DNA of 64,000 nucleotides from Paenibacillus piri (lineage in GTDB: Bacteria > Bacillota > Bacilli > Paenibacillales > NBRC-103111). A model generated the notes under the pieces. It was not told the DNA's origin and did no database searches. It saw nothing but the letters and a program-made list of their open reading frames with translations. The DNA is taken from assembly GCF_004354045.1 (NCBI RefSeq), contig NZ_SMRT01000011.1:186001-250000 (forward strand), given 5' to 3'. Of this stretch, positions 1 to 64,000 are shown in pieces; within the stretch, counting starts at the first letter, position 1; each line of letters opens with the position of its first letter. Both the position numbers and the translations under genes were made by a program.

Positions 1-31
1 ATTGGACGGAAGTCCGGAGAGGAAGATGATG

Positions 32-457
32 ATGCTAACGACGGTAACGCATACGGGTCATTTTGAAAACTGTCCGGTGCATAAAATTTCTGCCCGGGAC
101 AGCAACAAATTTGTCATCCTGTGCGACGGAGAAAAGTTTCCTTTTGTATCCGTTGTAGAAATTTTTGATGTGGGCGGGAAAACACCGCCGAATGAACATA
201 GTGTAGCCTACGAATATTTTTACGTAATTGCGGGGGAAGGCAAAGCGACAGTAGACGGCGGGACGATACCGATTCGGCCGGGATCCTATTTCGTTGTATA
301 TCCGGGACATACGCATGAAGTTGAGAATACGGGGAGCGGAAGGCTTTATGTGTTGACCACGATGGTTCCCGACGAGAAATTTACGGCTCTTATTCGATCC
401 GGACCGGAGGCTAGCCTGGATGACGAAGATTTAAGGGTATTAAGAGGAGCGTATTGA
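32..457 (+). CDS. small single-domain cupin protein
   Basis: This is a small beta-barrel protein of about 141 residues. The cupin 1 motif is visible as EHSVAYEYFYVIAGEG (metal-ligand E-H and E positions) and the cupin 2 region as RPGSYFVVYPGHTHEVEN, with the P-G-x-x-H signature. Three consecutive ATG codons lie at 26, 29 and 32. The ribosome site GGAGAGGA at 16-23 spaces best with the ATG at 32, so that start was chosen. Its stop overlaps the TTG alternative start of the creatininase-family gene downstream, and the strand and tight spacing indicate one operon. Cupins in such clusters are isomerases, dioxygenases or ligand sensors; the substrate is unknown. Upstream sequence is outside the window, so promoter and operon start are not visible. 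Confidence 0.85.
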   Translation: MLTTVTHTGHFENCPVHKISARDSNKFVILCDGEKFPFVSVVEIFDVGGKTPPNEHSVAYEYFYVIAGEGKATVDGGTIPIRPGSYFVVYPGHTHEVENTGSGRLYVLTTMVPDEKFTALIRSGPEASLDDEDLRVLRGAY

Positions 458-471
458 GAGGAGTTAAAAAT

Positions 472-1311
472 ATGTTTAGATATGAAGGCAAGGTTTGGGA
501 GGAACGGTTTTTACCCCGGCTCTCTTCTCTGCAAATCAAGCAGCTTCCGAAGGATGACGCCCTCGTCATCTTGCCGGTCGGAGCCATAGAACAGCACGGT
601 TGGCACTTGCCGGTCATGACGGACTCTCTCATAGGGGAAGCGCTGCTGACGCAAACGATCGAGCTGCTGCCGGAGGAATCGAACGTCTGGCTGCTGCCTC
701 CGATTTCTTATGGCAAGAGCAACGAGCACCTGGATTATGCCGGCACCTTTTCTTTGTCTTCGACAACGCTGATGCATGTGCTGTCCGACATTGGAACCAG
801 CTTGAAAAGAAACGGATTCAGGAGGCTGCTGTTGTTTAATACGCATGGCGGAAACGTTGATTTGCTGAACGTTGCCGCAAGGGAAATTCGCGTTTCAACC
901 GGCCTGATGGTTTTCTATGTCAATCCGCACAGTTTGGACACGACGCAAGGTCTTGTTTCGGAAGAGGAACAGGAATACGGTATTCACGGAGGTGACATCG
1001 AAACCTCCATGCTTATGGCGATTAAGCCCAACTGGGTTCAGGAAGAGTTGAGAGTATCCGAAACGCCGGATGTATCCGCACTTGAATTTTTAACCTTAGA
1101 AGGAAAAATCCGATTTGCCTGGGTGATGAGCGACATTTCGCATAGCGGAATAGCTGGGGACGCGACAAAAGCGACCGCTGAGAAAGGAAAGGTCATCATG
1201 GAGCGGAGCGCAAGCGGACTGGCCAAATCAATGCAAGAGCTGTGCCGGTTTGACATCGAACAGGTTCTTCCCAAAGTGAAACATGAGCCTTCCTACAACA
1301 ATCGGATCTAA
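472..1311 (+). CDS. creatininase-family metal-dependent amidohydrolase
   Basis: This is a 279-residue member of the creatininase family, cytosolic enzymes that hydrolyse cyclic or formyl amides using two metal ions (creatinine amidohydrolase, ArfB deformylase, MftE peptidase). Visible motifs are LPVGAIEQHGWHLPVMTDS near the N-terminus (E, H and D metal ligands), NTHGGN in the middle and GIHGGDIETSMLMA with a later metal-binding E. Length matches the family. The ATG at 472 has AGGAG at 459-463 with 8-nt spacing; a TTG at 454 overlapping the cupin stop is less likely. Its place beside a cysteine hydrolase and an importer suggests it acts on an imported amide or lactam. Family assignment is firm; the exact substrate is unknown. 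Confidence 0.9.
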   Translation: MFRYEGKVWEERFLPRLSSLQIKQLPKDDALVILPVGAIEQHGWHLPVMTDSLIGEALLTQTIELLPEESNVWLLPPISYGKSNEHLDYAGTFSLSSTTLMHVLSDIGTSLKRNGFRRLLLFNTHGGNVDLLNVAAREIRVSTGLMVFYVNPHSLDTTQGLVSEEEQEYGIHGGDIETSMLMAIKPNWVQEELRVSETPDVSALEFLTLEGKIRFAWVMSDISHSGIAGDATKATAEKGKVIMERSASGLAKSMQELCRFDIEQVLPKVKHEPSYNNRI

Positions 1312-1367
1312 GAGGGTAGAGGTCATGACTCAATGAGATACAGCATACAAGCGGAAGGGATGAGAGA

Positions 1368-2123
1368 ATGACACTATTAGGATATCCCCGAAACAGCTGG
1401 CAGGTGACCAAGGAGCAGGTGGATCTTCAAAGGCTGCCGCTGCCCGCCAAACCGGTTACCTTCGATGCGCAGCCCCAACGGGTTACAGTAGATCTGGCGA
1501 AATCAGCGATAGTCGTCATTGATATGCAGAACGATTTTTGTACGGCCGGAGGTTGGCTGGATTATGTCGGGGCTGATATCACGCCTAACCGCAAGCCGGT
1601 CGAAACGTTAAACCGATTGCTTCCTGCGATGCGCAAGGCGGACGTTCCCGTCATTTGGCTCAATTGGGGGAATCGGCCGGACCGATTGAATTTAAGCCCG
1701 TCCGTCCTCCATGTATACAACCAGAGCGGGGAGGATGTCGGTCTGGGCGGGAAGCTTCCGGCAAACCATTCAGCCGTGTTGGAGAAAGGCAGCTGGGGGG
1801 CGGCTATCGTATCGGAATTGGACGCTCAGGAAGCGGACATTTACGTGGATAAATACCGCATGAGCGGTTTTTGGGATACTCCCCTCGACAGCATCTTGAG
1901 AAATTTAAACCTTCATACGCTGTTCTTTGCAGGCGTCAATCTGGATCAATGCGTGATGGCTACGCTGGAGGATGCGGTTTGCCTCGGGTACGACGCCATA
2001 TTGCTGGAAGATTGCTGCGCGACAACCTCGCCGGCGTTTTGCGAAGAGGCGACAATCTACAATGTAAAACAGTGCTACGGCTTCGTCGCTCAGTCGACGT
2101 CCGTATTATCCGGAATGATGTAA
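1368..2123 (+). CDS. isochorismatase-fold cysteine hydrolase (RutB / carbamoylsarcosine amidase type)
   Basis: This is a 251-residue cysteine hydrolase. The three catalytic residues are visible: Asp in VVIDMQNDF, Lys in LEKGSWG, and Cys in GVNLDQCVMATLEDA. The family includes N-carbamoylsarcosine amidase, biuret hydrolase and RutB, which release ammonia or carbamate from amides and ureido acids. The N-terminal extension of about 40 residues before the fold resembles RutB-type enzymes. It lies between a creatininase-type amidohydrolase and an importer, and is followed by two RutA/NtaA-type flavin monooxygenases, so a role in releasing nitrogen from an oxidised intermediate is a reasonable inference. 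The specific substrate is not shown. A gap of 56 nt separates it from the preceding gene. Confidence 0.88.
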   Translation: MTLLGYPRNSWQVTKEQVDLQRLPLPAKPVTFDAQPQRVTVDLAKSAIVVIDMQNDFCTAGGWLDYVGADITPNRKPVETLNRLLPAMRKADVPVIWLNWGNRPDRLNLSPSVLHVYNQSGEDVGLGGKLPANHSAVLEKGSWGAAIVSELDAQEADIYVDKYRMSGFWDTPLDSILRNLNLHTLFFAGVNLDQCVMATLEDAVCLGYDAILLEDCCATTSPAFCEEATIYNVKQCYGFVAQSTSVLSGMM

Positions 2124-2149
2124 TGGATCTCCGAAAGGGGGGCAGCAAC

Positions 2150-2923
2150 ATGTCCTATATCAAAGTAGAGAATCTCAGCAAACGTTTTGTTCGCCGGGGA
2201 CAGATGACCGAAGCGTTAAGCGAAATCAATTTGGACATTCATCAAGGATCGTTTGTGAGCTTTATAGGTCCCAGCGGATGCGGCAAGTCGACATTACTGC
2301 GGATTATCGGCGGTTTAATGGGCGCGGAAGAGGGCGGAATTACAGTTGGCGGCCGAACGCCGTTTGAGATGCAAGCGGATAAGCAGTTCGGATTTGTTCC
2401 GCAAAGTCCGGCGCTTTTTCCTTGGAGATCGGTACTGCAAAACATGAATATTCCATTTGAAGTGAACCGCAAGAGCAAAACGGACCTCTCCGGGGAAGAA
2501 GGTGATCCGATCGAGCTGCTGCATGCCGTCGGGCTTGGGGATTTCATGCACGCCTATCCGAAGGAGCTTTCCGGAGGGATGAAGCAGAGGGTTGGGATTG
2601 CCCGAGCGTTTGCATCCGGCGCTCCGATATTGTTGATGGATGAACCGTTCTCGGCGCTGGATGAAATTACGAGAGAGCTGCTGATGCATATGCTGATGAA
2701 AATTTGGGAGCAGCACAAGAAGACGGTTATTTTCGTTACGCATAACATCCAGGAAGCGGTTTATCTTTCGGACAAAGTGGTTATCATGTCGAGCCGGCCG
2801 GGACGCATCTCGTATGATGTGGATATCGATTTGCCAAGACCGCGCGGGGAGGCCATCATCGAATCTTCCGAATTTTATCAATATGTGGTTCAATTGCGGG
2901 AATTGCTACGGGAAAGGTGGTAA
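2150..2923 (+). CDS. ABC transporter ATP-binding protein (SsuB/TauB/NMT1-type)
   Basis: This is a 257-residue ABC ATPase energising uptake of a small organic compound. Walker A is GPSGCGKST, the Q-loop lies in FGFVPQSPALFPW, the signature is LSGGMKQRVGIARA, Walker B is ILLMDEPFSALDE, and the switch histidine is in FVTHNIQEA. The long Q-loop region and the DEPFSALDE sequence match the nitrate/sulfonate/taurine group. The start is the ATG at 2150 (MSYIKVENLS), preceded by AAAGGGGGG at 2134-2142; a longer in-frame extension upstream overlaps the hydrolase gene and is not used. The permease follows 7 nt downstream and the lipoprotein lies two genes further on, completing one importer. Confidence 0.95.
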   Translation: MSYIKVENLSKRFVRRGQMTEALSEINLDIHQGSFVSFIGPSGCGKSTLLRIIGGLMGAEEGGITVGGRTPFEMQADKQFGFVPQSPALFPWRSVLQNMNIPFEVNRKSKTDLSGEEGDPIELLHAVGLGDFMHAYPKELSGGMKQRVGIARAFASGAPILLMDEPFSALDEITRELLMHMLMKIWEQHKKTVIFVTHNIQEAVYLSDKVVIMSSRPGRISYDVDIDLPRPRGEAIIESSEFYQYVVQLRELLRERW

Positions 2924-2930
2924 TGGCGAG

Positions 2931-3776
2931 ATGAGTCAATCCGTATCGGAAACGAACGGTCGATCGGTTCTGGCCGCAGGCACGAAGAAACATGCCGACG
3001 ATTCGACGGAATCCAAAATAAAAGGAATTGCAGGCAGCGCTCTTGCACCTCTCCTTGCTTTTGTTGCGTTGTTCGGCTTGTGGGAATTGATCATTCGTAT
3101 ATTTAACATCAAGATGGTAATTTTGCCGGCTCCATCCGGCATCTTTGCTGAATTAGTCCGTAATTTCGGTTTTTATGTGCCGCATATATGGACTACGTTT
3201 ACCGAGGCGATATTCGGATTTCTCATCGGAGCTGCAATTGCGTTGCTGGCCGGTGTGTTGATGTCCCAGTCCCGTTTCCTGGAACGTGCGCTGCTGCCGC
3301 TTGCCGTACTGGCCAACGTGACGCCGATTGTTGCCATCGCTCCCTTGTTCATTGTTTGGTTCGGGTTCGGCGGTCTTCCTAAAATACTGCTCGCGGCCAT
3401 CAGCACGTTTTTTCCGATGATGATCAATTCGATCATGGGCTTCCGTTCGATCGATGAGAACAATTATGAATATTTGCAATCATTGCATGCCAGCAAATTT
3501 GAAATCTTTCTGAAGCTTCGCCTGCCGAACAGTCTGCCGTATTTGTTTTCCGCAGCGAGCACCGGGATGAGTATGGGCGTCATAGGCGCGATTGTCGGAG
3601 AAATGTACGGCGGAAGCGAAGGGCTTGGCAATGTGCTTACGGTAGCGGCAAACTATTTGCAGATGGAACGTATGTTTGCATCCATCTTGCTGCTGGCATT
3701 AATGGGTATATTGCTGACCAATATCGTAAAGATTGTGGAACGCAAGTTCCTGCATTGGCACAGCTCTTCAAAGTAA
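2931..3776 (+). CDS. ABC transporter permease (SsuC/TauC-type)
   Basis: This is a 281-residue inner-membrane permease of the BPD_transp_1 family with about six hydrophobic segments, starting near LLAFVALFGLWELI. The EAA-like cytoplasmic loop that docks the ATPase is seen as ASKFEIFLKLRLPNSLPY. The C-terminal half, with GAIVGEMYGGSEGLG, is typical of SsuC/TauC/ThiX permeases. A Ser/Lys-rich N-terminal tail of about 40 residues precedes the first membrane segment. The start is the ATG at 2931 (MSQSVSETN), 7 nt after the ATPase stop, so the two are probably translationally linked. It forms the channel for the importer together with the ATPase and the lipoprotein at 5187. Confidence 0.93.
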   Translation: MSQSVSETNGRSVLAAGTKKHADDSTESKIKGIAGSALAPLLAFVALFGLWELIIRIFNIKMVILPAPSGIFAELVRNFGFYVPHIWTTFTEAIFGFLIGAAIALLAGVLMSQSRFLERALLPLAVLANVTPIVAIAPLFIVWFGFGGLPKILLAAISTFFPMMINSIMGFRSIDENNYEYLQSLHASKFEIFLKLRLPNSLPYLFSAASTGMSMGVIGAIVGEMYGGSEGLGNVLTVAANYLQMERMFASILLLALMGILLTNIVKIVERKFLHWHSSSK

Positions 3777-3809
3777 TTCAATTCCCATTGAAGGAGGAGA
3801 ATATACCGA

Positions 3810-5114
3810 ATGACCAATAAAATCCATTTTGGATGGTTTTCCCAATGTGCGGGGCCTATCGGCTTTGATAGCCCGAACGCGACAGAAGGCGCGGACTGGC
3901 GGGAGCCGGAAATGTATCAGAAAATGGCGCAAATTTGCGAGAATGGAAAATTTGATTTTGCCCTGTTCGCCGACCATCTCGGCATATCGGTCGATTCCGG
4001 AAACCGTATCGATACGCATGTAGAGCAAGGCGTAACTGTTTGCCACGATTCGACGGTACTGGCTGCTACGGTAGCAGCCCATACGAAACATCTTGGGGTT
4101 GGAACAACAATGTCTACCTCATTGACGCTGCCTTATCAGCTTGCCCGTCAGATTTCGTCACTGGATCACCTGACCAAAGGGCGTGTCGCATGGAACATCG
4201 TGACGTCATACAGCAAGGGGGCATTTGACAACTTTGGATATGACAGCGTACCGGAGCATGATGCGCGTTATGACCAAGCGGATGAATTTATGGATCTTTG
4301 CTGTCAATTGTGGGGCAGCTGGGAAAAGGACGCGGTAGTCATGGACAAGGCAAGCGGGTTATTTGCCGATCCGGACAAAGTGAAGCCGATTCACTTCAAA
4401 GGAAATTATTATAAGAGCGCAGGGCCGCTTAACATGGTACCTCCGGCAGCAGGCAGACCGGTGATGATTCAGGCCGGATCATCGAACCGCGGTATGGAGT
4501 TTGCGTCCAGATGGGCTGATGCTGTCATCGTCGCCAAGCAAACGGTGGAAGACATGAAAAAGTATTACGACAGCTTGAAGGAGATGGCGCGCAAGTACGG
4601 ACGAAAGCCGGAGGAAGTAAAGGTGTTATTCATTATTAAGCCGATTTTTGCAGCGACAGAGGAGCTTGCCGCACAAAAAGCTGCTGAGCCGGTATCGGAT
4701 AATGAACTTCATAGGGCGATAACACAATTGTCTCATAGAATGAATTTCGACTTATCCAAGCTTGAGCTCGATGAGCCGGTTCCTGTCATGAACGAGAAGG
4801 GAATTACCGGCGGTCAGACCACGTTGTCGCGACACCAGACCGCAGGTCACCGTCCGACACTAAGAGAGATTGCAACGAGGGAGGTTGTCGGAAACAATCT
4901 GAATATTACCGGTACTCCCGAACAGGTGGCGGATCAGCTGCAGCAGATTATGGAAACGATCGGAGGAGACGGCTTTGTTCTCAGAGTCAACCCTCACGAG
5001 CATGGATATATGCAGGAGTTCGTAGATACGGTTGTTCCGGTTCTGCAACAGCGGGGAGCTATCAGACAGCAATATACGGGGGATACGCTGCGCGACAATT
5101 TGCTGGAATTTTAA
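3810..5114 (+). CDS. LLM-class FMN-dependent monooxygenase 1 (NtaA/SnaA/DszA family)
   Basis: This is a 434-residue flavin-dependent monooxygenase of the luciferase-like TIM-barrel family. Members use FMNH2 supplied by a separate reductase to oxidise or cleave C-N or C-S bonds (nitrilotriacetate, pristinamycin, dibenzothiophene sulfone, pyrimidine). Family features seen are the opening KIHFGWFSQ, NHDSTVLAATVAAHT-like substrate-loop sequence (here CHDSTVLAATVAAHT), SLDHLTKGRVAWNIVTS, the EHDARYDQADEF motif, and RPVMIQAGSSNRG. Length agrees with NtaA-like enzymes. The start at 3810 has AAGGAGGAG upstream. It lies between the permease and the lipoprotein of one importer, so it probably acts on the imported compound. 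The gene at 8020 encodes a close paralogue; the two may work in sequence or as a heteromer. Confidence 0.93.
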   Translation: MTNKIHFGWFSQCAGPIGFDSPNATEGADWREPEMYQKMAQICENGKFDFALFADHLGISVDSGNRIDTHVEQGVTVCHDSTVLAATVAAHTKHLGVGTTMSTSLTLPYQLARQISSLDHLTKGRVAWNIVTSYSKGAFDNFGYDSVPEHDARYDQADEFMDLCCQLWGSWEKDAVVMDKASGLFADPDKVKPIHFKGNYYKSAGPLNMVPPAAGRPVMIQAGSSNRGMEFASRWADAVIVAKQTVEDMKKYYDSLKEMARKYGRKPEEVKVLFIIKPIFAATEELAAQKAAEPVSDNELHRAITQLSHRMNFDLSKLELDEPVPVMNEKGITGGQTTLSRHQTAGHRPTLREIATREVVGNNLNITGTPEQVADQLQQIMETIGGDGFVLRVNPHEHGYMQEFVDTVVPVLQQRGAIRQQYTGDTLRDNLLEF

Positions 5115-5186
5115 AGGATTTCAATTTATAAAAAACGGCTTTGACATCTACAAAATATAAATAGATCAAACGGGAGGATGGGGACG

Positions 5187-6329
5187 ATGAAGAGAAACCA
5201 CAGGATTTGGGCATCGATGGCGTTAAGTGTGATGATGGTCGTTTTGGCCGCTTGCGGAAGTACCGGATCGACGAATGCAACAAAAACGGACGCAGCAGCA
5301 GGTGCGACAAATGCGGCGAGCGCTCCTGAAACGAAGGGCGGCATTGACTGGGAGGCGCGGATCGCTGCCAACAAAGCAATCGGTGAAATCAGGACGATGA
5401 CCAGCTTTAACTATTCGGCCAACATCGCAAATACGAATGCGTGGATCGCGGATGAGCTTGGTTTTTTCAAAGAGTTGGGACTTAATGTGAAAGTAATGCC
5501 GGGACTAAGTGCCGACGCGATGAAATTGCTTGCCGTCGGACAGCTGCAAATGGCTCATGCCGGCTCGGCGAGCGAGGTCGTTCAGTCTGTGGCGAACGGT
5601 GCGGAGATCAAAGGCGTTCTGGCCATGGCACCGGTCGGATTGAGCGTATTGATGGTGTTGGACAATTCCGGAATTAAAACCGTTAAAGATTTGGAAGGCA
5701 AGATTGTAGGGTATAAAGGAGCGATGCCCGCCCATATTACGGCAATGCTTAAAAAGGGAGGCGCCGATCTTTCGAAGATCAAACAAGTGGGCGTAGGTTT
5801 CGACCCTACGATTTTAAATACGACGGAAGTGGCTGCGATCACGGTGTTCAAGTCAAACGAGCCGTATCAAATGGAAAAGCTGGGCTTTAAAACCCGGATA
5901 CTGGATCCGCAGGAATATGGAGTCAACACTTCGTTCGGGATTGTAGGCGCGAATAACGATTTTGCCGCCAAGCATCCGGCAGCCGTAGAAGATTATTTGC
6001 GAGCGATCATTAAAGCTCATGAATGGATTCTGAAAAATCCTGAGGAGACGATTAAAATTTTGGAAAAACGGGCAGGCGGCAACTTTAATAAAGAAATTGA
6101 AACCAATCGCCTGAAAGTGGAAACGGGACTCATCGATCCTGCGAAACAGCAAGGAAAAGGGCTCGGCATATTCACAAAGGAGCAATGGCAGTCCGAGATC
6201 GACATATTGTCCGAAAACGGAGTGCTTGTGAAACCGGTGACGGCAGATCAAGTGGCTGATGTTAAATATATTTCTAATGTTTACAATGGCGAGCAATTAA
6301 TATGGCCGGAGCAAGGCGCCAAAAAGTGA
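5187..6329 (+). CDS. substrate-binding lipoprotein of Ssu/Tau/NMT1-type importer
   Basis: This is a 380-residue lipoprotein. The signal peptide ends in a lipobox, VVLAAC, with the lipidated Cys about 24 residues from the start, followed by a Thr/Ala-rich linker. The mature part carries an NMT1/TauA-like fold, with NTNAWIADELGFFKELGLNVKV at its start and GQLQMAHAGSASEVVQ in lobe 1. The start is assigned to the ATG at 5187, since GGGAGG at 5172-5177 is 9 nt upstream; the in-frame ATG at 5178 touches the ribosome site. It follows the monooxygenase by 72 nt and is the extracellular receptor for the importer at 2150-3776. The ligand is probably an organic anion or small heterocycle. Confidence 0.93.
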   Translation: MKRNHRIWASMALSVMMVVLAACGSTGSTNATKTDAAAGATNAASAPETKGGIDWEARIAANKAIGEIRTMTSFNYSANIANTNAWIADELGFFKELGLNVKVMPGLSADAMKLLAVGQLQMAHAGSASEVVQSVANGAEIKGVLAMAPVGLSVLMVLDNSGIKTVKDLEGKIVGYKGAMPAHITAMLKKGGADLSKIKQVGVGFDPTILNTTEVAAITVFKSNEPYQMEKLGFKTRILDPQEYGVNTSFGIVGANNDFAAKHPAAVEDYLRAIIKAHEWILKNPEETIKILEKRAGGNFNKEIETNRLKVETGLIDPAKQQGKGLGIFTKEQWQSEIDILSENGVLVKPVTADQVADVKYISNVYNGEQLIWPEQGAKK

Positions 6330-6333
6330 ACTC

Positions 6334-6412
6334 GTTCAGCTTTGCTGAACATCGGGGAATCAGATGGGGACTCTACCCCACCTGATTCAAGGCCCACCTT
6401 AGAGGTGAGGGT
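6334..6412 (+). other. tandem hairpin array between lipoprotein and Rieske oxygenase genes
   Basis: Three consecutive inverted repeats fill most of the 141-bp spacer. The first is GTTCAGC/GCTGAAC at 6334-6350 with a 3-nt loop. The second has 13-nt arms with one mismatch at 6357-6369 and 6376-6388. The third has arms AAGGCCC and GGGTCTT around CACC/GGTG at 6389-6413. None ends in a clear T-run, so a simple terminator is not certain. The array could be a partial terminator or RNA stabiliser that tunes expression of the downstream oxygenase, or a small mobile palindromic element. Confidence 0.5.
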
Positions 6413-6470
6413 CTTAACCCGATAAAGTCGTAATCGGATAAATTGAAGAACTTATGGGGAGGAACCGACA

Positions 6471-7484
6471 GTGCTGCAGACCAAACAAAAAATATTTCGA
6501 TCATTTTATTATCCTGTCATGCCGATAGCGGATCTTCAAGACGGTCCCAAGCCGTTCAAATTAATGGGTGAACCTATCGTATTGTGGCTGGATGAACAGC
6601 AGAAGCCTGCGGCAGCGGTCGACCGCTGCTGTCATCGCACGGCGAAGCTGTCCAAGGGTGAGCTCAGGAACGGCTGCATCGTTTGCCCGTATCATGGCTG
6701 GACCTTTAACAGAGACGGAAAATGCACCTGGTTTCCGCAATCGGAGCTGGAGGATCCGCCAAAGGTGTACAAAATTAAGGGCTACCGCTGCGAGGAAAGG
6801 TACGGTTACGCATGGGTAGCGCTGGATACGCCTGTTACGGAGCTCCCTGTATTCAAATATTCGGACAACACGGAATTTCGTAAGGTGGATGAATTTTATG
6901 AAGTCATTCATTGCGCCGCTTTGCGGTTGATGGAAAATTCATTCGATGCGGCACACGTCAATTTCGTTCATAAAAATACGTTCGGGGATATCGACAATCC
7001 GATCCCCCCGAAGGTGACCCTTACCCCGAATGAATGGGGATTTGAAGCCTACATGGAAATTCCGGTTCACAACAAATTGAATCAAAAGGTTAAGGCGTTG
7101 AACATGGATGAAGAAAGAACGGTGCGAAAGCAAGTTAGCGAGTGGTTCATGCCTTTTATTCGGCAAACGAGCATTACGTATCCGACAGGACTTATTCATT
7201 CGATCGTCACTTGCGCCACACCGATTGACGACGATAGCTGCCAGCTGGTGCAGTTCGTGTACCGGAACGATCGCGAGGAGGATGTCCCATCCGAGAGCAT
7301 CATCGCCTTTGACCGAAACGTGGTAGATGAAGATATGGAAGTGCTGGAAACGACCGAAACCAATGTTTCTCTCGATATTACGAAAAAGGTAGAGAACCAT
7401 ATGCTTTCGGACCAACCGGGAATTTTGATGAGAAAAATGCTGCTGGAGCTGTTCGAAAAGCACGGCGAACAAGAAGTGTATTGA
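6471..7484 (+). CDS. Rieske non-heme iron oxygenase, alpha-type subunit
   Basis: This is a 337-residue terminal oxygenase of the ring-hydroxylating/O- or N-demethylase family. The Rieske [2Fe-2S] ligands are Cys53 and His55 (RCCHRTAKL) and Cys72 and His75 (CPYHGW), 16 residues apart as usual. The mononuclear iron site is LMENSFDAAHVNFVH, with Asp159, His162 and His167. Length suits the VanA/phenoxybenzoate/caffeine-demethylase type rather than two-subunit dioxygenases. The GTG start at 6471 has GGGGAGG 8 nt upstream. It needs electrons from a reductase and ferredoxin; none is encoded beside it except possibly the PPOX protein downstream. It probably hydroxylates or dealkylates the compound handled by this island. 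Confidence 0.93.
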   Translation: MLQTKQKIFRSFYYPVMPIADLQDGPKPFKLMGEPIVLWLDEQQKPAAAVDRCCHRTAKLSKGELRNGCIVCPYHGWTFNRDGKCTWFPQSELEDPPKVYKIKGYRCEERYGYAWVALDTPVTELPVFKYSDNTEFRKVDEFYEVIHCAALRLMENSFDAAHVNFVHKNTFGDIDNPIPPKVTLTPNEWGFEAYMEIPVHNKLNQKVKALNMDEERTVRKQVSEWFMPFIRQTSITYPTGLIHSIVTCATPIDDDSCQLVQFVYRNDREEDVPSESIIAFDRNVVDEDMEVLETTETNVSLDITKKVENHMLSDQPGILMRKMLLELFEKHGEQEVY

Positions 7485-7520
7485 CGGCTGTAACGAACAT
7501 GCGGAAGGGGGTGAATTGTT

Positions 7521-7976
7521 ATGGCGGAAAAACAACTGCATGAATTGACTCCGGAGATGATGGAGTTTCTGCAAGGAGAAAAGGTCATTTTTTTATCCAC
7601 GCAGGATCATGAAGAGGGCGCGCCGACGATCACTTGCATTTCTTGGCTGTTGGCCGTCACTCCCACGAAGATTCGATTTGCCATTGATCCGCGCTCAAGA
7701 GTAATTGAGAACATAGCGGCCAATCCCCGGTTATCATTGGCCTTTATCGGATTGGAGAGCAGCTTTGCCGTTTCCGGCAGCGGCAGCAGCGAATTGAATC
7801 AGCTGGATGGAGTGACCATTCGAATGACCGAGGTCAACGTTGACGTTGTTGGCGTACGGGAAATCATGTTCTATGGCAGCAAAATCATAACGGAACCCGA
7901 ATTCGAAAAAACGTACAACCTTGATTTGGCGAATAAATTCGACGCTGCCGTTTATGCGGCGCTCGGTAAAGCATAG
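7521..7976 (+). CDS. pyridoxamine 5'-phosphate oxidase-fold flavin protein
   Basis: This is a 151-residue split-barrel protein of the PPOX/FMN-binding family. The strand pattern VIFLSTQDHEEGAPTITCISW, RFAIDPRSRVIENI and NPRLSLAFIG is characteristic of these FMN or F420-binding proteins. No second domain is present. It starts at ATG 7521 after GAAGGGGGTG and lies 36 nt after the Rieske oxygenase. Sitting between the Rieske oxygenase and an FMN-dependent monooxygenase, it is the most likely local flavin reductase or flavin carrier. This is an inference from position: the known NtaB-type reductases belong to a related split-barrel group but are somewhat larger. Confidence 0.8.
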   Translation: MAEKQLHELTPEMMEFLQGEKVIFLSTQDHEEGAPTITCISWLLAVTPTKIRFAIDPRSRVIENIAANPRLSLAFIGLESSFAVSGSGSSELNQLDGVTIRMTEVNVDVVGVREIMFYGSKIITEPEFEKTYNLDLANKFDAAVYAALGKA

Positions 7977-8019
7977 CGTTCGATCAACTCATTGAGAGAA
8001 TGTGTGGGAGGGGAATCCG

Positions 8020-9327
8020 TTGAAAAAGAAAATTCACTTTGGCTGGTTTACAGAATACGGCCCCATAGGCTGGGATGGCCCGGATGCGGTGGAGGGAGAC
8101 TGGCGGCAGCCGAAGCTGTATCAGCAGATGGCGCAAATTTGCGAGAAAGGCATGTTTGACTTTGTGTTGTATGCGGACCATTTGGGAATTACGTCTTCCT
8201 TCAAAGGCTCCATCGATAACTACGTGAAGTACGGCTTGAACGGGGTTAACCACGATTCGACACTGCTTGCCACGATGGTCGCGGCATCTACGAATCATTT
8301 GGGCGTCGGCACGACCGTCTCGACCATGCTTACCCCTCCATATCTTCTGGCGCGCCAGATGGCATCGTTGGACCACCTATCCATGGGCCGCGTGGCATGG
8401 AATGTCGTCACGACCGGCAACGTTGCCGGGTTTTTAAACTTCGGCATGGATCAATTGCCGGATCACGATGCACGCTATGACCAGGCCGAAGAATATATGG
8501 AGCTGTGCTTCAAATTGTGGAGCAGCTGGGAACCGGATGCCGTCATTATGGATAGAAAAACAGGCGTTTTCGCGGATCCTGACAAAGTACAGCCGATAAA
8601 CTTTGAAGGGCAATATTACAAGAGCCGCGGACCGCTGAATGTATTGCCTACTCCGCAGGGCAGACCGACGATCATTCAGGCGGGTTCGTCGCAGCGCGGG
8701 AAAGACTTTGCGGCAAAATGGGCGGATGCCGTCATCGTCGGCGCGCATTATTTGGACGATATGAAAGCTTATTATGACGATATGAAGCAGCGCGTAACCA
8801 AATTCGGACGAGAGCCCGAACAATTGAAAGTGTTTTTTATTATCAAACCGGTGCTTGGGATGACGGAACAACTCGTTAATCAAAAACTGGAGGCTCTAAG
8901 GCATCCGCCGGAGTCGGCCATTCATGCCGCATTGTCCGCTCTTTCGTCCCGGATGAACTACGACTTGTCCAAGTTTAACATCGACGAACCGCTGCCTCCG
9001 ATCGATGAGAAGGAAATCCAGGGGGGTCAAACGACTTTGTCCCGGTTTTATACTTCCGGCCGCCGCCCGACACTGCGGGAGGTCGCCATTGAAGAGGCCG
9101 CCGGAAACAAAGGCTCCATTGCCGGCACGCCGGAGCAAGTGGCGGACCAACTGCAGCATATTATGGAATCGGTAGGCGGAGACGGTTTTGTCGTTCGGGT
9201 GGATACCCACGACCACGGTTATATGCAAGAGTTTGTAGATACGGTCATTCCCGTTCTGCAAGCAAGAGGCCTGGTTCGAAAGGAATATACAGGGAAGACG
9301 CTGCGCGATAATTTAATGGAGTTTTAA
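8020..9327 (+). CDS. LLM-class FMN-dependent monooxygenase 2 (NtaA/SnaA/DszA family)
   Basis: This is a 435-residue paralogue of the gene at 3810, aligning along its whole length. Shared motifs are KIHFGWF, QMAQICEKG, NHDSTLLATMVAAST, MGRVAWNVVT, DHDARYDQAEEYME, IIQAGSSQRG and a near-identical C-terminus DTVIPVLQARG...YTGKTLRDN. The start is assigned to TTG at 8020, with GGGAGGGG at 8006-8013 six nt upstream; this matches the N-terminus of the first copy. An in-frame GTG at 8002 lies before that ribosome site. The differing substrate loops suggest a different or successive substrate. Both enzymes need reduced FMN, and the riboflavin genes start about 120 nt downstream. Confidence 0.93.
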   Translation: MKKKIHFGWFTEYGPIGWDGPDAVEGDWRQPKLYQQMAQICEKGMFDFVLYADHLGITSSFKGSIDNYVKYGLNGVNHDSTLLATMVAASTNHLGVGTTVSTMLTPPYLLARQMASLDHLSMGRVAWNVVTTGNVAGFLNFGMDQLPDHDARYDQAEEYMELCFKLWSSWEPDAVIMDRKTGVFADPDKVQPINFEGQYYKSRGPLNVLPTPQGRPTIIQAGSSQRGKDFAAKWADAVIVGAHYLDDMKAYYDDMKQRVTKFGREPEQLKVFFIIKPVLGMTEQLVNQKLEALRHPPESAIHAALSALSSRMNYDLSKFNIDEPLPPIDEKEIQGGQTTLSRFYTSGRRPTLREVAIEEAAGNKGSIAGTPEQVADQLQHIMESVGGDGFVVRVDTHDHGYMQEFVDTVIPVLQARGLVRKEYTGKTLRDNLMEF

Positions 9328-9449
9328 TTCGCAAAAAAATACATTTCCTTCGGGGTTCCCTCCCAACGCTCAAACGTAAATCCTACACCAAGGTCGCCGC
9401 AAGACGTTTTTCTTAGCCGGGACGAATGAAACGAGGTGAAAGGAACCAT

Positions 9450-10127
9450 ATGTTTACCGGATTAATTGAAGAAATCGGATCGCTGCAGCATATAAACAGA
9501 CAAGGCGAGTCGCTTGTGCTTACAATTCGCGCCAAGCGGGTTTTGGAAGGCGTATGTCTAGGGGACAGCATCTCAGTGAACGGAGTATGCTTGACTGTCA
9601 TCCGGTTTGACACCAATACGGTCTTGATGGACGTAACAGCGGAGACGTTCCGCCGTACGGCTTTGAATCGGCTCATCCCGGGAGAGCGTGTCAATTTGGA
9701 GCGCGCCATGCAGGTAACGGCTCGATTCGGCGGACATATCGTCCAGGGCCATGTAGACGGAACCGGATTCATCCGGGACAAAGAAGTGCAGGTTCATGCC
9801 GTTTATTTCACGATTGAACCCGGAGATTCAAGCTTGTTTCGGTATATAATACCGAAGGGATCTGTCACGATCGACGGTATTTCATTAACTGTAGTCGATA
9901 CTAACGAACATCGTTTCCGCGTTTCTATCATTCCGCACACGCTTGCCGAAACGGTGCTGCAGTATAAGCGGCCGGGCGACCCGGTTAACCTGGAGACGGA
10001 TATTATAGGTAAATATGTAGAACGTCTGCTATTGTGGAACGCTGCGGATGTAACGGATCGCAGGGCGGTGCACCCAAACGGCGGATCGCGGTTGTCGGAA
10101 GCTTTTTTAAAAGAACACGGGTTTTAA
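9450..10127 (+). CDS. ribE: riboflavin synthase
   Basis: This is a 225-residue riboflavin synthase, which dismutates two 6,7-dimethyl-8-ribityllumazine molecules into riboflavin and a pyrimidinedione. Two tandem lumazine-binding domains are visible. Domain 1 begins MFTGLIEEIG and has VNGVCLTV; domain 2 begins GTGFIRD and has IDGISLTVVDTN. The canonical MFTGLIEEIG start at ATG 9450 has AAAGGA upstream. The C-terminal tail, with WNAADVTDRR, is longer than in many homologues. No FMN-riboswitch (RFN) pattern was found in 9328-9449, whereas chromosomal rib operons of Bacillota usually carry one, so this copy may escape FMN feedback. It is the first of three rib genes without ribD or a GTP cyclohydrolase II. 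Confidence 0.96.
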   Translation: MFTGLIEEIGSLQHINRQGESLVLTIRAKRVLEGVCLGDSISVNGVCLTVIRFDTNTVLMDVTAETFRRTALNRLIPGERVNLERAMQVTARFGGHIVQGHVDGTGFIRDKEVQVHAVYFTIEPGDSSLFRYIIPKGSVTIDGISLTVVDTNEHRFRVSIIPHTLAETVLQYKRPGDPVNLETDIIGKYVERLLLWNAADVTDRRAVHPNGGSRLSEAFLKEHGF

Positions 10128-10169
10128 GTAACGGCAGCATGATTTGATCGGGAAACGGAGGAGAAGACG

Positions 10170-10811
10170 ATGACGAACCGGTCGATATTCGACAGCATTG
10201 AGGAAGCGCTGGATGATTTGAAATTAGGCAAGCCTGTTATTGTAACGGATGATGAAAACCGGGAGAATGAAGGGGATTTCATCGCACTTGCCGAAAAAAC
10301 GACGCCGGAGGTCATTAATTTTATGATCAAGGAGGGCCGCGGGCTTGTCTGCGTGCCCATTACAGAAGAACGGGCGCAGGAACTCAACCTGCAGCCTATG
10401 GTTCAGCACAACACCGATTATCACGGAACCGCGTTTACGGTCTCCATCGATTATGCAGGGGCAACGACAGGCATTTCCGCGCATGAGCGGTCGCAAACCG
10501 TACAAGCGTTGATTGCCCCCGGTTCCGGGCCTGGCGATTTCCGTCGTCCCGGGCATATGTTTCCGCTTGTCGCCAACAAAGGCGGCTTGCTGAGCCGTGC
10601 CGGCCATACGGAAGCGGCTGTCGATTTGGCCCTCATGTGCGGAAGTTATCCGGCGGCAGTCATCTGCGAGGTTATGAAGGAGAACGGGGAGATGGCCCGC
10701 GTACCGGATTTGCGGGAGATCGCCGATCGTTTCGATATGAAGCTGATTACGATCAAAGATGTGATCCGGTACCATAATGGAAAGGAAATGCTTGTCCACC
10801 GTGAGGTATAA
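10170..10811 (+). CDS. ribB: 3,4-dihydroxy-2-butanone-4-phosphate synthase (stand-alone RibB)
   Basis: This is a 213-residue enzyme that converts ribulose 5-phosphate to 3,4-dihydroxy-2-butanone 4-phosphate plus formate. The metal and substrate motifs are clear: [14 protein letters not shown] near residue 25, [29 protein letters not shown] and [12 protein letters not shown]. In B. subtilis this domain is fused to GTP cyclohydrolase II as RibA; here the protein ends after the DHBP domain, so the second activity is missing. The start at 10170 has GGAGGAG six nt upstream. It lies 42 nt after ribE and before ribH, so the trio raises flux only in the later half of the pathway. Confidence 0.96.
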
Positions 10812-10860
10812 ATAATGCGAACAAAAATAGGGTCGATACGATCTTTAGGAGGATCAGCTT

Positions 10861-11340
10861 ATGATTCATCATTTTGAAGGCAATCTTATTTCGCAAGGTA
10901 AAACGTACGGCATAGTTATCGGCCGGTTTAACGAATTTATATCCTCGAAGCTGCTCAGCGGGGCGTTAGACGCCTTCAAGCGCCATGGCGCAACCGAGGA
11001 TGAAGTTACCGTCGCCTGGGTGCCGGGCGCCTTCGAAATTCCACTAATCGCGCAGAAGATGGCGGCGAGCGGCCGATTCGACGCCGTCGTTACACTTGGA
11101 GCGGTCATTCGCGGATCCACTCCGCATTTTGATTATGTTTGCAACGAAGTGGCGAAGGGGGTGGCGGCGATTTCACTCAAAACCGGCGTTGCCACCGTCT
11201 TCGGCGTATTGACGACCGATTCCATCGAACAGGCTGTGGAGCGCGCCGGCACGAAAGCAGGCAACAAAGGTTGGGAAGCCGCGGCCACCGCAATCGAAAT
11301 GGCTAATTTGATTGCCCAATTCGATAATAAGTATACATAA
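10861..11340 (+). CDS. ribH: 6,7-dimethyl-8-ribityllumazine synthase
   Basis: This is a 159-residue lumazine synthase, a pentameric or icosahedral enzyme that condenses the butanone phosphate with the ribitylamino-uracil. Motifs seen are the opening [36 protein letters not shown] with the catalytic His, and [16 protein letters not shown]. Length is standard. The ATG at 10861 has AGGAGG 8 nt upstream. It closes the plus-strand island; an inverted repeat at 11415 may end the transcript. Together with ribE and ribB it can process precursor made by the housekeeping RibA/RibD enzymes. Confidence 0.96.
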
Positions 11341-11414
11341 TAAATAATATGTAAACTTATATTTTAATGGAACATGTGTTCCCGAATCTGTAAAGGCTAT
11401 CGCTTGAAATAACG

Positions 11415-11446
11415 AACGAGCAGGTCGACATGGCGGCCCGCTCGTT
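11415..11446 (+). terminator. possible terminator after ribH
   Basis: Arms AACGAGC (11415-11421) and GCTCGTT (11440-11446) form a 7-bp stem extended by weaker inner pairs, followed by TTAATT. It lies between the end of ribH and a converging minus-strand reading frame, so it could serve both. There is no long T-run, so efficiency is uncertain. Confidence 0.4.
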
Positions 11447-11454
11447 AATTGTAA

Positions 11455-12226
11455 TCAATTATTGCCGATTTGATTCTCAAGGTTAAATTCATCGACAAGA
11501 TTAATCAAATATTTTTCCATGTACTTGCTGGGTGAAGTTGGAGGATGATGTACTATAAAATCTGTGTCCGGGGAACGGAAGAAAAGATTTTTGATATGTA
11601 AAGCAACAGGCTTTACATAACCAGGCAAATTTTCAGAAGTTAGCGTATGGTATAAATTAACCAGTATTTGTTTCGTGTTGCGGTCTTCCTTCGCTAATTC
11701 AATAACCTCCTGAAATAATTGTTTATCGGTCAAAGCGTAATATATAGCAGTCGTATTCATTCTGTCATGTTTAGTCGTGAGCAAGTGCTTCAATGACTGA
11801 TTTTTAGGAGCCAGGAAGTTCTTCCAACGAATAGCTGATGCTTGAAAGTCCGAATAAATCATGGCATTCCCTTCAAAAGGAGTTATATGTGTTGTTGACC
11901 ACAATAACGCAAGCTCCAAATACTTCTTTGATTTCTTTATTCTCCCCATAAAGCAGTAATGTATTCGGCGTGACGGTGATTGAAGCTGCTCCTATATCTC
12001 GCAGGTTCGATTATGGCGACTGTCGTGTTCAACTTGCCGCTGAATGATGCACCGGCTGCCGCGGATTCAAACTGTACTGAAGTTCTTTTTGCATGACAGA
12101 CAGATCTTTCAGGAAAATGGTATAATGCTGGCAATCGCCGATGAACAAACAATGGTACAATCGACTTTCAAAAAAACGAATATAAGAGGCTAACGTCGTC
12201 TTCGAAAGGTAGGTTGCACAGTCCAT
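11455..12226 (-). pseudogene. frameshifted hypothetical protein
   Basis: Three minus-strand reading frames join into one plausible protein. An N-terminal piece runs from ATG at 12226 (MDCATYLSKTTLASY) to about 12030. A middle piece (SGKLNTTVAIIEPARY) is in another frame, followed by a stop near 11940. A C-terminal piece of 164 residues (ALLWSTTHITPFEGNAMIYS ... ENQIGNN) runs to 11455. The pieces are contiguous and co-oriented, so at least one frameshift and one stop have broken the gene. No family was recognised. Codon use is more AT-rich than in the rib genes upstream, consistent with an accessory origin. Alternatively the 164-residue C-terminal piece could be a separate small gene. Confidence 0.5.
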
Positions 12227-12415
12227 TGATCATTCCCTCCAAATATAATCAAAATGGTAAAATAGATAAAGAAATTACTAAGAAAAGCTTCTGACCGAAG
12301 CCTTTCGATGAAGATACATTCGTGTTTTTGATGTAGCTTTTCTTGCAATATCAGAATTGTTCAGCTCCGCTGAAAACATATAAATCCTGATATTAAAAAA
12401 TTAGGAGGAATAACT

Positions 12416-13331
12416 GTGACAAAAACAAATCAAACTATCGTTCCGCATTTATGGTATGACAAGGAGGCGAATGAAGCAGCAGAGTTTTATGCTTCCATAT
12501 TCCCGAAATCAAATATTACGAATATCTCAAAACTCCACGACACACCATCAGGAGACGCCTATGTAGTCTCTCTTTTGAGCTGTGGGGGCAGAAGTTCATG
12601 GCAATCAGTGCAGGGCCTTATTTCAAATTCAATCCGTCGGCGTCTTTCATAGTTAATTTTGACCCATCGCGAGAAAAAGACACGAGAGAAAAAATAAATG
12701 AGGTTTGGAACAAATTGTCCGAAGGTGGCACAGCGTTAATGCCACTTGATAAATATCCGTTCAGTGAGAGGTACGGCTGGATTCAAGATAAGTATGGTTT
12801 GTCGTGGCAGTAATCCTATCCAATCCAGAAGGTGAAGAGCGGCCTGCGATAGTACCGTCGCTAATGTTTGTCGGTGATAAATGCGGCAAAGCGGAAGAGG
12901 CGATAAATTTTTATTTATCCGTATTTAAGAACTCAAAGCAGGGCCTTATTGCCCACTACCCCCAAGGCATGGAACCTGACAAAGAAGGAACAATCATGTT
13001 TTCTGATTTCATGCTTGAGAATCAGTGGTTTGCCGCAATGGACAGTGCGCAAGATCATAAGTCCAGTTTCAACGAGGCAATCTCATTTATGGTATATTGT
13101 GACACACAAGAAGAGGTTGATTACTACTGGGATAAGCTGTCTGCGGTTCCTGAAGCCGAGCAATGCGGCTGGCTGAAAGATAAGTATGGAGTGTCCTGGC
13201 AGATTGTGCCGAGAGAAATGGACGAGATGATGAGCAAGGGTACACCGGAGCAAAGCGCGCGCGTAACGAAAGCATTTCTTAAAATGAAGAAATTTGATCT
13301 TGCGGAGTTACAAAAAGCATACAAGGGGTAA
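12416..13331 (+). pseudogene. two-domain PhnB-like VOC protein, two frameshifts
   Basis: Three overlapping frames encode what was one protein of about 300 residues with two PhnB/3-demethylubiquinone-methyltransferase-like VOC domains. Domain 1 starts [20 protein letters not shown]; after residue ~50 the frame breaks at the run TCTCTC near 12572, where two extra bases (CT) shift [17 protein letters not shown]. Domain 1 ends [12 protein letters not shown]; there one base is missing near 12810 and the frame changes again to [20 protein letters not shown]. Domain 2 runs to 13331 with [15 protein letters not shown]. The ribosome site TTAGGAGG and start are intact. Such proteins are common stress-related or unknown-function VOC members; this one is probably inactive. 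Confidence 0.85.
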
Positions 13332-13476
13332 TGAAAATATAGACCGCTAATTTATTGCATGGAAGCGCCGAGTAAATCGAACAAATAACTGAAGAGTTGA
13401 GGGAAAGACCCAAGGCTGCCAATCATGTTGGTAACCTTGCTCTGACTGGAATTTACCATTAAGATCCATGCGTTTA

Positions 13477-13925
13477 TGTCGGGTGACAAAAAAATTGTCC
13501 CATTATAAGTCGTGTAAATTGCGGCTTTTGCTTTTTATGGGATAAAGTTCTTGTCAAATTCCTGTGACAAGAACATTATCCCATTCCCGAAATTGACAAG
13601 AACATTATCCCATTCCCGACAATACAACGGGCCCAAGCGTTTAGATGTCACAAGAGGAGGGGCCATGCGTTCTCGAACATAAACCCTTAAAACCGAGGGA
13701 CGAAAACGATAGCTCAACACAAACATCATGAGGCCGCCGCGGGATCTATCTGGTGGCCTCATTAAACTAAATGGCAGTTATCTTCAATAACTTCCTATGG
13801 TATGCGCAACAGCAAAGCTGCGCTTGCAAAAAAACATCGTCAAAAGTTAGTTTTGACGATGTTTTTTTGTCGGGAATGGGATAAAGTTCTTGTCATTTAT
13901 GACATCAAGTTCTTGTCAACCGACA
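13477..13925 (+). mobile_element. 449-bp non-autonomous element with Tn7-like ends
   Basis: The segment begins TGTCGGGTGACA (13477) and ends TTGTCAACCGACA (13925), giving TGTCGG terminal inverted repeats. Inside are about six copies, in both orientations, of a ~22-bp motif GACAAGAACTTTATCCCATT, the arrangement expected of TnsB-type transposase sites in Tn7-like elements. The left end has four sites (one in a 28-bp tandem duplication absent from the copy at 29874) and the right end has two. Two strong hairpins lie within: 13730-13760 and AACATCGTCAAAA at 13833-13863. No protein is encoded. Immediately right of 13925 is a ~40-bp copy of the tniQ 3' end seen near 30273, showing descent from the same transposon. 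Confidence 0.8.
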
Positions 13926-13989
13926 CCGATAAAATATTCAAAATTATAGCTGCGCTTGCAAAAAATATATACATATGTATAAAATACGG

Positions 13990-14118
13990 ATTTTGTGTAA
14001 ATGTCCAACCGCATAAACCGTCGTGAAGGATACTTACAACTTCCCCGACTTTGACATTTTTATTGGATAAGTCGGCATATAATTGATCGACATTATCCGT
14101 GAAAAACATTCCGTCCAT
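13990..14118 (-). pseudogene. VOC/glyoxalase-family fragment
   Basis: The minus strand encodes MFFTDNVDQLYADLSNKNV followed by KVGEVVSILHDGLCGWTFT, a typical piece of a single-domain VOC protein (bleomycin-resistance/glyoxalase type) just before its conserved DPDGN end. The match stops abruptly at about 13990, next to the remnant of Tn7-like element sequence, and the upstream part of the gene is also absent. It is a leftover of a gene cut by the insertion or a later deletion. Confidence 0.6.
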
Positions 14119-14221
14119 GGAACTAAGAATACCTTACTACCTGGGCACACCAAGCATATTCAAACCTCCATTTATAATGAGTTAAGAATCACTATTAGGG
14201 GTAGTACCAGCGAAGCTGTCA

Positions 14222-14329
14222 CCAAGTGCCAACTTGGTAAATCGGAATATACCCTAATTCAGGTACAGCCGACATATACACCTAAAAACAGGTCCTTTTA
14301 TGGAGGGAGTTACCATAAAGTGACCTGTT
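14222..14329. other. non-coding segment with two strong hairpins
   Basis: From 14119 to 14371 no coding sequence is recognised. It holds a hairpin ACCAAGT/ACTTGGT at 14221-14238 and a long interrupted stem at 14287-14329 (AACAGGTC...TTATGG / CCATAA...GACCTGTT). The second could act as a terminator for the minus-strand HAD gene, whose stop is at 14372. It is followed by a copy of the small interspersed repeat AACTATCGTCTCCGTTAGTT at 14347-14366. Confidence 0.45.
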
Positions 14330-14371
14330 TTACATTAGCGCTGCTTAACTATCGTCTCCGTTAGTTAAGTC

Positions 14372-15040
14372 TCACAACCCTGATAATCGATTAATAATAT
14401 TTGGTATATCCGCTAAGTCATCACAAACCGCATCGGGTTGTGTGAATGAATACTCCTTACTTTTTAAGATTGCAAGCATACCGAGTTCCTTAGCGGGAAT
14501 TACGTCAGCTTTGAGACTATCACCAACGAATACACAACGTTCACTTGAAGATCTTAAATTACTCAATGCGATTTTAAATATTGCATGATCTGGTTTTTTT
14601 ATTTTAACTGCACCAGAAGTAACGACATCGTTGAAATAATCTGAAATTCCTAAAGCTGAGATTTTGTTTCGTTGGTAAAAGTCCCTTCCATTCGTTACGA
14701 TTCCCAGCTTATATCCTCCCTTTTTTAGAGTTTCAAGCATCACGTGAAGTCCAGGAAACCCAACACTGTTTAGATGGAAATTGTTGTTCAGATCATCAAG
14801 TAATCCAGTGCATAGGCTCCCCTCAATATTGAAGATGTCTACTAACTTTTGATAGACTTCATCTTTTGGCATTACAATATTGTTTAGTTCAGTGAATTTT
14901 TCAATAAAATTCTTCTTATCTGGAATATATCTGGCTAGGGAGAACTTTTCATACTGGTAATTTGCAAAGCTTGTTAATGACTGATCTTTATCAAGCAATG
15001 TCTGGTCAAGATCAAAAAGCACTGTATCAATTTTTTTCAA
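14372..15040 (-). CDS. HAD-superfamily hydrolase (YjjG/YfnB-like)
   Basis: This is a cytosolic phosphatase of about 222 residues. Motif I is DTVLFDLDQTLLDKD (nucleophile Asp and acid Asp), motif II is GIVTNGRDFYQ, motif III Lys is in KIKKPDHAIF and motif IV is CVFVGDSLKADVIPAKELG. The cap lies between motifs I and II as in C1-type HADs such as YjjG nucleotidase or 2-haloacid-type phosphatases. The start is placed at TTG 15040 because GGAAGGAG lies 8 nt upstream; an upstream in-frame TTG at 15058 lies before that site. It stands alone between repeat regions; substrate unknown. AT-rich codon use differs from the catabolic islands. Confidence 0.88.
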   Translation of the reverse strand: MKKIDTVLFDLDQTLLDKDQSLTSFANYQYEKFSLARYIPDKKNFIEKFTELNNIVMPKDEVYQKLVDIFNIEGSLCTGLLDDLNNNFHLNSVGFPGLHVMLETLKKGGYKLGIVTNGRDFYQRNKISALGISDYFNDVVTSGAVKIKKPDHAIFKIALSNLRSSSERCVFVGDSLKADVIPAKELGMLAILKSKEYSFTQPDAVCDDLADIPNIINRLSGL

Positions 15041-15199
15041 AGTAGCAGCTCCTTCCAAATTACTTCTAACATATTAGTAATTATGCGGGACGCTGTAAAT
15101 TAACAGAAATAGATTTTTTACATTGCGACATAGACAAGTTCTATACCATTTCAGCACGATAGCTGAAGATTACTGCCAGTTAGCTTAACCAACGGGCGT

Positions 15200-15239
15200 C
15201 AGTCTACAACTTTATTTTTCAGTCTAATACTTTATTTTC
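15200..15239 (+). repeat. tandem copies of CAGTCTAANACTTTATTTT motif
   Basis: Two adjacent ~20-bp copies lie at 15200-15219 and 15220-15239, with weaker copies at 15315-15345. The same motif in opposite orientation (AAAATAAAGTNTTAGACTG) recurs at 20251-20269, 20319-20338 and 20370-20387, so the S-layer gene is bracketed by inverted clusters. The surrounding 15060-15357 otherwise shows no gene. Confidence 0.65.
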
Positions 15240-15358
15240 TTCTGACACTTCTAACAGAAGACTCGCAATATAAAACACATTGCCAGCTACTGCCACTAGC
15301 TTAATGCCAATTGCTAGTCTATAATTTTTCAGTCTATTACTACATATCAAAATAAAGG

Positions 15359-15401
15359 GAGGCTGTCCCAAAAGCCATTTATTGGCTCTTGGGACAGCCT
15401 C
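15359..15401 (-). terminator. bidirectional-looking terminator of S-layer gene
   Basis: A 13-bp perfect stem, GAGGCTGTCCCAA (15359-15371) with TTGGGACAGCCTC (15389-15401), lies 16 bp beyond the S-layer protein stop codon. On the minus strand it is followed by CTTTATTTT, a suitable T-rich tail. Confidence 0.75.
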
Positions 15402-15417
15402 TTCAAAATTTGGCTGA

Positions 15418-18400
15418 TTATGATGCTTCTTCGATATCAGGGAAGGCCCAAAAATCGGGGGCCACGTCCGACCATGTTGGAACGGAAACATTTGCCTGCG
15501 GTATTCTATGCAAAATACGGTTGATGATCACAACGGCCTCCGCCCGGCTTAAAGACCGATCTGGTGCAAACGAACGGTCTTCGTAACCGGTCATAATCCC
15601 TTTTTTGTACACTGCCTCAATTTGTCCGCTGGCCCAGTGTCCCGCCGTATCCTTAAAGGAAGGTTTCGACGGGTTATTGTCCAATTTCAGCCACTTCCCT
15701 ATAATTGAAGTCATTTCAGCGCGAGTGATCGGGGCGTTCGGTCTGAACGTTTGGTCGGGATAACCTGATAATAAGCCCGCTGCCTGGCCCCATCGAATGG
15801 AATCAGCGGCCCAGTAGTTCGGATCGATATCGGTAAAATCTGACGCTGCCGCCTTCTTCTCGACCGACTTTTGCAACAAGCGGGATAACATAACGCTCAT
15901 TTCCGCTCTGGTCACCGGTTCATTCGGTCTGAATGTGCCGTCAGGATAGCCGAGTATATATGGATCGTGTTGCAGCGGTTCCTTTTTTATCGAAACGATC
16001 GTAAACGTACTGAATTGGTTGATTTGAATTTGTATGCCTGAGGGATCGCCGTTCACATCGAAGATGATCCCTCCCCGCTGCAACTCCTTCTCGCCGTCCG
16101 TGTGTTCGACATAGACGCTCAAGGTTTGCAAGAAAGACTCTCTTTGAACCGGATCGGCCGGAATGGCAGCTCGGTCAATCGGAAAAGCGACCTTGAATGG
16201 AGCTTTAGGCAAATTCGTTTCAATGGTCACCGGCGTACCAAGCACCTCAACGCCTCCTGCATTGGCCACATTGCGGATTTCATCCGCATTTGCGATTCTT
16301 TCTTTCACAGCCTGCCGTTCATCCTCTTTTTTGATCGGAGCTACACGAAGGTAGTAGTCCTGATTTCCGGGGAGGCCTTTGATCGCATCGTTCGGAATGG
16401 TGACCGTTGCATTTTCCGTTTTCATTTCCAGAGTTAACGACCGTTCTGCCAAAATAGATACGGAACGTGCCGGCAATACGATATTCACCACATCCGCCGA
16501 ATCTTCCGACAAGCCATCAATGACGACCCGCATCGTATTTTGTCCGGATTGCAAGCTTGCTACGATTTCTTCCATCTCTTTGTCGCTCATAATCACTTGG
16601 TCGGCTTTTTGCTGTCCGACCCAGATTCTAGTTATTTCAAACCGCTCGATGATTTGTGAGGTTCCCACCTCAACCTTCGCATGCCGGGTGTTGGCCTTAG
16701 TCCCCGTGCCGGTTGATCTGTTGCTCTTGTTGTAAACGGTGACTTGCGTTTGGGCTTTCAATCCCCCATAGGTTGCTTCCAACACACCGGTTCCGACGGA
16801 TCTTCCTGTCATTTTGCCGGTTTCTGATATTGTGGCGATTTCATTCGAAAGTGAGAATTCGGAGAGCAACGTAATCTCGGAATTCGAACCGTCGGAGAAG
16901 GCAGCGTTCACCGCCGTTTGCTGATCCATGTTGATTTCAACCCAGTAAGCCGGTTCTGCAAAAGAAATGCCCTTGAGAGCAGGGTCTACCGTTACCGTCG
17001 CGCTGGCCGTGTTATTGTCATAGACTGCCGTCACAACTGTTTGACCGTATTTTAGAGCCTTCCATTTACCGTTAGACGATAATCCGACAATTTCCGGATC
17101 TGCAATTTGAATTGTTCCTTGTTTCGTAACATCGATTTCTTGATTGTCCGAATATCCGATAATAAGCTGGAATGCCGCCTCATTCCCTTCGACTAACGAA
17201 TAGGTCGCGGAATTAAAACGCAGTCCTGTCGGCTTCGGAATAACCGTCACCGTCCGCACTTTGTCTTGGGCCCGGTTTCCGGCCAGATCGGTGACGCTGT
17301 AGTGTATTGGATACGTTCCGGCTTTGCCGGTATTCACCGAACCGGTAACAGTTAACGGAGTAATGCCGGAAAGTGAATCCGATGCCAGAGCTCCCTTTTC
17401 AACATAATCATCGCCCAAGTACAAAGTAATTGTTTTATCCCCGATTAAGGTCAAAACCGGCGCCGTTTTATCGATCTTGATTTCGGCGGAAATCGCTTCG
17501 CTGACACTGTCCGAGCCTGCGGCTCTGGCATACATAGCCATTATCCCTTCTTGTTCGACGACGACCGGTGCGCTGTAATCCGTCCATTCTCCGGACTCTC
17601 CGATCTTGTATTGCACCCGGCTGCTGGAGTCGCTGTACACCGTTGCCGTTACGCTTTGATTCGTCCAGCCTGTATGGCTTAACGTAACCGTCAGATTGTT
17701 GCTGATAAGGATCCCCTGCGTAGCTCCGATATGGTTCAGCGTCAGATCCGCGGGATTGCCCGCCGTATCGTTAATGGTCACTCCGGATGCGTCAATGGCG
17801 GTAGATACCAGCTGTATGCCATCGGTGTCTTGATCCTGAACCCTTACTTGATAACGGAACAGAAGCTCCTTCGAATCAAGCGAGCTTTCGTAAACGGCTT
17901 TGACAATCGTATCGCCCACCTTAAGCCCAATCGTCGGAGCTGTACCCGACGCCATATTCACGACAACCGGCTCGCTCATCTTCACAATAAAGGTGAGGTA
18001 CATTCCCGGTGTGTACGTCCCGTTCGCCGGTACGCTGACCGAGGTTACTACCGGAGCCGCCGTATCCACCAGCACCGCCGCCGTGCTGCCCACGCTGTTC
18101 AGCGCCAGGCTCGCGTTGTTGCCTGCGCTATCCCGCAGCGTACTTCCGTTTACGCTCAGGGCGGCGCCTACAGAGATCCCATCTGCGTCGTTGTCTCCGT
18201 TCTGCACCGTGTAGCGGAACACCAGTGCGCTCGTCCCCGAACCGGACACGTATGAAGCATTTACGCCCGTTGATCCGACCGTCAGCGGCAGCTGCGGCGT
18301 GCCTCCTGCCGTATTTACAGTCACGTTTTCGCCGTAGTTCACGGTGAAGTCGAGGTTGTCTCCTGCTTTGTATGCTCCGTTCGCCGGTACGCTGACCGAG

Positions 18401-19881
18401 GTTACTGCCGGGGCCGCCGTATCCACCAGCACTGCTGCCGTGCTGCCCACGCCGTTCAAAGTCAGGCTCGCGTTGTTGCCCACGCTGTCCCGCAGCGTAC
18501 TTCCGTTAGCGCTCAGGGCGGCACCTACAGAGATCCCATCTGCGTCGTTGTCTCCGTTCTGCACCGTGTAGCGGAAGACCAGTGCGCTCGTTCCCGAACC
18601 GGACACGTAAGGAGCGTATACCCCTGTCGATCCGATCGTCAGCGGCAGCTGCGGCGTGCCTCCTGCCGTATCTACCGTAACGTTATCGTCGTAGTTCACG
18701 ATGAATTCGAGGTTGTCCCCCGCTTTGTACGTCCCGTTCACCGGTACGTTCACGCTGCCGATCGTTGGAGCCGCGGCGTCCACTAATACTGCTGCCGTGC
18801 TGCCTACGCCATCCAACGTCAGGATAGCGTCGTTGCCCACGCCGTCCCGCAGCATGCCGCCGTTTGCACTCAGGTCGGTGCCTACGGCAATCCCGTTCAC
18901 ATCGTAGTCTCCGCTCTGCACCGTGTAACGGAAAGTCAATGCATTTGTTCCCGAGCCGGATACATACGGGGCTTTCACTGCCGTCGATCCGATCGTCAGC
19001 GGCAAATACGGTGTACCTCCCGTCGTATTTACTATCACAGTTTCGCTAAAGTTCACTATGAAACCCAACGGATCCCCTGCTTTGTACGTTCCGCCTGCAG
19101 GCACTCCTACGCTCCTGACAACCGGTGGAATGGCTTCGACTAATACCGACGTCGTGTTGCCTATATTGCTCAGAGCAAGGTCCGCATCGTTGCCCATGCC
19201 GTCCTGCAGTGTGCCGCCGTTTGCATTAAGGGAGGAGCCTACGGCGATTCCATCAAAATCCTGCTCGCCGCTTTGCACTATGTAGCGGAACAGCAGCGCA
19301 CTTGTCCCCGAACCGGATACGTAATGGGCATTCACATCCTTTGATCCGATCCTCAACGGCATCTGTGGTGTGCCTCCTGTTGTATCTACCGTCACGTTTT
19401 CGCTGAAGTTCACCGTGAAGTCGAGGTTGTCTCCCATTTTGTAAGTCCTGTTTGACGGTACGTTGACCGAAGTTACCGTTGGCCTCACCGTGTCGATGGA
19501 ATAAATGTTAGATTGGGTGTACCCGGTCCCTGCGGTGCCACTGTTATCAGTCACTAGCGCATTGTTGAGCGTGATAATATTGCTGTCGTCGACGACGCCA
19601 ACGTCAGGTATCAAGGTTGCGGTATAGGCGATGTTGTTTGCAGTCGTGAGGTTGGTTAGGGTGCCGTTCTCCACTGTCATGTCAGTAAGAGTAAATCCGG
19701 TCACCGCTTCTGAGAAGGTGATCGTCACCGGCGAGGTTTCACCGATACCCAGATCATTGTTAATGACTGTAATGTTGGCTGTTAGAGGGGCGGCAAACGC
19801 TTTGTCGATCAGGAACAATGGTATCCCCCCTAAGATGACTAAACCTAAAAATAACTTCCATACTCTACTCGCAGGATTCAT
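15418..19881 (-). CDS. large S-layer-homology surface protein with Ig-like repeats
   Basis: This is a 1487-residue exported cell-wall protein. A signal peptide (LFLGLVILGGIPLFLIDKAFA) occupies residues 9-30. Residues ~35-128 hold a Big-type Ig-like domain. Residues ~130-725 hold five consecutive ~119-residue repeats (boundary pattern APAVTSVSVPANGTYKAGD; core GTPQLPLTIGSTGV and YVSGSGTSAL); repeats 1-4 are close and repeat 5 has diverged. A further Ig-like region, a DUF5011-like segment (GAYPIHYSVTD-like, here GTYPIHYSVTDLAGN) and a Big_2-like domain follow to ~1060. Three SLH domains fill ~1307-1487 (e.g. GYPDGTFRPNEPVTRAE) and bind secondary wall polymer. GAGAGGG precedes the ATG. Its role is adhesion or surface layer; no enzymatic domain is seen. 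Confidence 0.93.
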   Translation of the reverse strand: MNPASRVWKLFLGLVILGGIPLFLIDKAFAAPLTANITVINNDLGIGETSPVTITFSEAVTGFTLTDMTVENGTLTNLTTANNIAYTATLIPDVGVVDDSNIITLNNALVTDNSGTAGTGYTQSNIYSIDTVRPTVTSVNVPSNRTYKMGDNLDFTVNFSENVTVDTTGGTPQMPLRIGSKDVNAHYVSGSGTSALLFRYIVQSGEQDFDGIAVGSSLNANGGTLQDGMGNDADLALSNIGNTTSVLVEAIPPVVRSVGVPAGGTYKAGDPLGFIVNFSETVIVNTTGGTPYLPLTIGSTAVKAPYVSGSGTNALTFRYTVQSGDYDVNGIAVGTDLSANGGMLRDGVGNDAILTLDGVGSTAAVLVDAAAPTIGSVNVPVNGTYKAGDNLEFIVNYDDNVTVDTAGGTPQLPLTIGSTGVYAPYVSGSGTSALVFRYTVQNGDNDADGISVGAALSANGSTLRDSVGNNASLTLNGVGSTAAVLVDTAAPAVTSVSVPANGAYKAGDNLDFTVNYGENVTVNTAGGTPQLPLTVGSTGVNASYVSGSGTSALVFRYTVQNGDNDADGISVGAALSVNGSTLRDSAGNNASLALNSVGSTAAVLVDTAAPVVTSVSVPANGTYTPGMYLTFIVKMSEPVVVNMASGTAPTIGLKVGDTIVKAVYESSLDSKELLFRYQVRVQDQDTDGIQLVSTAIDASGVTINDTAGNPADLTLNHIGATQGILISNNLTVTLSHTGWTNQSVTATVYSDSSSRVQYKIGESGEWTDYSAPVVVEQEGIMAMYARAAGSDSVSEAISAEIKIDKTAPVLTLIGDKTITLYLGDDYVEKGALASDSLSGITPLTVTGSVNTGKAGTYPIHYSVTDLAGNRAQDKVRTVTVIPKPTGLRFNSATYSLVEGNEAAFQLIIGYSDNQEIDVTKQGTIQIADPEIVGLSSNGKWKALKYGQTVVTAVYDNNTASATVTVDPALKGISFAEPAYWVEINMDQQTAVNAAFSDGSNSEITLLSEFSLSNEIATISETGKMTGRSVGTGVLEATYGGLKAQTQVTVYNKSNRSTGTGTKANTRHAKVEVGTSQIIERFEITRIWVGQQKADQVIMSDKEMEEIVASLQSGQNTMRVVIDGLSEDSADVVNIVLPARSVSILAERSLTLEMKTENATVTIPNDAIKGLPGNQDYYLRVAPIKKEDERQAVKERIANADEIRNVANAGGVEVLGTPVTIETNLPKAPFKVAFPIDRAAIPADPVQRESFLQTLSVYVEHTDGEKELQRGGIIFDVNGDPSGIQIQINQFSTFTIVSIKKEPLQHDPYILGYPDGTFRPNEPVTRAEMSVMLSRLLQKSVEKKAAASDFTDIDPNYWAADSIRWGQAAGLLSGYPDQTFRPNAPITRAEMTSIIGKWLKLDNNPSKPSFKDTAGHWASGQIEAVYKKGIMTGYEDRSFAPDRSLSRAEAVVIINRILHRIPQANVSVPTWSDVAPDFWAFPDIEEAS

Positions 19882-20446
19882 ATCCTTGTTCCCTCTCTCA
19901 ATTTCGATCTTCTTTTGCTATTGGCCGTAACGTTTCTGCCTTTCCGGATGACAGCAAAGGAGAAGCCATATCTTTATTTTCGGTATTTTTTGACATGGTA
20001 TTAATAGTTTAATAGTTCTATCCCGCACCAAAAATCCCCCGTTACACTCTTCTGTAAAAAAACGAAGTGAATTTTATATAAATGTCACTATTTTGACAAA
20101 ATTCACTTCCCCTAATCAACTTTGACCATTGCTTTCTACTCCGTCTATTCAACGAATAGGCAGGTCGCCACAGTGCCTGACCTAATGATAGGTATCCCAA
20201 TTAACTATCGTACCGTTTACATCCAGATAAAATAGCACAGGTGTTCGGTGAAAATAAAGTGTTAGACTGGAGTCGTTGAATTACCGCGTTTTTGAGCTGA
20301 AGAATCGCTCAGCTTTTAAAAAATAAGTTTTAGACTGATCCATTAAAGCAGCGGCGGACCAAGACTTGAAAAATAAAGTCTTAGACCGCCGCTGTTGTCA
20401 TTCAACTAACGTCACCCGTTAGCGTAACACTTGAACATTCTTTTTG
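19882..20446. other. non-coding upstream region with hairpins and repeats
   Basis: No gene is seen. The region includes an inverted repeat GAAGTGAATTTT/AAAATTCACTTC at about 20066-20110, a GAGCTGA/TCAGCTTTT hairpin near 20293-20318, three copies of the AAAATAAAGTNTTAGACTG motif (20251, 20319, 20370), a long hairpin AGCGGCGG...CCGCCGCT at 20350-20393, and a copy of the small interspersed repeat at 20403-20428. The S-layer gene promoter must lie near 19900-20050, but no confident -35/-10 pair was recognised. Confidence 0.6.
20403..20428 (-). repeat. copy of small interspersed repeat (TTACGCTAACGG type)
   Basis: The minus strand reads TTACGCTAACGGGTGACGTT then AGTTGAA. It is the best match to the copy at 63913. 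It directly abuts the hairpin cluster upstream of the S-layer gene. Confidence 0.55.
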
Positions 20447-21024
20447 TTATTTTCCTCCAACATGAAACACTCCAATTATGGCTTCACCATCAACGTTATA
20501 CAGCGGAATATCACGACCACCTGGTGATCTACTGTTCTGTATCGCAATGGCTTCCTCGGGTGATTTTGGTTGCTCACCGTCCAAATCTTTTTTCAGCACA
20601 TATCCCGAAGTGCCATCAACACCTATAGCACTGATTAATTCAGGTTCCGTTTCTGGAGAAGCAGCATCTGCGGCAGAACCGTATGTCTGTCCGTTTTTAT
20701 TTTTAGGATAGTTCATAATCTTAGCGCGAATATGAAAAGAACCAATTATGGTTTTCCAATCAACATCATACAGTGGGACATTATGACCAAGTTCACCTAG
20801 ATAATCTTTTTTCAGCACATATCCGCAATGCCATTCACACTTCCTACATGGATTAAGTCAGGTAGCATTTCAACGGAAGTGTCTTCTTCAACAGAACCGT
20901 TTGTCTGTCCATTTTCATTTTCAGGATAATTAGGAAGATTTGTGGGGCTTTGATTATTCGCGCTTTTAGCAAATGTGCTTTGGAACGCCATTACGCCTCC
21001 CACTACGCAAACGATAAAAACCAC
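20447..21024 (-). pseudogene. frameshifted small secreted hypothetical protein with two repeats
   Basis: Two frames join into one protein of about 190 residues: a hydrophobic N-terminus (VVFIVCVVGGVMAFQ), then two copies of a ~70-residue unit. Each unit has NENGQTYGS-like, PELISAIGVDGTSGYVLKKD and IPLYNVDGEAIIG elements. The frame breaks near 20825, where GCG-GGA-TAT has lost one G (IAGYVLKKDY becomes IADMC-stop). Proteins with this pattern occur as small exported proteins of unknown function in Bacillus and Paenibacillus. The very N-terminus merges with the end of the ATPase remnant, so it may lack its native start. Confidence 0.65.
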
Positions 21025-21029
21025 ATAAT

Positions 21030-21908
21030 CTTAAGCGATCCGGATTCTTTGGTGGTTTAACCCGCTCATCAGGTTTTCGAGTACGTTTTAATCCTACATA
21101 GGCGTATTGAATCCCCTCCCTCTGCCTTATTCCGCCTTTCGGGTAATGGTTCCGCAGCATCAAAGGCACTAAAGGAAACAAAAACCACGTTAGCGAATAA
21201 GTCATTCTTGCTTAAATTCGAAGTTGATGTAAAAAATCCTACTTTGCTTGGCGAAGCATCCTGATTGATTAAAGAATTGATCATATTGTTGAGGAGATGT
21301 GTCTTACCAACACCATTCCGACCGATCAAAATATGAATATTGGTCGGAGGGTTCGATTCCGGTATGACTTCAAAGGTTAGATCGATAGGCTTCTTTAAAC
21401 TGCCTTTAATTTTAGGTGCGGTATAAATAAACGAATATTTCGTTAACCTAGCGTCCCCGTTCGCAAGACGGCGATATTGCCCTTTTACGGATACAGAGCT
21501 GACATCCCGCATAATTGATTGCCTCATAACGCGTTCGTGACGGGCGTTCTCGTACATACCCGGCAACAATGCGATATCATTCAAAGCCGTTAAAACGTGT
21601 TGACGAAAATCATCACCAATCTCGTTGAGCGTCTCATAATAACTGACGTCTTGTCCAATCGAAAAGAACGTGCCTGGCAGTTTATCGAAAGTTTCTGGTA
21701 GGTGTGGCCTATCCTGCTTGGCGACCATATCGAACTGACCGATCTTTACGCTGCCAATATTCTGTCTATCCCCATCCATATCGATATAGTACACCGTATA
21801 CATGGTGCGGTATTCCCACCAATCATTCCACTGATCTTCAATCAAATAGATCCGGTCATGATAACCTGAGGCGATGTTGAAAGAGACCGGTTTAACCTCA
21901 AATAACAT
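21030..21908 (-). pseudogene. truncated, frameshifted AAA-family ATPase
   Basis: The intact part (ATG at 21908 to about 21120) gives ~265 residues with a Walker A motif, IGRNGVGKTHLLNNM, near residue 195. A fused N-terminal region (WNDWWEYRTMYTVYYIDMDG) is also present. At about 21118 one extra G shifts the frame; in the next frame the sequence continues sensibly as YAYVGLKRTRKPDERVKPP to about 21030, where it ends abruptly against the small-protein remnant. Walker B, D-loop and all later parts are lost. Large ATPases of this architecture are often found in defence islands, but the family is not firmly identified. The ribosome site AAAGGAGCC is intact upstream. Confidence 0.7.
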
Positions 21909-22039
21909 AATGAGCAGGCTCCTTTTCGTTCAAAATACGATTTCGCGTATTTAAATCTTATATTCTCTATTGTATTTCCAAGAAGTCAGCTGCAGCATGA
22001 AAAATTTGCCGGCTACTTAACTTCACGGGCGAAAAAAAA

Positions 22040-22079
22040 AACCTCAATTTATTAAAATACAAAGAATTGAGGGTTTTTT
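22040..22079 (-). terminator. terminator after methyltransferase gene
   Basis: Arms AACCTCAATT and AATTGAGGGTT at 22040-22074 form a 10-bp stem with A-rich and T-rich flanks on both sides, so it can work in either direction. It lies 40 bp beyond the stop of the minus-strand methyltransferase at 22120. Confidence 0.75.
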
Positions 22080-22119
22080 AAGAAAGCTTTAAGTACTATA
22101 TCCAGTATATTATATCAGT

Positions 22120-22719
22120 TTAAGAGTTTAGTAATTTACGGATCAGACGCAAACTATCGTAATCACAAACATATACATATTCTTTACTCTTGCAAAGTTC
22201 ATCAACAGCCCTTTTGACATCTTGATAAACCGTGTAGTCATGAAATGCAATCATACCACCGGCAACAACTTTTGGAGCATAAAGTTCTATATCTTTTTTT
22301 ACGTTTAAATAACTGTGATTACCATCAACAAAAAGTGCGGAAATACGCTCAGGACACTCATGGATTGCTTCATGACTATCTTTTTTTATTGGAATTACAT
22401 AATTTTCTAGATGTAATCCTCGTATGTTTTTTTGAAAATCATTAAAGTAATCTCCATAATCTCTACTAGGAATAAATGGATCAATTGCAAATATCGTTCG
22501 TTTCCGCTCACTAATCCACTTACTCCCGAGACCTAAGGCGATTGTACTTTTTCCTTTATAAGAACCAATCTCAATGATCTCCCCGTCTAAATGATCAACT
22601 AAAGCCGGCAGATGCAGAAGTGCTGTTTGTTCCAAGTTTGTCAACCAACCATCTATACTTTCAATGAATCCATACAATTGGCTTATTTGTAATTGAGGAT
22701 AATTTTCGTGTTTATTCAC
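22120..22719 (-). CDS. class I SAM-dependent methyltransferase (Methyltransf_24 type)
   Basis: This is a 199-residue methyltransferase. The SAM-binding motif I is EIIEIGSYKGKSTIALG, the acidic motif II region is TIFAIDPFIPSRD, and the downstream catalytic or metal-binding region is SALFVDGNHSYLNVKKDIEL followed by GGMIAFHDYTVYQDVKRAVDE. This type often modifies sugars or acts in glycan or rhamnosyl clusters. Neighbours are a WbsX-like glycan protein and remnants of a glycosyltransferase and another methyltransferase, pointing to a decaying surface-glycan cluster. It is AT-rich compared with the catabolic islands. The acceptor is unknown. Confidence 0.88.
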   Translation of the reverse strand: MNKHENYPQLQISQLYGFIESIDGWLTNLEQTALLHLPALVDHLDGEIIEIGSYKGKSTIALGLGSKWISERKRTIFAIDPFIPSRDYGDYFNDFQKNIRGLHLENYVIPIKKDSHEAIHECPERISALFVDGNHSYLNVKKDIELYAPKVVAGGMIAFHDYTVYQDVKRAVDELCKSKEYVYVCDYDSLRLIRKLLNS

Positions 22720-22809
22720 TTTATTAGGTCACCCCTATAAAATTATAAGATACATCCAATAAATTTATTAATTATCGTAGAGATAATTGAAAATATCTAT
22801 ATAATTTTA

Positions 22810-23859
22810 TCAAAATCCATTATTTTCCAAAGCATTCTTTACTGCTTCCAAATATTGATACCCATACTTTTTATCTGGCTCCAAATATGTTCCTTCCGCC
22901 CACTCATTCCAAGCATTAATAAACAAAAATTCACTGTTTCTGTTCACTGCCTTTTTAATTTGTTCGTTTAGATAATAACTGAATTTTTCGGGGGTTGACC
23001 CTTTGAAAATCAGTGCTCGGTTTCCAGTTCTTGCGGAGTTATCCCAATCAACAAATGCACCTAAAAATGTCTTAATATTATTTTCAGGTCTTTCTAGTAT
23101 ATTTAACCAAAATTTATCGTAATCCATCACATTAAACTTTTGATGATACCCATCTACAGCTCTTTCAAAATTGAAACCAAAATTTGTAAGAGTTAAGGTG
23201 TATGATGGTTCGAATTCAACACAAGCATCAAAACCTGTAACTTGAGGGTCTTTAAATACATTTAGGGTTTGAACAAAATAAATACCTTCGAGTCCATTCT
23301 GCTTGGCTAGATTTTGCCAATACAGTAGCATTTCCTGACATTTTGGAATGCTACGAGTTCGATAGATAATAAATAAAGGTTTGTTGTCCACCCTGATATA
23401 CCTTTCGTCTTTAAATGCTGTTAATAGAAAATCGAAATGTTCTTTCCAATCCTCTTCATCGCCATAATCTTGAGGCATTAAGACATCGTAATTCGTTCCA
23501 TCCCATCTTCTAGACCACGGTTCATTTGCCCATGAGAGACAGAAAGGAAAATGAGGTTCTCCTTTTCGAAGAATCTCATTAAAGGGTTTTTCGAGTAACC
23601 TTTTTCCTTTGAACCAGTAATGATAATAGCAAAATCCATAGATCCCATATTTTTTAGCAATTTCTGCTTGCCATTTCCTAGCAGTTTCATCTGTTAAATC
23701 ATAATAATAATCTTGATAAGGTTCCCGAGGTTGATAATGTCCAGGAAATAGAGGCTTTGCTTTTCTTGTATTCGTCCATTCGGTAAATCCTTGTCCCCAC
23801 CAAAGATTATTCTCAGGAATTTCATGAAATTGAGGCAAATAGAAAGCTATAATTTTCAA
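22810..23859 (-). CDS. WbsX / GH99-like glycan-processing protein
   Basis: This is a 349-residue protein of the WbsX family, glycoside-hydrolase-99-like TIM barrels found in O-antigen and surface polysaccharide clusters. Signatures are KIIAFYLPQFHEIPENN at the start, WWGQGFTEWTN, FPGHYQPREP, YGFCYYHYWFKGKRLLEKP, SWANEPWSRRWDG and, at the end, NAWNEWAEGTYLEPD. The start is placed at TTG 23859 because GGAGAG lies 9 nt upstream and family members begin at this point; the ATG at 23868 is too close to that site. It probably trims or builds a surface glycan with the neighbouring methyltransferase. Confidence 0.9.
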   Translation of the reverse strand: MKIIAFYLPQFHEIPENNLWWGQGFTEWTNTRKAKPLFPGHYQPREPYQDYYYDLTDETARKWQAEIAKKYGIYGFCYYHYWFKGKRLLEKPFNEILRKGEPHFPFCLSWANEPWSRRWDGTNYDVLMPQDYGDEEDWKEHFDFLLTAFKDERYIRVDNKPLFIIYRTRSIPKCQEMLLYWQNLAKQNGLEGIYFVQTLNVFKDPQVTGFDACVEFEPSYTLTLTNFGFNFERAVDGYHQKFNVMDYDKFWLNILERPENNIKTFLGAFVDWDNSARTGNRALIFKGSTPEKFSYYLNEQIKKAVNRNSEFLFINAWNEWAEGTYLEPDKKYGYQYLEAVKNALENNGF

Positions 23860-24000
23860 AAAAATCATCTCTCCTTTTGACCATCTATATCCGTTTTACG
23901 CTGCTTTTTCTCTACATTTTCCCACTTCCCATCTGACTTGCTTTTAACCGTAATGTAATCTTATGCTAAAAATCAGTTTTTAGTTCCTCAGAGATATAAG

Positions 24001-24126
24001 CTGTTGCCGCTAGAAGATAACGTCCAAAAGCTGGCGGGATTGCCTGTCCGGAAGTTGCTGAATATAATGACCTTATCACAGAAAAGGAAAAGGATGCGCC
24101 CCATAAATGTGGGCCTGCGGCAACAG
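24001..24126. mobile_element. 126-bp MITE candidate
   Basis: Perfect 10-bp terminal inverted repeats CTGTTGCCGC (24001-24010) and GCGGCAACAG (24117-24126) enclose 106 bp without a coding frame. It lies between the WbsX gene and a rimI remnant. Target duplications were not obvious, so the assignment rests on the inverted ends and compact size; a structured RNA or chance hairpin is also possible. Confidence 0.45.
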
Positions 24127-24139
24127 GCTCACGGGATAC

Positions 24140-24413
24140 ATCCCCTACCCAACATGGTCATTGTAGCAGAGTACGATCAGCCACATGCCGCCGTAGCCGG
24201 CGATTTCGGAGCCGCATTCCATGACGACTTAGTGCGCGCGAACTGATTGTTTGTCAGCTTGTTGTGGAACGCCCCGGCCGACCACGGAGTCGTAAATGCC
24301 TCCTGCTCGATGGCGCAAATGGTAGGAATATCTTCTATTTTCATCAGGCTAAACGCAAAATGCCCGACTTCCTGATCGGGACGCTCCACTCGCTGTTCTA
24401 ACGAATGAGTCAT
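24140..24413 (-). pseudogene. rimI-like GNAT acetyltransferase fragment
   Basis: The minus strand encodes FSLMKIEDIPTICAIEQEAF and TTPWSAGAFHNKLTNNQFAR, the N-terminus of ribosomal-protein S18 alanine acetyltransferase (RimI). After a frame change near 24235 it continues as VVMECGSEIAGYGGMWLIV, then is lost. The conserved acetyl-CoA loop is absent, so the product cannot function. It may be a second, decayed copy of the housekeeping gene. Confidence 0.75.
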
Positions 24414-24428
24414 CTGGATTTTATGCTC

Positions 24429-25655
24429 TTATGATTCAACCTCAAAAACCACATTCAAAAGTTGTTTCAATCTATGCGGATACGTTTGCTCCTGCAACGT
24501 TCGATGAAGCCCCCTTAAAGCGATTGTATTTCGCTCCTCCTCGTGAGTCAGGTAATATCGTATTTTTTCGATTAGTTCCTCAGGAGACGAGTAGGTTTCG
24601 ATTTCTTTTCCCACCGTATAATTGTGAACCAATTCCTCTCGTACATCCGTAAGCTGAAAAGTACCGCAAGCCGCGATTTCGAACGTTCTCGGGTTAATGG
24701 AATGAGCGGGCAATCTTCTGCTGTTTTTGTCGAAAAATGTCGTATCGTCATACGCCCGATGATTGTTGATAGCTATTTTGGATGCGTTCAAGCAGTATGC
24801 AGATTGTTCGGGAGACAAAAATACAGGCTGAATTTTATCGGGAAGCAGCTTATGGCCTAGTTTCCCCCAGTCAGGACCTACAACAAGGGTTTGATATCGA
24901 TTCAATTCGGAGGCAATTTGGTCAAAGAGAGCGATTCTGTTAATCCATGCCGTACCCAAAAAACAAATATCCGTGTCTTTGGATACTTCTTCGTTCCGGT
25001 GAAATATTGCCGTATGGACTGCCAGCGGCAAATAATGGACATGGCTGCACCCTAATGACTGGTATAATGGTACACAGCTGATCTCTTGCGTAAAAACAAA
25101 GTCGTAATAGGCGGCATAATTTGCCGTTACATCCGTATAATAAGGATCGTCCGTAAACCATACGGCGGTTTTGACGCCCATTTTCCGAATCGCTTCCACT
25201 TGAGCAACCGGAAACATGTCGCCTAATATAACGAGAACAAGATCCGGGTGCAGTTCCGAGACCAAGCGGGCTACATCGTCTCGTACGTCTGCAGTCACGC
25301 ATTCCTTGACCAAACCTGCCAAGCCTTCCACAATCCCTCGGGTAATGACCTTATAAGTCCCCTCGTTACTCGCGGGAACGACGACGATTCGTTTATCTTC
25401 ATATATCGTACTAATGTCGGTTCCGACCTCCTTTGCGAAACATTTCCTGCCACATCGCCATCAAAGCTTGGAATCATGGATCAGTTTGGCAATCTTTTTA
25501 TTAAATAGCTCATCAGCTTCAGTAGCCACTTCGAACAAGATGCCCAGTTTCTATTGCCGTCAGCACCCCGTTTTTTTTTCCATGTTCATAAAGAGCATTA
25601 TTATGTCCGGGGTTTACGCCTCCTGGAACAACCTCCTTTACGCTAGGCAGCACAC
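24429..25655 (-). pseudogene. CgeB-like glycosyltransferase, multiple frameshifts
   Basis: The longest open part (25331-24429, 300 residues) resembles CgeB/spore-protein-type glycosyltransferases: DLVLVILGDMFP, TAVWFTDDPYYTD, DICFLGTAWINR and the C-terminal NPRTFEIAACGTFQLTD typical of Glyco_trans_1_2. The same frame continues upstream without a start codon as IVVVPASNEGTYKVITRGI. Further upstream, other frames give MAMWQEMFRK and NPGHNNALYEHGKKNGVLTA, so at least two frameshifts separate the N-terminal domain. The downstream half might still be translated from the GTG at 25331, but the N-terminal domain is lost. It belongs with the decayed glycan genes around it. Confidence 0.8.
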
Positions 25656-25985
25656 CTAGCGAGGAATATCAATCATTTTTAATTCGTGAAAAAACGGTAT
25701 ACCAGTTATGGTCTCCGTCAATTAAAACGATGTCACAATACTTAATTGTTTTCAAAGTCGTCAAGCTTAAATCCCGAATGAATTCGAACGGTCACCGTAC
25801 GCCTCATTTGTCTGTACATTGAACATGGGGACCGGGTCGATGCAGATTAATTTGCTGTCCGCAGCTTCACAGTAGCGAAGCAAGTTGGCTGTATTCAAAC
25901 CGTCCGCGCAGCCGATTTCAACAATGACTTTTGGACGAATCATGTTGAAGATCAGTTGAATAAGCGGGTCCTAAAATCTCTTCAT
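25656..25985 (-). pseudogene. class I SAM methyltransferase remnant with amber stop
   Basis: From an ATG at 25985 with GGGAG upstream, the frame reads MKRF, then an in-frame TAG, then DPLIQLIFNMIRPK and VIVEIGCADGLNTANLL (motif I) and LICIDPVPMFN. A further frame change near 25770 leads to YCDIVLIDGDHNWYTVF, matching the downstream motif of such methyltransferases, and the remnant ends at 25656. The stop at codon 5 and the later frameshift make it non-functional. Confidence 0.75.
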
Positions 25986-26560
25986 GTTTACTCCCTTTCT
26001 CTACCATTTGGTAATTTCCGTCATAATTGCTCAAAGAGCGCGAAGCAACCACTTAGGTAATGGAGGTTTGCTTCATTGTACGTCCGGGATGGATGTTGTG
26101 AAACGGCATTTGTACGTTCACGGTGATTAAAGAGACATCCGGTTGCCCGTATTTAAGGCTGTGTTAGGTACTCCCAAGACCTGATACAAATCAACGAAAG
26201 ACATCATAAATCCCCCGAACACCGTGATAGCTTTATTATATGACATTCCATATTTTGTAACAATAAAAGGACACAAATCCGAATGAGATTTGGCGGTTTT
26301 CGCAGCAGCCTCAAAAATACTGTATTTTCTTTCATGAAAAAATTATGTACATATGTATCAAATGCTCTATTTTGCGAGGATGTCAAAAGGAGCTGCCGTG
26401 GCAGCTCCTTTATCCGTATTTTTATTAAACAAACGTTCCCGTCCCTCGGTTTTAAGGGTTTATCTCACATTTACTCACTCATTCGCAGGATTTCATCAAC
26501 TAGGAAGTCAATGTCGGAGGGAAAATAAGGTATGAACCCATGAGGTCACTTTTTTTAAGC
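25986..26560. other. degenerate sequence with a perfect 12-bp hairpin
   Basis: No intact gene is seen. The minus strand of 26040-26240 holds short coding-like pieces (MMSFVDLYQVLGVPNTAL; VSLITVNVQMPFHNIHPGRT) in different frames, probably more of the decayed glycan cluster. A perfect hairpin AAAGGAGCTGCC-GT-GGCAGCTCCTTT lies at 26386-26411. A 22-bp piece GTCCCTCGGTTTTAAGGGTTTA near 26442-26463 is shared with the Tn7-like element copies at 13683 and 29960. Confidence 0.5.
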
Positions 26561-26819
26561 ATGCGTAAATAGAAGTACTGTCTGGAACTTTTCTCCAAGC
26601 ATTTTCTACTGCACGTATTCTCCACAAGATCCCAGGAAGTTTACCATCCCACGGCTCGACGGGTCTATGCCCTTACATTCCTTCGTTACACTTATCCAAG
26701 GTGTGGAGACCGATAGCGTTTAGCTGATGGGTCTATGCCCTTATCGGGTACGAACTCGGTCCTCCGTGCTTTCTTTGTTTGAAATCCTACGAATGAGTCA
26801 GTTTACGTTATTTCACTTT
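26560..26819 (-). ncRNA. candidate IS110 guide-RNA (bridge/seekRNA) region
   Basis: The non-coding segment 3' of the IS110 transposase contains two direct repeats of AAGGGCATAGACCCRTC on the minus strand (+ strand 26658-26674 and 26726-26743), each with self-complementary GGG/CCC parts that can form hairpins. IS110-family elements encode a structured guide RNA in an end region next to the recombinase gene; its length and repeated stem-loops fit here. Which end holds it in this element, and its loops, are not proven; the upstream spacer 28107-28230 also has a GAGCGCCTC/GAGGCGCTC inverted repeat. Confidence 0.4.
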
Positions 26820-28106
26820 TTATGCTGCTTGTACGTATGAGTGGACTGTTTTTTCAGGGGTGAACGAGTCTTCGTTCTGAACAATACCGACAAGGATTCG
26901 TGCCAGTTTCCCCAGTACTTTGAATACGGACTGCTGCTTGCTCATGTGCTTAACCTGAACATTGTTTTCATGCAGTTGCCGGAAGACAGGATTGGTTCCT
27001 ACCAGTGTAAGTGTGGCTAGATACATATATTTTCGTAGCTTAGCATCTCCGCGTTTCGAGATCACGATCTCTCCCTTGCGCTTTCCTGACATGCTCTCTG
27101 CCAGGTTTAAGCCGGCTCTCCTCAGCAATTGACGCCCGTGGGCATACTGTCTCAAGTCACCGGCACTGGACAGAATCGCAGCAATGTAAATCGTACCAAG
27201 ACCTTTGATCGAGCGAAGTTGGCTCACCAGCGGAATCCCTTCCAGTACCGTTCCGAGTTCCCGTTCAAACTGTTCTAAGATGTCAGCAATACGCTCAAAC
27301 TCGTCTAACAAACGTTTTAGGTCCTGCTTTGCCTCCCTTAGTGAAGCACTCTCTCCTACACTCTGTCTGGCTTTAGAAAGGAGTTCAGCGGCTTTCTGTC
27401 TGCCAGTGTTGCCGCCAGCTCGCTTCATGTATGTTCTCCAACCACTAATGACCCCTTCAATGGTTTGGCCACGCAGATCGGACGGTGACGGAAATGCTTT
27501 GAGGGTTGCAATCGACCGCGGGCATGTCCAATCCTTAAAGACAGAAGCATATTCAGGGAAATAAATATCCAGCCAGCGGACAATCCGATTCTGTAGCCGA
27601 ACGCTATTCGTGACCCAAAACTCCCGATCACTCATCATCGTACGCAGCCTCTGGAAGTCCCCCGCTTGACGAGTGTAATCGTAGTAATATCCACGGCTGA
27701 CAACGTCTGCAATGACGAGAGCGTCTTTGGGATCGCTCTTGGAAGGGCAGTTATCTCGGTTTTCCTTGTTTCGTTTCGTTGTCGCTGGATTGACCATGAC
27801 AACATCTTTGCCCTTGTCAGCAAGCCAATTGGCCAGATTATATCCATAGTGTCCCGTCGGTTCCATTCCGATTACGACGTTCTTCAACTGGTGTTTCTGC
27901 TGGATTTCATCGATCCACCGATCTAATTTCATATAACCTTCAATTGTGTTTGAGAATGAAAGATGCCTCTTGGTAAGTATGATACCGCGAAAATTGGTTG
28001 CTTGTGCTACGTGAGTTTCTTTCGCTATGTCGATTCCCACAATGAGGTGAGTCGTGGAAATTCGTTCAATTCGTTGATTTTGGCCGTCTGTTTGTTTAAA
28101 CTTCAT
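26820..28106 (-). CDS. IS110-family transposase (DEDD recombinase)
   Basis: This is a 428-residue full-length IS110-type recombinase. The N-terminal RuvC-like DEDD domain shows VGIDIAKETH (D), VIGMEPTGHYGYN (E) and SKSDPKDALVIADV (D, D). A coiled middle region (REAKQDLKRLLDEFERIADI) follows, then the C-terminal transposase_20 domain with SIKGLGTIYIAAIL, LLRRAGLNLAESMSG (catalytic Ser candidate) and GDAKLRKYMYLATLT. No frameshift or stop is present, so it may be active. No AGGAGG site directly precedes the ATG, but GGAGGCGCTC lies 6 nt upstream and doubles as one arm of an inverted repeat. Element boundaries are not clear; IS110 elements usually lack terminal inverted repeats. Confidence 0.93.
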   Translation of the reverse strand: MKFKQTDGQNQRIERISTTHLIVGIDIAKETHVAQATNFRGIILTKRHLSFSNTIEGYMKLDRWIDEIQQKHQLKNVVIGMEPTGHYGYNLANWLADKGKDVVMVNPATTKRNKENRDNCPSKSDPKDALVIADVVSRGYYYDYTRQAGDFQRLRTMMSDREFWVTNSVRLQNRIVRWLDIYFPEYASVFKDWTCPRSIATLKAFPSPSDLRGQTIEGVISGWRTYMKRAGGNTGRQKAAELLSKARQSVGESASLREAKQDLKRLLDEFERIADILEQFERELGTVLEGIPLVSQLRSIKGLGTIYIAAILSSAGDLRQYAHGRQLLRRAGLNLAESMSGKRKGEIVISKRGDAKLRKYMYLATLTLVGTNPVFRQLHENNVQVKHMSKQQSVFKVLGKLARILVGIVQNEDSFTPEKTVHSYVQAA

Positions 28107-28373
28107 TATAAGAGCGCCTCCTTGATGGTGTTGGGTTTTAAACCTGTGGACAAACCCATCATACCGAGGCGCTCCTTTTTTGACAAAGCCTATTTCTTAG
28201 GCTATACAGGAATGTTTAGCTCAATGATCTGAAGAAATTGTTTCACTCAAGCTATTCCTCAGAAATCTCTACGCACTATCTAAACCCAATTTGACGCCAA
28301 AATTAGGCATTCACCTTGCCTATGGCGAATATCTTAATGGGGAAGTACATTTTTTAAAATTGAGGCGATACAC

Positions 28374-29153
28374 TTGGGATACTTCGTTACTGTGGAACCG
28401 GGCGTAAAAGTATTTATAGAGGACATCAATCCGAAGGGAAATAAAACGATACTTTTTATTCATGGATGGCCGCTAAACCATAACCAGTTCGAATATCAGT
28501 TCAATTTCCTTCCTAATCTCGGATATCGTTGTATCGGAATGGACTGGAGAGGATACGGCAATTCGGATAAACCATTCGACGGTTACGGTTTCGACAGATT
28601 AGCAGATGATCTTCGTATGGTCATCGAAGCGTTACAGCTAAAAAACATAACACTGGCAGGACACTCTACCGGAGGCGCGATCTCGATTCGTTATATGGCT
28701 CGTTACAAAGGGTTCGGGGTATCTAAACTCGTCCTGATCGACGCTGCGTCTCCATCAAGCGTTCCAAAAGAATTTACGAATAAAATCATCGAAGAAACAA
28801 ACAATGACCGTCCGAAAATGCTGCAAAACCAAACGGGGATTTTTTTCTTTCAGTACATTTCTGAACCGAAATCCGAATGGTTCTTTCTTATGGGTTTACA
28901 AGCTGCGAATTGGTCGACTTCCGCCATTATGGTCACGCTAAGAGACGAGAATGTTTACAACGATCTTGGACAGATCGATGTACCCACATTAATTATTCAT
29001 GGAATTCATGATAAAGTCGTTCCGTTTACCCAAGCACAGGAAACAAATAAGCTGATTAAAAATTCGCGATTAGTTCCATTCCAATACAGCGGCCATTGCC
29101 CTTTTTTGGAGGAGCGTGATAGATTCAACCAACTATTATCTTCTTTTGCATAA
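28374..29153 (+). CDS. alpha/beta hydrolase
   Basis: This is a 259-residue cytosolic alpha/beta-hydrolase of the haloperoxidase/esterase group. The oxyanion-hole region is ILFIHGWPLNHNQF, the nucleophile elbow is LAGHSTGGAISIRY (Ser within GHSTG), the acid Asp probably lies in LIIHGIHDKVVPF, and the His is in YSGHCPFLEE. Length and order match non-heme chloroperoxidase-like esterases. It starts at TTG 28374 with GAGGCG upstream. It stands alone between the IS110 element and a GNAT gene; substrate unknown. AT-rich codon use resembles the other accessory genes. Confidence 0.9.
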   Translation: MGYFVTVEPGVKVFIEDINPKGNKTILFIHGWPLNHNQFEYQFNFLPNLGYRCIGMDWRGYGNSDKPFDGYGFDRLADDLRMVIEALQLKNITLAGHSTGGAISIRYMARYKGFGVSKLVLIDAASPSSVPKEFTNKIIEETNNDRPKMLQNQTGIFFFQYISEPKSEWFFLMGLQAANWSTSAIMVTLRDENVYNDLGQIDVPTLIIHGIHDKVVPFTQAQETNKLIKNSRLVPFQYSGHCPFLEERDRFNQLLSSFA

Positions 29154-29285
29154 CGCCTCGGATTAGCCGCACCATCGCTACCCATAAATATAGTCCGATA
29201 ATGCCCGATGATTGAGCAAATCTGCCCGATAGTTGAGAAAACGGCTGCAAATCCATTTCTGGACGGCAGCCTTCTTAGTTTATGG

Positions 29286-29312
29286 AGCTATCGTTTCCGT
29301 TAGCGTAATATC
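29286..29312 (-). repeat. copy of small interspersed repeat (TTACGCTAACGG type)
   Basis: The minus strand reads TTACGCTAACGGAAACGATAG here. Related copies lie at 14347-14366, 20403-20428 and 63913-63940, each in intergenic DNA and often next to hairpins. Confidence 0.55.
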
Positions 29313-29334
29313 TCCAATACCATTTTTATCAATT

Positions 29335-29793
29335 TTAATTTTGTTCTTGAAGTTGTTCCTCGAATTCATTTACAAATACAAAACCTTTGGAGTTATAAAA
29401 TCTTCGCCCAATGATATTCTCCTTTTCCACGACAACGAATAACCTTTTAATTCCACTTAATTCTTCAATGCCTTTGTTCATTAATTTACCTCCAATCCCT
29501 TGAGATTGTGCTTCTGGAAAGATATAGATTGCTCCTAGTTCCGCTTCCTCAGCATTTTGCTTTGAAGGAGAGAAGTTTGCAAATCCGTTCACCATTCCAT
29601 CAATCACTGCAACTAATAAGACCGATCTTTCTATCCTGTTTTTCATAGCAATATCAGAATAATTTTTTTGAAGGAAGTCATCTTGTATTTGTTGAGGAAT
29701 AATTCCTCTATATGTTTGATCCCAAGTAATTTTCGCAACCATTTGTTTCTCAGCAATATCATTGAAAGTCGCTTTTCTGATGATAGTTGCCAT
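29335..29793 (-). CDS. GNAT-family N-acetyltransferase
   Basis: This is a 152-residue acetyltransferase. Typical GNAT elements are the N-terminal TIIRKATFNDIAEKQMVAKI, the beta-4 strand AELGAIYIFPEAQSQGIGGKLM with the acetyl-CoA-binding Q-x-x-G-x-G/A loop, and the C-terminal ENIIGRRFYNSKGFVF. The start ATG at 29793 has AGGAGG upstream. It is a single-gene unit next to the Tn7-like end copy; substrate unknown (antibiotics, amines or peptides are possible). Confidence 0.9.
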   Translation of the reverse strand: MATIIRKATFNDIAEKQMVAKITWDQTYRGIIPQQIQDDFLQKNYSDIAMKNRIERSVLLVAVIDGMVNGFANFSPSKQNAEEAELGAIYIFPEAQSQGIGGKLMNKGIEELSGIKRLFVVVEKENIIGRRFYNSKGFVFVNEFEEQLQEQN

Positions 29794-29873
29794 GTTTCTT
29801 CCTCCTAACGGTTTTTATTATTGTAACACGAAATGGATATTTATGGTTAAAAAGCATCGTTCCATAACTACGC

Positions 29874-30149
29874 ATAACTGCCATTTAGTTTAATGAGGCC
29901 ACCAGATAGATCCCGCGGCGGCCTCATGATGTTTGTGTTGAGCTATCGTATCCGTCCCTCGGTTTTAAGGGTTTATGTTCGAGAACGCATGGCCCCTCCT
30001 CTTGTGACATCTAAACGCTTGGGCCCGTTGTATTGTCGGGAATGGGATAAAGTTCTTGTCACAGGAAATTGACAAGAACTTTATCCCATAAAAAGCAAAA
30101 GCCGCAATTTACGCGACTTATAATGGGACAATGTTCTTGTCACCCGACA
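29874..30149 (-). mobile_element. Tn7-like end, inverted copy of 13477-13780
   Basis: Read on the minus strand this begins TGTCGGGTGACAAG at 30149 and matches the left ~304 bp of the 449-bp element at 13477 almost base for base, except that it lacks one 28-bp site duplication. It contains the GACAAGAACTTTATCCCATT sites and the GAGGCC hairpin. The right half of the 449-bp element is not attached here; the copy stops at about 29874 in ATAACTGCC. The two copies form an inverted repeat enclosing ~16 kb. Confidence 0.8.
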
Positions 30150-30162
30150 ATTCGTTGATTTT

Positions 30163-30262
30163 TGTCGGTTGACAAGAACTTTGATGTCATAAATGACAAG
30201 AACTTTATCCCATTCCCGACAAAAAAAACATCGTCAAAAGTTAGTTTTGACGATGTTTTTTT
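30163..30262 (+). mobile_element. Tn7-like opposite end adjoining tniQ remnant
   Basis: Starting TGTCGGTTGACAAG at 30163, this matches the right end of the 449-bp element (inverted), including two transposase-type sites and the AACATCGTCAAAA hairpin at 30223-30260. It is 13 bp (30150-30162) from the other end at 30149, so two outward-facing ends abut. The body extends right into the TnsC-TniQ remnant, as in Tn7-like elements where tniQ lies near one end. Confidence 0.8.
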
Positions 30263-30272
30263 GCAAGCGCAG

Positions 30273-31506
30273 CTATAATTTTGAATATTTTATCGGAGCA
30301 TTTAATCTATGCAAATATTTATTGATGTAATTCTTTTCTTCTTGATAATTGTCTGGGTATTTCGATTCGAAATATCTCATTGAATATGCAATTGGCGTAT
30401 GATCCTTTTCAACCATATGATTAATGCGTCTTTCACCAGTACAAACTAAATTATTTTCCTTTAAAGGCCGGCTCTTGGGCTCCTTAACAGTAATTAATTC
30501 AAGCCATTTTTGAGTTGTACGGCACTTAATTTCTGTATTGTTTTGCGTCCATCTACCCCACCCTTCACATAAATCAGCATATCTATAACCACATTCACAA
30601 GTGGATGGAGATGTCATCTTTTTATCGCTCAATAGATAAGGGAATGTCCCTTTACAATTGGGACATTGGTTACTAAGAGGAATTAAGTGGAATGGGCAAT
30701 TGTGTATTAATACAAATTGATGCAATATACTGTGAAATCCGAATTTAATACACTGTTCGCACCAAATCGGCAACTCAACTTCTTTTCCTGAGAGCCCAAA
30801 TTCTTGCCTTATGTCCAAGAACAGATTAAATAAGCTAGTTGAAAAATCAGCAAGTCTTTTCCCAGAGTCGAATGCTTGAGGAAAGTAATATCTTGAATAG
30901 AACCATCCACTATTCGGAGGAAATTCCGATTCATCATAGCTCTGAAGCACGAACTCCATTTCCTCTTTTTTCGTGATACCGTGAAACTGATGCTCCTTGG
31001 GCATAAACCTTCCAACTATGTGTGACTTTGCATTAGCCAGAAAGAAGGATCTACGGTTCACCAACTGTTCTTGACCTATAGATATCGTTATCATCGTTAT
31101 ATTCCTTCGAATCAACTGATTATAAATATCAATCAAACAGTCATACTGCTACTCTGTAAGCTTCTGTGCCTCATCCATAATTAAGGCGACCCTTCGTAGT
31201 CTGGAGTCTTCAGCTTTTTCATGCATTAAATTAACGATTTGATTCCGGAGTATGATTTCATCCTTTTTCCCATCAAATCCAAAGCGGAAATCAGAAAGCA
31301 TATCTCGAAAAAATTTTTCTGCAGATGGTACTTTGTAACTTTTACTGTCCGCTATAAATACAGGTATTGGAGTATCTAGAAGCGCTGGTAAATAATTCAC
31401 AGCGAACATTGTGGCTCTTGTTTTTCCAAGCCTAACAACGCCGCCATAGAGAGCTTCTTCTCGCATTTGAAAGCGGAAGCGCTCTATCCCTATCATATCC
31501 GTTCTT
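30273..31506 (-). pseudogene. TnsC-TniQ fusion remnant with in-frame amber stop
   Basis: Reading on the minus strand, 31506-31150 encodes part of a TnsC/TniB-type AAA ATPase: Walker A-like GVVRLGKTRA and Walker B VALIMDEAQ. An in-frame TAG (31147-31149) follows KLTE; the same frame continues QYDCLIDIYNQLIRRNITM and IGRFMPKEHQF-like sequence (here VGRFMPKEHQFHGI), the C-terminal part of TnsC. Near residue VELPIWCEQC it switches without a stop into a TniQ/TnsD zinc-finger region (WCEQC, HNCPFH, CPNC, CECG) and ends PIKYSKL at 30273. An internal deletion thus fused the two genes, and an IS3 fragment removed the TnsC N-terminus. No TnsA or TnsB is left. Confidence 0.75.
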
Positions 31507-31508
31507 TG

Positions 31509-31666
31509 GACGAGGCACAACGGAGAATAGAAGAATTTATACATTTTTATAATCATGAGCGAATACAGCGAAAACTGAATAAGCTGACACCGGTAGAGTA
31601 CTGGCGCCAGCTTGCAGCCTAGGGGCTTTTTTCAATGTCTACAAAATTGGGGCTTGACCAGATCTA
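31509..31666 (+). mobile_element. IS3-family 3' fragment (OrfB C-terminus and right end)
   Basis: The plus strand from 31509 encodes DEAQRRIEEFIHFYNHERI followed by QRKLNKLTPVEYWRQ and a stop at 31620-31622, the last ~37 residues of an IS150-like IS3 transposase. The following TTTCAATGTCTACAAAATTGG resembles the end of such elements near 31640-31666. It truncates the TnsC gene at about 31506. Confidence 0.8.
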
Positions 31667-31775
31667 GCGATGGTTTTTAATTTGGTGGCTTGTTAACATA
31701 GCAACATATTTATCGACATAGTTACTTAACAATTTATTTTCATCAGTTTGGTACTCAAAAACTCTCATGGCTACA

Positions 31776-32030
31776 GCGATGGCCCTTCCATTCGGTACCA
31801 CGGATCACTAAGCCCGACTTTCGTCCCTGCTCGACCTGTTTGTCTCGCAGTCAAGCTCCCTTCTGCCTTTGCACTAATGATTTCCAACCATTCTGAGGGA
31901 ACCTTAGGGCGCCTCCGTTACGCTTTAGGAGGCGACCGCCCCAGTCACCCTACCAGAGTAGACCTAAATCTACAATCCAAAGCTTCGGTGGTGTGTTTAC
32001 CCCGTTACATTTTCCGCCCTTAAGGACGAT
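31776..32030 (-). pseudogene. scrambled 23S rRNA fragment
   Basis: The minus strand matches two separated parts of 23S rRNA joined directly. The first (32030-31943) reads GCGGAAAATGTAACGGGG and ACCGAAGC, corresponding to the region around E. coli positions 1190-1240. It then jumps at GGTAGGGTGACTGGGG into domain V, with CGGTCGCCTCCTAAAG, GGTTCCCTCAGAATGG, AGCAGGGACGAAAGTC and GCTTAGTGATCC, corresponding to about 2230-2440. A further small deletion lies near ATCATTAGTGC. About 1 kb is missing between the parts. No 16S, 5S or tRNA gene lies beside it, so this is not an rrn operon. Confidence 0.85.
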
Positions 32031-32198
32031 ATTCACTAGGAATATAACGGAGTTATCAATAAATTTCCCACATAATTTCATCTGCTTTGCGGTTGGTGTC
32101 AGCTTCGCCGGCAGCCCATCCAGACGAACCGTTCAATGACCGTCGCTGAAGCAGGCACTGCCACCTGAAGCTGCCCATTCCGTATTGCAGGATTGCTT
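32031..32198. other. short spacer with coding-like remnant
   Basis: Between the rRNA fragment and the glycosidase-like gene, the minus strand at 32110-32198 reads NPAIRNGQLQVAVPASATV, resembling the final beta-sandwich of a glycoside hydrolase. No start or remaining body is present. It may be the tail of a lost third hydrolase copy. No terminator was recognised for the operon ending at 32199. Confidence 0.3.
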
Positions 32199-34925
32199 TC
32201 ATTCGCTCCGATCCTTCTTGGTTTGAATGATATAGTAAGGCTGATTGGACAAGCGGTTCTCAAATCCGGGTATCATCCATGCATCGCCGTTTGACGTTCT
32301 TACCTCAAAAAAATACGCAATCGGATACGGCGACATCGTATACGCTGCAGGGATCCAAGCCCGAAAGCTATCTCCCTGCCGTTCCATGTCCAAGGTTGCA
32401 TACGATTCAGCCTGGTTGACATGACGATAATGCAGCAGCACATGCAGACCGGAGGCAGCTCCTGTAAAAGTAAGCTGTGCTTCCATCGGCTCCCCTTTTA
32501 TAAAGGAGCTTACGGGAGCATGGACGCCTGGGGGACGTTCCCCTCTCGGAACTGCGGCCAGCATATCGTCCATGGTGCGGACTTCCGGTGAAGTTCCCGC
32601 CTGAAGCTCGCTATATATGCGTTCAATAGTCTGGATGTCCTTGTCAATATCGCTCAGCCGGTCGGACCAGTGTCCGCGCGAATAATGGGCGCGCCCGAAA
32701 GTCAGATCTTCCTTGTAAACGTCTGAAGAGGCTTCGATCACCCGCTTCCAGTGATCTCGGGCGGCATGATAATAATGGATGGCTTCCTTTAACAGGCCGG
32801 CGTCCCCTGCTCTTTCAAACAATGCATAAGCGAGCCCCGCACGAAACTTTTGCGAGAAGAACCGGCCGATGCCGGCCATAATCCGCACGTCCGCAGCCCA
32901 GCGCCGAAACGACGGCGCATGGCCGTACCGTATTCTCTCCTGCGACTCGGACAGCGTCAGCTCCGCATGCCCCGCCAAATCGTCCAGCCAATCCGCTATT
33001 TCGAGCGGCGAGTATTTTCCTCTCCGTTTTCCCGCCAGAATATCGTCCGCGAATTCGTTTACCCCATATATAAGTACAGGGTCCAGCGGACTGGCGGAAC
33101 CGAACGTATGCGGTGCAGGGGTATCGAAATCGTAATTATACGGATACCCATAGGCTTGATATATATTCTCGATGCGTTCCCCGCTCCGGAATAACGGCAT
33201 ATTGGCATACATTTCGGGCCAATACACATTATTGGCAACGGACGGCGCATGAGCCACCAAGATAAGAGGCAAGATGCGGCTGGCATAAGCCATGGCTGCC
33301 TCACACGCTGTGGCAGCGTCCTGGAACTCCGATCGAAGAAATCTTCTCCACGTCTCCGGATCGGCGTCCGGATCATAAGAAAGTCTCCCCAACAGCCGGT
33401 ACGTATATGAAAATTTGCTCCAATCGCGCACCCCTAGCCGCAAGGATTCGTCCGCATACAGCTCGCGTCCGCCCGGACTTCCCGACCCCTTGCGGCCTTT
33501 AAAAGAAAGCGGCTCGAACCACTCCACTCCGAGCGACCCGCAAAAGCCCGCGCTTCGGCCGTACCCGGCCGCCTGCTCCGGATCGCCCCACGTCAAGACC
33601 CGCTGGGTTCCCGGCCATACCCGATGGACGATCCCGTACTTGCGGTCATCGCGGTAATAATCGGCAAACCCGTAACGGGTATAGCTTCGTTTGGAGGTGA
33701 CGTCCATGCCTCCCTGCTTCAGGTTGGAGTTCCCTATGCCGAAATGCGCCGACTTGGCACGAGCCCCAAGCGGTCTGGGAACAAACTCCCTGTCGCGGAT
33801 GGAGGCTTGATGGTAGGAGAGCCCCATATGCTCTCCCCAGAATTTCGTCGACAATACGACCGGCATCCCTGTGTTTAACGCGATATCGACCAGCTCGCCG
33901 TTAACGCCTTTGGCATGAAAATCCACTTCAACGGAACGTCCCGCATCCTGGAGCCCCTCCATGACGACACGCCAGAAATCATGTGTCGGCTCAGGCACCC
34001 CGCCTTCAAAATGAACCCTGAAAGTGATGCCTTCGATAGCCGGACACGCTTGCAGCAGCAGCTTCAAAGCATCCCGGCAATAGGACGCATGGTTGGAGGC
34101 ATCCAGGCCGTTAATTTTATACCTGGTGTTCGTATTGTCGGGGCCGTAATCGTATGCGTGGTTCCACAGCCCCAACCGGAATGTCAGTCCCCGCAGCTTT
34201 GCCTGTTCCCCGATATATTGCAGCATCTGCAGGTTTTTTTCTCGTTCCGTATCGGCAAGTCCGTCTACGTAAACCGAATATCCCGGAACCGGCAGCAAGT
34301 ACGGATAGATGAAGCAAAGGTACGTATCTTCTACGATTTTGTCAATCAAGTAATCGTACCCGGCGCCGGTACCGAGCGTAAAGCGGTTAAACCGATGCGT
34401 GGCCAGCTCCGTCAAATAAGACTCCCAGAAGCCTTCGTCGTAAAACCACGCCTTGTCCTCGGCCTCGCTGCTGAACAATCGGGTCACGCTTCGTACTCGG
34501 TTGGTCGGCTTCTCCGCAAAGGAGCGGATCGAAGTCAGCGCTTCTAACGGATCGGCGGAGTGCTTGACCGTGTCCGCCAGTTCCAATACGGCATAAACAA
34601 GGCCACGCACATCCGCGCCAACTGCAATAAGTTCGTTTGCCGCCGCATGCCGGATAATCGCAAACGCTTCCGCCGCTTCCGGCAGGCCGATGCCTTGCTG
34701 CTCTGCGGCGCTTCTGGCAGCGGCTGCGTCACTTCCGGTCAACACAATGCTCAGCTTCGCTCCGCCACCTGCACTCGGCCGGTCCGACTGGATGACAGTC
34801 AGTTCCTTCGAACGCAATATCCCGGCCAAATATCCTGCGGCCCATTCACTCTCCGCCGAAGCGGCTGCTGCGTCACTTCCGTCCCTCGCGATCCAGACAT
34901 CCGGAAGCTTCCTGTTCTCGCTCAA
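32199..34925 (-). CDS. large glycosidase-like protein 1 (GH20/GH67-type N-domain plus TIM-barrel-like region)
   Basis: This is a 908-residue cytosolic protein (no signal peptide), paralogous to the gene at 36499. The N-terminal ~140 residues (LSIVLTGSDAAAARSAAEQQ ... VGADVRGLVYAVLELAD) resemble the alpha/beta domain that precedes GH20 and GH67 barrels. The middle has RFNRFTLGTGAGYDY, LGLWNHAYDYGPDN and GITFRVHFEGGVPEP, with acidic residues that could be catalytic, then HAKGVNGELVDIALNTGMPV and GRKGSGSPGGRELYADES. The C-terminal ~350 residues are helical with a small beta domain. The start is TTG 34925 with AGAGGTG 7 nt upstream. Last gene of the operon 42379-32199. Family level is inferred; substrate probably a uronic-acid or amino-sugar glycoside. 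Confidence 0.7.
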   Translation of the reverse strand: MSENRKLPDVWIARDGSDAAAASAESEWAAGYLAGILRSKELTVIQSDRPSAGGGAKLSIVLTGSDAAAARSAAEQQGIGLPEAAEAFAIIRHAAANELIAVGADVRGLVYAVLELADTVKHSADPLEALTSIRSFAEKPTNRVRSVTRLFSSEAEDKAWFYDEGFWESYLTELATHRFNRFTLGTGAGYDYLIDKIVEDTYLCFIYPYLLPVPGYSVYVDGLADTEREKNLQMLQYIGEQAKLRGLTFRLGLWNHAYDYGPDNTNTRYKINGLDASNHASYCRDALKLLLQACPAIEGITFRVHFEGGVPEPTHDFWRVVMEGLQDAGRSVEVDFHAKGVNGELVDIALNTGMPVVLSTKFWGEHMGLSYHQASIRDREFVPRPLGARAKSAHFGIGNSNLKQGGMDVTSKRSYTRYGFADYYRDDRKYGIVHRVWPGTQRVLTWGDPEQAAGYGRSAGFCGSLGVEWFEPLSFKGRKGSGSPGGRELYADESLRLGVRDWSKFSYTYRLLGRLSYDPDADPETWRRFLRSEFQDAATACEAAMAYASRILPLILVAHAPSVANNVYWPEMYANMPLFRSGERIENIYQAYGYPYNYDFDTPAPHTFGSASPLDPVLIYGVNEFADDILAGKRRGKYSPLEIADWLDDLAGHAELTLSESQERIRYGHAPSFRRWAADVRIMAGIGRFFSQKFRAGLAYALFERAGDAGLLKEAIHYYHAARDHWKRVIEASSDVYKEDLTFGRAHYSRGHWSDRLSDIDKDIQTIERIYSELQAGTSPEVRTMDDMLAAVPRGERPPGVHAPVSSFIKGEPMEAQLTFTGAASGLHVLLHYRHVNQAESYATLDMERQGDSFRAWIPAAYTMSPYPIAYFFEVRTSNGDAWMIPGFENRLSNQPYYIIQTKKDRSE

Positions 34926-34949
34926 CTCCCAACACCTCTTACCTATGGT

Positions 34950-35345
34950 TTATGCATACAGAACAACATGCCCTTCTTCCACGGTCACCGGGAAGGTTTC
35001 AAGATTTTCCTCCAGCGGTTCCACAGCCACATCGTATTTCTTAACCAGACACTGGTGCGGATTGAAGAGCGATTTCCCCGTTGTGACGTCAAACTCCCAC
35101 CCGTGCCAGGGACAGGCCAATATTTCGCCTTCCCGCCCGTAACGGTAGCTTCCCGGCTGCGACGGCAGCGTTGTTCCCGTCAACCTGCCCACACACAATG
35201 GCGCTCCCTGATGCGGGCAGCTGTTGCGCAAAGCGTAATATTCCCCGTTTGCGTTAAATACGCCGATGGACCTTCCGCCGACTTGAACGATTTTTCGCTC
35301 TCCCGGCTGCATTTCGGTCGTTTTACATACTACGAATCGCTCCAT
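34950..35345 (-). CDS. Rieske [2Fe-2S] ferredoxin 1 with 32-residue insert
   Basis: This is a 131-residue soluble Rieske protein. The cluster ligands are SCPHQGAPL (Cys, His) and ACPWHGWEFD (Cys, His). They are 32 residues apart, about twice the usual spacing; the insert includes an extra LCVG cysteine and a Gly-rich stretch. The start is ATG 35345 with GGGGG 9 nt upstream. It follows the amidohydrolase by 17 nt and precedes the glycosidase-like gene. A paralogue at 52065 has the same insert length. It probably passes electrons to an oxidative step or holds a regulatory cluster, but no oxygenase or reductase gene is found in this operon. Confidence 0.9.
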   Translation of the reverse strand: MERFVVCKTTEMQPGERKIVQVGGRSIGVFNANGEYYALRNSCPHQGAPLCVGRLTGTTLPSQPGSYRYGREGEILACPWHGWEFDVTTGKSLFNPHQCLVKKYDVAVEPLEENLETFPVTVEEGHVVLYA

Positions 35346-35362
35346 GAACGGCAGCCCCCTGT

Positions 35363-36421
35363 TTAAAGGTTGTAAAATTCCTTCGCATTCTCAAAAAAGA
35401 TTCTCCGGTGAAGCTCGTCCGGAAGCTTCGGAAAAGCTCTTCTCGGCGAGTCGAAGTCCCAATGCGGATAGTCGCTGGCAAACATTAAAATATGTTCGGC
35501 ATCCATCGCTTCCAGCATCGCGAACAAATATTTGTCGTCATCCGGCCGTTCGATCGGCTGGCTCGTCATCCGCACGTGGTCCCGTAAAAATTCGCTCGGC
35601 CGTTTTTCAAGCCAGGGCACTTCATAGCGGAGCCCTTTGTATTCCGCATCCAGCCGCCACATCAACGGCGCAAGCCAGGAGACGCCCCCTTCGACAAGCG
35701 CGATTTTGAATTTGGGAAACTTCACAAAAACCCCTTCGGTCAGAAAGCTGACCAGATGAGCCTGGAAGGCAAGCGACAGGCAGGTGTGAAACTCGATGTA
35801 GCGGGTAGGATGCCCCGGCGTGGGCTGATGGTTAATGCCCATCCCATCCGTACCGGGATGAATCGCCAGCGGGAAGCCATATTTCTCGCATGCTTCATAG
35901 ATCGGATAATACTGCCGCTGACCGAAGGGCGCCGTTGCTCCGGAGTCGGTCATCACCTGTACGAAATGAGGATGACCGGCCCATCGCTCAATCTCCCTGG
36001 CCGCACCTGCAGGGTCCTGGGTAGCGATATACAGCGACCCTTTGAACACGCCGTCATGATTATATTTATCCAGCCACGTATCGGCCAGCCAATCGTTATA
36101 AGCTGCGGCTACCGCGGAAGCCATATCGGGGTTCGGCAAGTTGTTCAGCATCGCGCGGGGCAGCAGAATGGCGTAATCGATCCCGTATTCGTCAATCAGC
36201 TGTTCCCTTAAAAAATCCGGATCGGTTCCCGCTCCTCCGCCGCCTGGCGGCTTGGCGTCCGCACGGTTACCCTGAATATTGCCGTAGGCCCGGGTTAACG
36301 GACGATACCAGTCCCTCCAGGGCTGAGGCAAATACTTGTTCAGCTCTTCCCTGGATTTAGGATAGACATGGACATCGCAGTCAATAATGCCTTTTTTTCC
36401 AGTCGCTTGCTTTGAACTCAT
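35363..36421 (-). CDS. COG2159-type amidohydrolase/decarboxylase 1
   Basis: This is a 352-residue metal-dependent TIM-barrel enzyme of the amidohydrolase_2 family (ACMSD, resorcylate decarboxylase, oxalomesaconate hydratase and relatives). Motifs are GIIDCDVHVYPKS (first metal site), FPLAIHPGTDGMGI (His), KIALVEGGVSWLAPLMWRLD, DHVRMTSQPIERP and LMFASDYPHWDFDSP (metal-binding Asp). The start is ATG 36421 with GGGAGGGG 5 nt upstream; an upstream in-frame codon at 36469 lacks a site. Paralogues lie at 52504 and 55517. Its immediate partner is the Rieske ferredoxin. Reaction unknown: decarboxylation, hydration or lactone hydrolysis of a sugar- or ring-derived acid are options. Confidence 0.9.
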   Translation of the reverse strand: MSSKQATGKKGIIDCDVHVYPKSREELNKYLPQPWRDWYRPLTRAYGNIQGNRADAKPPGGGGAGTDPDFLREQLIDEYGIDYAILLPRAMLNNLPNPDMASAVAAAYNDWLADTWLDKYNHDGVFKGSLYIATQDPAGAAREIERWAGHPHFVQVMTDSGATAPFGQRQYYPIYEACEKYGFPLAIHPGTDGMGINHQPTPGHPTRYIEFHTCLSLAFQAHLVSFLTEGVFVKFPKFKIALVEGGVSWLAPLMWRLDAEYKGLRYEVPWLEKRPSEFLRDHVRMTSQPIERPDDDKYLFAMLEAMDAEHILMFASDYPHWDFDSPRRAFPKLPDELHRRIFFENAKEFYNL

Positions 36422-36498
36422 TGGAACCCCTCCCGTTATGCATGAATGGTGATGAAAGCTTCGCAGCACTTTCGCACTGCGAAGTTTGGAGAATCGGA

Positions 36499-39150
36499 TT
36501 AGCGGCTTCGGACGAAATAATACGGCTGATTCGAGATGTCCTCGTTCAAGCCCGGATAATGCCGGGCGCCGCCGTCGCTTTCAACGACCTCGAAGAAGTA
36601 GAGAATGCCGAAAGGCGACTTCGTGTAGGCTGCCGGAATTTCAGCGGCAAAGCTCGCACCGTCCCGATTCATTTCCGTGACGACGTAATGCTCGCTCTGA
36701 TTCGCGTGCCGATAGTGCAGCACCACCTTCAGGCCGTCGGACGCGCCCGGCAGCTCAAGCTGCACGCCGAGCTTTTCGCCTTTGGAGAAATGCGACGGCG
36801 CCCGATGCACGAACAGCTGCCTGCGGTCCGCAGGCGAAGCGGCCAGCACCTTCATGGCTGCCTGCAGCTTTCCGGTGTCCACCGTCCGGCTGGCGTCCGA
36901 GCGGGCTGCCTGCAGCTGGCGCTCCATAGCCTGGATATCCGCTTCGATTGCAGGCAGCCGGTCCGCCCAGTGTCCTCTGACCGGTTGGGTATAGCCAAAC
37001 GCAATATCCGGCTTATATTTATCCTGCGAAATCGCAACGACCCGGACCCAATGCTCTCTGGCCAGCTTGTAGAAATCCAGCGCCCGCTCCAGCTCGGCAA
37101 CGTCCCCGGTCCGCTCGGACAAAGCGTAGCTTAACGCCGCCCGGAATTTGTTCGCGAAAAACTGGCCGATATGGATCAGCATGCGGGTATCCGTAACAAA
37201 CCGCTGAAAATTCGCAGCTTGCGGGTCCACGGCCAGCTCTATGGCTTTGGACAAATATTGAGCGGCCGTTGTCGCCATCGCCTCCAAGCGATCGGCCGTC
37301 TCCAGCGGAGAATACTTGCCATGACGGAAGCCCTGGATAATATCATCGGCAAAATCGTCGATCCGGTAAAACAATGCGGTATCCAGCGGGCTGGCCGCAC
37401 CGAACGTTCCCGGCTGCGGCGTATCGAAGCCAAACGGCGACGGCAGGTCCGGATCGGCAATCGGCTGGTTGGTATGCATTTCAGGCCAGTAAACGACATT
37501 CGCAGCGGACGGGCAATAGGCTGCGGTAACCAGGGGCAGGATGCGGCTCGCATGCGCAAGCGCCGATTCATAGCTGTCTGCCGCCTCGCCGAATTCGAAG
37601 CGCAAATATCTGCGCCATACGTCTGGATTCGTCTCGGGGTTGTAGAGCAGCCGTCCCCACAGCCGGTACGTATATTTATGCTTCAGCCAATCCCGGTTCG
37701 GCAGCTTCAGCTCTTCGGCAAGATAAGGCTCCCGTCCGCCCTCCGTGCCCGAGCCTTTGCGTCCCTTGAAGGTCAGCGGCTCGCACAGCTCGATGCCTTG
37801 CGTTCCGCTGAAATGGGAATACCGTCCGTAGCCAGCGGCCAGCGCGGGGTCGCCCCACAGCAGGAGCTTTTGAGTGCCCGGCCACAACCGGAACAAAATG
37901 CCTATTTGACGGTCATCCCGCAAATAGTCTGCATAGCCGTATCGCGTAAATCGGCGCGACCATGCAGTAATGGCCTGCATATCCATTGTCTGATTCTTCG
38001 GCAAAGAAAATTCGTTATCCCGGATAGCCGCCTGATGATAGCTGGGCCCCATATGCTCTGCCCAATATTTCGGCGAGATAAATATCGGCTGGCCGGTATC
38101 AATCGCGATTCGGATCAGTTCGTCATTAATGCCCTTCGCATGCATATCGATTTCTAACCGGCGGCCGATGTCCTTCGTTCCCGCCAGCGCAACGCGCCAA
38201 AACTCGTAAGCGGGCTCCGGAATACCGCCTTCATAATGCACGCGGAACGTCAAGCCGTCGATCTCTGTAAACTCCTTCAGCAGCTTGGCGATCGCATCAC
38301 GGCAATAGGGGGCATGGTTCTTCTCGTCAATACCGGCGATCGTATAGTTCATATTCGGACTGTCCGTAAATATGTAGGAATGATTCCAAAGTCCGAGCTG
38401 AAAATGCATTCCCCGCCGCTTGGTTTCCTGGCCGATATAGCGGAGCGTTTCAAAGTTCAGCCTTCTCTCCTCTTCGGACAGCTCAAGAGCTTTCACCTCA
38501 TAGCCCGGCACATCAAACAAGAACGGGTAGGCAAAGCTAAAGTAGTTGTCGCGCACATTCGGATCGTGGCCGTAATCATACCCCATGCCTAAAGACAGGG
38601 TGAACCGGTTAAATCGCTGTGTCGCCAGCTCCGTCAAATATTCATCCCAGAACGACTTATCGTAAAACCACGGCTTATCCTCCGGCTCGCAAGCGAACAA
38701 GCGGGTTACGCTGCGGATCTCATTGGCCGGTTTGTCGACGAGCGTCCTGACGTCAAGCAGCTCCCCGGTAATATCGCCGGAAGCATGCCGGATTCGATCC
38801 GTCAGCTCCAGGAGGGCATACACGAGCCCGCGTCCGTCAGGGGCCGTCAGTACGATTTTCCCTTGAGCGGCAAGGATCGCAAGCGATTCCGCTTCCTCCG
38901 GCAAAGCAACGCCAAGCTCACGGCCTGCAGCTATGGCTGCCGGGGAGTCGTTCCCGGAAATGATAATTTGCACCTTGGCGAATTGCCCGGCCCCTTCTTG
39001 TTCGAGGGCGACACCCATTCCGCGGCTTTCCAGCGCGCCGATCAAGGTTTGCTTCGCCCATTGGACGGATGGCTCCGAACCCAGCGCAGTTTGAGGGTCA
39101 TGTACAATCATAATATCAGGCGAGCTGCCCGATTGATTTGCATGTGACAC
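36499..39150 (-). CDS. large glycosidase-like protein 2 (paralogue of 32199)
   Basis: This is an 883-residue paralogue with the same architecture: N-terminal GH20/GH67-like domain (VQIIISGNDSPAAIAAG ... VLTAPDGRGLVYALLELTD), SVTRLFACEPEDKPWFYDKS, LGLWNHSYIFTDSPN, GLTFRVHYEGGIPEPAYEF, HAKGINDELIRIAIDTGQP, TFKGRKGSGTEGGREPYL, a helical C-terminal part and a final beta domain ending ISNQPYYFV. The acidic residues in RVHYEGG and HAKG stretches are kept in both copies. The GTG start at 39150 has GGAGGAG 7 nt upstream. It follows the two permeases and precedes the amidohydrolase in one minus-strand operon, so it likely processes the imported glycoside in the cytosol. Confidence 0.72.
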   Translation of the reverse strand: MSHANQSGSSPDIMIVHDPQTALGSEPSVQWAKQTLIGALESRGMGVALEQEGAGQFAKVQIIISGNDSPAAIAAGRELGVALPEEAESLAILAAQGKIVLTAPDGRGLVYALLELTDRIRHASGDITGELLDVRTLVDKPANEIRSVTRLFACEPEDKPWFYDKSFWDEYLTELATQRFNRFTLSLGMGYDYGHDPNVRDNYFSFAYPFLFDVPGYEVKALELSEEERRLNFETLRYIGQETKRRGMHFQLGLWNHSYIFTDSPNMNYTIAGIDEKNHAPYCRDAIAKLLKEFTEIDGLTFRVHYEGGIPEPAYEFWRVALAGTKDIGRRLEIDMHAKGINDELIRIAIDTGQPIFISPKYWAEHMGPSYHQAAIRDNEFSLPKNQTMDMQAITAWSRRFTRYGYADYLRDDRQIGILFRLWPGTQKLLLWGDPALAAGYGRYSHFSGTQGIELCEPLTFKGRKGSGTEGGREPYLAEELKLPNRDWLKHKYTYRLWGRLLYNPETNPDVWRRYLRFEFGEAADSYESALAHASRILPLVTAAYCPSAANVVYWPEMHTNQPIADPDLPSPFGFDTPQPGTFGAASPLDTALFYRIDDFADDIIQGFRHGKYSPLETADRLEAMATTAAQYLSKAIELAVDPQAANFQRFVTDTRMLIHIGQFFANKFRAALSYALSERTGDVAELERALDFYKLAREHWVRVVAISQDKYKPDIAFGYTQPVRGHWADRLPAIEADIQAMERQLQAARSDASRTVDTGKLQAAMKVLAASPADRRQLFVHRAPSHFSKGEKLGVQLELPGASDGLKVVLHYRHANQSEHYVVTEMNRDGASFAAEIPAAYTKSPFGILYFFEVVESDGGARHYPGLNEDISNQPYYFVRSR

Positions 39151-39190
39151 GGATTATCTCCTCCAATTCGATATATACATATATCGGTTT

Positions 39191-40021
39191 TTATCCCTTC
39201 AGACCGGCAGTAGCAATGCCTTCAATAAAATATTTTTGCAGACTCAAAAAGATGACAAAGATCGGCAGCAGGGACAAAACGGATGCCGCCATGATGGCGC
39301 CATAATTCGTCTGTTCCTCGGTTTGAAACTGCAGCAGTCCAAGCGGAATAGTGAATTTATCCTTGTTGCTCAAGAAGACCAGCGCGTTCTCGTAATTGTT
39401 CCACGAACCGACAAACGAAAAAATAACTAGCGTGGAAACGACCGGCATGGATAACGGAAGTATGATTCTTGTAAACGTTTTAAAGTGGTTGCAACCGTCC
39501 AATTTAGCCGCTTCAACCAATTCATCCGGTATCGTGGTGAAAAACTGCCTGAATAAAAAGGTGCCGAAAGCGCTGAAAATACCGGGAAGCATCAACGCCC
39601 ACAGGCTGTTGTACAAGCCCATCAAGCGGTACAAGACAAACCTCGGAACCAGAAGCATCTGATGCGGAAACATCAGTGTGGCGATATAAATGACGAAGGC
39701 AGGCTCTCTGCCTTTAAACTTGATTTTCGCAAAAGCATACCCCGCAAGCGCGCTTGTAATCACCTCGCCGACGACACTGACCACGGAAACCTTGACCGAG
39801 TTCATAAAATACGTTTGGAAACGCGCAAACCATACGGTTACATAGTTATCGAAAATAAACGTTTTAGGTATCCATCGGATCGGAAATTCGAATACATCCG
39901 CGGTCGGCTTGAAGGATGCGGACAGCATCCAGAAAAAAGGCATGACGGATATGATGGAAAGAATGAGCATAACTACGGTTAAAACCGTTTTTTGAGCTAA
40001 TTTAAAAGACCTCGCATTCAT
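39191..40021 (-). CDS. carbohydrate ABC transporter permease (MalG/LacG-type)
   Basis: This is a 276-residue inner-membrane permease with six predicted segments, beginning TVVMLILSIISVMPFFWML. The sugar-permease signature is PDELVEAAKLDGCNHFKTF, with the EAA-type loop and IILPLSMPVVSTLVIF. The C-terminus FIEGIATAGLKG is typical of MalG-type subunits. GAGGAGAGGAGG precedes the ATG. It pairs with the permease at 40039 and the lipoprotein at 41003. No ATPase gene is present, as is usual for sugar importers in Bacillota that share an MsmX-type ATPase. Confidence 0.94.
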   Translation of the reverse strand: MNARSFKLAQKTVLTVVMLILSIISVMPFFWMLSASFKPTADVFEFPIRWIPKTFIFDNYVTVWFARFQTYFMNSVKVSVVSVVGEVITSALAGYAFAKIKFKGREPAFVIYIATLMFPHQMLLVPRFVLYRLMGLYNSLWALMLPGIFSAFGTFLFRQFFTTIPDELVEAAKLDGCNHFKTFTRIILPLSMPVVSTLVIFSFVGSWNNYENALVFLSNKDKFTIPLGLLQFQTEEQTNYGAIMAASVLSLLPIFVIFLSLQKYFIEGIATAGLKG

Positions 40022-40038
40022 CTCGATCCTCCTCTCCT

Positions 40039-40980
40039 CTAGTTTACGTGCGAGTCTTTATTGGAAAATTTCCACTGCAGCGCCGTAAAGATGAAGACCA
40101 GGACGAACAGCACCCATCCGATCGCGTTGGCATATCCAATCTTGTTGTACGTAAAGGCAGCTTTATAAATATAGTAGACCAGAACCGATGTAGAGGTGCC
40201 CGGCCCTCCCTGCGTCATGACGTTCACCTGGGTGAACACCTGAAACGATCCGATAATGGAGATCACCGTTACGAAGAACAAGGTTGGCGACAGCATCGGA
40301 ATTGTAATCTGAAAAAATTTGCGGATCGGTCCCGCTCCGTCGATTTCCGCCGATTCGTACAAAGTGCCGGGAACGCTTTGCAGTCCGGCCAGCAAAATGA
40401 CGGCGTTATACCCGACGGCCTGCCAAACGCTCATGATGATAATCGAGATCAGCGCCCATTGGGACGAAGACAGCCAGCCCGGCGGGTTTTCGATCCCGAT
40501 CGATGTCAGAAACATGTTGATCGGACCGAAGGTCGGCATATACAAGATACTCCACACCACGGATATCGCAACCATGGAAGCGATATTGGGCAAATAAAAT
40601 CCTAACCGGACTAAGCTCTTGCAGAAGATTTTATCGTTCAAGACCACTGCAAGTATCAAAGCCAGGAATACAGAGCACGGAACCGTAACAGCCGCGTAAA
40701 CAATGGTATTCACCAAGGACTTGATGAATACGGAATCCGTCCACAAATCGATATAATTTTTCAGCCCGATAAATTTAATTCCTTTCAGGCCGGATACCAG
40801 ATTCCAATCGCAAAAGCTGAATATCAGCGAAAGAATAATCGGAATTAATTTAAAAACAATATAACCGATTAAATTAAGTGAAAGAAACAGCCAACCCGCT
40901 ATATTTTCATACAGGATATCCTTGCGAAGCTTCTTTTTGCGCGTAGGTACCAATAATGAGTTCTTCTTTGCCAGTTCCAT
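40039..40980 (-). CDS. carbohydrate ABC transporter permease (MalF/UgpA-type)
   Basis: This is a 313-residue permease. The first membrane segment is GWLFLSLNLIGYIVFKL, and the permease loop is VPGTLYESAEIDGAGPIRKF (E-A-A-like motif with a conserved G), followed by FQITIPMLSPTLFFV. The start is placed at ATG 40980, with GGAGG 8 nt upstream; a GTG at 40995 comes before that site. It forms a heterodimeric channel with the product of 39191. It sits 17 nt upstream of that gene in the same operon. Confidence 0.94.
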   Translation of the reverse strand: MELAKKNSLLVPTRKKKLRKDILYENIAGWLFLSLNLIGYIVFKLIPIILSLIFSFCDWNLVSGLKGIKFIGLKNYIDLWTDSVFIKSLVNTIVYAAVTVPCSVFLALILAVVLNDKIFCKSLVRLGFYLPNIASMVAISVVWSILYMPTFGPINMFLTSIGIENPPGWLSSSQWALISIIIMSVWQAVGYNAVILLAGLQSVPGTLYESAEIDGAGPIRKFFQITIPMLSPTLFFVTVISIIGSFQVFTQVNVMTQGGPGTSTSVLVYYIYKAAFTYNKIGYANAIGWVLFVLVFIFTALQWKFSNKDSHVN

Positions 40981-41002
40981 CGGGCATACCTCCACAGATC
41001 TC

Positions 41003-42379
41003 CTATTTCCCTGCTTTTTTAATTAACTCGTCAGACTGTTTTTTCAATTTGGCTACAGTCTCTGCCGGGGTTTGATTTCCCATCAGGCACGAAGTAATTT
41101 CCGATTTTACCATATCCATCATTTCAGCTTTTGCCGTATTGATTGTAGTCAGGTATGGCGTGAGCTTCATCTTATTATCGATAAATGTTTTCATGCCTGA
41201 AGGCTGATCAAAATGCGGGTAATCGAAAATAATTTTGCCCACCTTTTCTTTTACTGCAGCATCCATGGACGAAAGATTGGCAGGCGTCATTGCTTTGGAT
41301 TGAGCGAAAATCTCCGGCGCCTCCAGGCAGTAAAATTTAAGGAACGTCCAGGCCGCCTCTTTATTGGGCGCGCTCGCTGGAATGCTGAAATCGCTTATAT
41401 AGTATACATTGCTCAAGTCGTCTTCTTTTTTCACTTTAGGCAGATTGACAACGCCATAGTCAAAATTGGTAAAGCCATAGGACTCCTGCGAGCTGTACTT
41501 GACTATAAACGACGGCTGAATATACATCGCTGCTTTACCTTGCATAAAAATAGCATGCGGATTCGCATCGATCTTGAGCGCCTTGTACTCCGAAATCGGC
41601 CATGCCGATTTATCCTTCATTTCCATATCGTAATAATATTGCAATGCGTTTAAAAAAGCCGGATTATCCCAATTTGATTCCTGTCCGCCATTTTTATAGA
41701 CATAGTTCATCCCGAGCTGTTGAATAGCGGGGAACGCCCACTGGCCGGTGTAGTCCGGCAAAAACCCGTATATTTTGGCGGCCCCGCTGCCTGAAGTCAA
41801 TTTCAGCGCTGCCGCTCTGAGATCGTCCCATGTCCAGTCGTCGGTCGGATACGGAACTCCAGCCTTATCGAACATCGCTTTATTATAGTAAAGGCCGTAG
41901 GTCGCCATACTGTATGGAAGCGCATAATGTTTGCTGTTCACCGTTTCCAGTTCGTTAATGGATTCCCCGAACAATTGTTTATAGTCCAGATTGTCCTTCT
42001 TCAGGTAATCATCCAACGGCTCGTACATCCCGCTCGTGGCTCTGATCCGCATATCGTCAACCGAAGCTTGCGGGATGACGTCAATCGCTTCGCCCGAGGT
42101 CAGCAGGGAATTCGCGGTGGCAGGGTTGGAATCCGCCATCTTCGTATACTTCACTTTGATATTCGGATATTTCTTCTCAAATGCCTCGAAAAATGGCTGC
42201 ATGCTCTCCTCGACCGTCCAGCTGTAGACATTCAGTACGGTCTGTCCCGGCGCTCCATCGGATGGCTTGGCAGCCGTCCCCGCATCTTGACTTTGGCATC
42301 CAGCCGCTACGATCGTGCTTGCGGTAAGCGTCAGCGGAACCAGATAACGTTTTACTTTTTTTACGGCAGCATTTTTCAC
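41003..42379 (-). CDS. sugar-binding lipoprotein (SBP_bac_1 family)
   Basis: This is a 458-residue extracellular solute-binding lipoprotein. The signal peptide ends in STIVAAGC (lipobox with lipidated Cys). The mature fold has the usual features of family-1 sugar-binding proteins: LNVYSWTVEESMQPFFEAFE, SGEAIDVIPQ, YALPYSMATYGLYYNKAMFD and PYPTDDWTWDDLRAAALKL. The start is GTG 42379 with AGGGGAG 8 nt upstream; another GTG at 42388 overlaps that site. First gene of the operon 42379-32199, with a good promoter 44-71 bp upstream. It probably binds an oligosaccharide or glycoside. Confidence 0.94.
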   Translation of the reverse strand: MKNAAVKKVKRYLVPLTLTASTIVAAGCQSQDAGTAAKPSDGAPGQTVLNVYSWTVEESMQPFFEAFEKKYPNIKVKYTKMADSNPATANSLLTSGEAIDVIPQASVDDMRIRATSGMYEPLDDYLKKDNLDYKQLFGESINELETVNSKHYALPYSMATYGLYYNKAMFDKAGVPYPTDDWTWDDLRAAALKLTSGSGAAKIYGFLPDYTGQWAFPAIQQLGMNYVYKNGGQESNWDNPAFLNALQYYYDMEMKDKSAWPISEYKALKIDANPHAIFMQGKAAMYIQPSFIVKYSSQESYGFTNFDYGVVNLPKVKKEDDLSNVYYISDFSIPASAPNKEAAWTFLKFYCLEAPEIFAQSKAMTPANLSSMDAAVKEKVGKIIFDYPHFDQPSGMKTFIDNKMKLTPYLTTINTAKAEMMDMVKSEITSCLMGNQTPAETVAKLKKQSDELIKKAGK

Positions 42380-42422
42380 CGTATTCACTCCCCTATTCTC
42401 ATTGTTATGCGTTCATGTCTTC

Positions 42423-42450
42423 ATTATAAAAAGTCAAAAAGCAAGTTGAA
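42423..42450 (-). promoter_or_regulatory. sigma-A-like promoter for glycoside operon
   Basis: On the minus strand, TTCAAC (42450-42445) and TATAAT (42428-42423) are separated by 16 bp. The -10 box is perfect and the -35 weak, fitting activation by the YesN-type regulator encoded nearby. The lipoprotein GTG lies about 44 bp downstream. Confidence 0.6.
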
Positions 42451-42991
42451 ATGTGATTTCTTAGGGCAATCGTTGTTTTATATTACAAATTAAAACCATC
42501 CGCCCAAGCTGAATCCAAAGGTGCCAGGGACACCACATCCGGACATTGTCTTTATTGACGATACGTTGTTTTTTTTACTCATAGCGCCACAGGGCGTGCT
42601 TTAAAAGATTCCTGGGCAATCCCGTGCGCTTGAGCGTTGGGGCGGGATGGGTATGGGCTTCCAATCGCTTTTCCAGCCCATACCCATCCCCTCACTCCTG
42701 TTGCCGACTGCGACACTTCTTCAGAACCTGACCGATCTTCTCTTCGATCAGGAATTTCAATCAAGGCTCTGTTCACTTGCTAACAGACTCAGGGAGAGTG
42801 TCGATTAATAACGGAAACGAGGAGTGGAAAGAGAAAAGATTGGCTTCCGCGAGTTTTGGCTTTAAATTCCAAACCTCTAATCCCTTTAAAATCAAGGAAT
42901 TTAAAACAACATGTCTGAGTGTAGGAAGGAAACTTTTCACTTGGAACGGCTTGTTCCATTTCATACACACTTCATCCACACTATCATTGAT
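42451..42991. other. 540-bp spacer with a 16-bp hairpin
   Basis: No gene is recognised. A perfect 16-bp inverted repeat GGGATGGGTATGGGCT (42644-42659) and AGCCCATACCCATCCC (42675-42690) with a 15-nt loop stands out; it lacks a T-run and may be a remnant of an insertion element or a binding structure. The rest is divergent sequence without family matches. Confidence 0.5.
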
Positions 42992-43019
42992 AAAAAAAAC
43001 AGCCCGCACGCGGGCTGTT
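42992..43019 (-). terminator. terminator after response regulator gene
   Basis: AACAGCCCGC (42998-43007) and GCGGGCTGTT (43010-43019) form a perfect 10-bp stem that begins at the response-regulator stop codon. On the minus strand it is followed by eight T residues, a textbook intrinsic terminator. Confidence 0.9.
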
Positions 43020-44618
43020 TCACTTCTGTAAGCTCCTGTATTCTTGAGGCGTTAATCCAGTCACTTTCTTGAAAATTTTGCTGAAATAGTAGGCGTCCGG
43101 ATAGCCGACCTTCATGCCGATTTCATATATTTTACTGCCGCTGTTTTTAAGCAAATACCGGGCTTGCTCGATCCGGGCCTGAATGAGAAAATCGATAAAG
43201 TTTTCGTTCGTGGTTCTTTTGAACAGTGAACTCAGGTAATTCGGGGAAATGTTAAGCTGCTGGGAAACCGTCTTTAAGGAAATATCCTTATCGTAATGCT
43301 CCAGCATATATTTTTTGGCGCGGGCTACGATATTGTTCCCGTCGTCGATGTTGTGCAGCAGCGAAATAACTTTGTCTTTCAGCTCCAGAATCCAGTTGCG
43401 AAAATCGTCCAGCGTACGTAACTGCTCCAAGCTTGACAAGGGCGCGGTCCTGTCCAAATCTTCGCCCGTGAATTCCTTTTCCCAAACCGTCACCATAAAA
43501 GTCAGCGACCAGCAGCTTCCGCGAAGCGATTCCTCCGATTTGTTAAAGCGGCTGTCATCGATTTTCCGGACGAATTGATCGAATGCTTCCGTAAGCATCT
43601 CTCCGTCAAGCACGTGAAACGCCTTCTCGATTTGTTTAAACTCCTCTTCAAAGCCAACCGTGAGGCTGGCATCAAACTGTCGCTGATAATGATGAATGGT
43701 ACGCTTCAGCTCCGAAAAGCCTTGATCAAGCGCCGTGCTTGCCTGGCGATAAGCGGTTTTCAGTTCTCGAAGGCGGCTGCATGGCTCGCTGATGCCGATT
43801 CGGCATTTAAAGTTCAAAAAAGTTTTCAAAGCGCCCTCCACATGAGCAGCCAATTTCTCGACAGCATGCTTGGTTTCGGTCTCCGAACCGGCCCCGATCG
43901 AATGAATAATGGCAAACTCCATCGTATTGGTCGAGGTGACGTAAGCGGGAGGATAATTTTGCAATATTTCTTCAATTATATTCGTGACGCCATAGGTTAG
44001 AACATACCTGTCGTCCACGCCGTACTTTTCATATAACTCCCTGTTTTCCACGCGAACTAACAAGCATACCAGATTTTCGGCATGAAGATTGATATCCAGG
44101 TAATCGAATTGCACTCGAACCTCTTCCTCATTGATATAGTAGCTGAACAGCAGGTCCTGGAACAATTTTTCCCGCAATGCAGGTAAATTCCTCCTTTTAT
44201 ACCATTCGTCCGCGCGCTCTTCCTCATGTCGGCTTCGTTCGGCTTCAATCTTCCCTTTGACTTTGTTAAGCAGCTCGACAAACGGCTCCGGCTCCATTTC
44301 CAGCTTTAAAATGTAGTCCTCAGCCCCGATCCGCATCGCTTCTTTCACATAATCGAAGTCGCCGTAGGAGCTCAGCACGATGAATTTCGTTTCCTTCAGC
44401 CGCTCGCGTAAAGCGGAAATAAGCTCTACGCCGTTTAATAGCGGCATCTTGATATCGGTAATGATAATGTCCGGCTTTAATTGCAGGGCTAAATCCATGG
44501 CTACTTTGCCATTCTCCGCCTCCGCCACTAAATTAAACCCGTATTTTTCCCAAGGAACCATCGTTTTCAAGCCAACCCTTGCCAACGTTTCGTCATCTGC
44601 AATCATCACACTGATCAT
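43020..44618 (-). CDS. YesN-type response regulator with AraC DNA-binding domain
   Basis: This is a 532-residue transcription regulator. The receiver domain shows VMIADDETLARVGLK, the phosphoacceptor Asp in IIITDIKMPLLNGVE, and IVLSSYGDFDYVKEA. A ~280-residue middle region links to two AraC helix-turn-helix units at the C-terminus (ISLKTVSQQLNISPNYLSS and KIYEIGMKVGYPDAYYFSK). The start is ATG 44618 with AGGAGG 5 nt upstream, so the gene overlaps the kinase by 26 nt and is translationally coupled. It probably activates the sugar operon at 42379. A terminator follows its stop directly. Confidence 0.95.
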   Translation of the reverse strand: MISVMIADDETLARVGLKTMVPWEKYGFNLVAEAENGKVAMDLALQLKPDIIITDIKMPLLNGVELISALRERLKETKFIVLSSYGDFDYVKEAMRIGAEDYILKLEMEPEPFVELLNKVKGKIEAERSRHEEERADEWYKRRNLPALREKLFQDLLFSYYINEEEVRVQFDYLDINLHAENLVCLLVRVENRELYEKYGVDDRYVLTYGVTNIIEEILQNYPPAYVTSTNTMEFAIIHSIGAGSETETKHAVEKLAAHVEGALKTFLNFKCRIGISEPCSRLRELKTAYRQASTALDQGFSELKRTIHHYQRQFDASLTVGFEEEFKQIEKAFHVLDGEMLTEAFDQFVRKIDDSRFNKSEESLRGSCWSLTFMVTVWEKEFTGEDLDRTAPLSSLEQLRTLDDFRNWILELKDKVISLLHNIDDGNNIVARAKKYMLEHYDKDISLKTVSQQLNISPNYLSSLFKRTTNENFIDFLIQARIEQARYLLKNSGSKIYEIGMKVGYPDAYYFSKIFKKVTGLTPQEYRSLQK

Positions 44619-46422
44619 CTGGTCCTCCTGCCTCGAAATCTGCATCCACAGGAAATCGGATCGTTACGGACGTAAATTGCCCTTTCACACTTTGTATGGC
44701 GACGCCGTACTCATCCCCATAAGTCAACCGTAGCCGTTCGTCGACATTTTTAATTCCTATGCCATTGAAGCGTCTGCCGCTGCCCTCGTCATGCCCCTCG
44801 CACATGATCTGCTCTACATCCATCCCCACACCGTCGTCGAACACCGTTATCTCCGCCACATCGCCATTGAGTTTCATCGTAATACGAATGCAGCCGGTGC
44901 CGCTTTTAGGCTCGATCCCATGGAATATAGCGTTCTCTATAAACGGCTGTAAAATAAACTTCACACATTTGGCCTTAAGCAATCCCGGATCGATATCAAA
45001 ATCGACATGAAACTTATCCGAATATTTAACCTCCTGGATTTTGATGTAATCCTTGACGATAGCAAGCTCCTCTTCCATTGTAATCATGGCGTCGCTTTTG
45101 CTGGTGCTATTCGCAAGCAGCCGGCCGAGCGCCTCCACCATCTCTTTAATGTTGTCCGCCTTTTGAATCATCGCCATCCACCGGATGGAATTAAGCGTGT
45201 TATAAAGAAAGTGGGGATTAATCTGGGCTTGCAGCGACTGGTACTCCATATCCTTTTTCTTTGTTTGCTCTTCGACCATCCCGGAGATCAATTCTTGAAT
45301 TTTCTCGATCATATAATTAAAGCTTGAGCTTAACAGGCCAATCTCATCTTTTCCCGTATATTCGGATTTAACGGCCAATCCGTCTTCTTTCACGCTTCGC
45401 ATGACGGATGCAAGCTTCTTGATCGGGCGGACGATGCCGAACGCGACGAAATACCAGATAATCCCCGATAATATAAAACAAATCAAGACAACCGCAAGCG
45501 AAATATTAAATATAATTTTATTGTCTTTAAGAAGCTCGCTGAGAGGAATGCTGTCCGTTAACCACCATCCATAGCGTTCGATGTGGTAATAAACCATCAG
45601 CTGTCTGTCTTGAGTAATAAATGAACCGTGGTCTCCCTGCTGCTCTCTCAATTTATCCAGTCCTGGAAACGACTTCAGCAGCATGCTTTTGTCGGGATGA
45701 TACACGATTTGCCCGTTATCGTCAAGGATCACGAATTTCCCGGCTTTTTTCATATTGCTGTCCTCGAACAAGTTATCGAACAAATCGCTTCTGATTTTAA
45801 TATAGATAACCCCCAGCTTCTCTAACGTGGTACTGTTTCGAAACGTCTTGATCATCGAAGGATTATATCCGTTCCTTGATCCATCCGCTCCGTCGGAGTC
45901 TTCATTCGGCGTACCGAACCAAAACTGGGGCTGATCTGTCTGAACCGCTTGCTGGTACCAGATCATTTCCTTGAACTTCTCGTCGTCCGGATAAATATCG
46001 CTGGTAGCGCCGGTAAAAAGAATGATGCCGTTGTCCCCGAAAATTTGGATGGAGGCCACATTGGAAACGGCGAAGGCCTGCATCGTAAAATTATTGAGTG
46101 ATTGCTGTGCGCCTTGCAGATCGTAATAACCTTGTATGGAGCCCGGTTTGAAATTGGGGGAAAGCACCTTCTGAATATCCGAATTATAGAGAATATAATC
46201 AGCGATTTGTTCGAATTGCTTAAACTCCATACCAATGATGTTCTTGTTATAAACGAGATTATCCAGGAAGGACTCGCTGACTTTGCGCTTCAGCAGGTCA
46301 ACGGAGAAATAATAGGTGCTTATACTAATAAAAGTTGTCGGCAATAGCATGACCAACATAAATGAGATAAAAATTTTGCGATGGATGCTGCTTTTTATCC
46401 CTAGCCAATCCTTTAAATACAT
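44593..46422 (-). CDS. YesM-type sensor histidine kinase
   Basis: This is a 609-residue membrane kinase. Transmembrane segment 1 is FISFMLVMLLPTTFISIS, an extracellular Cache-like sensor spans ~35-290, and transmembrane segment 2 is FNISLAVVLICFILSGIIW. A HAMP segment (FGIVRPIKKLASVMRSV) and the His_kinase (LytS/YesM) domain with phosphoacceptor QINPHFLYNTLNSIRW follow, then an HATPase domain with FDDGVGMD and GIGIKNVDERLRLTYGD. The ATG at 46422 is preferred over GTG 46431, though both ribosome sites are weak; coupling to the lipoprotein gene upstream may help. It signals to the YesN-type regulator. Confidence 0.94.
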   Translation of the reverse strand: MYLKDWLGIKSSIHRKIFISFMLVMLLPTTFISISTYYFSVDLLKRKVSESFLDNLVYNKNIIGMEFKQFEQIADYILYNSDIQKVLSPNFKPGSIQGYYDLQGAQQSLNNFTMQAFAVSNVASIQIFGDNGIILFTGATSDIYPDDEKFKEMIWYQQAVQTDQPQFWFGTPNEDSDGADGSRNGYNPSMIKTFRNSTTLEKLGVIYIKIRSDLFDNLFEDSNMKKAGKFVILDDNGQIVYHPDKSMLLKSFPGLDKLREQQGDHGSFITQDRQLMVYYHIERYGWWLTDSIPLSELLKDNKIIFNISLAVVLICFILSGIIWYFVAFGIVRPIKKLASVMRSVKEDGLAVKSEYTGKDEIGLLSSSFNYMIEKIQELISGMVEEQTKKKDMEYQSLQAQINPHFLYNTLNSIRWMAMIQKADNIKEMVEALGRLLANSTSKSDAMITMEEELAIVKDYIKIQEVKYSDKFHVDFDIDPGLLKAKCVKFILQPFIENAIFHGIEPKSGTGCIRITMKLNGDVAEITVFDDGVGMDVEQIMCEGHDEGSGRRFNGIGIKNVDERLRLTYGDEYGVAIQSVKGQFTSVTIRFPVDADFEAGGPDDQCDDCR

Positions 46423-46458
46423 TCGAATCACCGAATTTCTGCGCAGTAAGATATAATG

Positions 46459-47841
46459 CTAATTCTGCTGCTCGTTTTTGGAAGCCATCCATGCGTCGGA
46501 TCTCTGTTTCATATCCTTCAATGCCTCATCCACACTCCATTCTCCGAGAAATGCCTTGGTGACATCCTCGCTGACCACCTGCAATATTTCCCTCTTGGCA
46601 ATCGTAATCGTTGTTTCCGGAGTCACATACCGTGTATTCGGGTCTTCGAACACTTGCTTGGCTTCGCGCTCATCAACCCCGGGCGCACTGTAAATCAATT
46701 GATCTACCGATTCGATGATTTGGGGGTCGGAGAGTGCAGCCGCAGGCATCATTCCTTTTGGAGCCACCGTTTCATCAGGACGGTCCAAACAATAAAATTG
46801 AATGAACTCAAACGCTTCCTTCGGATGTTTGCTGTTACTCGGTATGCTCATGTCACTGAAGGTGATCGGGGAAACCGTAGGAGCGTTAGCGTCAATTCTC
46901 GGCATTTGCACGACCCCCATCTGGAAATCATGTTTATATTCAGGAAGACGACTTCTCCATACATTATAAATCGGTTCTATAAACATCGCGAATTTGCCTT
47001 TGAAAAATAAACGGGTCCGATTCGTCCCTATGTCCAGCTTTTGCGCGGGAAATTCGGTTAACGGCATAATCGACCGGTCTCTATTCTGCATATCGATAAA
47101 AAACTGGAGGCTTTGCTTGTAGCTGGGATGATCAAAATTCGTTTCATGCTCGTTCTTGTACATGCCGTTCAAGCCAAGTGTTTGAATGGCCAGAGTGCTC
47201 CAGCCGATGGACGTGTCGAGCGGATAGATGACGGAGCCGTATACTTTGTCCGGGCCTTCCCCTTTCGTCAAAAGCTTGGCGGTTTCCATAAAATCCTGCC
47301 ACGTCCAATCCGCCTTAGGATAAGGAATATGCGCTTCATCGAACAATTGTTTGTTATAAAACACGGCAAATTTATTGACCCCGTAAGGAATACTGTAATA
47401 ATGCCCGTTGATTTTGGTCAAATCGGTAAGAGCCTTTCCAAATGTCTTTTCATAATCGATATGGTTTTCTATTAGATAATCGTCGAGAGGCAAATACAAA
47501 TTATTTTTTACCCTCTCCCTTAGGTCATCCGGACTAAACTGGGCGGTAACATCTATGGATTCGCCGGAAATAAGAAAAGAATTAATTTTGGATGGAATGT
47601 TCGAGGTGCTGGGAAGCTGATGGAAGATGGCTTCAATAGCGGGATGCGACTTATTAAACGCTTCAAACGCCGGCTTCATTCCGGGCTCTGCCGTCCAATG
47701 CCAAACATCAATTTTGACTTTGTCCCGAGCAGTTGTCGTTTCGTGCTTGCTGGTCAGCTTCTCGTCCGAGGAACACGCGGTTTCGAAAAAGAACAGGATC
47801 AGAACATTTGCTGCCAGAAGGATGACCGGTTTCAGGTTCAT
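46459..47841 (-). CDS. extracellular sugar-binding lipoprotein, probable sensor partner
   Basis: This is a 460-residue SBP_bac_1-family lipoprotein with lipobox FFETAC close to the N-terminus. Motifs match the transporter lipoprotein at 41003: IDVWHWTAEPGMKPAFEAF, LISGESIDVTAQFSPDDL, YSIPYGVNKFAVFYNKQLFD and PYPKADWTWQDFMETAK. No permease genes follow; the next genes are the histidine kinase and regulator. It thus may present ligand to the kinase rather than to a channel, or share the permeases at 39191-40980. The start is ATG 47841, with AAAGGGAG 9 nt upstream; ATG 47847 is close to that site. Confidence 0.92.
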   Translation of the reverse strand: MNLKPVILLAANVLILFFFETACSSDEKLTSKHETTTARDKVKIDVWHWTAEPGMKPAFEAFNKSHPAIEAIFHQLPSTSNIPSKINSFLISGESIDVTAQFSPDDLRERVKNNLYLPLDDYLIENHIDYEKTFGKALTDLTKINGHYYSIPYGVNKFAVFYNKQLFDEAHIPYPKADWTWQDFMETAKLLTKGEGPDKVYGSVIYPLDTSIGWSTLAIQTLGLNGMYKNEHETNFDHPSYKQSLQFFIDMQNRDRSIMPLTEFPAQKLDIGTNRTRLFFKGKFAMFIEPIYNVWRSRLPEYKHDFQMGVVQMPRIDANAPTVSPITFSDMSIPSNSKHPKEAFEFIQFYCLDRPDETVAPKGMMPAAALSDPQIIESVDQLIYSAPGVDEREAKQVFEDPNTRYVTPETTITIAKREILQVVSEDVTKAFLGEWSVDEALKDMKQRSDAWMASKNEQQN

Positions 47842-47981
47842 AATCATAAACTCCCTTTCACATGAGAGAACATGGTACGTACAAATTCATTGTATCATAG
47901 GTTTATGTTCATATTCATCACGAATTTGTATGGACATCCCTTCTTTGGGGACGGCTTTTGCATCGTTTCATTACGGGTAAA

Positions 47982-48015
47982 CGGCCGAACTCGGACATAT
48001 GTCCGAGTTCGGCCG
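47982..48015 (-). terminator. 34-bp perfect palindrome, terminator of enolase-family gene
   Basis: CGGCCGAACTCGGACAT followed by its exact reverse complement occupies 47982-48015, six bp beyond the stop codon region of the enolase-family gene. On the minus strand it is followed by TTTACCC, a short T-run, so it can act as a terminator. The lack of a loop would also suit a protein-binding site or a cruciform. Confidence 0.6.
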
Positions 48016-48021
48016 CTATCC

Positions 48022-49254
48022 TTATTCTTCATCCTTATGGATTCGAATGATATTATATTTTGAATCATCAAGCGCCGGCCCTACCCCGGGGTCTTGCGGC
48101 ACGGTCAGGATCCCGTTCGCCGGTTCCGGCGCATATTTGAAATAACGGTTTCGATCGGGAATAACCTGGTATAAATATTCGGCGAACGGCGATAACGCCT
48201 CCGACTGGGCAGCTACAATTTGCGCCGCTGCTAAAACCATATGACCATGCGGAACTACGCGAACATTAGGATAGGATGTTTCAACCATCTTGCAGATGGC
48301 GATCGATTCAGAAATACCGCCACACCATTCGGGATCGCATTGAACATAATCAAGCAGCCCTTTATCCAGATACGGCTTCAGGCTCCACCGGGTATAGAGA
48401 TGCTCCCCGCCGGCCAGCGCCGCCCCCGGATTGGCATGTTTGATCCTCTCATAGCCTTCAATATCGTCCGGAGCCACAGGCTCTTCGATCCAAACGGGGC
48501 GATAGGGCAGCATTTCTTTGACCAGCTCGTTAACCCAGGACAGTCTCCGGTTCCTGGTGGATGGGTCGTCCAGCTGATCGCTTAACCGGCTCAGGTCATA
48601 CATCACCTGCGCATCCTGCGGCAAAGACTGGTGAAGAACTTCCATAATATGAAGATTGTTCTTGACTCCCGCAGCTTCTACCGGCCTGTGGGGAAGGAAG
48701 CATTTATGCCGCTTGAAGCCTTTATCATACCAGTAAGCTGCCTTTTCCAGCGCCTCTTGCGGTGTCTTGCTGCCCATGCAGCTGACGTAAGCCTCAAGCT
48801 CGGTGCGTCCGCCATGCAACAGTTGATTTACAGGCTTGCCGCTGGCCTTGCCCCGCAAATCCCATATGGCAATATCTATTGCGCTGAAAGCCGTAATGAT
48901 TTCCCCTGTTGCCGAATGTCTGGACGTACGGTGCGAACGCCAAATAATGTCCCCGGTTAACGGATCTTTTCCTTGCTCGTAGAATGACAGCGGATGTTCC
49001 GGATAGACAGCATCCCACAGGGAAGCGAACTCGATTGCGGGATCAAAAATATTGCGTTTCGCAAGAAATTTGTAAAATACATGCAGCCGGTTTTTGACAG
49101 CAAGAAACTGATACTGCCCATCCAAGGGCCCGGCATGCCCCGTTAACCCGCCATAGCAAACAATTTCCACGTACCTTTGCTCATTTTGCAGGTTATGATC
49201 GGCTACTTCGATGATTCTGACTTCCTGAATCGTCGACTCAGCATCCAATGCCAT
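48022..49254 (-). CDS. enolase-superfamily (mandelate racemase/acid-sugar dehydratase type) enzyme
   Basis: This is a 410-residue enzyme with the capping domain and C-terminal barrel of the mandelate-racemase group. Metal ligands are Asp in VMYDLSRLSD, Glu in VWIEEPVAPDD and Glu in ALAGGEHLYTRW, with His in EHLYTRW and a possible base in VRVVPHGHMV. It resembles D-galactonate or mannonate dehydratase-like members, which dehydrate acid sugars to 2-keto-3-deoxy products. The start ATG 49254 has GGAGG 9 nt upstream. It has its own promoter at 49304-49331 with an inverted-repeat operator. Its presence suggests that an aldonic or uronic acid is formed in this pathway. Confidence 0.9.
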   Translation of the reverse strand: MALDAESTIQEVRIIEVADHNLQNEQRYVEIVCYGGLTGHAGPLDGQYQFLAVKNRLHVFYKFLAKRNIFDPAIEFASLWDAVYPEHPLSFYEQGKDPLTGDIIWRSHRTSRHSATGEIITAFSAIDIAIWDLRGKASGKPVNQLLHGGRTELEAYVSCMGSKTPQEALEKAAYWYDKGFKRHKCFLPHRPVEAAGVKNNLHIMEVLHQSLPQDAQVMYDLSRLSDQLDDPSTRNRRLSWVNELVKEMLPYRPVWIEEPVAPDDIEGYERIKHANPGAALAGGEHLYTRWSLKPYLDKGLLDYVQCDPEWCGGISESIAICKMVETSYPNVRVVPHGHMVLAAAQIVAAQSEALSPFAEYLYQVIPDRNRYFKYAPEPANGILTVPQDPGVGPALDDSKYNIIRIHKDEE

Positions 49255-49301
49255 ATGAAAGCGCCTCCATTTTTTCCCTTAATTTGATCGTCATTTTGAA
49301 C

Positions 49302-49350
49302 CAAGTTTACCAAATTGAATCCTATTGTCAAGAGTAAATTGGTTTACTTG
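49302..49350 (-). promoter_or_regulatory. promoter and inverted-repeat operator for enolase-family gene
   Basis: On the minus strand TTGACA (49331-49326) and TAAACT (49309-49304) are 16 bp apart. Two inverted copies of CAAGTNNACCAA occupy 49302-49313 and 49339-49350, one over the -10 and one just upstream of the -35, as expected for a repressor or activator dimer. No GntR- or LacI-type gene was found in the window to bind it. Confidence 0.6.
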
Positions 49351-49434
49351 AAGCCATCCCTCGGGCACAGATGAGCGTGGCAGAGCCGAATCATTTAATC
49401 GGGTTCTTGCGAAAAAACGCAGTAGGATGACGTT

Positions 49435-49659
49435 TCAATTTTCTACCACAATCCGGGCAAGTCTCCATTTCCGCACGAAAGTATATTTTTTGCTCGGGGA
49501 CGATTCGATTTTTAGGTCATGCCGGATTGGCCAAGGGAGGACGTATTGTACGGACTGATGACCATCCATTTTCGAAGCTGGCCCTCCTCCAGCCACAATG
49601 ACGTCATACTTGCTATTTTCAGCAGGGATTGCACTTTCAATTTCATGTCTGGACAGCAT
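49435..49659 (-). pseudogene. truncated FAD-dependent oxidoreductase
   Basis: A good ribosome site AAAGGAG and ATG at 49659 begin MLSRHEIESAIPAENSKYDV, followed by VIVAGGGPA, the dinucleotide-binding GxGxxA/G motif of FAD-dependent oxidoreductases. After GGGPA the sequence loses similarity (KMDGHQSVQYVLPWP) and stops after 74 residues, against the usual >400. A large internal deletion seems to have removed the body. It lies between the enolase-family gene and the regulator and may once have been a pathway enzyme. Confidence 0.65.
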
Positions 49660-49703
49660 TAGAAAGTCTCCTTTCACTTTTAAATGATTTTGTATTCTGC
49701 TGG

Positions 49704-52034
49704 CTAAGTTTTACGATACATAATGCGGAATTGATTTGGGGTCGTATTGTTGTATTTTTGAAAAATTCGAATAAAGTGCCGACCAGAAAAACCGATGGCG
49801 GAAGCGATTTCATGAATACTCATATCTGTTTGCACAAGCATTGACTTCGATTGTTCAAGCTTGCACTGAATGGCAAATTCAACAAAGTTCATCCCCGTTT
49901 CTTTCTTGAACACTGAACTGAAATAAGTGGGGTTCATTCCTACAAGCTCGGAGCATTGCACCAGCGACACCCCTTCCAGCGCATGCTCACGCATATATTG
50001 ACAAATTTGCGCAACGGCAGACTTCGCCTTCCCCTTGTTTTCTTCATGTAAAACTTTCATAAAAATGCCAAATAACCGATCCGCAAACCAGTCGTGTATT
50101 TCCATAGAGGTACGGCATCCCCGTAATTCTTCAAATAACATATTTTCGCTCAACAAATGATACGTGTTCCCTCCTTCCGATCGAAGAAAGAGCAGCAACG
50201 ACGCAAGCAAGACAAAGTAGCATTGATAAATAAAACCGGGGTCTTCAGTGGTGCAGATGGATTCTGAAAAGTGCTGCAGCTCATCTTGCGCCTTCGCTTT
50301 ATCGCCGGTTCTGAGTGCTTGGATCATTTGAGCCTCGACAGATTGGGAGAATACCTGTGAAGCGCTTCTGTGCATTTTATTGCCGTCAACCATGAAGAAT
50401 ACACCCTCGTTTTTTCCGTAAATGCGCTGCTGCAATGCATTCTTCGCCTCCTGATACGAAACGGACGCATCGGCAATGTGGGTATATACTTTTCCGATTC
50501 CAACTGAAACTTCGATTTTCATGATCTCTATCATTAATCGGCGAACTTCTACCGCATAACGTCGAATATGAAGCAAGAAGTTATCCGTCGACATTTCTTT
50601 CTCCGGATAAAGAATAGCGGAGGCTTTCCCTTCATGGCTGTTAAGTATATATCCGGAGATCAGAAATTGTCCGGTTTGCAGAAGCTCGTTCATCATATTG
50701 GCAGCCGCGTATGCGACGATCGGTTCATCGTCTTTCAAGAAGCGACTTTCTTTGTGTAAATTTTCAATATCAACGATCATAACCAAATATATCTCGTTCG
50801 GATTAATTCGATGTGTTCGGCAATCTTCATCCAGTGAATGGCGAATGAGTGGATTCCATTCCAGCAACATCTGCAAAAATTTTTCACGCATCGTCGGTTC
50901 GATTCGCGATACATAGCTGTTGATTTTGTGCGTTTCATCCTTAAGGTAGTCTATACAGTCTTTCAGAAATGAAACTTCGCTTTCAACCGTTTCCCGTCGC
51001 ATGTTTCCAAGACTTAATTGTTCCCCGTACTTGATCAGCTGCTCAATCGGATTATATATTCGTCGCAAATGCAGCATGGTGATCCCTATGCTCATAATGA
51101 CAACTAAAATGACGATCAATGTTACCAGCCACTGAATCCATAGAAATTCGCGTGCAATCCATTCTCTCGGAATCACCGATACATACGTTCTCCCGAGGGC
51201 TGTCTTCACATATGTATACAGATAGGTATGCCCTCGGTCGTCCCGAATGTAGCTGCTCTTGGTCGGATCCTCGCTCGTGAGCAAATCCTTCACTTGGGAG
51301 TCTGCCAGCAGTGATGGCATAGCTCCGGGTGAACTGAATAATATATCGCCTTGTGTATCACGTACAAACAATGCGGCCGTCCCAGACATATCCTCCAAAT
51401 CGTTCTGCAAAACGTTGATTTTGATTTGATACATCAAAATTCCCCAGCCGGAGCCGTCATTCGGCTTGGTCAGCTGCCGCCAAAACGTTATATATCCTTT
51501 AGCTTTCCCGTACGGGAGCCATACCCATTGTGCCCGCTTGCTTTCTACGGGAATATTATAGATATCTTCTGTGAAATCATTCCGTTTTCTTAGCAAATTT
51601 CCAAATTCGCCGGACAATACATAATCATCGCCAAATCGATAGAGCATAATATCCCCGATTAAACGATTCAAATTTCGTGTCCTGCTAATGGCATTAATAA
51701 GGTCGTTTTGAAATAAGTAGTCCGTTGAATACCCCGGCTTCCGGTAAGCTTCGTTCATCAAAGGACCCGTTGCCAATTGAAACGAATCCTGTTCCACGTT
51801 ATGCAGGATCTCTTCGACCCTATCTTTGACATGTGTCAGATTCGTCAGATTTTGATCTATCGCTTGACGTTCGGCTTTGGACATAGACAATTGATGATAG
51901 AGAACGCCTGTGATGATTGCAGGGATGCAGATTGAAACACAGCTCAACCATACCAGTCTATTGAGTAGATTTTTACGAAACTTCAGACTCCTCCGTATCT
52001 TAGGTGAGTACAGTGTACGAATCCTATTCCACAT
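49704..52034 (-). CDS. membrane-anchored AraC-family regulator with Cache-like sensor
   Basis: This is a 776-residue regulator. Transmembrane segment 1 is LVWLSCVSICIPAIITGVLY, a large extracellular dCache-like domain spans ~45-290, and transmembrane segment 2 is WLVTLIVILVVIMSIGITML. A cytosolic region with a GGDEF-like or 'helical linker' stretch follows. Two AraC helix-turn-helix units at the C-terminus are seen (GVSLVQCSELVGMNPTYFSS; MSIHEIASAIGFSGRHFIR). Such proteins combine sensor and activator in one chain and often lie beside LplB/LplC/YtcQ-type importers, as here. The start is ATG 52034 with GGGGGG 5 nt upstream. Confidence 0.92.
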   Translation of the reverse strand: MWNRIRTLYSPKIRRSLKFRKNLLNRLVWLSCVSICIPAIITGVLYHQLSMSKAERQAIDQNLTNLTHVKDRVEEILHNVEQDSFQLATGPLMNEAYRKPGYSTDYLFQNDLINAISRTRNLNRLIGDIMLYRFGDDYVLSGEFGNLLRKRNDFTEDIYNIPVESKRAQWVWLPYGKAKGYITFWRQLTKPNDGSGWGILMYQIKINVLQNDLEDMSGTAALFVRDTQGDILFSSPGAMPSLLADSQVKDLLTSEDPTKSSYIRDDRGHTYLYTYVKTALGRTYVSVIPREWIAREFLWIQWLVTLIVILVVIMSIGITMLHLRRIYNPIEQLIKYGEQLSLGNMRRETVESEVSFLKDCIDYLKDETHKINSYVSRIEPTMREKFLQMLLEWNPLIRHSLDEDCRTHRINPNEIYLVMIVDIENLHKESRFLKDDEPIVAYAAANMMNELLQTGQFLISGYILNSHEGKASAILYPEKEMSTDNFLLHIRRYAVEVRRLMIEIMKIEVSVGIGKVYTHIADASVSYQEAKNALQQRIYGKNEGVFFMVDGNKMHRSASQVFSQSVEAQMIQALRTGDKAKAQDELQHFSESICTTEDPGFIYQCYFVLLASLLLFLRSEGGNTYHLLSENMLFEELRGCRTSMEIHDWFADRLFGIFMKVLHEENKGKAKSAVAQICQYMREHALEGVSLVQCSELVGMNPTYFSSVFKKETGMNFVEFAIQCKLEQSKSMLVQTDMSIHEIASAIGFSGRHFIRIFQKYNNTTPNQFRIMYRKT

Positions 52035-52064
52035 CGGCACCCCCCCAGCATACTCACAATAACG

Positions 52065-52481
52065 TTATACCGTCACAACAATCCAGCCCGCCTCTACGAT
52101 GACCGGATAAGTTTCCACAATGGGGATGTCTTCCTCCAGCCGGTCTACGACTTCCACATCGTACGTTTTCACCAAACATTTGAAGGGGTCGAACATGGAT
52201 TTCCCGTTGGTAATATCGAATTCCCAGCCGTGCCAAGGGCATCGCACAATTTCGCCGTCCCTCCCGTAAAGATACTCCCCCGGGTCGGAAGGCAGCATCA
52301 TGCCTTGAACGCGGCCTACGCACAACTGCGCGCCCTGATGGGGACAACGATTTCGCATCGCATAAAACTGGCCCTTGATGTTGAATACTCCAATGGATCG
52401 TCCTTCAATAGTTACAATCTTCCGGTCCCCAGATGGGAGTTCCCGAACGGGACATACCATATGTTTGCCCATTACAGCCAT
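52065..52481 (-). CDS. Rieske [2Fe-2S] ferredoxin 2 with 32-residue insert
   Basis: This is a ~138-residue paralogue of the protein at 34950. Ligands are RCPHQGAQLCVGR (Cys, His) and RCPWHGWEFDI (Cys, His), again 32 residues apart, with the extra LCVG cysteine and the DPGEYLYGRDGEIV stretch conserved. A longer C-terminal tail (VEVVDRLEEDIPIVETYPV) distinguishes it. Several in-frame ATGs lie near AAAGGAG (52484, 52481, 52472), so the exact start is open; 52481 is used. It follows amidohydrolase 2 by 22 nt, repeating the gene order seen in the other half of the island. Confidence 0.9.
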   Translation of the reverse strand: MAVMGKHMVCPVRELPSGDRKIVTIEGRSIGVFNIKGQFYAMRNRCPHQGAQLCVGRVQGMMLPSDPGEYLYGRDGEIVRCPWHGWEFDITNGKSMFDPFKCLVKTYDVEVVDRLEEDIPIVETYPVIVEAGWIVVTV

Positions 52482-52503
52482 CATACTCCTTTTGCGCCAA
52501 TAA

Positions 52504-53589
52504 TTAAAGATGATACAATTGCTTGGCGTTTTCCAATAAAATGCGATTCAAGGCCTGGGGAGTTAAAAATTCCAGTTGTCCAGGCGAGGCAAAATGTTCA
52601 TCCGGGTAGTCGCTCGAAAATAATAGCATCTCTTCGAAATTCATCATGGACAACACCTCCAACAGCTCTTCATTGCGCTGAGGCCGCTCCAACGGCTGCG
52701 TGGTCATTCTCACGTGATCTCGCAAATATTCACTCGGGAGCTTTTTCACCCATGGAACTTCCGAACGCAGTCCCTTATATTCCTGATCGAGCCGCCACAT
52801 CAGTGCCGGAATCCAGGTTACCCCGCCTTCCGTAATGACAATCTTCAGATCTGGAAACCGCTCAAACACTCCTTCCGTAAGCATGCTTACCAAATGGACC
52901 TGCATGGCGAAAGACAGACTAGCATAGTACTCCAAATAATGGGAGGGATATCCTTGCGACGCCAGTATATTGATGCCGATTCCATCCGCTCCCGGGTGAA
53001 TGGCGAGAGGCAACCCATGGCGGGCGCAAGCTTCGTAAATGGGATAATAGTGACGTTGTCCAAAAGGGGCGCGCGCGCCCGAATCGGCCACCACCTGCAC
53101 GAAGTGCGGGTGGCCGGCCCAGCGGTCGATTTCTTTGGCGGCCGCTAGGGGGTCCTGATGGGCGATCATGATCGATCCTTTGTAAGCGCCGTCCGCATTA
53201 TATTCGTCTAACCAAGTATCGGAGAGCCAACGGTTGTAGGCCGCCGCAACAGCAGTGGCGTAATCCGGATCGTGGTTTGCCGAAACCTCGGCACGAGGCA
53301 GTAAAATCACCGTCGTGATGTCGTGAGTTTGCAGCAACTGCTGGCGTAGGAATTCCGGTTCCGTTCCAGGTTTTCCCCCATCGGGGGTTACGGTGCGGCA
53401 AGGCGTCACCGGACTTTGATAATAATGATTCACTCGTATATGAAAGCGATGTTTCCATGGTTGGGTCAAATATCGTCTGATCTCTTCGGCGTTTCGCGGA
53501 TACACATGCACATCACAATCGATAATTCCAGAATGGCTCTTGGGCCATTCCGGTATGGCCTCTATTTCCGCGTTTATCGGGTCTGCCAT
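52504..53589 (-). CDS. COG2159-type amidohydrolase/decarboxylase 2
   Basis: This is a 361-residue paralogue of the enzymes at 35363 and 55517. Motifs are GIIDCDVHVYPRN, RAPFGQRHYYPIYEACARHG, LPLAIHPGADGIGI, KIVITEGGVTWIPALMWRLD, DHVRMTTQPLERP and LLFSSDYPDEHFASPG. In the last motif the PHWDFDSP of the other copies is replaced by PDEHFASP: the His of SDYPH is lost, although the metal-binding Asp is kept, suggesting a different substrate. The start is ATG 53589 with GAGAGGAG 7 nt upstream. It lies between a permease and the Rieske ferredoxin. Confidence 0.9.
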   Translation of the reverse strand: MADPINAEIEAIPEWPKSHSGIIDCDVHVYPRNAEEIRRYLTQPWKHRFHIRVNHYYQSPVTPCRTVTPDGGKPGTEPEFLRQQLLQTHDITTVILLPRAEVSANHDPDYATAVAAAYNRWLSDTWLDEYNADGAYKGSIMIAHQDPLAAAKEIDRWAGHPHFVQVVADSGARAPFGQRHYYPIYEACARHGLPLAIHPGADGIGINILASQGYPSHYLEYYASLSFAMQVHLVSMLTEGVFERFPDLKIVITEGGVTWIPALMWRLDQEYKGLRSEVPWVKKLPSEYLRDHVRMTTQPLERPQRNEELLEVLSMMNFEEMLLFSSDYPDEHFASPGQLEFLTPQALNRILLENAKQLYHL

Positions 53590-53641
53590 TTCTTTTCTCC
53601 TCTCTTTGCTTCCTGTCTCTATGGACGCGCCGATCACCCGT

Positions 53642-54514
53642 TTATCCTTTTACCGAGCCCAGCAGCACACCCTTGGCAAAATATTTTTGCAAAAATGGAT
53701 AAACGACAAGAATGGGCAGCATGGCCACAACGACTGCAGCCAGGCGTATCGTCTCTTGCGGCAAAATTTGATCCGAGTCGGTAAGCGACCCTTGGACTGA
53801 ATTTGCATTAGCATCGACGATCAGCGATTTGACAAGCAACTGCAGAGTCCACTTTTTCGCATCCGACAAATAAATCAGGGCGTTAAAATAGGTGTTCCAA
53901 TGACCGACCGCAAAGAACAGAGTAAATGCGGCCAAGGCCGGTAAGGAGAGAGGCAGCACAATCTTGAAAAATACACCGATATCGTTGCAACCGTTTATTT
54001 TCGCCGCATCCTCCAGTTCTTCTGGCAGCGATTGCAAAAAGCTCTTGACAACTATCAAACTGAATGAATTGATCATAGCTGACCAGATCAACGCCCAATA
54101 CGAATTCAGCAAGCCCAAATTTTTAATCAGCAAGAAATTGGGTACGATACCCGCGTTAAAAACTAAAGTGAAAATAACGATGACCATAATCCAGTTGCGT
54201 TGAGGCAAATCTTTTTTTGTGAGCCCGTAAGCCATGGTGAACGTAAACAACAAATTGAGCAGCGTACCGATCACGGTAATATAGACGGTGCTATATAAGG
54301 CATTTTTGAAGTTGATTGAACCGAGAATATAGCTGTAACCTCTCAGTGAAAACTTTTCTGGAATCAGCGTGAATGCGAACGGCCGATACACCTCAGGATC
54401 GGTTAGCGATACGCTGATCACATAAAGAAACGGAAACAGACACAGTAAGGAAAAGGATAGCAGCAAAAAGGAGTTAATATAATCGAAAGCGGTCATTTTC
54501 TTTCCAGTGGGCAT
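53642..54514 (-). CDS. LplC-type sugar ABC permease
   Basis: This is a 290-residue permease of the carbohydrate importer group (LplC/YtcP). Transmembrane segment 1 is FLLLSFSLLCLFPFLYVISV; permease loop LPEELEDAAKINGCNDIGVF; and C-terminus FAKGVLLGSVKG. The start is ATG 54514 with GGAGGAG 8 nt upstream; a TTG at 54520 lies too close to that site. It forms a channel with LplB-type 54537. It lies in the order lipoprotein, amidohydrolase 3, LplB, LplC, amidohydrolase 2, Rieske. Confidence 0.94.
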   Translation of the reverse strand: MPTGKKMTAFDYINSFLLLSFSLLCLFPFLYVISVSLTDPEVYRPFAFTLIPEKFSLRGYSYILGSINFKNALYSTVYITVIGTLLNLLFTFTMAYGLTKKDLPQRNWIMVIVIFTLVFNAGIVPNFLLIKNLGLLNSYWALIWSAMINSFSLIVVKSFLQSLPEELEDAAKINGCNDIGVFFKIVLPLSLPALAAFTLFFAVGHWNTYFNALIYLSDAKKWTLQLLVKSLIVDANANSVQGSLTDSDQILPQETIRLAAVVVAMLPILVVYPFLQKYFAKGVLLGSVKG

Positions 54515-54536
54515 GCTCAAAACTCCTCCCTTACTC

Positions 54537-55490
54537 TTAGTAGATACCTTCTTGTCCCATCCGTTTGACGATTGTATTCGCTATCACCACAAGGAACAGG
54601 CCGACTACACCTTTGAACATTCCAACCGTAACGCCGACGCTGATCTGACCGCGTTGAATCCCTTGAGTAAATGTGTAGGTGTCAAATACGTCTGCCACAT
54701 TATTGACCAGTGGGCTTTTCATTAGCAGCACTTGTTCGAAGCCGACGTCAACCATATGACCTAGCCGCAGGATAAGCAGAATAACGATCGTCGTTCGAAT
54801 AGCCGGCAACGTAATATGCCATATTTTCCGCCAACGGCTCGCTCCGTCCATCTCAGCGGCCTCGTAAAGCTGGGGGTCGACTCCTGCCATGGCAGCCAGG
54901 AAAATAATCGTCCCCCAACCGACGTCCTTCCAAATGTTTTGTGCGGTGAGCAGGCCCCAGAAGTAGTCAGGATTGGTCAAGAAGGATTGAGGGTTCCCGC
55001 CCGACTGAATGATGAACTTGTTGACCAGACCGACGTCCTGAGAAAGCAGAAAAAAGGTCAGGCTCGCCACCACCACCCAAGACATAAAGTGGGGCAAGTA
55101 CAGAATGGATTGGTTCAAACGCTTGAACCACTCGTGCTTCAGTTCGTTCAGCATCAGAGAGATGACGATCGGAAGCGGGAAAAAGAAAACGAGATTAAAC
55201 AAATTAATGACCAGCGTGTTGCGCAGCATAATATAAAAATGCTCGTAGGTAAATAAGTCAATAAAATTATGAAGTCCAACCCATTGGCTGTGCCACATGC
55301 CCAACGCCGGACTATAATTTTGGAAAGATAACAGAAGTCCCCACATGGGGGCAACTTTGAACAGCAGATAATAAATAACTCCGGGCAGCGTTAGCAGATA
55401 AATGTACCGATATCGGACATACCGGCGCCAAGCAGTCGCTGCATGTCTCCGGGTTTTCGCGGAATTCAAGTCAAGGATATTCTCCCCCAT
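54537..55490 (-). CDS. LplB-type sugar ABC permease
   Basis: This is a 317-residue permease with LplB/YtcP-like features: YRYIYLLTLPGVIYYLLFKV, APMWGLLLSFQNYSP, VDPQLYEAAEMDGASRWRKI and WHITLPAIRTTIVILLIL. The start is placed at ATG 55490, where AAAGGAG lies 7 nt upstream, rather than the in-frame GTG at 55520 that overlaps the amidohydrolase 3 end. It pairs with the LplC-type permease and the YtcQ-type lipoprotein at 56621. As in the other module no ATPase is encoded. Confidence 0.94.
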   Translation of the reverse strand: MGENILDLNSAKTRRHAATAWRRYVRYRYIYLLTLPGVIYYLLFKVAPMWGLLLSFQNYSPALGMWHSQWVGLHNFIDLFTYEHFYIMLRNTLVINLFNLVFFFPLPIVISLMLNELKHEWFKRLNQSILYLPHFMSWVVVASLTFFLLSQDVGLVNKFIIQSGGNPQSFLTNPDYFWGLLTAQNIWKDVGWGTIIFLAAMAGVDPQLYEAAEMDGASRWRKIWHITLPAIRTTIVILLILRLGHMVDVGFEQVLLMKSPLVNNVADVFDTYTFTQGIQRGQISVGVTVGMFKGVVGLFLVVIANTIVKRMGQEGIY

Positions 55491-55516
55491 ATGCTCACTC
55501 CTTTGTGGGTAGTGGA

Positions 55517-56602
55517 TCACTTTAATTTGTACAGTTCTTTTGCATTTTCGAAAAAGATACGTTGACGCATCCGATCGGGCAATTTGGGAAACGCATGTTT
55601 CGGTGAATCAAAGTCCCAGTGTGGATAATCGCTTGCGAACATCAAGATGTGTTCAGCATCCATGAATTCCAACTTTTTCACTAGATCACGATCCTTATCG
55701 GGTCTTTCGATCGGTTGGCTGGTCAACCGCACGTGATCTCTCATATACTCGCTCGGCTTACGGTGCAGCCAGGGTACTTCTTCGGCAAAACGCTCGTACA
55801 GTTGATCCAAGCGCCAGAGTAAAGTCGGCAACCATGCTACTCCTCCTTCGACCAGAACAACTTTAAGCTTCGGGAACCGTTCAAATACGCCTTCGATCAG
55901 CAAACTGACTAAATGCGATTGGTAGCTGATAGAATGCAGTGTGCCCCATTCAATATAATGAGTAGGATATCCGATCGTCGGTTGGGTATTGATTCCGATT
56001 CCGTCCGCTCCCGCGTGAATCGCGAACGGCAGGCCGTAATGCTCGCAGGCTTCAAATATGGGATAGTATATTTTTTGGCCGTATGGGGCTCGCGATCCGG
56101 AATCGCTCAATACTTGAACAAACTGCGAATGTCCTGCCCAACGTTCGATTTGACGGACGGACCCCTCCGGATCCTGTGTCGAAACCAATATCGAGCCGCG
56201 AAACACCTCGTCATAGTTATAATCCCTTAGCCACGTATCCGCCTGCCACTCGTTATATGCCGAGCAAATGGCTGTGGCGTAATTTGCATTCGGCATGGGA
56301 TTGGAGAAAGGCCTGGGAAGCAGTATCGCATAATCGATGCCGTATTCATGGACGAGCTGCTCGCGCAAAAATTCGGGGTTGGAACCCGGCCCACCTCCCC
56401 CTGGGGGGACTGAATCCGTGCGGTTGACGTTCATTGGGTGGTGATAAAGATCACGACCCCTTAAAGAAAATTGGGTGCGCCAGCGAGGGTCCAGATACTT
56501 TCGAATTTCCTCCGCATTCTTGGGAGCCACATGCACATCACAGTCAATGATTCTTTGTTTGCGCCCCGAATTCTGATTGGCTTTCTCATTAAGAATCTGC
56601 AT
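55517..56602 (-). CDS. COG2159-type amidohydrolase/decarboxylase 3
   Basis: This is a 361-residue paralogue, closer to copy 1 than to copy 2: IIDCDVHVAPKNAEEIRKYL, LPFAIHAGADGIGI, KVVLVEGGVAWLPTLLWRLD, DHVRLTSQPIERP and ILMFASDYPHWDFDSPKHAFP. In HAGADG the Pro of the HPG motif is Ala. It sits between the lipoprotein gene and its permeases, an unusual place for an enzyme gene, and 26 nt before the LplB start. No Rieske gene directly follows. The start is ATG 56602 with AGGAAAGG upstream. It probably acts on the same compound class as copies 1 and 2. Confidence 0.9.
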   Translation of the reverse strand: MQILNEKANQNSGRKQRIIDCDVHVAPKNAEEIRKYLDPRWRTQFSLRGRDLYHHPMNVNRTDSVPPGGGGPGSNPEFLREQLVHEYGIDYAILLPRPFSNPMPNANYATAICSAYNEWQADTWLRDYNYDEVFRGSILVSTQDPEGSVRQIERWAGHSQFVQVLSDSGSRAPYGQKIYYPIFEACEHYGLPFAIHAGADGIGINTQPTIGYPTHYIEWGTLHSISYQSHLVSLLIEGVFERFPKLKVVLVEGGVAWLPTLLWRLDQLYERFAEEVPWLHRKPSEYMRDHVRLTSQPIERPDKDRDLVKKLEFMDAEHILMFASDYPHWDFDSPKHAFPKLPDRMRQRIFFENAKELYKLK

Positions 56603-56620
56603 TGGTCACTTTCCTTTCCT

Positions 56621-58138
56621 CTATTGTTGCATCTGTTTGTAGTTCTCGGCAAATTCCTTGTAAGCTTTTTTGAAATCCGGCATAATGTTCAATTTATCGA
56701 CGTAGGCCTGGAAGTCTTGGATCGAGATATTCCCGATAATTGCACGGGTTCGCATGGCCGTCCATTCATCGGAATATTTCGACCACACTTTTAACCAAGT
56801 ATCAGAAAACAATACTTTGTTTAATGGTACTTGAGCGATCGAGTCAACCGGTTCCATCTCTTTGATTTTCGCTTCGTTCCATTCTTTCGATGCCTGAGGG
56901 TGTCTTACTTTCAACCAACGATCGTCAGCGATAGGCAAGAATTGATAAAGATCGGTGTTGATTTCTTTTTTGCCTATATCGGTCAATGTTTTCACACCAT
57001 CCTTCGTTGTATAATGAACGCCCTCGATCCCGGTAGTAAGCAAATCCAGCATGTCGGGGGAGGCAGATTTATCAAATAGCTTTAAGATTTGTTTGACCTT
57101 TTCTTCTGGTACCTTTTTCGAAATAAAGATATATCCTCCGGATCCTACAGTTAACTCCAGTGCATAGCCTTTCGACCCCTTCATAATCAGCGAATCCACA
57201 TTCGCATTGGGCTGCTGATGCTTTTTTATCGCATCCGTTGCTGTCCACGCATGATAAATGTTCCATACATAGGTGGCACTTGTTCCCGAAGTAAACATAT
57301 CCTGGAGCTGGGATGTTTTCATGACGGAAAACTCTTTAGGCAACACACCATCCGCATACCGATCTCGATACCAAGCGACAAAATCGGTATAATTCTGTGT
57401 AAGGAACGGATAAACCAGGCCACCTTCGCTGTTATAAACCGGGTCATTCGTGCCAAAAGCACGGCTGTAATAATCGTTGAATTCCATTCCGATCGTATTC
57501 CCGTTGCCGGCCATGTTATTTTTGACGACCTGTTTTAAGGCAGCTGAAAATTCATCCATCGTTTTCGGCATGGGCAGCCCTAATTGATCCAACCAATCTT
57601 TGCGGATCTGCGGGATGACATTAAACTTGGGACGTGTAAGCGGCAAGGTGTACAGCTTTCCATCGATTTTAAAATATTTCCCCCACTCCGGTACAATCTT
57701 CTTTAGATTCGGGTAATCTTTATAATCGCCCAAGAACGGGCCAAGATCCCAAAACAATCCTTGCTTTGCCGCGCTTAAGGCAGGCAGGTAATTTTCCTCA
57801 GAATCGATGATATCGGGAAGGTCGCCGGAGGCAAGGACGATATCGAGTTTGCTGTTATAATCGCTTTTCGGCACCCAATCTACGGTTAAATTCACATTTA
57901 ACCTTTTTTGAATTTCCGCCCAGGCTGCATTTTTCATATCCGGTACTTGAAAATAAAGAAATGACATGACTTTCAGATCCAGCGGTTTTTGATCGGCTTT
58001 CGCCGCCTTTTCCTGCATCGGTGTCTCCTGTGTCACGCCGCCCAGGGCACCGCATGCCGCCACCAACATGGCAAGGGTTATGTTAATGCTAGCCATGAAA
58101 AGCATCTTTTTTTTGTTGTACATACGACCTTTGCGCAT
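56621..58138 (-). CDS. YtcQ/LipO-type sugar-binding lipoprotein
   Basis: This is a 505-residue lipoprotein with lipobox AMLVAAC; the charged N-terminus is MRKGRMYNKKK. The mature protein has the LipO/YtcQ pattern: DLKVMSFLYFQVPDMKN, LNVNLTVDWVPKSDYNSKLD, IVLASGDLPDIIDSEENY, YTLPLTRPKFNVIPQIRKDW. The start is ATG 58138 with GGGAGG 10 nt upstream; an alternative ATG six codons on is possible. It is the receptor for the importer at 53642-55490 and the first gene of that operon. Its ligand probably is an oligosaccharide, as for other YtcQ-type proteins. Confidence 0.93.
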   Translation of the reverse strand: MRKGRMYNKKKMLFMASINITLAMLVAACGALGGVTQETPMQEKAAKADQKPLDLKVMSFLYFQVPDMKNAAWAEIQKRLNVNLTVDWVPKSDYNSKLDIVLASGDLPDIIDSEENYLPALSAAKQGLFWDLGPFLGDYKDYPNLKKIVPEWGKYFKIDGKLYTLPLTRPKFNVIPQIRKDWLDQLGLPMPKTMDEFSAALKQVVKNNMAGNGNTIGMEFNDYYSRAFGTNDPVYNSEGGLVYPFLTQNYTDFVAWYRDRYADGVLPKEFSVMKTSQLQDMFTSGTSATYVWNIYHAWTATDAIKKHQQPNANVDSLIMKGSKGYALELTVGSGGYIFISKKVPEEKVKQILKLFDKSASPDMLDLLTTGIEGVHYTTKDGVKTLTDIGKKEINTDLYQFLPIADDRWLKVRHPQASKEWNEAKIKEMEPVDSIAQVPLNKVLFSDTWLKVWSKYSDEWTAMRTRAIIGNISIQDFQAYVDKLNIMPDFKKAYKEFAENYKQMQQ

Positions 58139-58492
58139 ACTGTTATACCTCCCTTAGTCATAATTTTGTACTGCATATTCAGACTATAGCTTCAAATATT
58201 GATGGCAGCCAGTGACATTATTCAAGAACCATAAAAAATCCAAAAAAATGTCCCTCTGATGTAAGGTAGTTTGGGACATGATCGAACGTATTTTTCGTGA
58301 AGGTAAGTGAGATTTGCCATCGCCCACGCTTACTTATATTAAAATAACGAGCCTACATTGTTTCAATGACTAGCTGGCCGAGGTACGAAACTATAGATAA
58401 AAAAATGGCCCATTGCTGGGCCATAAAACCATAGTTAGGAAGAAAATTGCAAAATATACTTTGTGCCTCCTACCGCTGTTCGTTTATTTCGC
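58139..58492. other. upstream region of second importer operon
   Basis: No gene was seen. A possible minus-strand -10 box TATAGT lies near 58183-58188, about 50 bp before the lipoprotein start, but no convincing -35 was found, which would fit activation by the AraC-type regulator at 49704. The rest, to 58492, holds no recognised structure apart from short A/T runs. Confidence 0.4.
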
Positions 58493-58757
58493 TCATCTCA
58501 TGTACAGATGCATGCCTGACATGTCCATGTCACCAAAACCCTTGACTTTTGCAATATGGATCAGTTGTTCTACTTGAGCTCCTATCGGTAATGCGGCACC
58601 AATATCGTCCGCCATTTTCTTCATGAGGACCAGATCCTTGTGCAGACAGATTAAGGGCGAAGCCCTCCACAAATTGGGTATAGTGTCGGTCATAAATCCG
58701 GCTCTGAACGAAACTACTGCTCAGAATCTGATGCAGCAGTACTTTAGGCAAGCCCAT
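58493..58757 (-). pseudogene. 3-hydroxyisobutyrate-dehydrogenase-like C-terminal fragment
   Basis: Two frames give the end of an NAD-binding_11-type dehydrogenase: ILSSSFVQSRIYDRHYTQFV and EGFALN, then, after a frame change near 58655, CLHKDLVLMKKMADDIGAALP and KVKGFGDMDMSG with the stop at 58493. The nucleotide-binding half is missing; the upstream side joins an IS3 fragment at about 58757. Confidence 0.75.
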
Positions 58758-58900
58758 TTTATCTTTTTCTCGGTCACGCCATCTTCCTTCGTCCGTTCTT
58801 TAGCTTCATAGTAGAACGTACTTCTTGCGATTTGCAGGACGTCGCACATTGCTGATACTGAGTATTTATCACGGTTGCTTTGGATGATAGCTACTTTCGT
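58757..58900 (-). mobile_element. IS3-family OrfB N-terminal fragment
   Basis: The minus strand encodes VAIIQSNRDKYSVSAMCDVL and QIARSTFYYEAKERTKEDG, the beginning of an IS150-like OrfB transposase with its HTH region. It is cut off at about 58757 next to the dehydrogenase fragment. The rest of the element is missing. The C-terminal IS3 fragment at 31509 is from the same broad family. Confidence 0.75.
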
Positions 58901-59034
58901 CCCATAATCAGCAATGTGCGACGTCCTACTCCCACCTTGATGCTTGATTTACTCTCAAGTATATCAACTTCGCCGCGGCAGACATATATACTGATTTTTC
59001 GTGTTCTCTTTAGTACGGCAGACAAAAAGAACCC

Positions 59035-59870
59035 CAAGAGACCGCTTTGAGGACGTCGATCGCCCTCAGGGCTTGTTCTTTGGTTTTGTATAGGACGACG
59101 AGATCGTCAGCGTATCGCACCAATGTTCCGGTTTCCGCGAACTTCTTCTCCCAGATCGTGTCCAGGTAATTCAGATAGATGTTCGCTAAGAGCGGGGAAA
59201 TAACCCCGCCCTGTGGATCCCGAGTTCGGTTTCGTGAAACTGATCATCTTTCACGAAACCCGCTTTCAGCCATTTGCGAATCAGTTTCAGCACTCGACGG
59301 TCGCTAATGCGTTGTTCAATCAGCTGCATCAGCTTCTCGTGTGGTATGTTGCCAAAGTAGCCGCGAATGTCGATATCGACGACCCAGTACACGCCTTGTC
59401 GTACAGCGCATGAAATCGCCGCCTCGGATTTTCCTTGGCCGCTAGGTATAGTACGTTTTGGAGTTGTTGAGCTTTTACTTTGGCGTCGTTAGCAGATTTG
59501 TCTGCATTCACTGACTCTTACCTACTCCAGTACGTGAACAAAGCAGGGGTCCTTTCCTCCGCAAGGTTGTGTTGTCCTTGTTCGGTACTACGACCCCCTC
59601 CGACTCCCTTCCCGCAGCTCGCCACTTCACCTTTCGGGCTTATAGGTCCGCTCCTTACGAAAAAAATTCTCGTGCGGGTTAGGGTCTCCCTAGTTCCAAG
59701 CACAACTTTCCCAACATGCCGGATCCCCATACACCGGAGGATTCTTCCGCGCTGCACTTCCAAGGGCTTCACGCGTTCCATGGTCTTCACCCAAATATCC
59801 GAGGCCTCCTCTTGTCCTTTTCAGGTCTTTTTTGACGGTGCGGCAGGATTCACTTGATGTTACGGCCTGC
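59035..59870 (-). mobile_element. decayed group II intron with LtrA-type reverse transcriptase remnant
   Basis: The minus strand of 59870-59520 reads like the catalytic RNA preceding an intron-encoded protein: GAAGTGGCGAGCTGCGGGAA, GGGAGTCGGAGGG and GTAGTACCGAACAAGG then AAGGACCC. The protein follows in pieces: KAQQLQNVLYLAAKENPRRR, then VVDIDIRGYFGNIPHEKLM, ISDRRVLKLIRKWLKAG and, after a frame change, ANIYLNYLDTIWEKKFAETG with the catalytic YADD motif. It ends at about 59035 (VLKAVSWG). Frameshifts, an internal deletion and loss of the maturase part make it inactive. Confidence 0.8.
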
Positions 59871-59893
59871 ATGTATTCCAAGGAACGGAATTA

Positions 59894-60934
59894 GTGAGTG
59901 ATCAACTTTTTTCGGAAATGTATGACTTATTCCGGATCACTTCTGTTCATCCGAAGTGGATATCCGGAGTGAACAGCCAAGGACATCCTTTCTGGAGAAC
60001 ATTACCGGTTTTTATTACTAATCAGTTAATTACCTTTCTTGAGTTAAGTGCTGAGGGTGTCGGAAGGAAAAAAAGTCGAGAATTCGTGACTCACCAGTAT
60101 CTCGCTGCTACGATAGATAAATACATGGCTATTGCATTTGGCCTTTACAATGATGACACTCTGGATCTCCTCCCCTATGCTCTCCTTCATACTGGCCATA
60201 TGGAACGTTATTCTAATCCCAGAACCATAGGACAATGGCATGTGTTATGCGAATTGATCGATAATGATAGAAAATACACAATAAATCCACATGGTGTCGT
60301 AATCGATTGCTATAATGCTGGCGAAGTTGATCAAATTATTCTTGTTGAGCAAGATGGCTACATTCTCTTTAAAGTTCATTATTCGAATCCTGGGGTTCTT
60401 ATTGATAATAAAGGTATTATGGTAGATAGCTCTACCGGAGCTGACTTCTGCGGTTATTTTACACCAACCCTACTCCCTCAAAGTTACTTTTTACAATGTT
60501 CCGATGAAGTAGCATTCGAATTTGATCTTTATTCTTTTATTTTGGAATGTTATGCAGACATCGTTTGTGGAAGCGAATCCGTCAATCGGAGATTTCGTAA
60601 GCGTGATGTCATTAATAAAGGTATAGTCGAAATGACAGAAGAAAGTGAATCAGATTCCCATAAACTCGGTATTCGTTTTATACCTCGAAATATTCACAGA
60701 AAGATCCAAACCGGAACCCAAAACAAAGCTGAGTATGACTTAGAACTAAAAAAATATTTCGTTACCGGCCATATTCGTAAATTACCTAACGGACATAGTG
60801 CAAGTCGCGAAGCAATTTCGCATGCAAGTGAATACGGCATCGATCTGCCACAAGGTTTTACATTTGTAAAACCATACGAATCTGGAGAAGAAAAAGTCCG
60901 GACACATTACATTAAACGTGTAGAAGAATCATAA
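59894..60934 (+). CDS. hypothetical protein, unrecognised
   Basis: This is a 346-residue protein without signal peptide or membrane segments. No family was recognised. Its last ~70 residues show a pattern YFVTGHIRKLPNGHSASREA followed by GIDLPQGFTFVKPYESGEE, reminiscent of short C-terminal G-H-x-R/P-G modules (wrapped around basic and aromatic residues) found on mobile-element-associated proteins, but this is tentative. The start is GTG 59894 with AAGGA 9 nt upstream. The gene is intact and AT-rich, and sits between a group II intron remnant and Tn3-type remnants, so it was probably acquired as cargo. A domain search would be decisive. Confidence 0.7.
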   Translation: MSDQLFSEMYDLFRITSVHPKWISGVNSQGHPFWRTLPVFITNQLITFLELSAEGVGRKKSREFVTHQYLAATIDKYMAIAFGLYNDDTLDLLPYALLHTGHMERYSNPRTIGQWHVLCELIDNDRKYTINPHGVVIDCYNAGEVDQIILVEQDGYILFKVHYSNPGVLIDNKGIMVDSSTGADFCGYFTPTLLPQSYFLQCSDEVAFEFDLYSFILECYADIVCGSESVNRRFRKRDVINKGIVEMTEESESDSHKLGIRFIPRNIHRKIQTGTQNKAEYDLELKKYFVTGHIRKLPNGHSASREAISHASEYGIDLPQGFTFVKPYESGEEKVRTHYIKRVEES

Positions 60935-61120
60935 AAATTTACACCTGTTCGGTGAATATAATGTATAAACCGAGACCCCCTCTTAACTATCAAGGAATCC
61001 CGGTTATTTTAGTTGTTGTCATAACCGTTCCTTCACGAAAGCGATGATTTCCTGCACATATCCGTCGTCTCCTGATGAGTGACATTATAGTGGAGCATCT
61101 TCCAGCTGGGCGTACAACGC

Positions 61121-61160
61121 AAAGAAGATGACCGCCTGCACTTCGGCGGCCATCTTCTTT
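61121..61160. terminator. strong hairpin downstream of hypothetical gene
   Basis: AAAGAAGATG (61121-61130) pairs with CATCTTCTTT (61151-61160), with inner CCGCC/GGCGG; a ~15-bp stem. It could terminate the plus-strand gene at 59894, although it is 190 bp beyond the stop. Sequence around it, 60935-61200, includes a copy of the TGTTCGGTGAAAATA-type motif near 60949 but no gene. Confidence 0.5.
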
Positions 61161-61199
61161 ATGCTTCTTGATAGTACCGGCTGCCATAGAATACTTGTT

Positions 61200-61337
61200 C
61201 GGTAACTAAGTCTCGTCCATCCGGCTGCACTGAACGGATGCCTTTGTGTAGTACGTTCCTAAATCCCAATCATCTTTGGAAGGGATTTTCATAAACTCTT
61301 CGCGCTGCTCTACGGTTAATAATTCTTTTCCTCTCAA
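61200..61337 (-). pseudogene. Tn3-family transposase N-terminal fragment
   Basis: From a TTG at 61337 the minus strand reads LRGKELLTVEQREEFMKIPS and DDWDLGTYYT, the start of a Tn3-family TnpA. The remainder of the ~1000-residue protein is missing. It follows the resolvase remnant in the same orientation, the usual tnpR-tnpA order of one Tn3 type. Confidence 0.75.
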
Positions 61338-61379
61338 CGACTACACACCTTTCGCCTAACATAAGGTCATTTGATAATT

Positions 61380-61954
61380 TCAAACCTTTATGTGGGGATT
61401 AGTCCGGTTTTTCAGTGTTTGATAAATTTTCGCTTTAGACACACCCGTACGTTTCTGTGATTTCTTTAATTGTATATTTTTCGCTATCGTAGAGAGTCAG
61501 AGCCATGTCAATTTTATTTTTATCCATGGGTGGACGACCGCCTTTCCTGCCCCTAGCTCGTGCAGCTTGTAATCCAGCATGAGTTCGCTCCCTGATTGTC
61601 TCTGCTTCCATTTCTGCCAGTCCTGCCATGATTGCAAAAAAGAGCTTCCCGGCCGGAGTACTCGTATCGACGCCGAGAGTGATGATTCTGTAAACCGATG
61701 CCTCTTTCTTGCAATTGATGCGTTAGTTCAATTAGCTGCCTAGTAGTCCGTCCTAAACGATCCAGTTTCCAGATCACAAGAGTGTCACCAGTTCTCAAAT
61801 ATTCTAGACAGCGGGTCAACTCCACCCGATCATTTTTCTTTCCTGAGGCCTTCTCTTCAAATATTCGTTCGCAACCAGCAGTTTTTAATGTATCTATCTG
61901 TAGATTCAACGATTGTTCAGCTGTCGAGACACGGGCATAACCAATTTGGGACAC
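61380..61954 (-). pseudogene. serine resolvase/invertase (TnpR), two frameshifts
   Basis: The N-terminal catalytic domain is intact: GYARVSTAEQSLNLQIDTL with the catalytic Ser, then KLDRLGRTTRQLIELTHQL. A frameshift near 61700 separates RGI from RIITLGVDTSTPAGK and AIMAGLAEMEAETIRERT. After GRKGGRPPMDKNKID a second frameshift in the DNA-binding HTH (near 61436) leads to VSKAKIYQTLKNRTNPH and the end at 61380. The GTG start has AAAGGAG 8 nt upstream. The product would lack DNA-binding, so it is probably inactive. Confidence 0.85.
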
Positions 61955-61969
61955 GATACTATCTCCTTT

Positions 61970-62004
61970 TGTCTATTAATCGTTTTTTTACGACTTAATA
62001 GACA
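61970..62004. promoter_or_regulatory. probable res subsite of Tn3-type resolvase
   Basis: TGTCTATTAA (61970-61979) and TTAATAGACA (61995-62004) form an inverted repeat with a 15-bp spacer just upstream of the resolvase start, as expected of a resolvase binding site that also contains its promoter. Additional half-site-like sequences lie up to 62100. Confidence 0.65.
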
Positions 62005-62247
62005 TGAACAATATTATTTTTGACTGAAATATAAGCCTGCCTTCAAAAGTACATAAAACGATCGTTTTTTAGACTGTTATTACATCAGACTGCCGCATAT
62101 AGATAGGCAACTGTTATAAGAAAATAAAGTAGATTGGGTAGCGTCATTAACGGGCAGGATAATTGAATTAAACGTTGAAGATATAAAGGATTCTAAAATC
62201 TGATGATCTTATTGAAGTTCGTATAGCTGAGTAAGAAAGGATCAGAT

Positions 62248-62412
62248 ATGAAAACGTTTTTAATACCCCGAATTGGGACTACGAACGTTCAACTGGAGAT
62301 GGCCTCCGTTCCCAAATGGTTCGATGGAGGCCGCTTACTCGGAACAGGTGCTGCAGATCAATCTCCAGGCGGAAGCATTCGTCCTGACGTTGGGTTACAA
62401 GATGGAGAGTAG
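62248..62412 (+). CDS. 54-residue upstream reading frame overlapping MATE gene
   Basis: A short frame begins ATG at 62248 with AAAGGA six nt upstream and runs 54 codons (MKTFLIPRIGTTNVQLEMAS ... DVGLQDGE), ending TAG at 62410-62412. The stop overlaps the MATE start codon (ATG 62402). The MATE start has no good ribosome site, so translation may be coupled through this frame. No domain was recognised; it could be a regulatory leader peptide or the remnant of a larger gene. It is seen only from sequence position and coding frame. Confidence 0.5.
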   Translation: MKTFLIPRIGTTNVQLEMASVPKWFDGGRLLGTGAADQSPGGSIRPDVGLQDGE

Positions 62413-63745
62413 AGCCATTTACCGAAACATCGTACGGAGGGGCTGGCCGCTTTTAATCGAAAATGTACTGTTGAATTTTTCCACCTTCTTCGACATCATC
62501 ATGGTAGGCAGTCTCGGCGCTTACGCCGTGACGGCTGTCGGCATCACGGATCAGCCCCTGCTGATTGTCAATTTTATTTTGTTCGGGCTCAATACGGTCA
62601 TCGTAACGAAAGTATCGCTGTTCAAAGGAAGAAACGATGCCGAACAGACCAAAATTTACGTGGCCAACCTAATCTTTCTGTCTCTCGGCATTTCCCTGTT
62701 TTTTTCCGTATTAGGACTGCTTTTCGCACCTGAAATCATGCTCCTGATGGGGGCAGCCCCCGACATCGTGCCAGTATCGGCTGGTTTCTTTCAATTTGTC
62801 ATCGCTGGCACCTTCGCCAAAGCTCTCATGAGCGCGATTGTCGGCGCTCTTCGGGGAATCGGGGAAACCAAAACGTCGCTTACCATCATCATGGTTTCCA
62901 ACGGATCGAACATTGTATTTAATTACCTTTTCATATATGGCAATCTCGGTTTTCCGAAAATGGGTGTAAACGGGTCCGGACTGGCAACCAGCCTAAGCTT
63001 CCTCGTCGGGCTGGCATTATGTATCATCAGGCTGTTTTTTGGGGGCCGGGACAGCATAATTCGTTTCCGGCTTCACGATTTGCTGAGAGTCCGAATGGCG
63101 GTCTTGAAGGATATTTTCCGGTCCTCGCTGCCCGTCATGTGGGAACTGGTTTCCGTCCGCATCGGCGTACTCGTCACTGCCAAATTTACCATTTCTATTG
63201 GAACCTTGCCGTTTGCAGCTCATATGGTCGTGAGCAACCTGCTTAATCTCTCCTTTTTTATCGGCACGGCTCTCGCCACGACAGTGACGACGTTCGTCGG
63301 GGAAAGCATCGGGAATAACGATCCAGCTTTGGCGAAGCAGTATATCCGTGCCACGATAAAAACCGGTTTGGCCGCTTCAAGCCCGTTTGTGCTCGCTTTT
63401 CTGTTTATCCCACGTACCTTAGCCGGTATTTACACCAACGACCTTACCGTCATCCACATGGCGGTCGTGCTGCTCGGTATGACGGCTTTCATGCAGCCGT
63501 TCCAATGCCTGGCTACCATCTTGTTCGGTGCTTTCCGTGGGTATGGAGATTTTAAATCGCCAGCGAAGATCACGTCGATCGGCATCGTTATCATAAGACC
63601 TCTGCTTACTTTTGCGTTGGTGTACCTGCTCAAGATGAGCTTGGTCGGCGCGTGGATCGCGATTATAATAGACGAAGTCTTCCGCTTTTTAGCTATTGTC
63701 AACAAATACAGAAAACAGCGCGTAATGGAACAACGGACGGAGTAG
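62402..63745 (+). CDS. MATE-family multidrug/metabolite exporter
   Basis: This is a 447-residue membrane transporter of the MATE (MatE) family with 12 predicted segments in two six-helix halves. Half 1 has WPLLIENVLLNFSTFFDIIM and VGSLGAYAVTAVGITDQPL; half 2 has SLPVMWELVSVRIGVLVTAK and FVGESIGNNDPALAKQYI. ALRGIGETKTSL and FNYLFIYGNLGFPKMGVNGS are typical. It exports cationic drugs or metabolites with Na+ or H+. The start is placed at ATG 62402; a TTG at 62273 would add 43 non-MATE-like residues. The gene is intact and GC-richer than the decayed region upstream. Confidence 0.92.
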   Translation: MESRAIYRNIVRRGWPLLIENVLLNFSTFFDIIMVGSLGAYAVTAVGITDQPLLIVNFILFGLNTVIVTKVSLFKGRNDAEQTKIYVANLIFLSLGISLFFSVLGLLFAPEIMLLMGAAPDIVPVSAGFFQFVIAGTFAKALMSAIVGALRGIGETKTSLTIIMVSNGSNIVFNYLFIYGNLGFPKMGVNGSGLATSLSFLVGLALCIIRLFFGGRDSIIRFRLHDLLRVRMAVLKDIFRSSLPVMWELVSVRIGVLVTAKFTISIGTLPFAAHMVVSNLLNLSFFIGTALATTVTTFVGESIGNNDPALAKQYIRATIKTGLAASSPFVLAFLFIPRTLAGIYTNDLTVIHMAVVLLGMTAFMQPFQCLATILFGAFRGYGDFKSPAKITSIGIVIIRPLLTFALVYLLKMSLVGAWIAIIIDEVFRFLAIVNKYRKQRVMEQRTE

Positions 63746-63912
63746 TAAGCTCTTCTTCCGCCAATACCAACAAGGGGGTTCAACCACTCCTAAAATAAAG
63801 ACCAACAATCCCAGTAAGGCTCCTGGTTTAATCGTGAACAGCTGTCAGAGGATATCATTCAAACATTTGTGTGGCCTTGCTACTGATGACATTAGAAGTC
63901 TGTAACAATTTG

Positions 63913-63940
63913 TTACGCTAGCGGAGCACGTTAGTTGAAC
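63913..63940 (+). repeat. copy of small interspersed repeat (TTACGCTAACGG type)
   Basis: TTACGCTAGCGGAGCACGTTAGTTGAA matches the minus strand of 20403-20428 at about 24 of 27 positions. It lies between the MATE gene and the terminal hairpin. Confidence 0.55.
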
Positions 63941-63961
63941 TTTGCACAGCTGCGATTTACG

Positions 63962-64000
63962 AAAAGCGAGCCCCTTGTAGACAAAGGGAGAACTCGCTTT
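63962..64000 (+). terminator. terminator-like hairpin after MATE gene
   Basis: AAAGCGAG (63963-63970) pairs with CTCGCTTT (63993-64000), with an inner CCCTTGT/ACAAAGGG stem. The window ends inside it, so a T-run cannot be judged. Sequence between 63746 and 63912 shows no gene. Confidence 0.5.

Follow-up and report, generated by a model that had tools for sequence, protein, structure and literature searches.

The window (the whole stretch of 64,000 nucleotides analysed here) encodes two paralogous Paenibacillus proteins, focal A and focal B, which we read as members of an unclassified sister family of glycoside hydrolase family GH138, with a distant kinship to its pectin-degrading alpha-galacturonidases; neither Pfam nor NCBIfam assigns them to a family. 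A glycosidase function is likely for both, and the explanation as a whole, namely that an unclassified GH138-sister family of glycosidases acts in the cytosol on an imported glycoside, is the one that we consider probable.

Sequence relationship to known families

According to BLASTP, focal A and focal B align over nearly their whole length with 445 of 906 positions identical (49%, 866 bits), which is far above chance. The segments LGLWNH, FRVHxEGG, HAKGxN and FKGRKGSG are found at corresponding places in both proteins, in agreement with the initial annotation, which had described two paralogues of about 900 residues sharing these four motifs.

As for known families, neither protein matches any Pfam family at E ≤ 1. 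The best NCBIfam match is NF049878 (alpha-D-galacturonidase), with 33.3 bits for focal A and 61.0 bits for focal B, and one further NCBIfam match of focal B is at chance level. The initial annotation could not place the proteins in a GH family, which is borne out for both databases; a plain assignment to GH20, GH67, GH84 or GH115, a strong match to any of which it had named as refuting its proposal, is rejected on sequence by the empty Pfam search. The NF049878 cut-off of 1300 bits is strict, and the GH138-type protein L053 also stays below it with 1035 bits, so that the weight is carried by the score gap. The best PDB match of L053 is BPa0997 (E about 1e-214, over 800 residues), and since L053 matches both BPa0997 and NF049878, we infer that the latter stands for GH138. 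Related genomes contain 16 more GH138-type proteins, 57–79% identical to L053, and in three genomes (G004, G033 and G085) focal and GH138-type proteins coexist as separate genes.

Profile comparisons relate the two groups. The GH138 structure BPa0997 is found by phmmer with a focal query at E 7e-4 (residues 96–254) and with an HMM of 76 focal members at E 4.5e-13 (best stretch at profile positions 41–343), while hhalign aligns the focal profile with a 13-sequence GH138-type profile over 660 columns (probability 99.7, E 5.5e-27). GH138 proper is nevertheless not accepted as an assignment in view of the score gap on NF049878: the focal proteins lie far outside GH138 in sequence and are therefore filed as an unclassified sister family. 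In the open-licence literature, keywords built around GH138 and its PDB codes turned up no earlier report recognisable as this family. Neither of the Pfam and NCBIfam copies searched contains a model specific to the family, and surveys built on these would miss it.

Predicted structure and active-site residues

The AlphaFold2 model of focal B is confident (pLDDT 91.2, pTM 0.92). Foldseek ranks 1–5 are all GH138 chains (E 3.2e-30 to 3.6e-29), followed by GH20 at rank 6 (E 8e-15), with GH115 and GH84 also at 8e-15 or weaker. VIA-align superposes the model on 6hzg (GH138, BPa0997) with a Z-score of 24.6 and an rmsd of 3.2 over 626 residues. The first entry outside GH138 is GH20 with Z 16.2, GH20, GH84 and GH67 together span 14.6–16.2 (up to 14.9 for GH84 and 15.0 for GH67), and GH1 reaches up to 15.2. 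Since many single-barrel enzymes, such as GH1, reach Z of about 15, fold matches to GH20, GH67 and GH84 say little. From about residue 10 the model does align with GH20, GH84 and GH67, which makes the "GH20/GH67-type N-domain" of the initial annotation fair as a statement about fold, with GH138 giving the best match. The N-domain, (beta/alpha)8 barrel and helical domain of GH138 are all present in the predicted model; the alignments with GH138 end at model residues 751–756 of 883 and leave the C-terminal remainder uncovered. From N- to C-terminus, each protein is predicted to consist of an alpha/beta domain as in GH20 and GH67, the catalytic (beta/alpha)8 barrel, a domain of helices and a beta domain.

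Regarding the active site, hhalign places E307 opposite the glutamate of CLGE in BPa0997 (E294, chain A) and E365 opposite that of KYNGE (E361), so that equivalents of both GH138 glutamates are found by profile alignment. We take E294 and E361 to be the GH138 catalytic pair; a molecule name listed for 6hze and 6hzg is "BPa0997 N-ter E361S". E307 and E365 are identical in 76 of 76 focal sequences, as are R303, H305, G309, K339, K361 and G425, and the conserved carboxylate pair that the initial annotation had suggested looking for is thereby present. GH138 enzymes act by a retaining mechanism. By analogy, E307 (in RxHxEGG) would be the acid/base and E365 (in KxWxEHMG) the nucleophile of a retaining reaction.

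Gene cluster in the window

All genes listed in Table 1 between 32 and 58 kb lie on the minus strand, among them a two-component system and a second ABC set. The gaps along the solute-binding protein, the two permeases, focal B and ARO-c are 7, 17, 40 and 29 bp, followed by 437 bp to focal A, and by this spacing the solute-binding protein, two permeases, focal B and the amidohydrolase are an operon. The initial annotation had mentioned import genes, and the permeases and solute-binding protein indeed adjoin focal B. The initial annotation is silent on the Amidohydro_2 gene between the paralogues, a third gene within the stretch that it described.

Table 1. Features of the cluster around the two focal genes (positions in the window)
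Feature	Position	Strand	Details and basis
Focal A, paralogue of B	32199..34925	-	908 aa, TTG start
Focal A, proposed E365	codon 33831-33833	-	
Focal A, proposed E307	codon 34005-34007	-	
ARO-c, Amidohydro_2 protein	35363..36469	-	like PDB 8sm7, E 1.6e-112; 29 bp downstream of focal B, between the paralogues
Focal B, GH138-related probable glycosidase	36499..39150	-	883 aa, GTG start
Focal B, proposed nucleophile E365	codon 38056-38058	-	profile alignment, conservation
Focal B, proposed acid/base E307	codon 38230-38232	-	profile alignment, conservation
ABC permease (BPD_transp_1)	39191..40021	-	Pfam; 40 bp upstream of focal B
ABC permease	40039..40995	-	homology grouping with other loci
ABC solute-binding protein (SBP_bac_1)	41003..42388	-	Pfam
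Terminator-like hairpin following the response regulator (stem of 11 pairs, then T-run)	42996..43021	-	consensus match; 15 such sites in the region versus 13.3 expected in shuffles
Response regulator with AraC-type HTH	43020..44645	-	
Histidine kinase with HAMP	44593..46431	-	sub-threshold Cache match
Second ABC solute-binding protein	46459..47847	-	
Mandelate racemase/enolase-superfamily protein	48022..49254	-	best NCBIfam matches sugar-acid dehydratases, all below cut-off
AraC-type regulator	49704..52040	-	sub-threshold Cache match
Rieske [2Fe-2S] protein, possible electron donor to oxygenase	52065..52484	-	CxH...CxxH (CPH, CPWH)
ARO-b, Amidohydro_2 protein	52504..53637	-	8sm7, E 1e-103; SDYPDEHF at SDYPHWDF segment
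ABC permease	53642..54520	-	
ABC permease	54537..55520	-	
ARO-a, Amidohydro_2 protein	55517..56602	-	8sm7, E 4.6e-106; 4-bp overlap with permease
Probable solute-binding lipoprotein	56621..58138	-	position and homology to same-position proteins elsewhere; no Pfam match

Distribution and cellular location

Relatives were taken as the best 80 of 157 stretches (78 loci) from a pattern-based scan of 84,980 species genomes, in which only sequences with the given peptide patterns could be found. From the 78 loci 86 focal ORFs were read; alignment A2 omits 12 of these: nine whose N-termini were doubtful, two because of their length and one near-duplicate. Going by genome labels, the family occurs in at least seven phyla: Bacillota, Acidobacteriota, Verrucomicrobiota, Planctomycetota, Bacteroidota, Armatimonadota and Chloroflexota, and a few relatives are labelled Actinomycetota or Gemmatimonadetes. 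Some bins are possibly mislabelled; for example, L091, labelled Williamsia, carries SusC/SusD. In a quick tree, the Bacillota rows form one group, and focal A and focal B fall into separate supported clades that also contain proteins of other Paenibacillus species, pointing to a duplication that predates those species.

Members inside and outside Bacillota differ at their N-termini. A twin-arginine motif is found in 40 of the 51 non-Bacillota rows (strict in 34, relaxed in 6) versus none of the 25 Bacillota rows. Near the N-termini of focal A and focal B there is no strongly hydrophobic stretch, the maximal 12-residue mean hydropathy being 0.65 and 0.85, respectively; the corresponding values are 0.48–1.09 for four other Bacillota relatives and 1.45–2.77 for four relatives with Tat- or Sec-like N-termini. 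From these sequence features we infer that most non-Bacillota members are exported and Bacillota members are cytosolic. The absence of a signal peptide that had been claimed for the two proteins thus holds for Bacillota, and "intracellular" is apt there but not for most members elsewhere.

Gene neighbourhoods of relatives

Bacillota members are mostly found beside ABC importers, and their surroundings include varying sets of MR/MLE dehydratases, GH42-like and GHL6-like proteins, Fe-alcohol dehydrogenase, SDR, lactonase, Gfo/Idh and a family of about 700 residues. Among the best 80 of 157 relatives, a GHL6-like gene is near a focal gene at 11 of 78 loci (five outside Bacillota) and was not seen at the 67 others, although many contigs are short. 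At four loci (L084, L091, L110 and L132) two focal genes directly follow genes for a TonB receptor and SusD, a pair that is a hallmark of polysaccharide utilisation loci, and elsewhere the neighbours include GH29, GH43 and GH97 (L113) or GH3 (L092).

Neighbours at some loci hint at 2-hydroxyacid catabolism. L132 and L110 share the order SusC, SusD, focal, focal, propeller, LctP (lactate/glycolate permease), LutA, LutB, LutC and malate-synthase-like; being syntenic, they count as one case. Further along the L132 contig, L162 encodes an arabinofuranosidase-like protein, a glycerate kinase and a 2-hydroxyacid dehydrogenase. In a Paenibacillus (L042), GlcD-like, GlcF-like, ThDP-enzyme and nickel-pincer-isomerase genes lie beside a C-terminal focal fragment, and at L065 GlcD/GlcF-like genes adjoin a full focal gene. 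The contig that carries the focal genes of L084 has a glycerate kinase and, below the cut-off, a tartronate-semialdehyde-reductase-like gene (L151). L165 and L166, which combine GH138-related and GHL6-like genes without a focal gene, have LctP-like genes and, judged by eye, 2-hydroxyacid-dehydrogenase-like genes. Among the best 80 of 157 relatives, LctP/Lut genes occur at 2 of 78 loci and GlcD-like genes at 1 of 78, and the LutB, GlcD, GlcF and malate synthase matches are below NCBIfam cut-offs. Despite this rarity, we read these neighbours as a hint that a sugar acid or pentose is broken down to glycolate or glyoxylate. The propeller protein c23 next to focal genes at L132, L110, L109 and L065 was rejected as a substrate clue: its model has a pLDDT of 76.8 and its fold matches are generic (TolB, peptidases, WD40).

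A second GH138-related family

The family of about 700 residues (alignment A4, e.g. L072:15615-17738) aligns with both the focal family and GH138, and three members scanned against Pfam have no match above the cut-off. Of 98 related genomes, 8 carry focal genes (E < 1e-200). This family (E ≤ 1e-60) is present in 9 genomes: every one of these 8 and 1 of the remaining 90. The co-occurrence has a Fisher p of 6e-11 with no phylogeny correction, and as the eight genomes come from three genera it does not represent eight independent events. The top subgroup (>1070 bits) occurs once in each of exactly the 8 focal genomes, the line having been set after the scores were seen, with the next score at 953. 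Near a focal gene, the family (E < 1e-80) is found at 8 of 78 loci among the best 80 of 157 relatives.

Oxygenase-like neighbours

ARO-c, encoded between the two focal genes, is similar in sequence to oxygenases with Mn/Fe or di-iron sites (AibH/SfbO group); all three AROs of the window match 8sm7 best, then SfbO (8sm6) and AibH1H2 entries. PMC10811679 describes proteins of the ARO type as dinuclear oxygenases for which a Rieske gene nearby is the identifying mark; 8sm7 has a di-iron site and is a candidate dinuclear oxygenase, with activity reported there for its relative SfbO only, and the natural substrates of the four AROs studied are described as not readily inferred. In the window, the Rieske gene lies 19 bp from ARO-b in the same operon, and ARO-c belongs to another operon of the cluster.

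The eight focal genomes have 58 ARO matches (E ≤ 1e-80). At least 8 of these, against 0.5 expected, lie no more than 20 kb from a focal gene, spread over 5 of the 13 loci with complete focal genes. The window locus had raised the idea of an association, hence the count was repeated without it, giving at least 5 matches at 4 of 12 loci versus 0.46 expected (Poisson P 1e-4), with two of the five at one locus. Among the best 80 of 157 relatives, ARO genes are near a focal gene at 8 of the 21 loci from Bacillota, one of them a fragment, versus none of 57 loci outside Bacillota, so that a general role of the oxygenase as partner is ruled out. Two more sites in the host genome (C26 and C11) pair an ARO with the family of about 700 residues. 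The pairing in Bacillota suggests that some orphan amidohydrolase-type oxygenases work in sugar catabolism, and a pathway shared by the focal proteins and the oxygenase is possible there, though less likely than not.

Proposed function and alternatives

Under the preferred reading, the adjacent ABC importer would bring in a small glycoside or oligosaccharide on which the focal proteins would act in the cytosol. What they would probably cleave off the non-reducing end is a uronic acid or a similar acidic sugar. A uronide is the leading guess for the substrate, a tentative one drawn from kinship only. The products may enter an oxidative sugar-acid route through the enolase-superfamily dehydratase, joined in relatives by dehydrogenases and lactonases. 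Oxidation by the oxygenase-like neighbour may concern the sugar itself, a methyl ether or the aglycone. The initial annotation had suggested a new hydrolase family for imported glycosides. A probable glycosidase family without Pfam or NCBIfam assignment is what was found, but its nearest relative, GH138, was not among the families that it listed. Hydrolysis, the substrate and the order of steps are proposals built on what is shown: homology, predicted fold, residue conservation and genomic association.

One alternative takes the focal proteins as divergent GH138 alpha-galacturonidases acting on rhamnogalacturonan-II fragments. The best fold and profile matches and the alignment of both catalytic glutamates would fit this, but the low NF049878 scores next to that of L053, the presence of both kinds as separate genes in three genomes and the different active-site motifs make it improbable. 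It is also unlikely, if somewhat less so, that the fold is kept for a reaction other than simple glycan hydrolysis, e.g. by a glycoside lyase or by ether or C-glycosidic cleavage helped by neighbouring oxidoreductases, with the 2-hydroxyacid genes (lactate/glycolate permease, Lut proteins, malate-synthase-like, glycolate-oxidase-like, glycerate kinase) handling the released acid. The LctP–Lut–malate-synthase-like run, the dehydrogenase and kinase at L162 and the oxidoreductase-like genes, ThDP enzyme and isomerase at L042 and L065 are consistent with such a reaction; against it, the run is one case, the permease, Lut and GlcD-like genes are rare among the relatives, the L042 gene is a fragment, several of the matches are sub-threshold, and the catalytic pair matches that of GH138. 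Finally, degenerate or non-catalytic proteins, such as glycan-binding or regulatory paralogues, would accord with the lack of any member with known activity and with the two or more copies kept in several genomes, but both glutamates and the nearby R, H and K are invariant across phyla, which makes this highly improbable.

The unclassified GH138-sister glycosidase can also be combined with its neighbours into one route. The acidic sugar of a modified plant or microbial glycoside would carry a blocking group, e.g. a carboxyalkyl or O-methyl ether, which an Mn/Fe amidohydrolase-type oxygenase would remove or oxidise. The GH138-sister enzyme would then cleave the sugar, feeding sugar-acid dehydratases as well as, in some phyla, the catabolism of glycolate, glyoxylate and glycerate. 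We consider this full sequence possible but less likely than not; if it is true, orphan AROs would gain a sugar as natural substrate, and a new glycosidase family would be established. The gene neighbours of the focal family point to testable substrates.

Comparison with known systems

Among characterised families, GH138 (BPa0997, PDB 6hze, 6hzf and 6hzg; NF049878) is the closest, having the N-domain, barrel and helical domain in common with the focal model over the 626 superposed residues, both glutamates aligned, and an invariant lysine ahead of the second one. The focal family differs, however, by an identity of 16% over this fold alignment, by 33 and 61 versus 1035 bits on NF049878, and by FRVHxEGG and KxWxEHMG in place of CLGE and KYNGES. 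The shorter family of about 700 residues aligns with the focal one over 643 columns (hhalign probability 100) and keeps the first glutamate, but has SWKYSNAH where the focal family has SPKYWAEH, with alanine at the E365 position; the catalytic site thus drifts within the superfamily.

As for the GH67 and GH115 alpha-glucuronidases and the GH20 and GH84 hexosaminidases, they have the same architecture of N-domain and barrel as the focal proteins, yet in sequence they are apart at the Pfam level, and their fold match is far weaker than that of GH138 and no better than that of GH1 barrels. AibH1H2 and SfbO are amidohydrolase-related dinuclear oxygenases (PMC10811679, PMC7782822). The window cluster likewise has a Rieske gene, as described for AibG; its AROs, however, differ in sitting beside glycosidase-like and sugar-acid genes.

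Relatives and neighbours of the focal genes

The second GH138-related family, with proteins of about 700 aa, has four copies in the host genome, and its members at the three scanned loci (L050, L051, and L052) have no above-cut-off Pfam family. One subgroup, delimited by a line (1070 bits) set after the scores were seen, is distributed among the 98 related genomes in exactly the eight that carry focal genes. A beta-propeller recurs next to focal genes in both Bacteroidota and Bacillota, the L110 ORF having an additional C-terminal part. The focal fragment at L042 adjoins GlcD-like, GlcF-like, and ThDP enzymes, as well as a nickel-pincer-dependent isomerase (NF052515).

Remainder of the window and oxygenase-type genes

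The region in which two luciferase-like monooxygenases flank an NMT1-like binding protein is a separate uptake/oxidation locus. An S-layer-homology surface protein (1487 aa) contains Ig-like domains. Near the cluster's end lie an IS110-type transposase and two ORFs, neither with a Pfam match; this segment is possibly mobile DNA.

The tight operon in the cluster probably encodes a multicomponent oxygenase. The host genome has 10 AibH/SfbO-like genes in total (E ≤ 1e-10), and the contigs with the four additional copies are without a focal gene.

Locations of the features (L, loci in other stretches; G000, host genome)
Feature	Location	Remark
Luciferase-like monooxygenases	window 3810-5111, 8002-9324	
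S-layer-homology protein	window 15418-19881	
IS110-type transposase, two ORFs	window 26820-31556	ORFs 30273-31136, 31149-31556
Rieske protein, two AibH/SfbO-like amidohydrolases, two ABC permeases	window 52065-56602	single operon
Four additional AibH/SfbO-like genes	G000:C13:23805-107852; G000:C5:193716-194777	host
Second GH138-related family	L051:5837-7915	also L049, L050, L052
C-terminal focal fragment	L042:9159-9752	198-aa ORF
Beta-propeller	L132:10242-11264; L110:15235-16794; L065:9571-10632	adjoins focal genes
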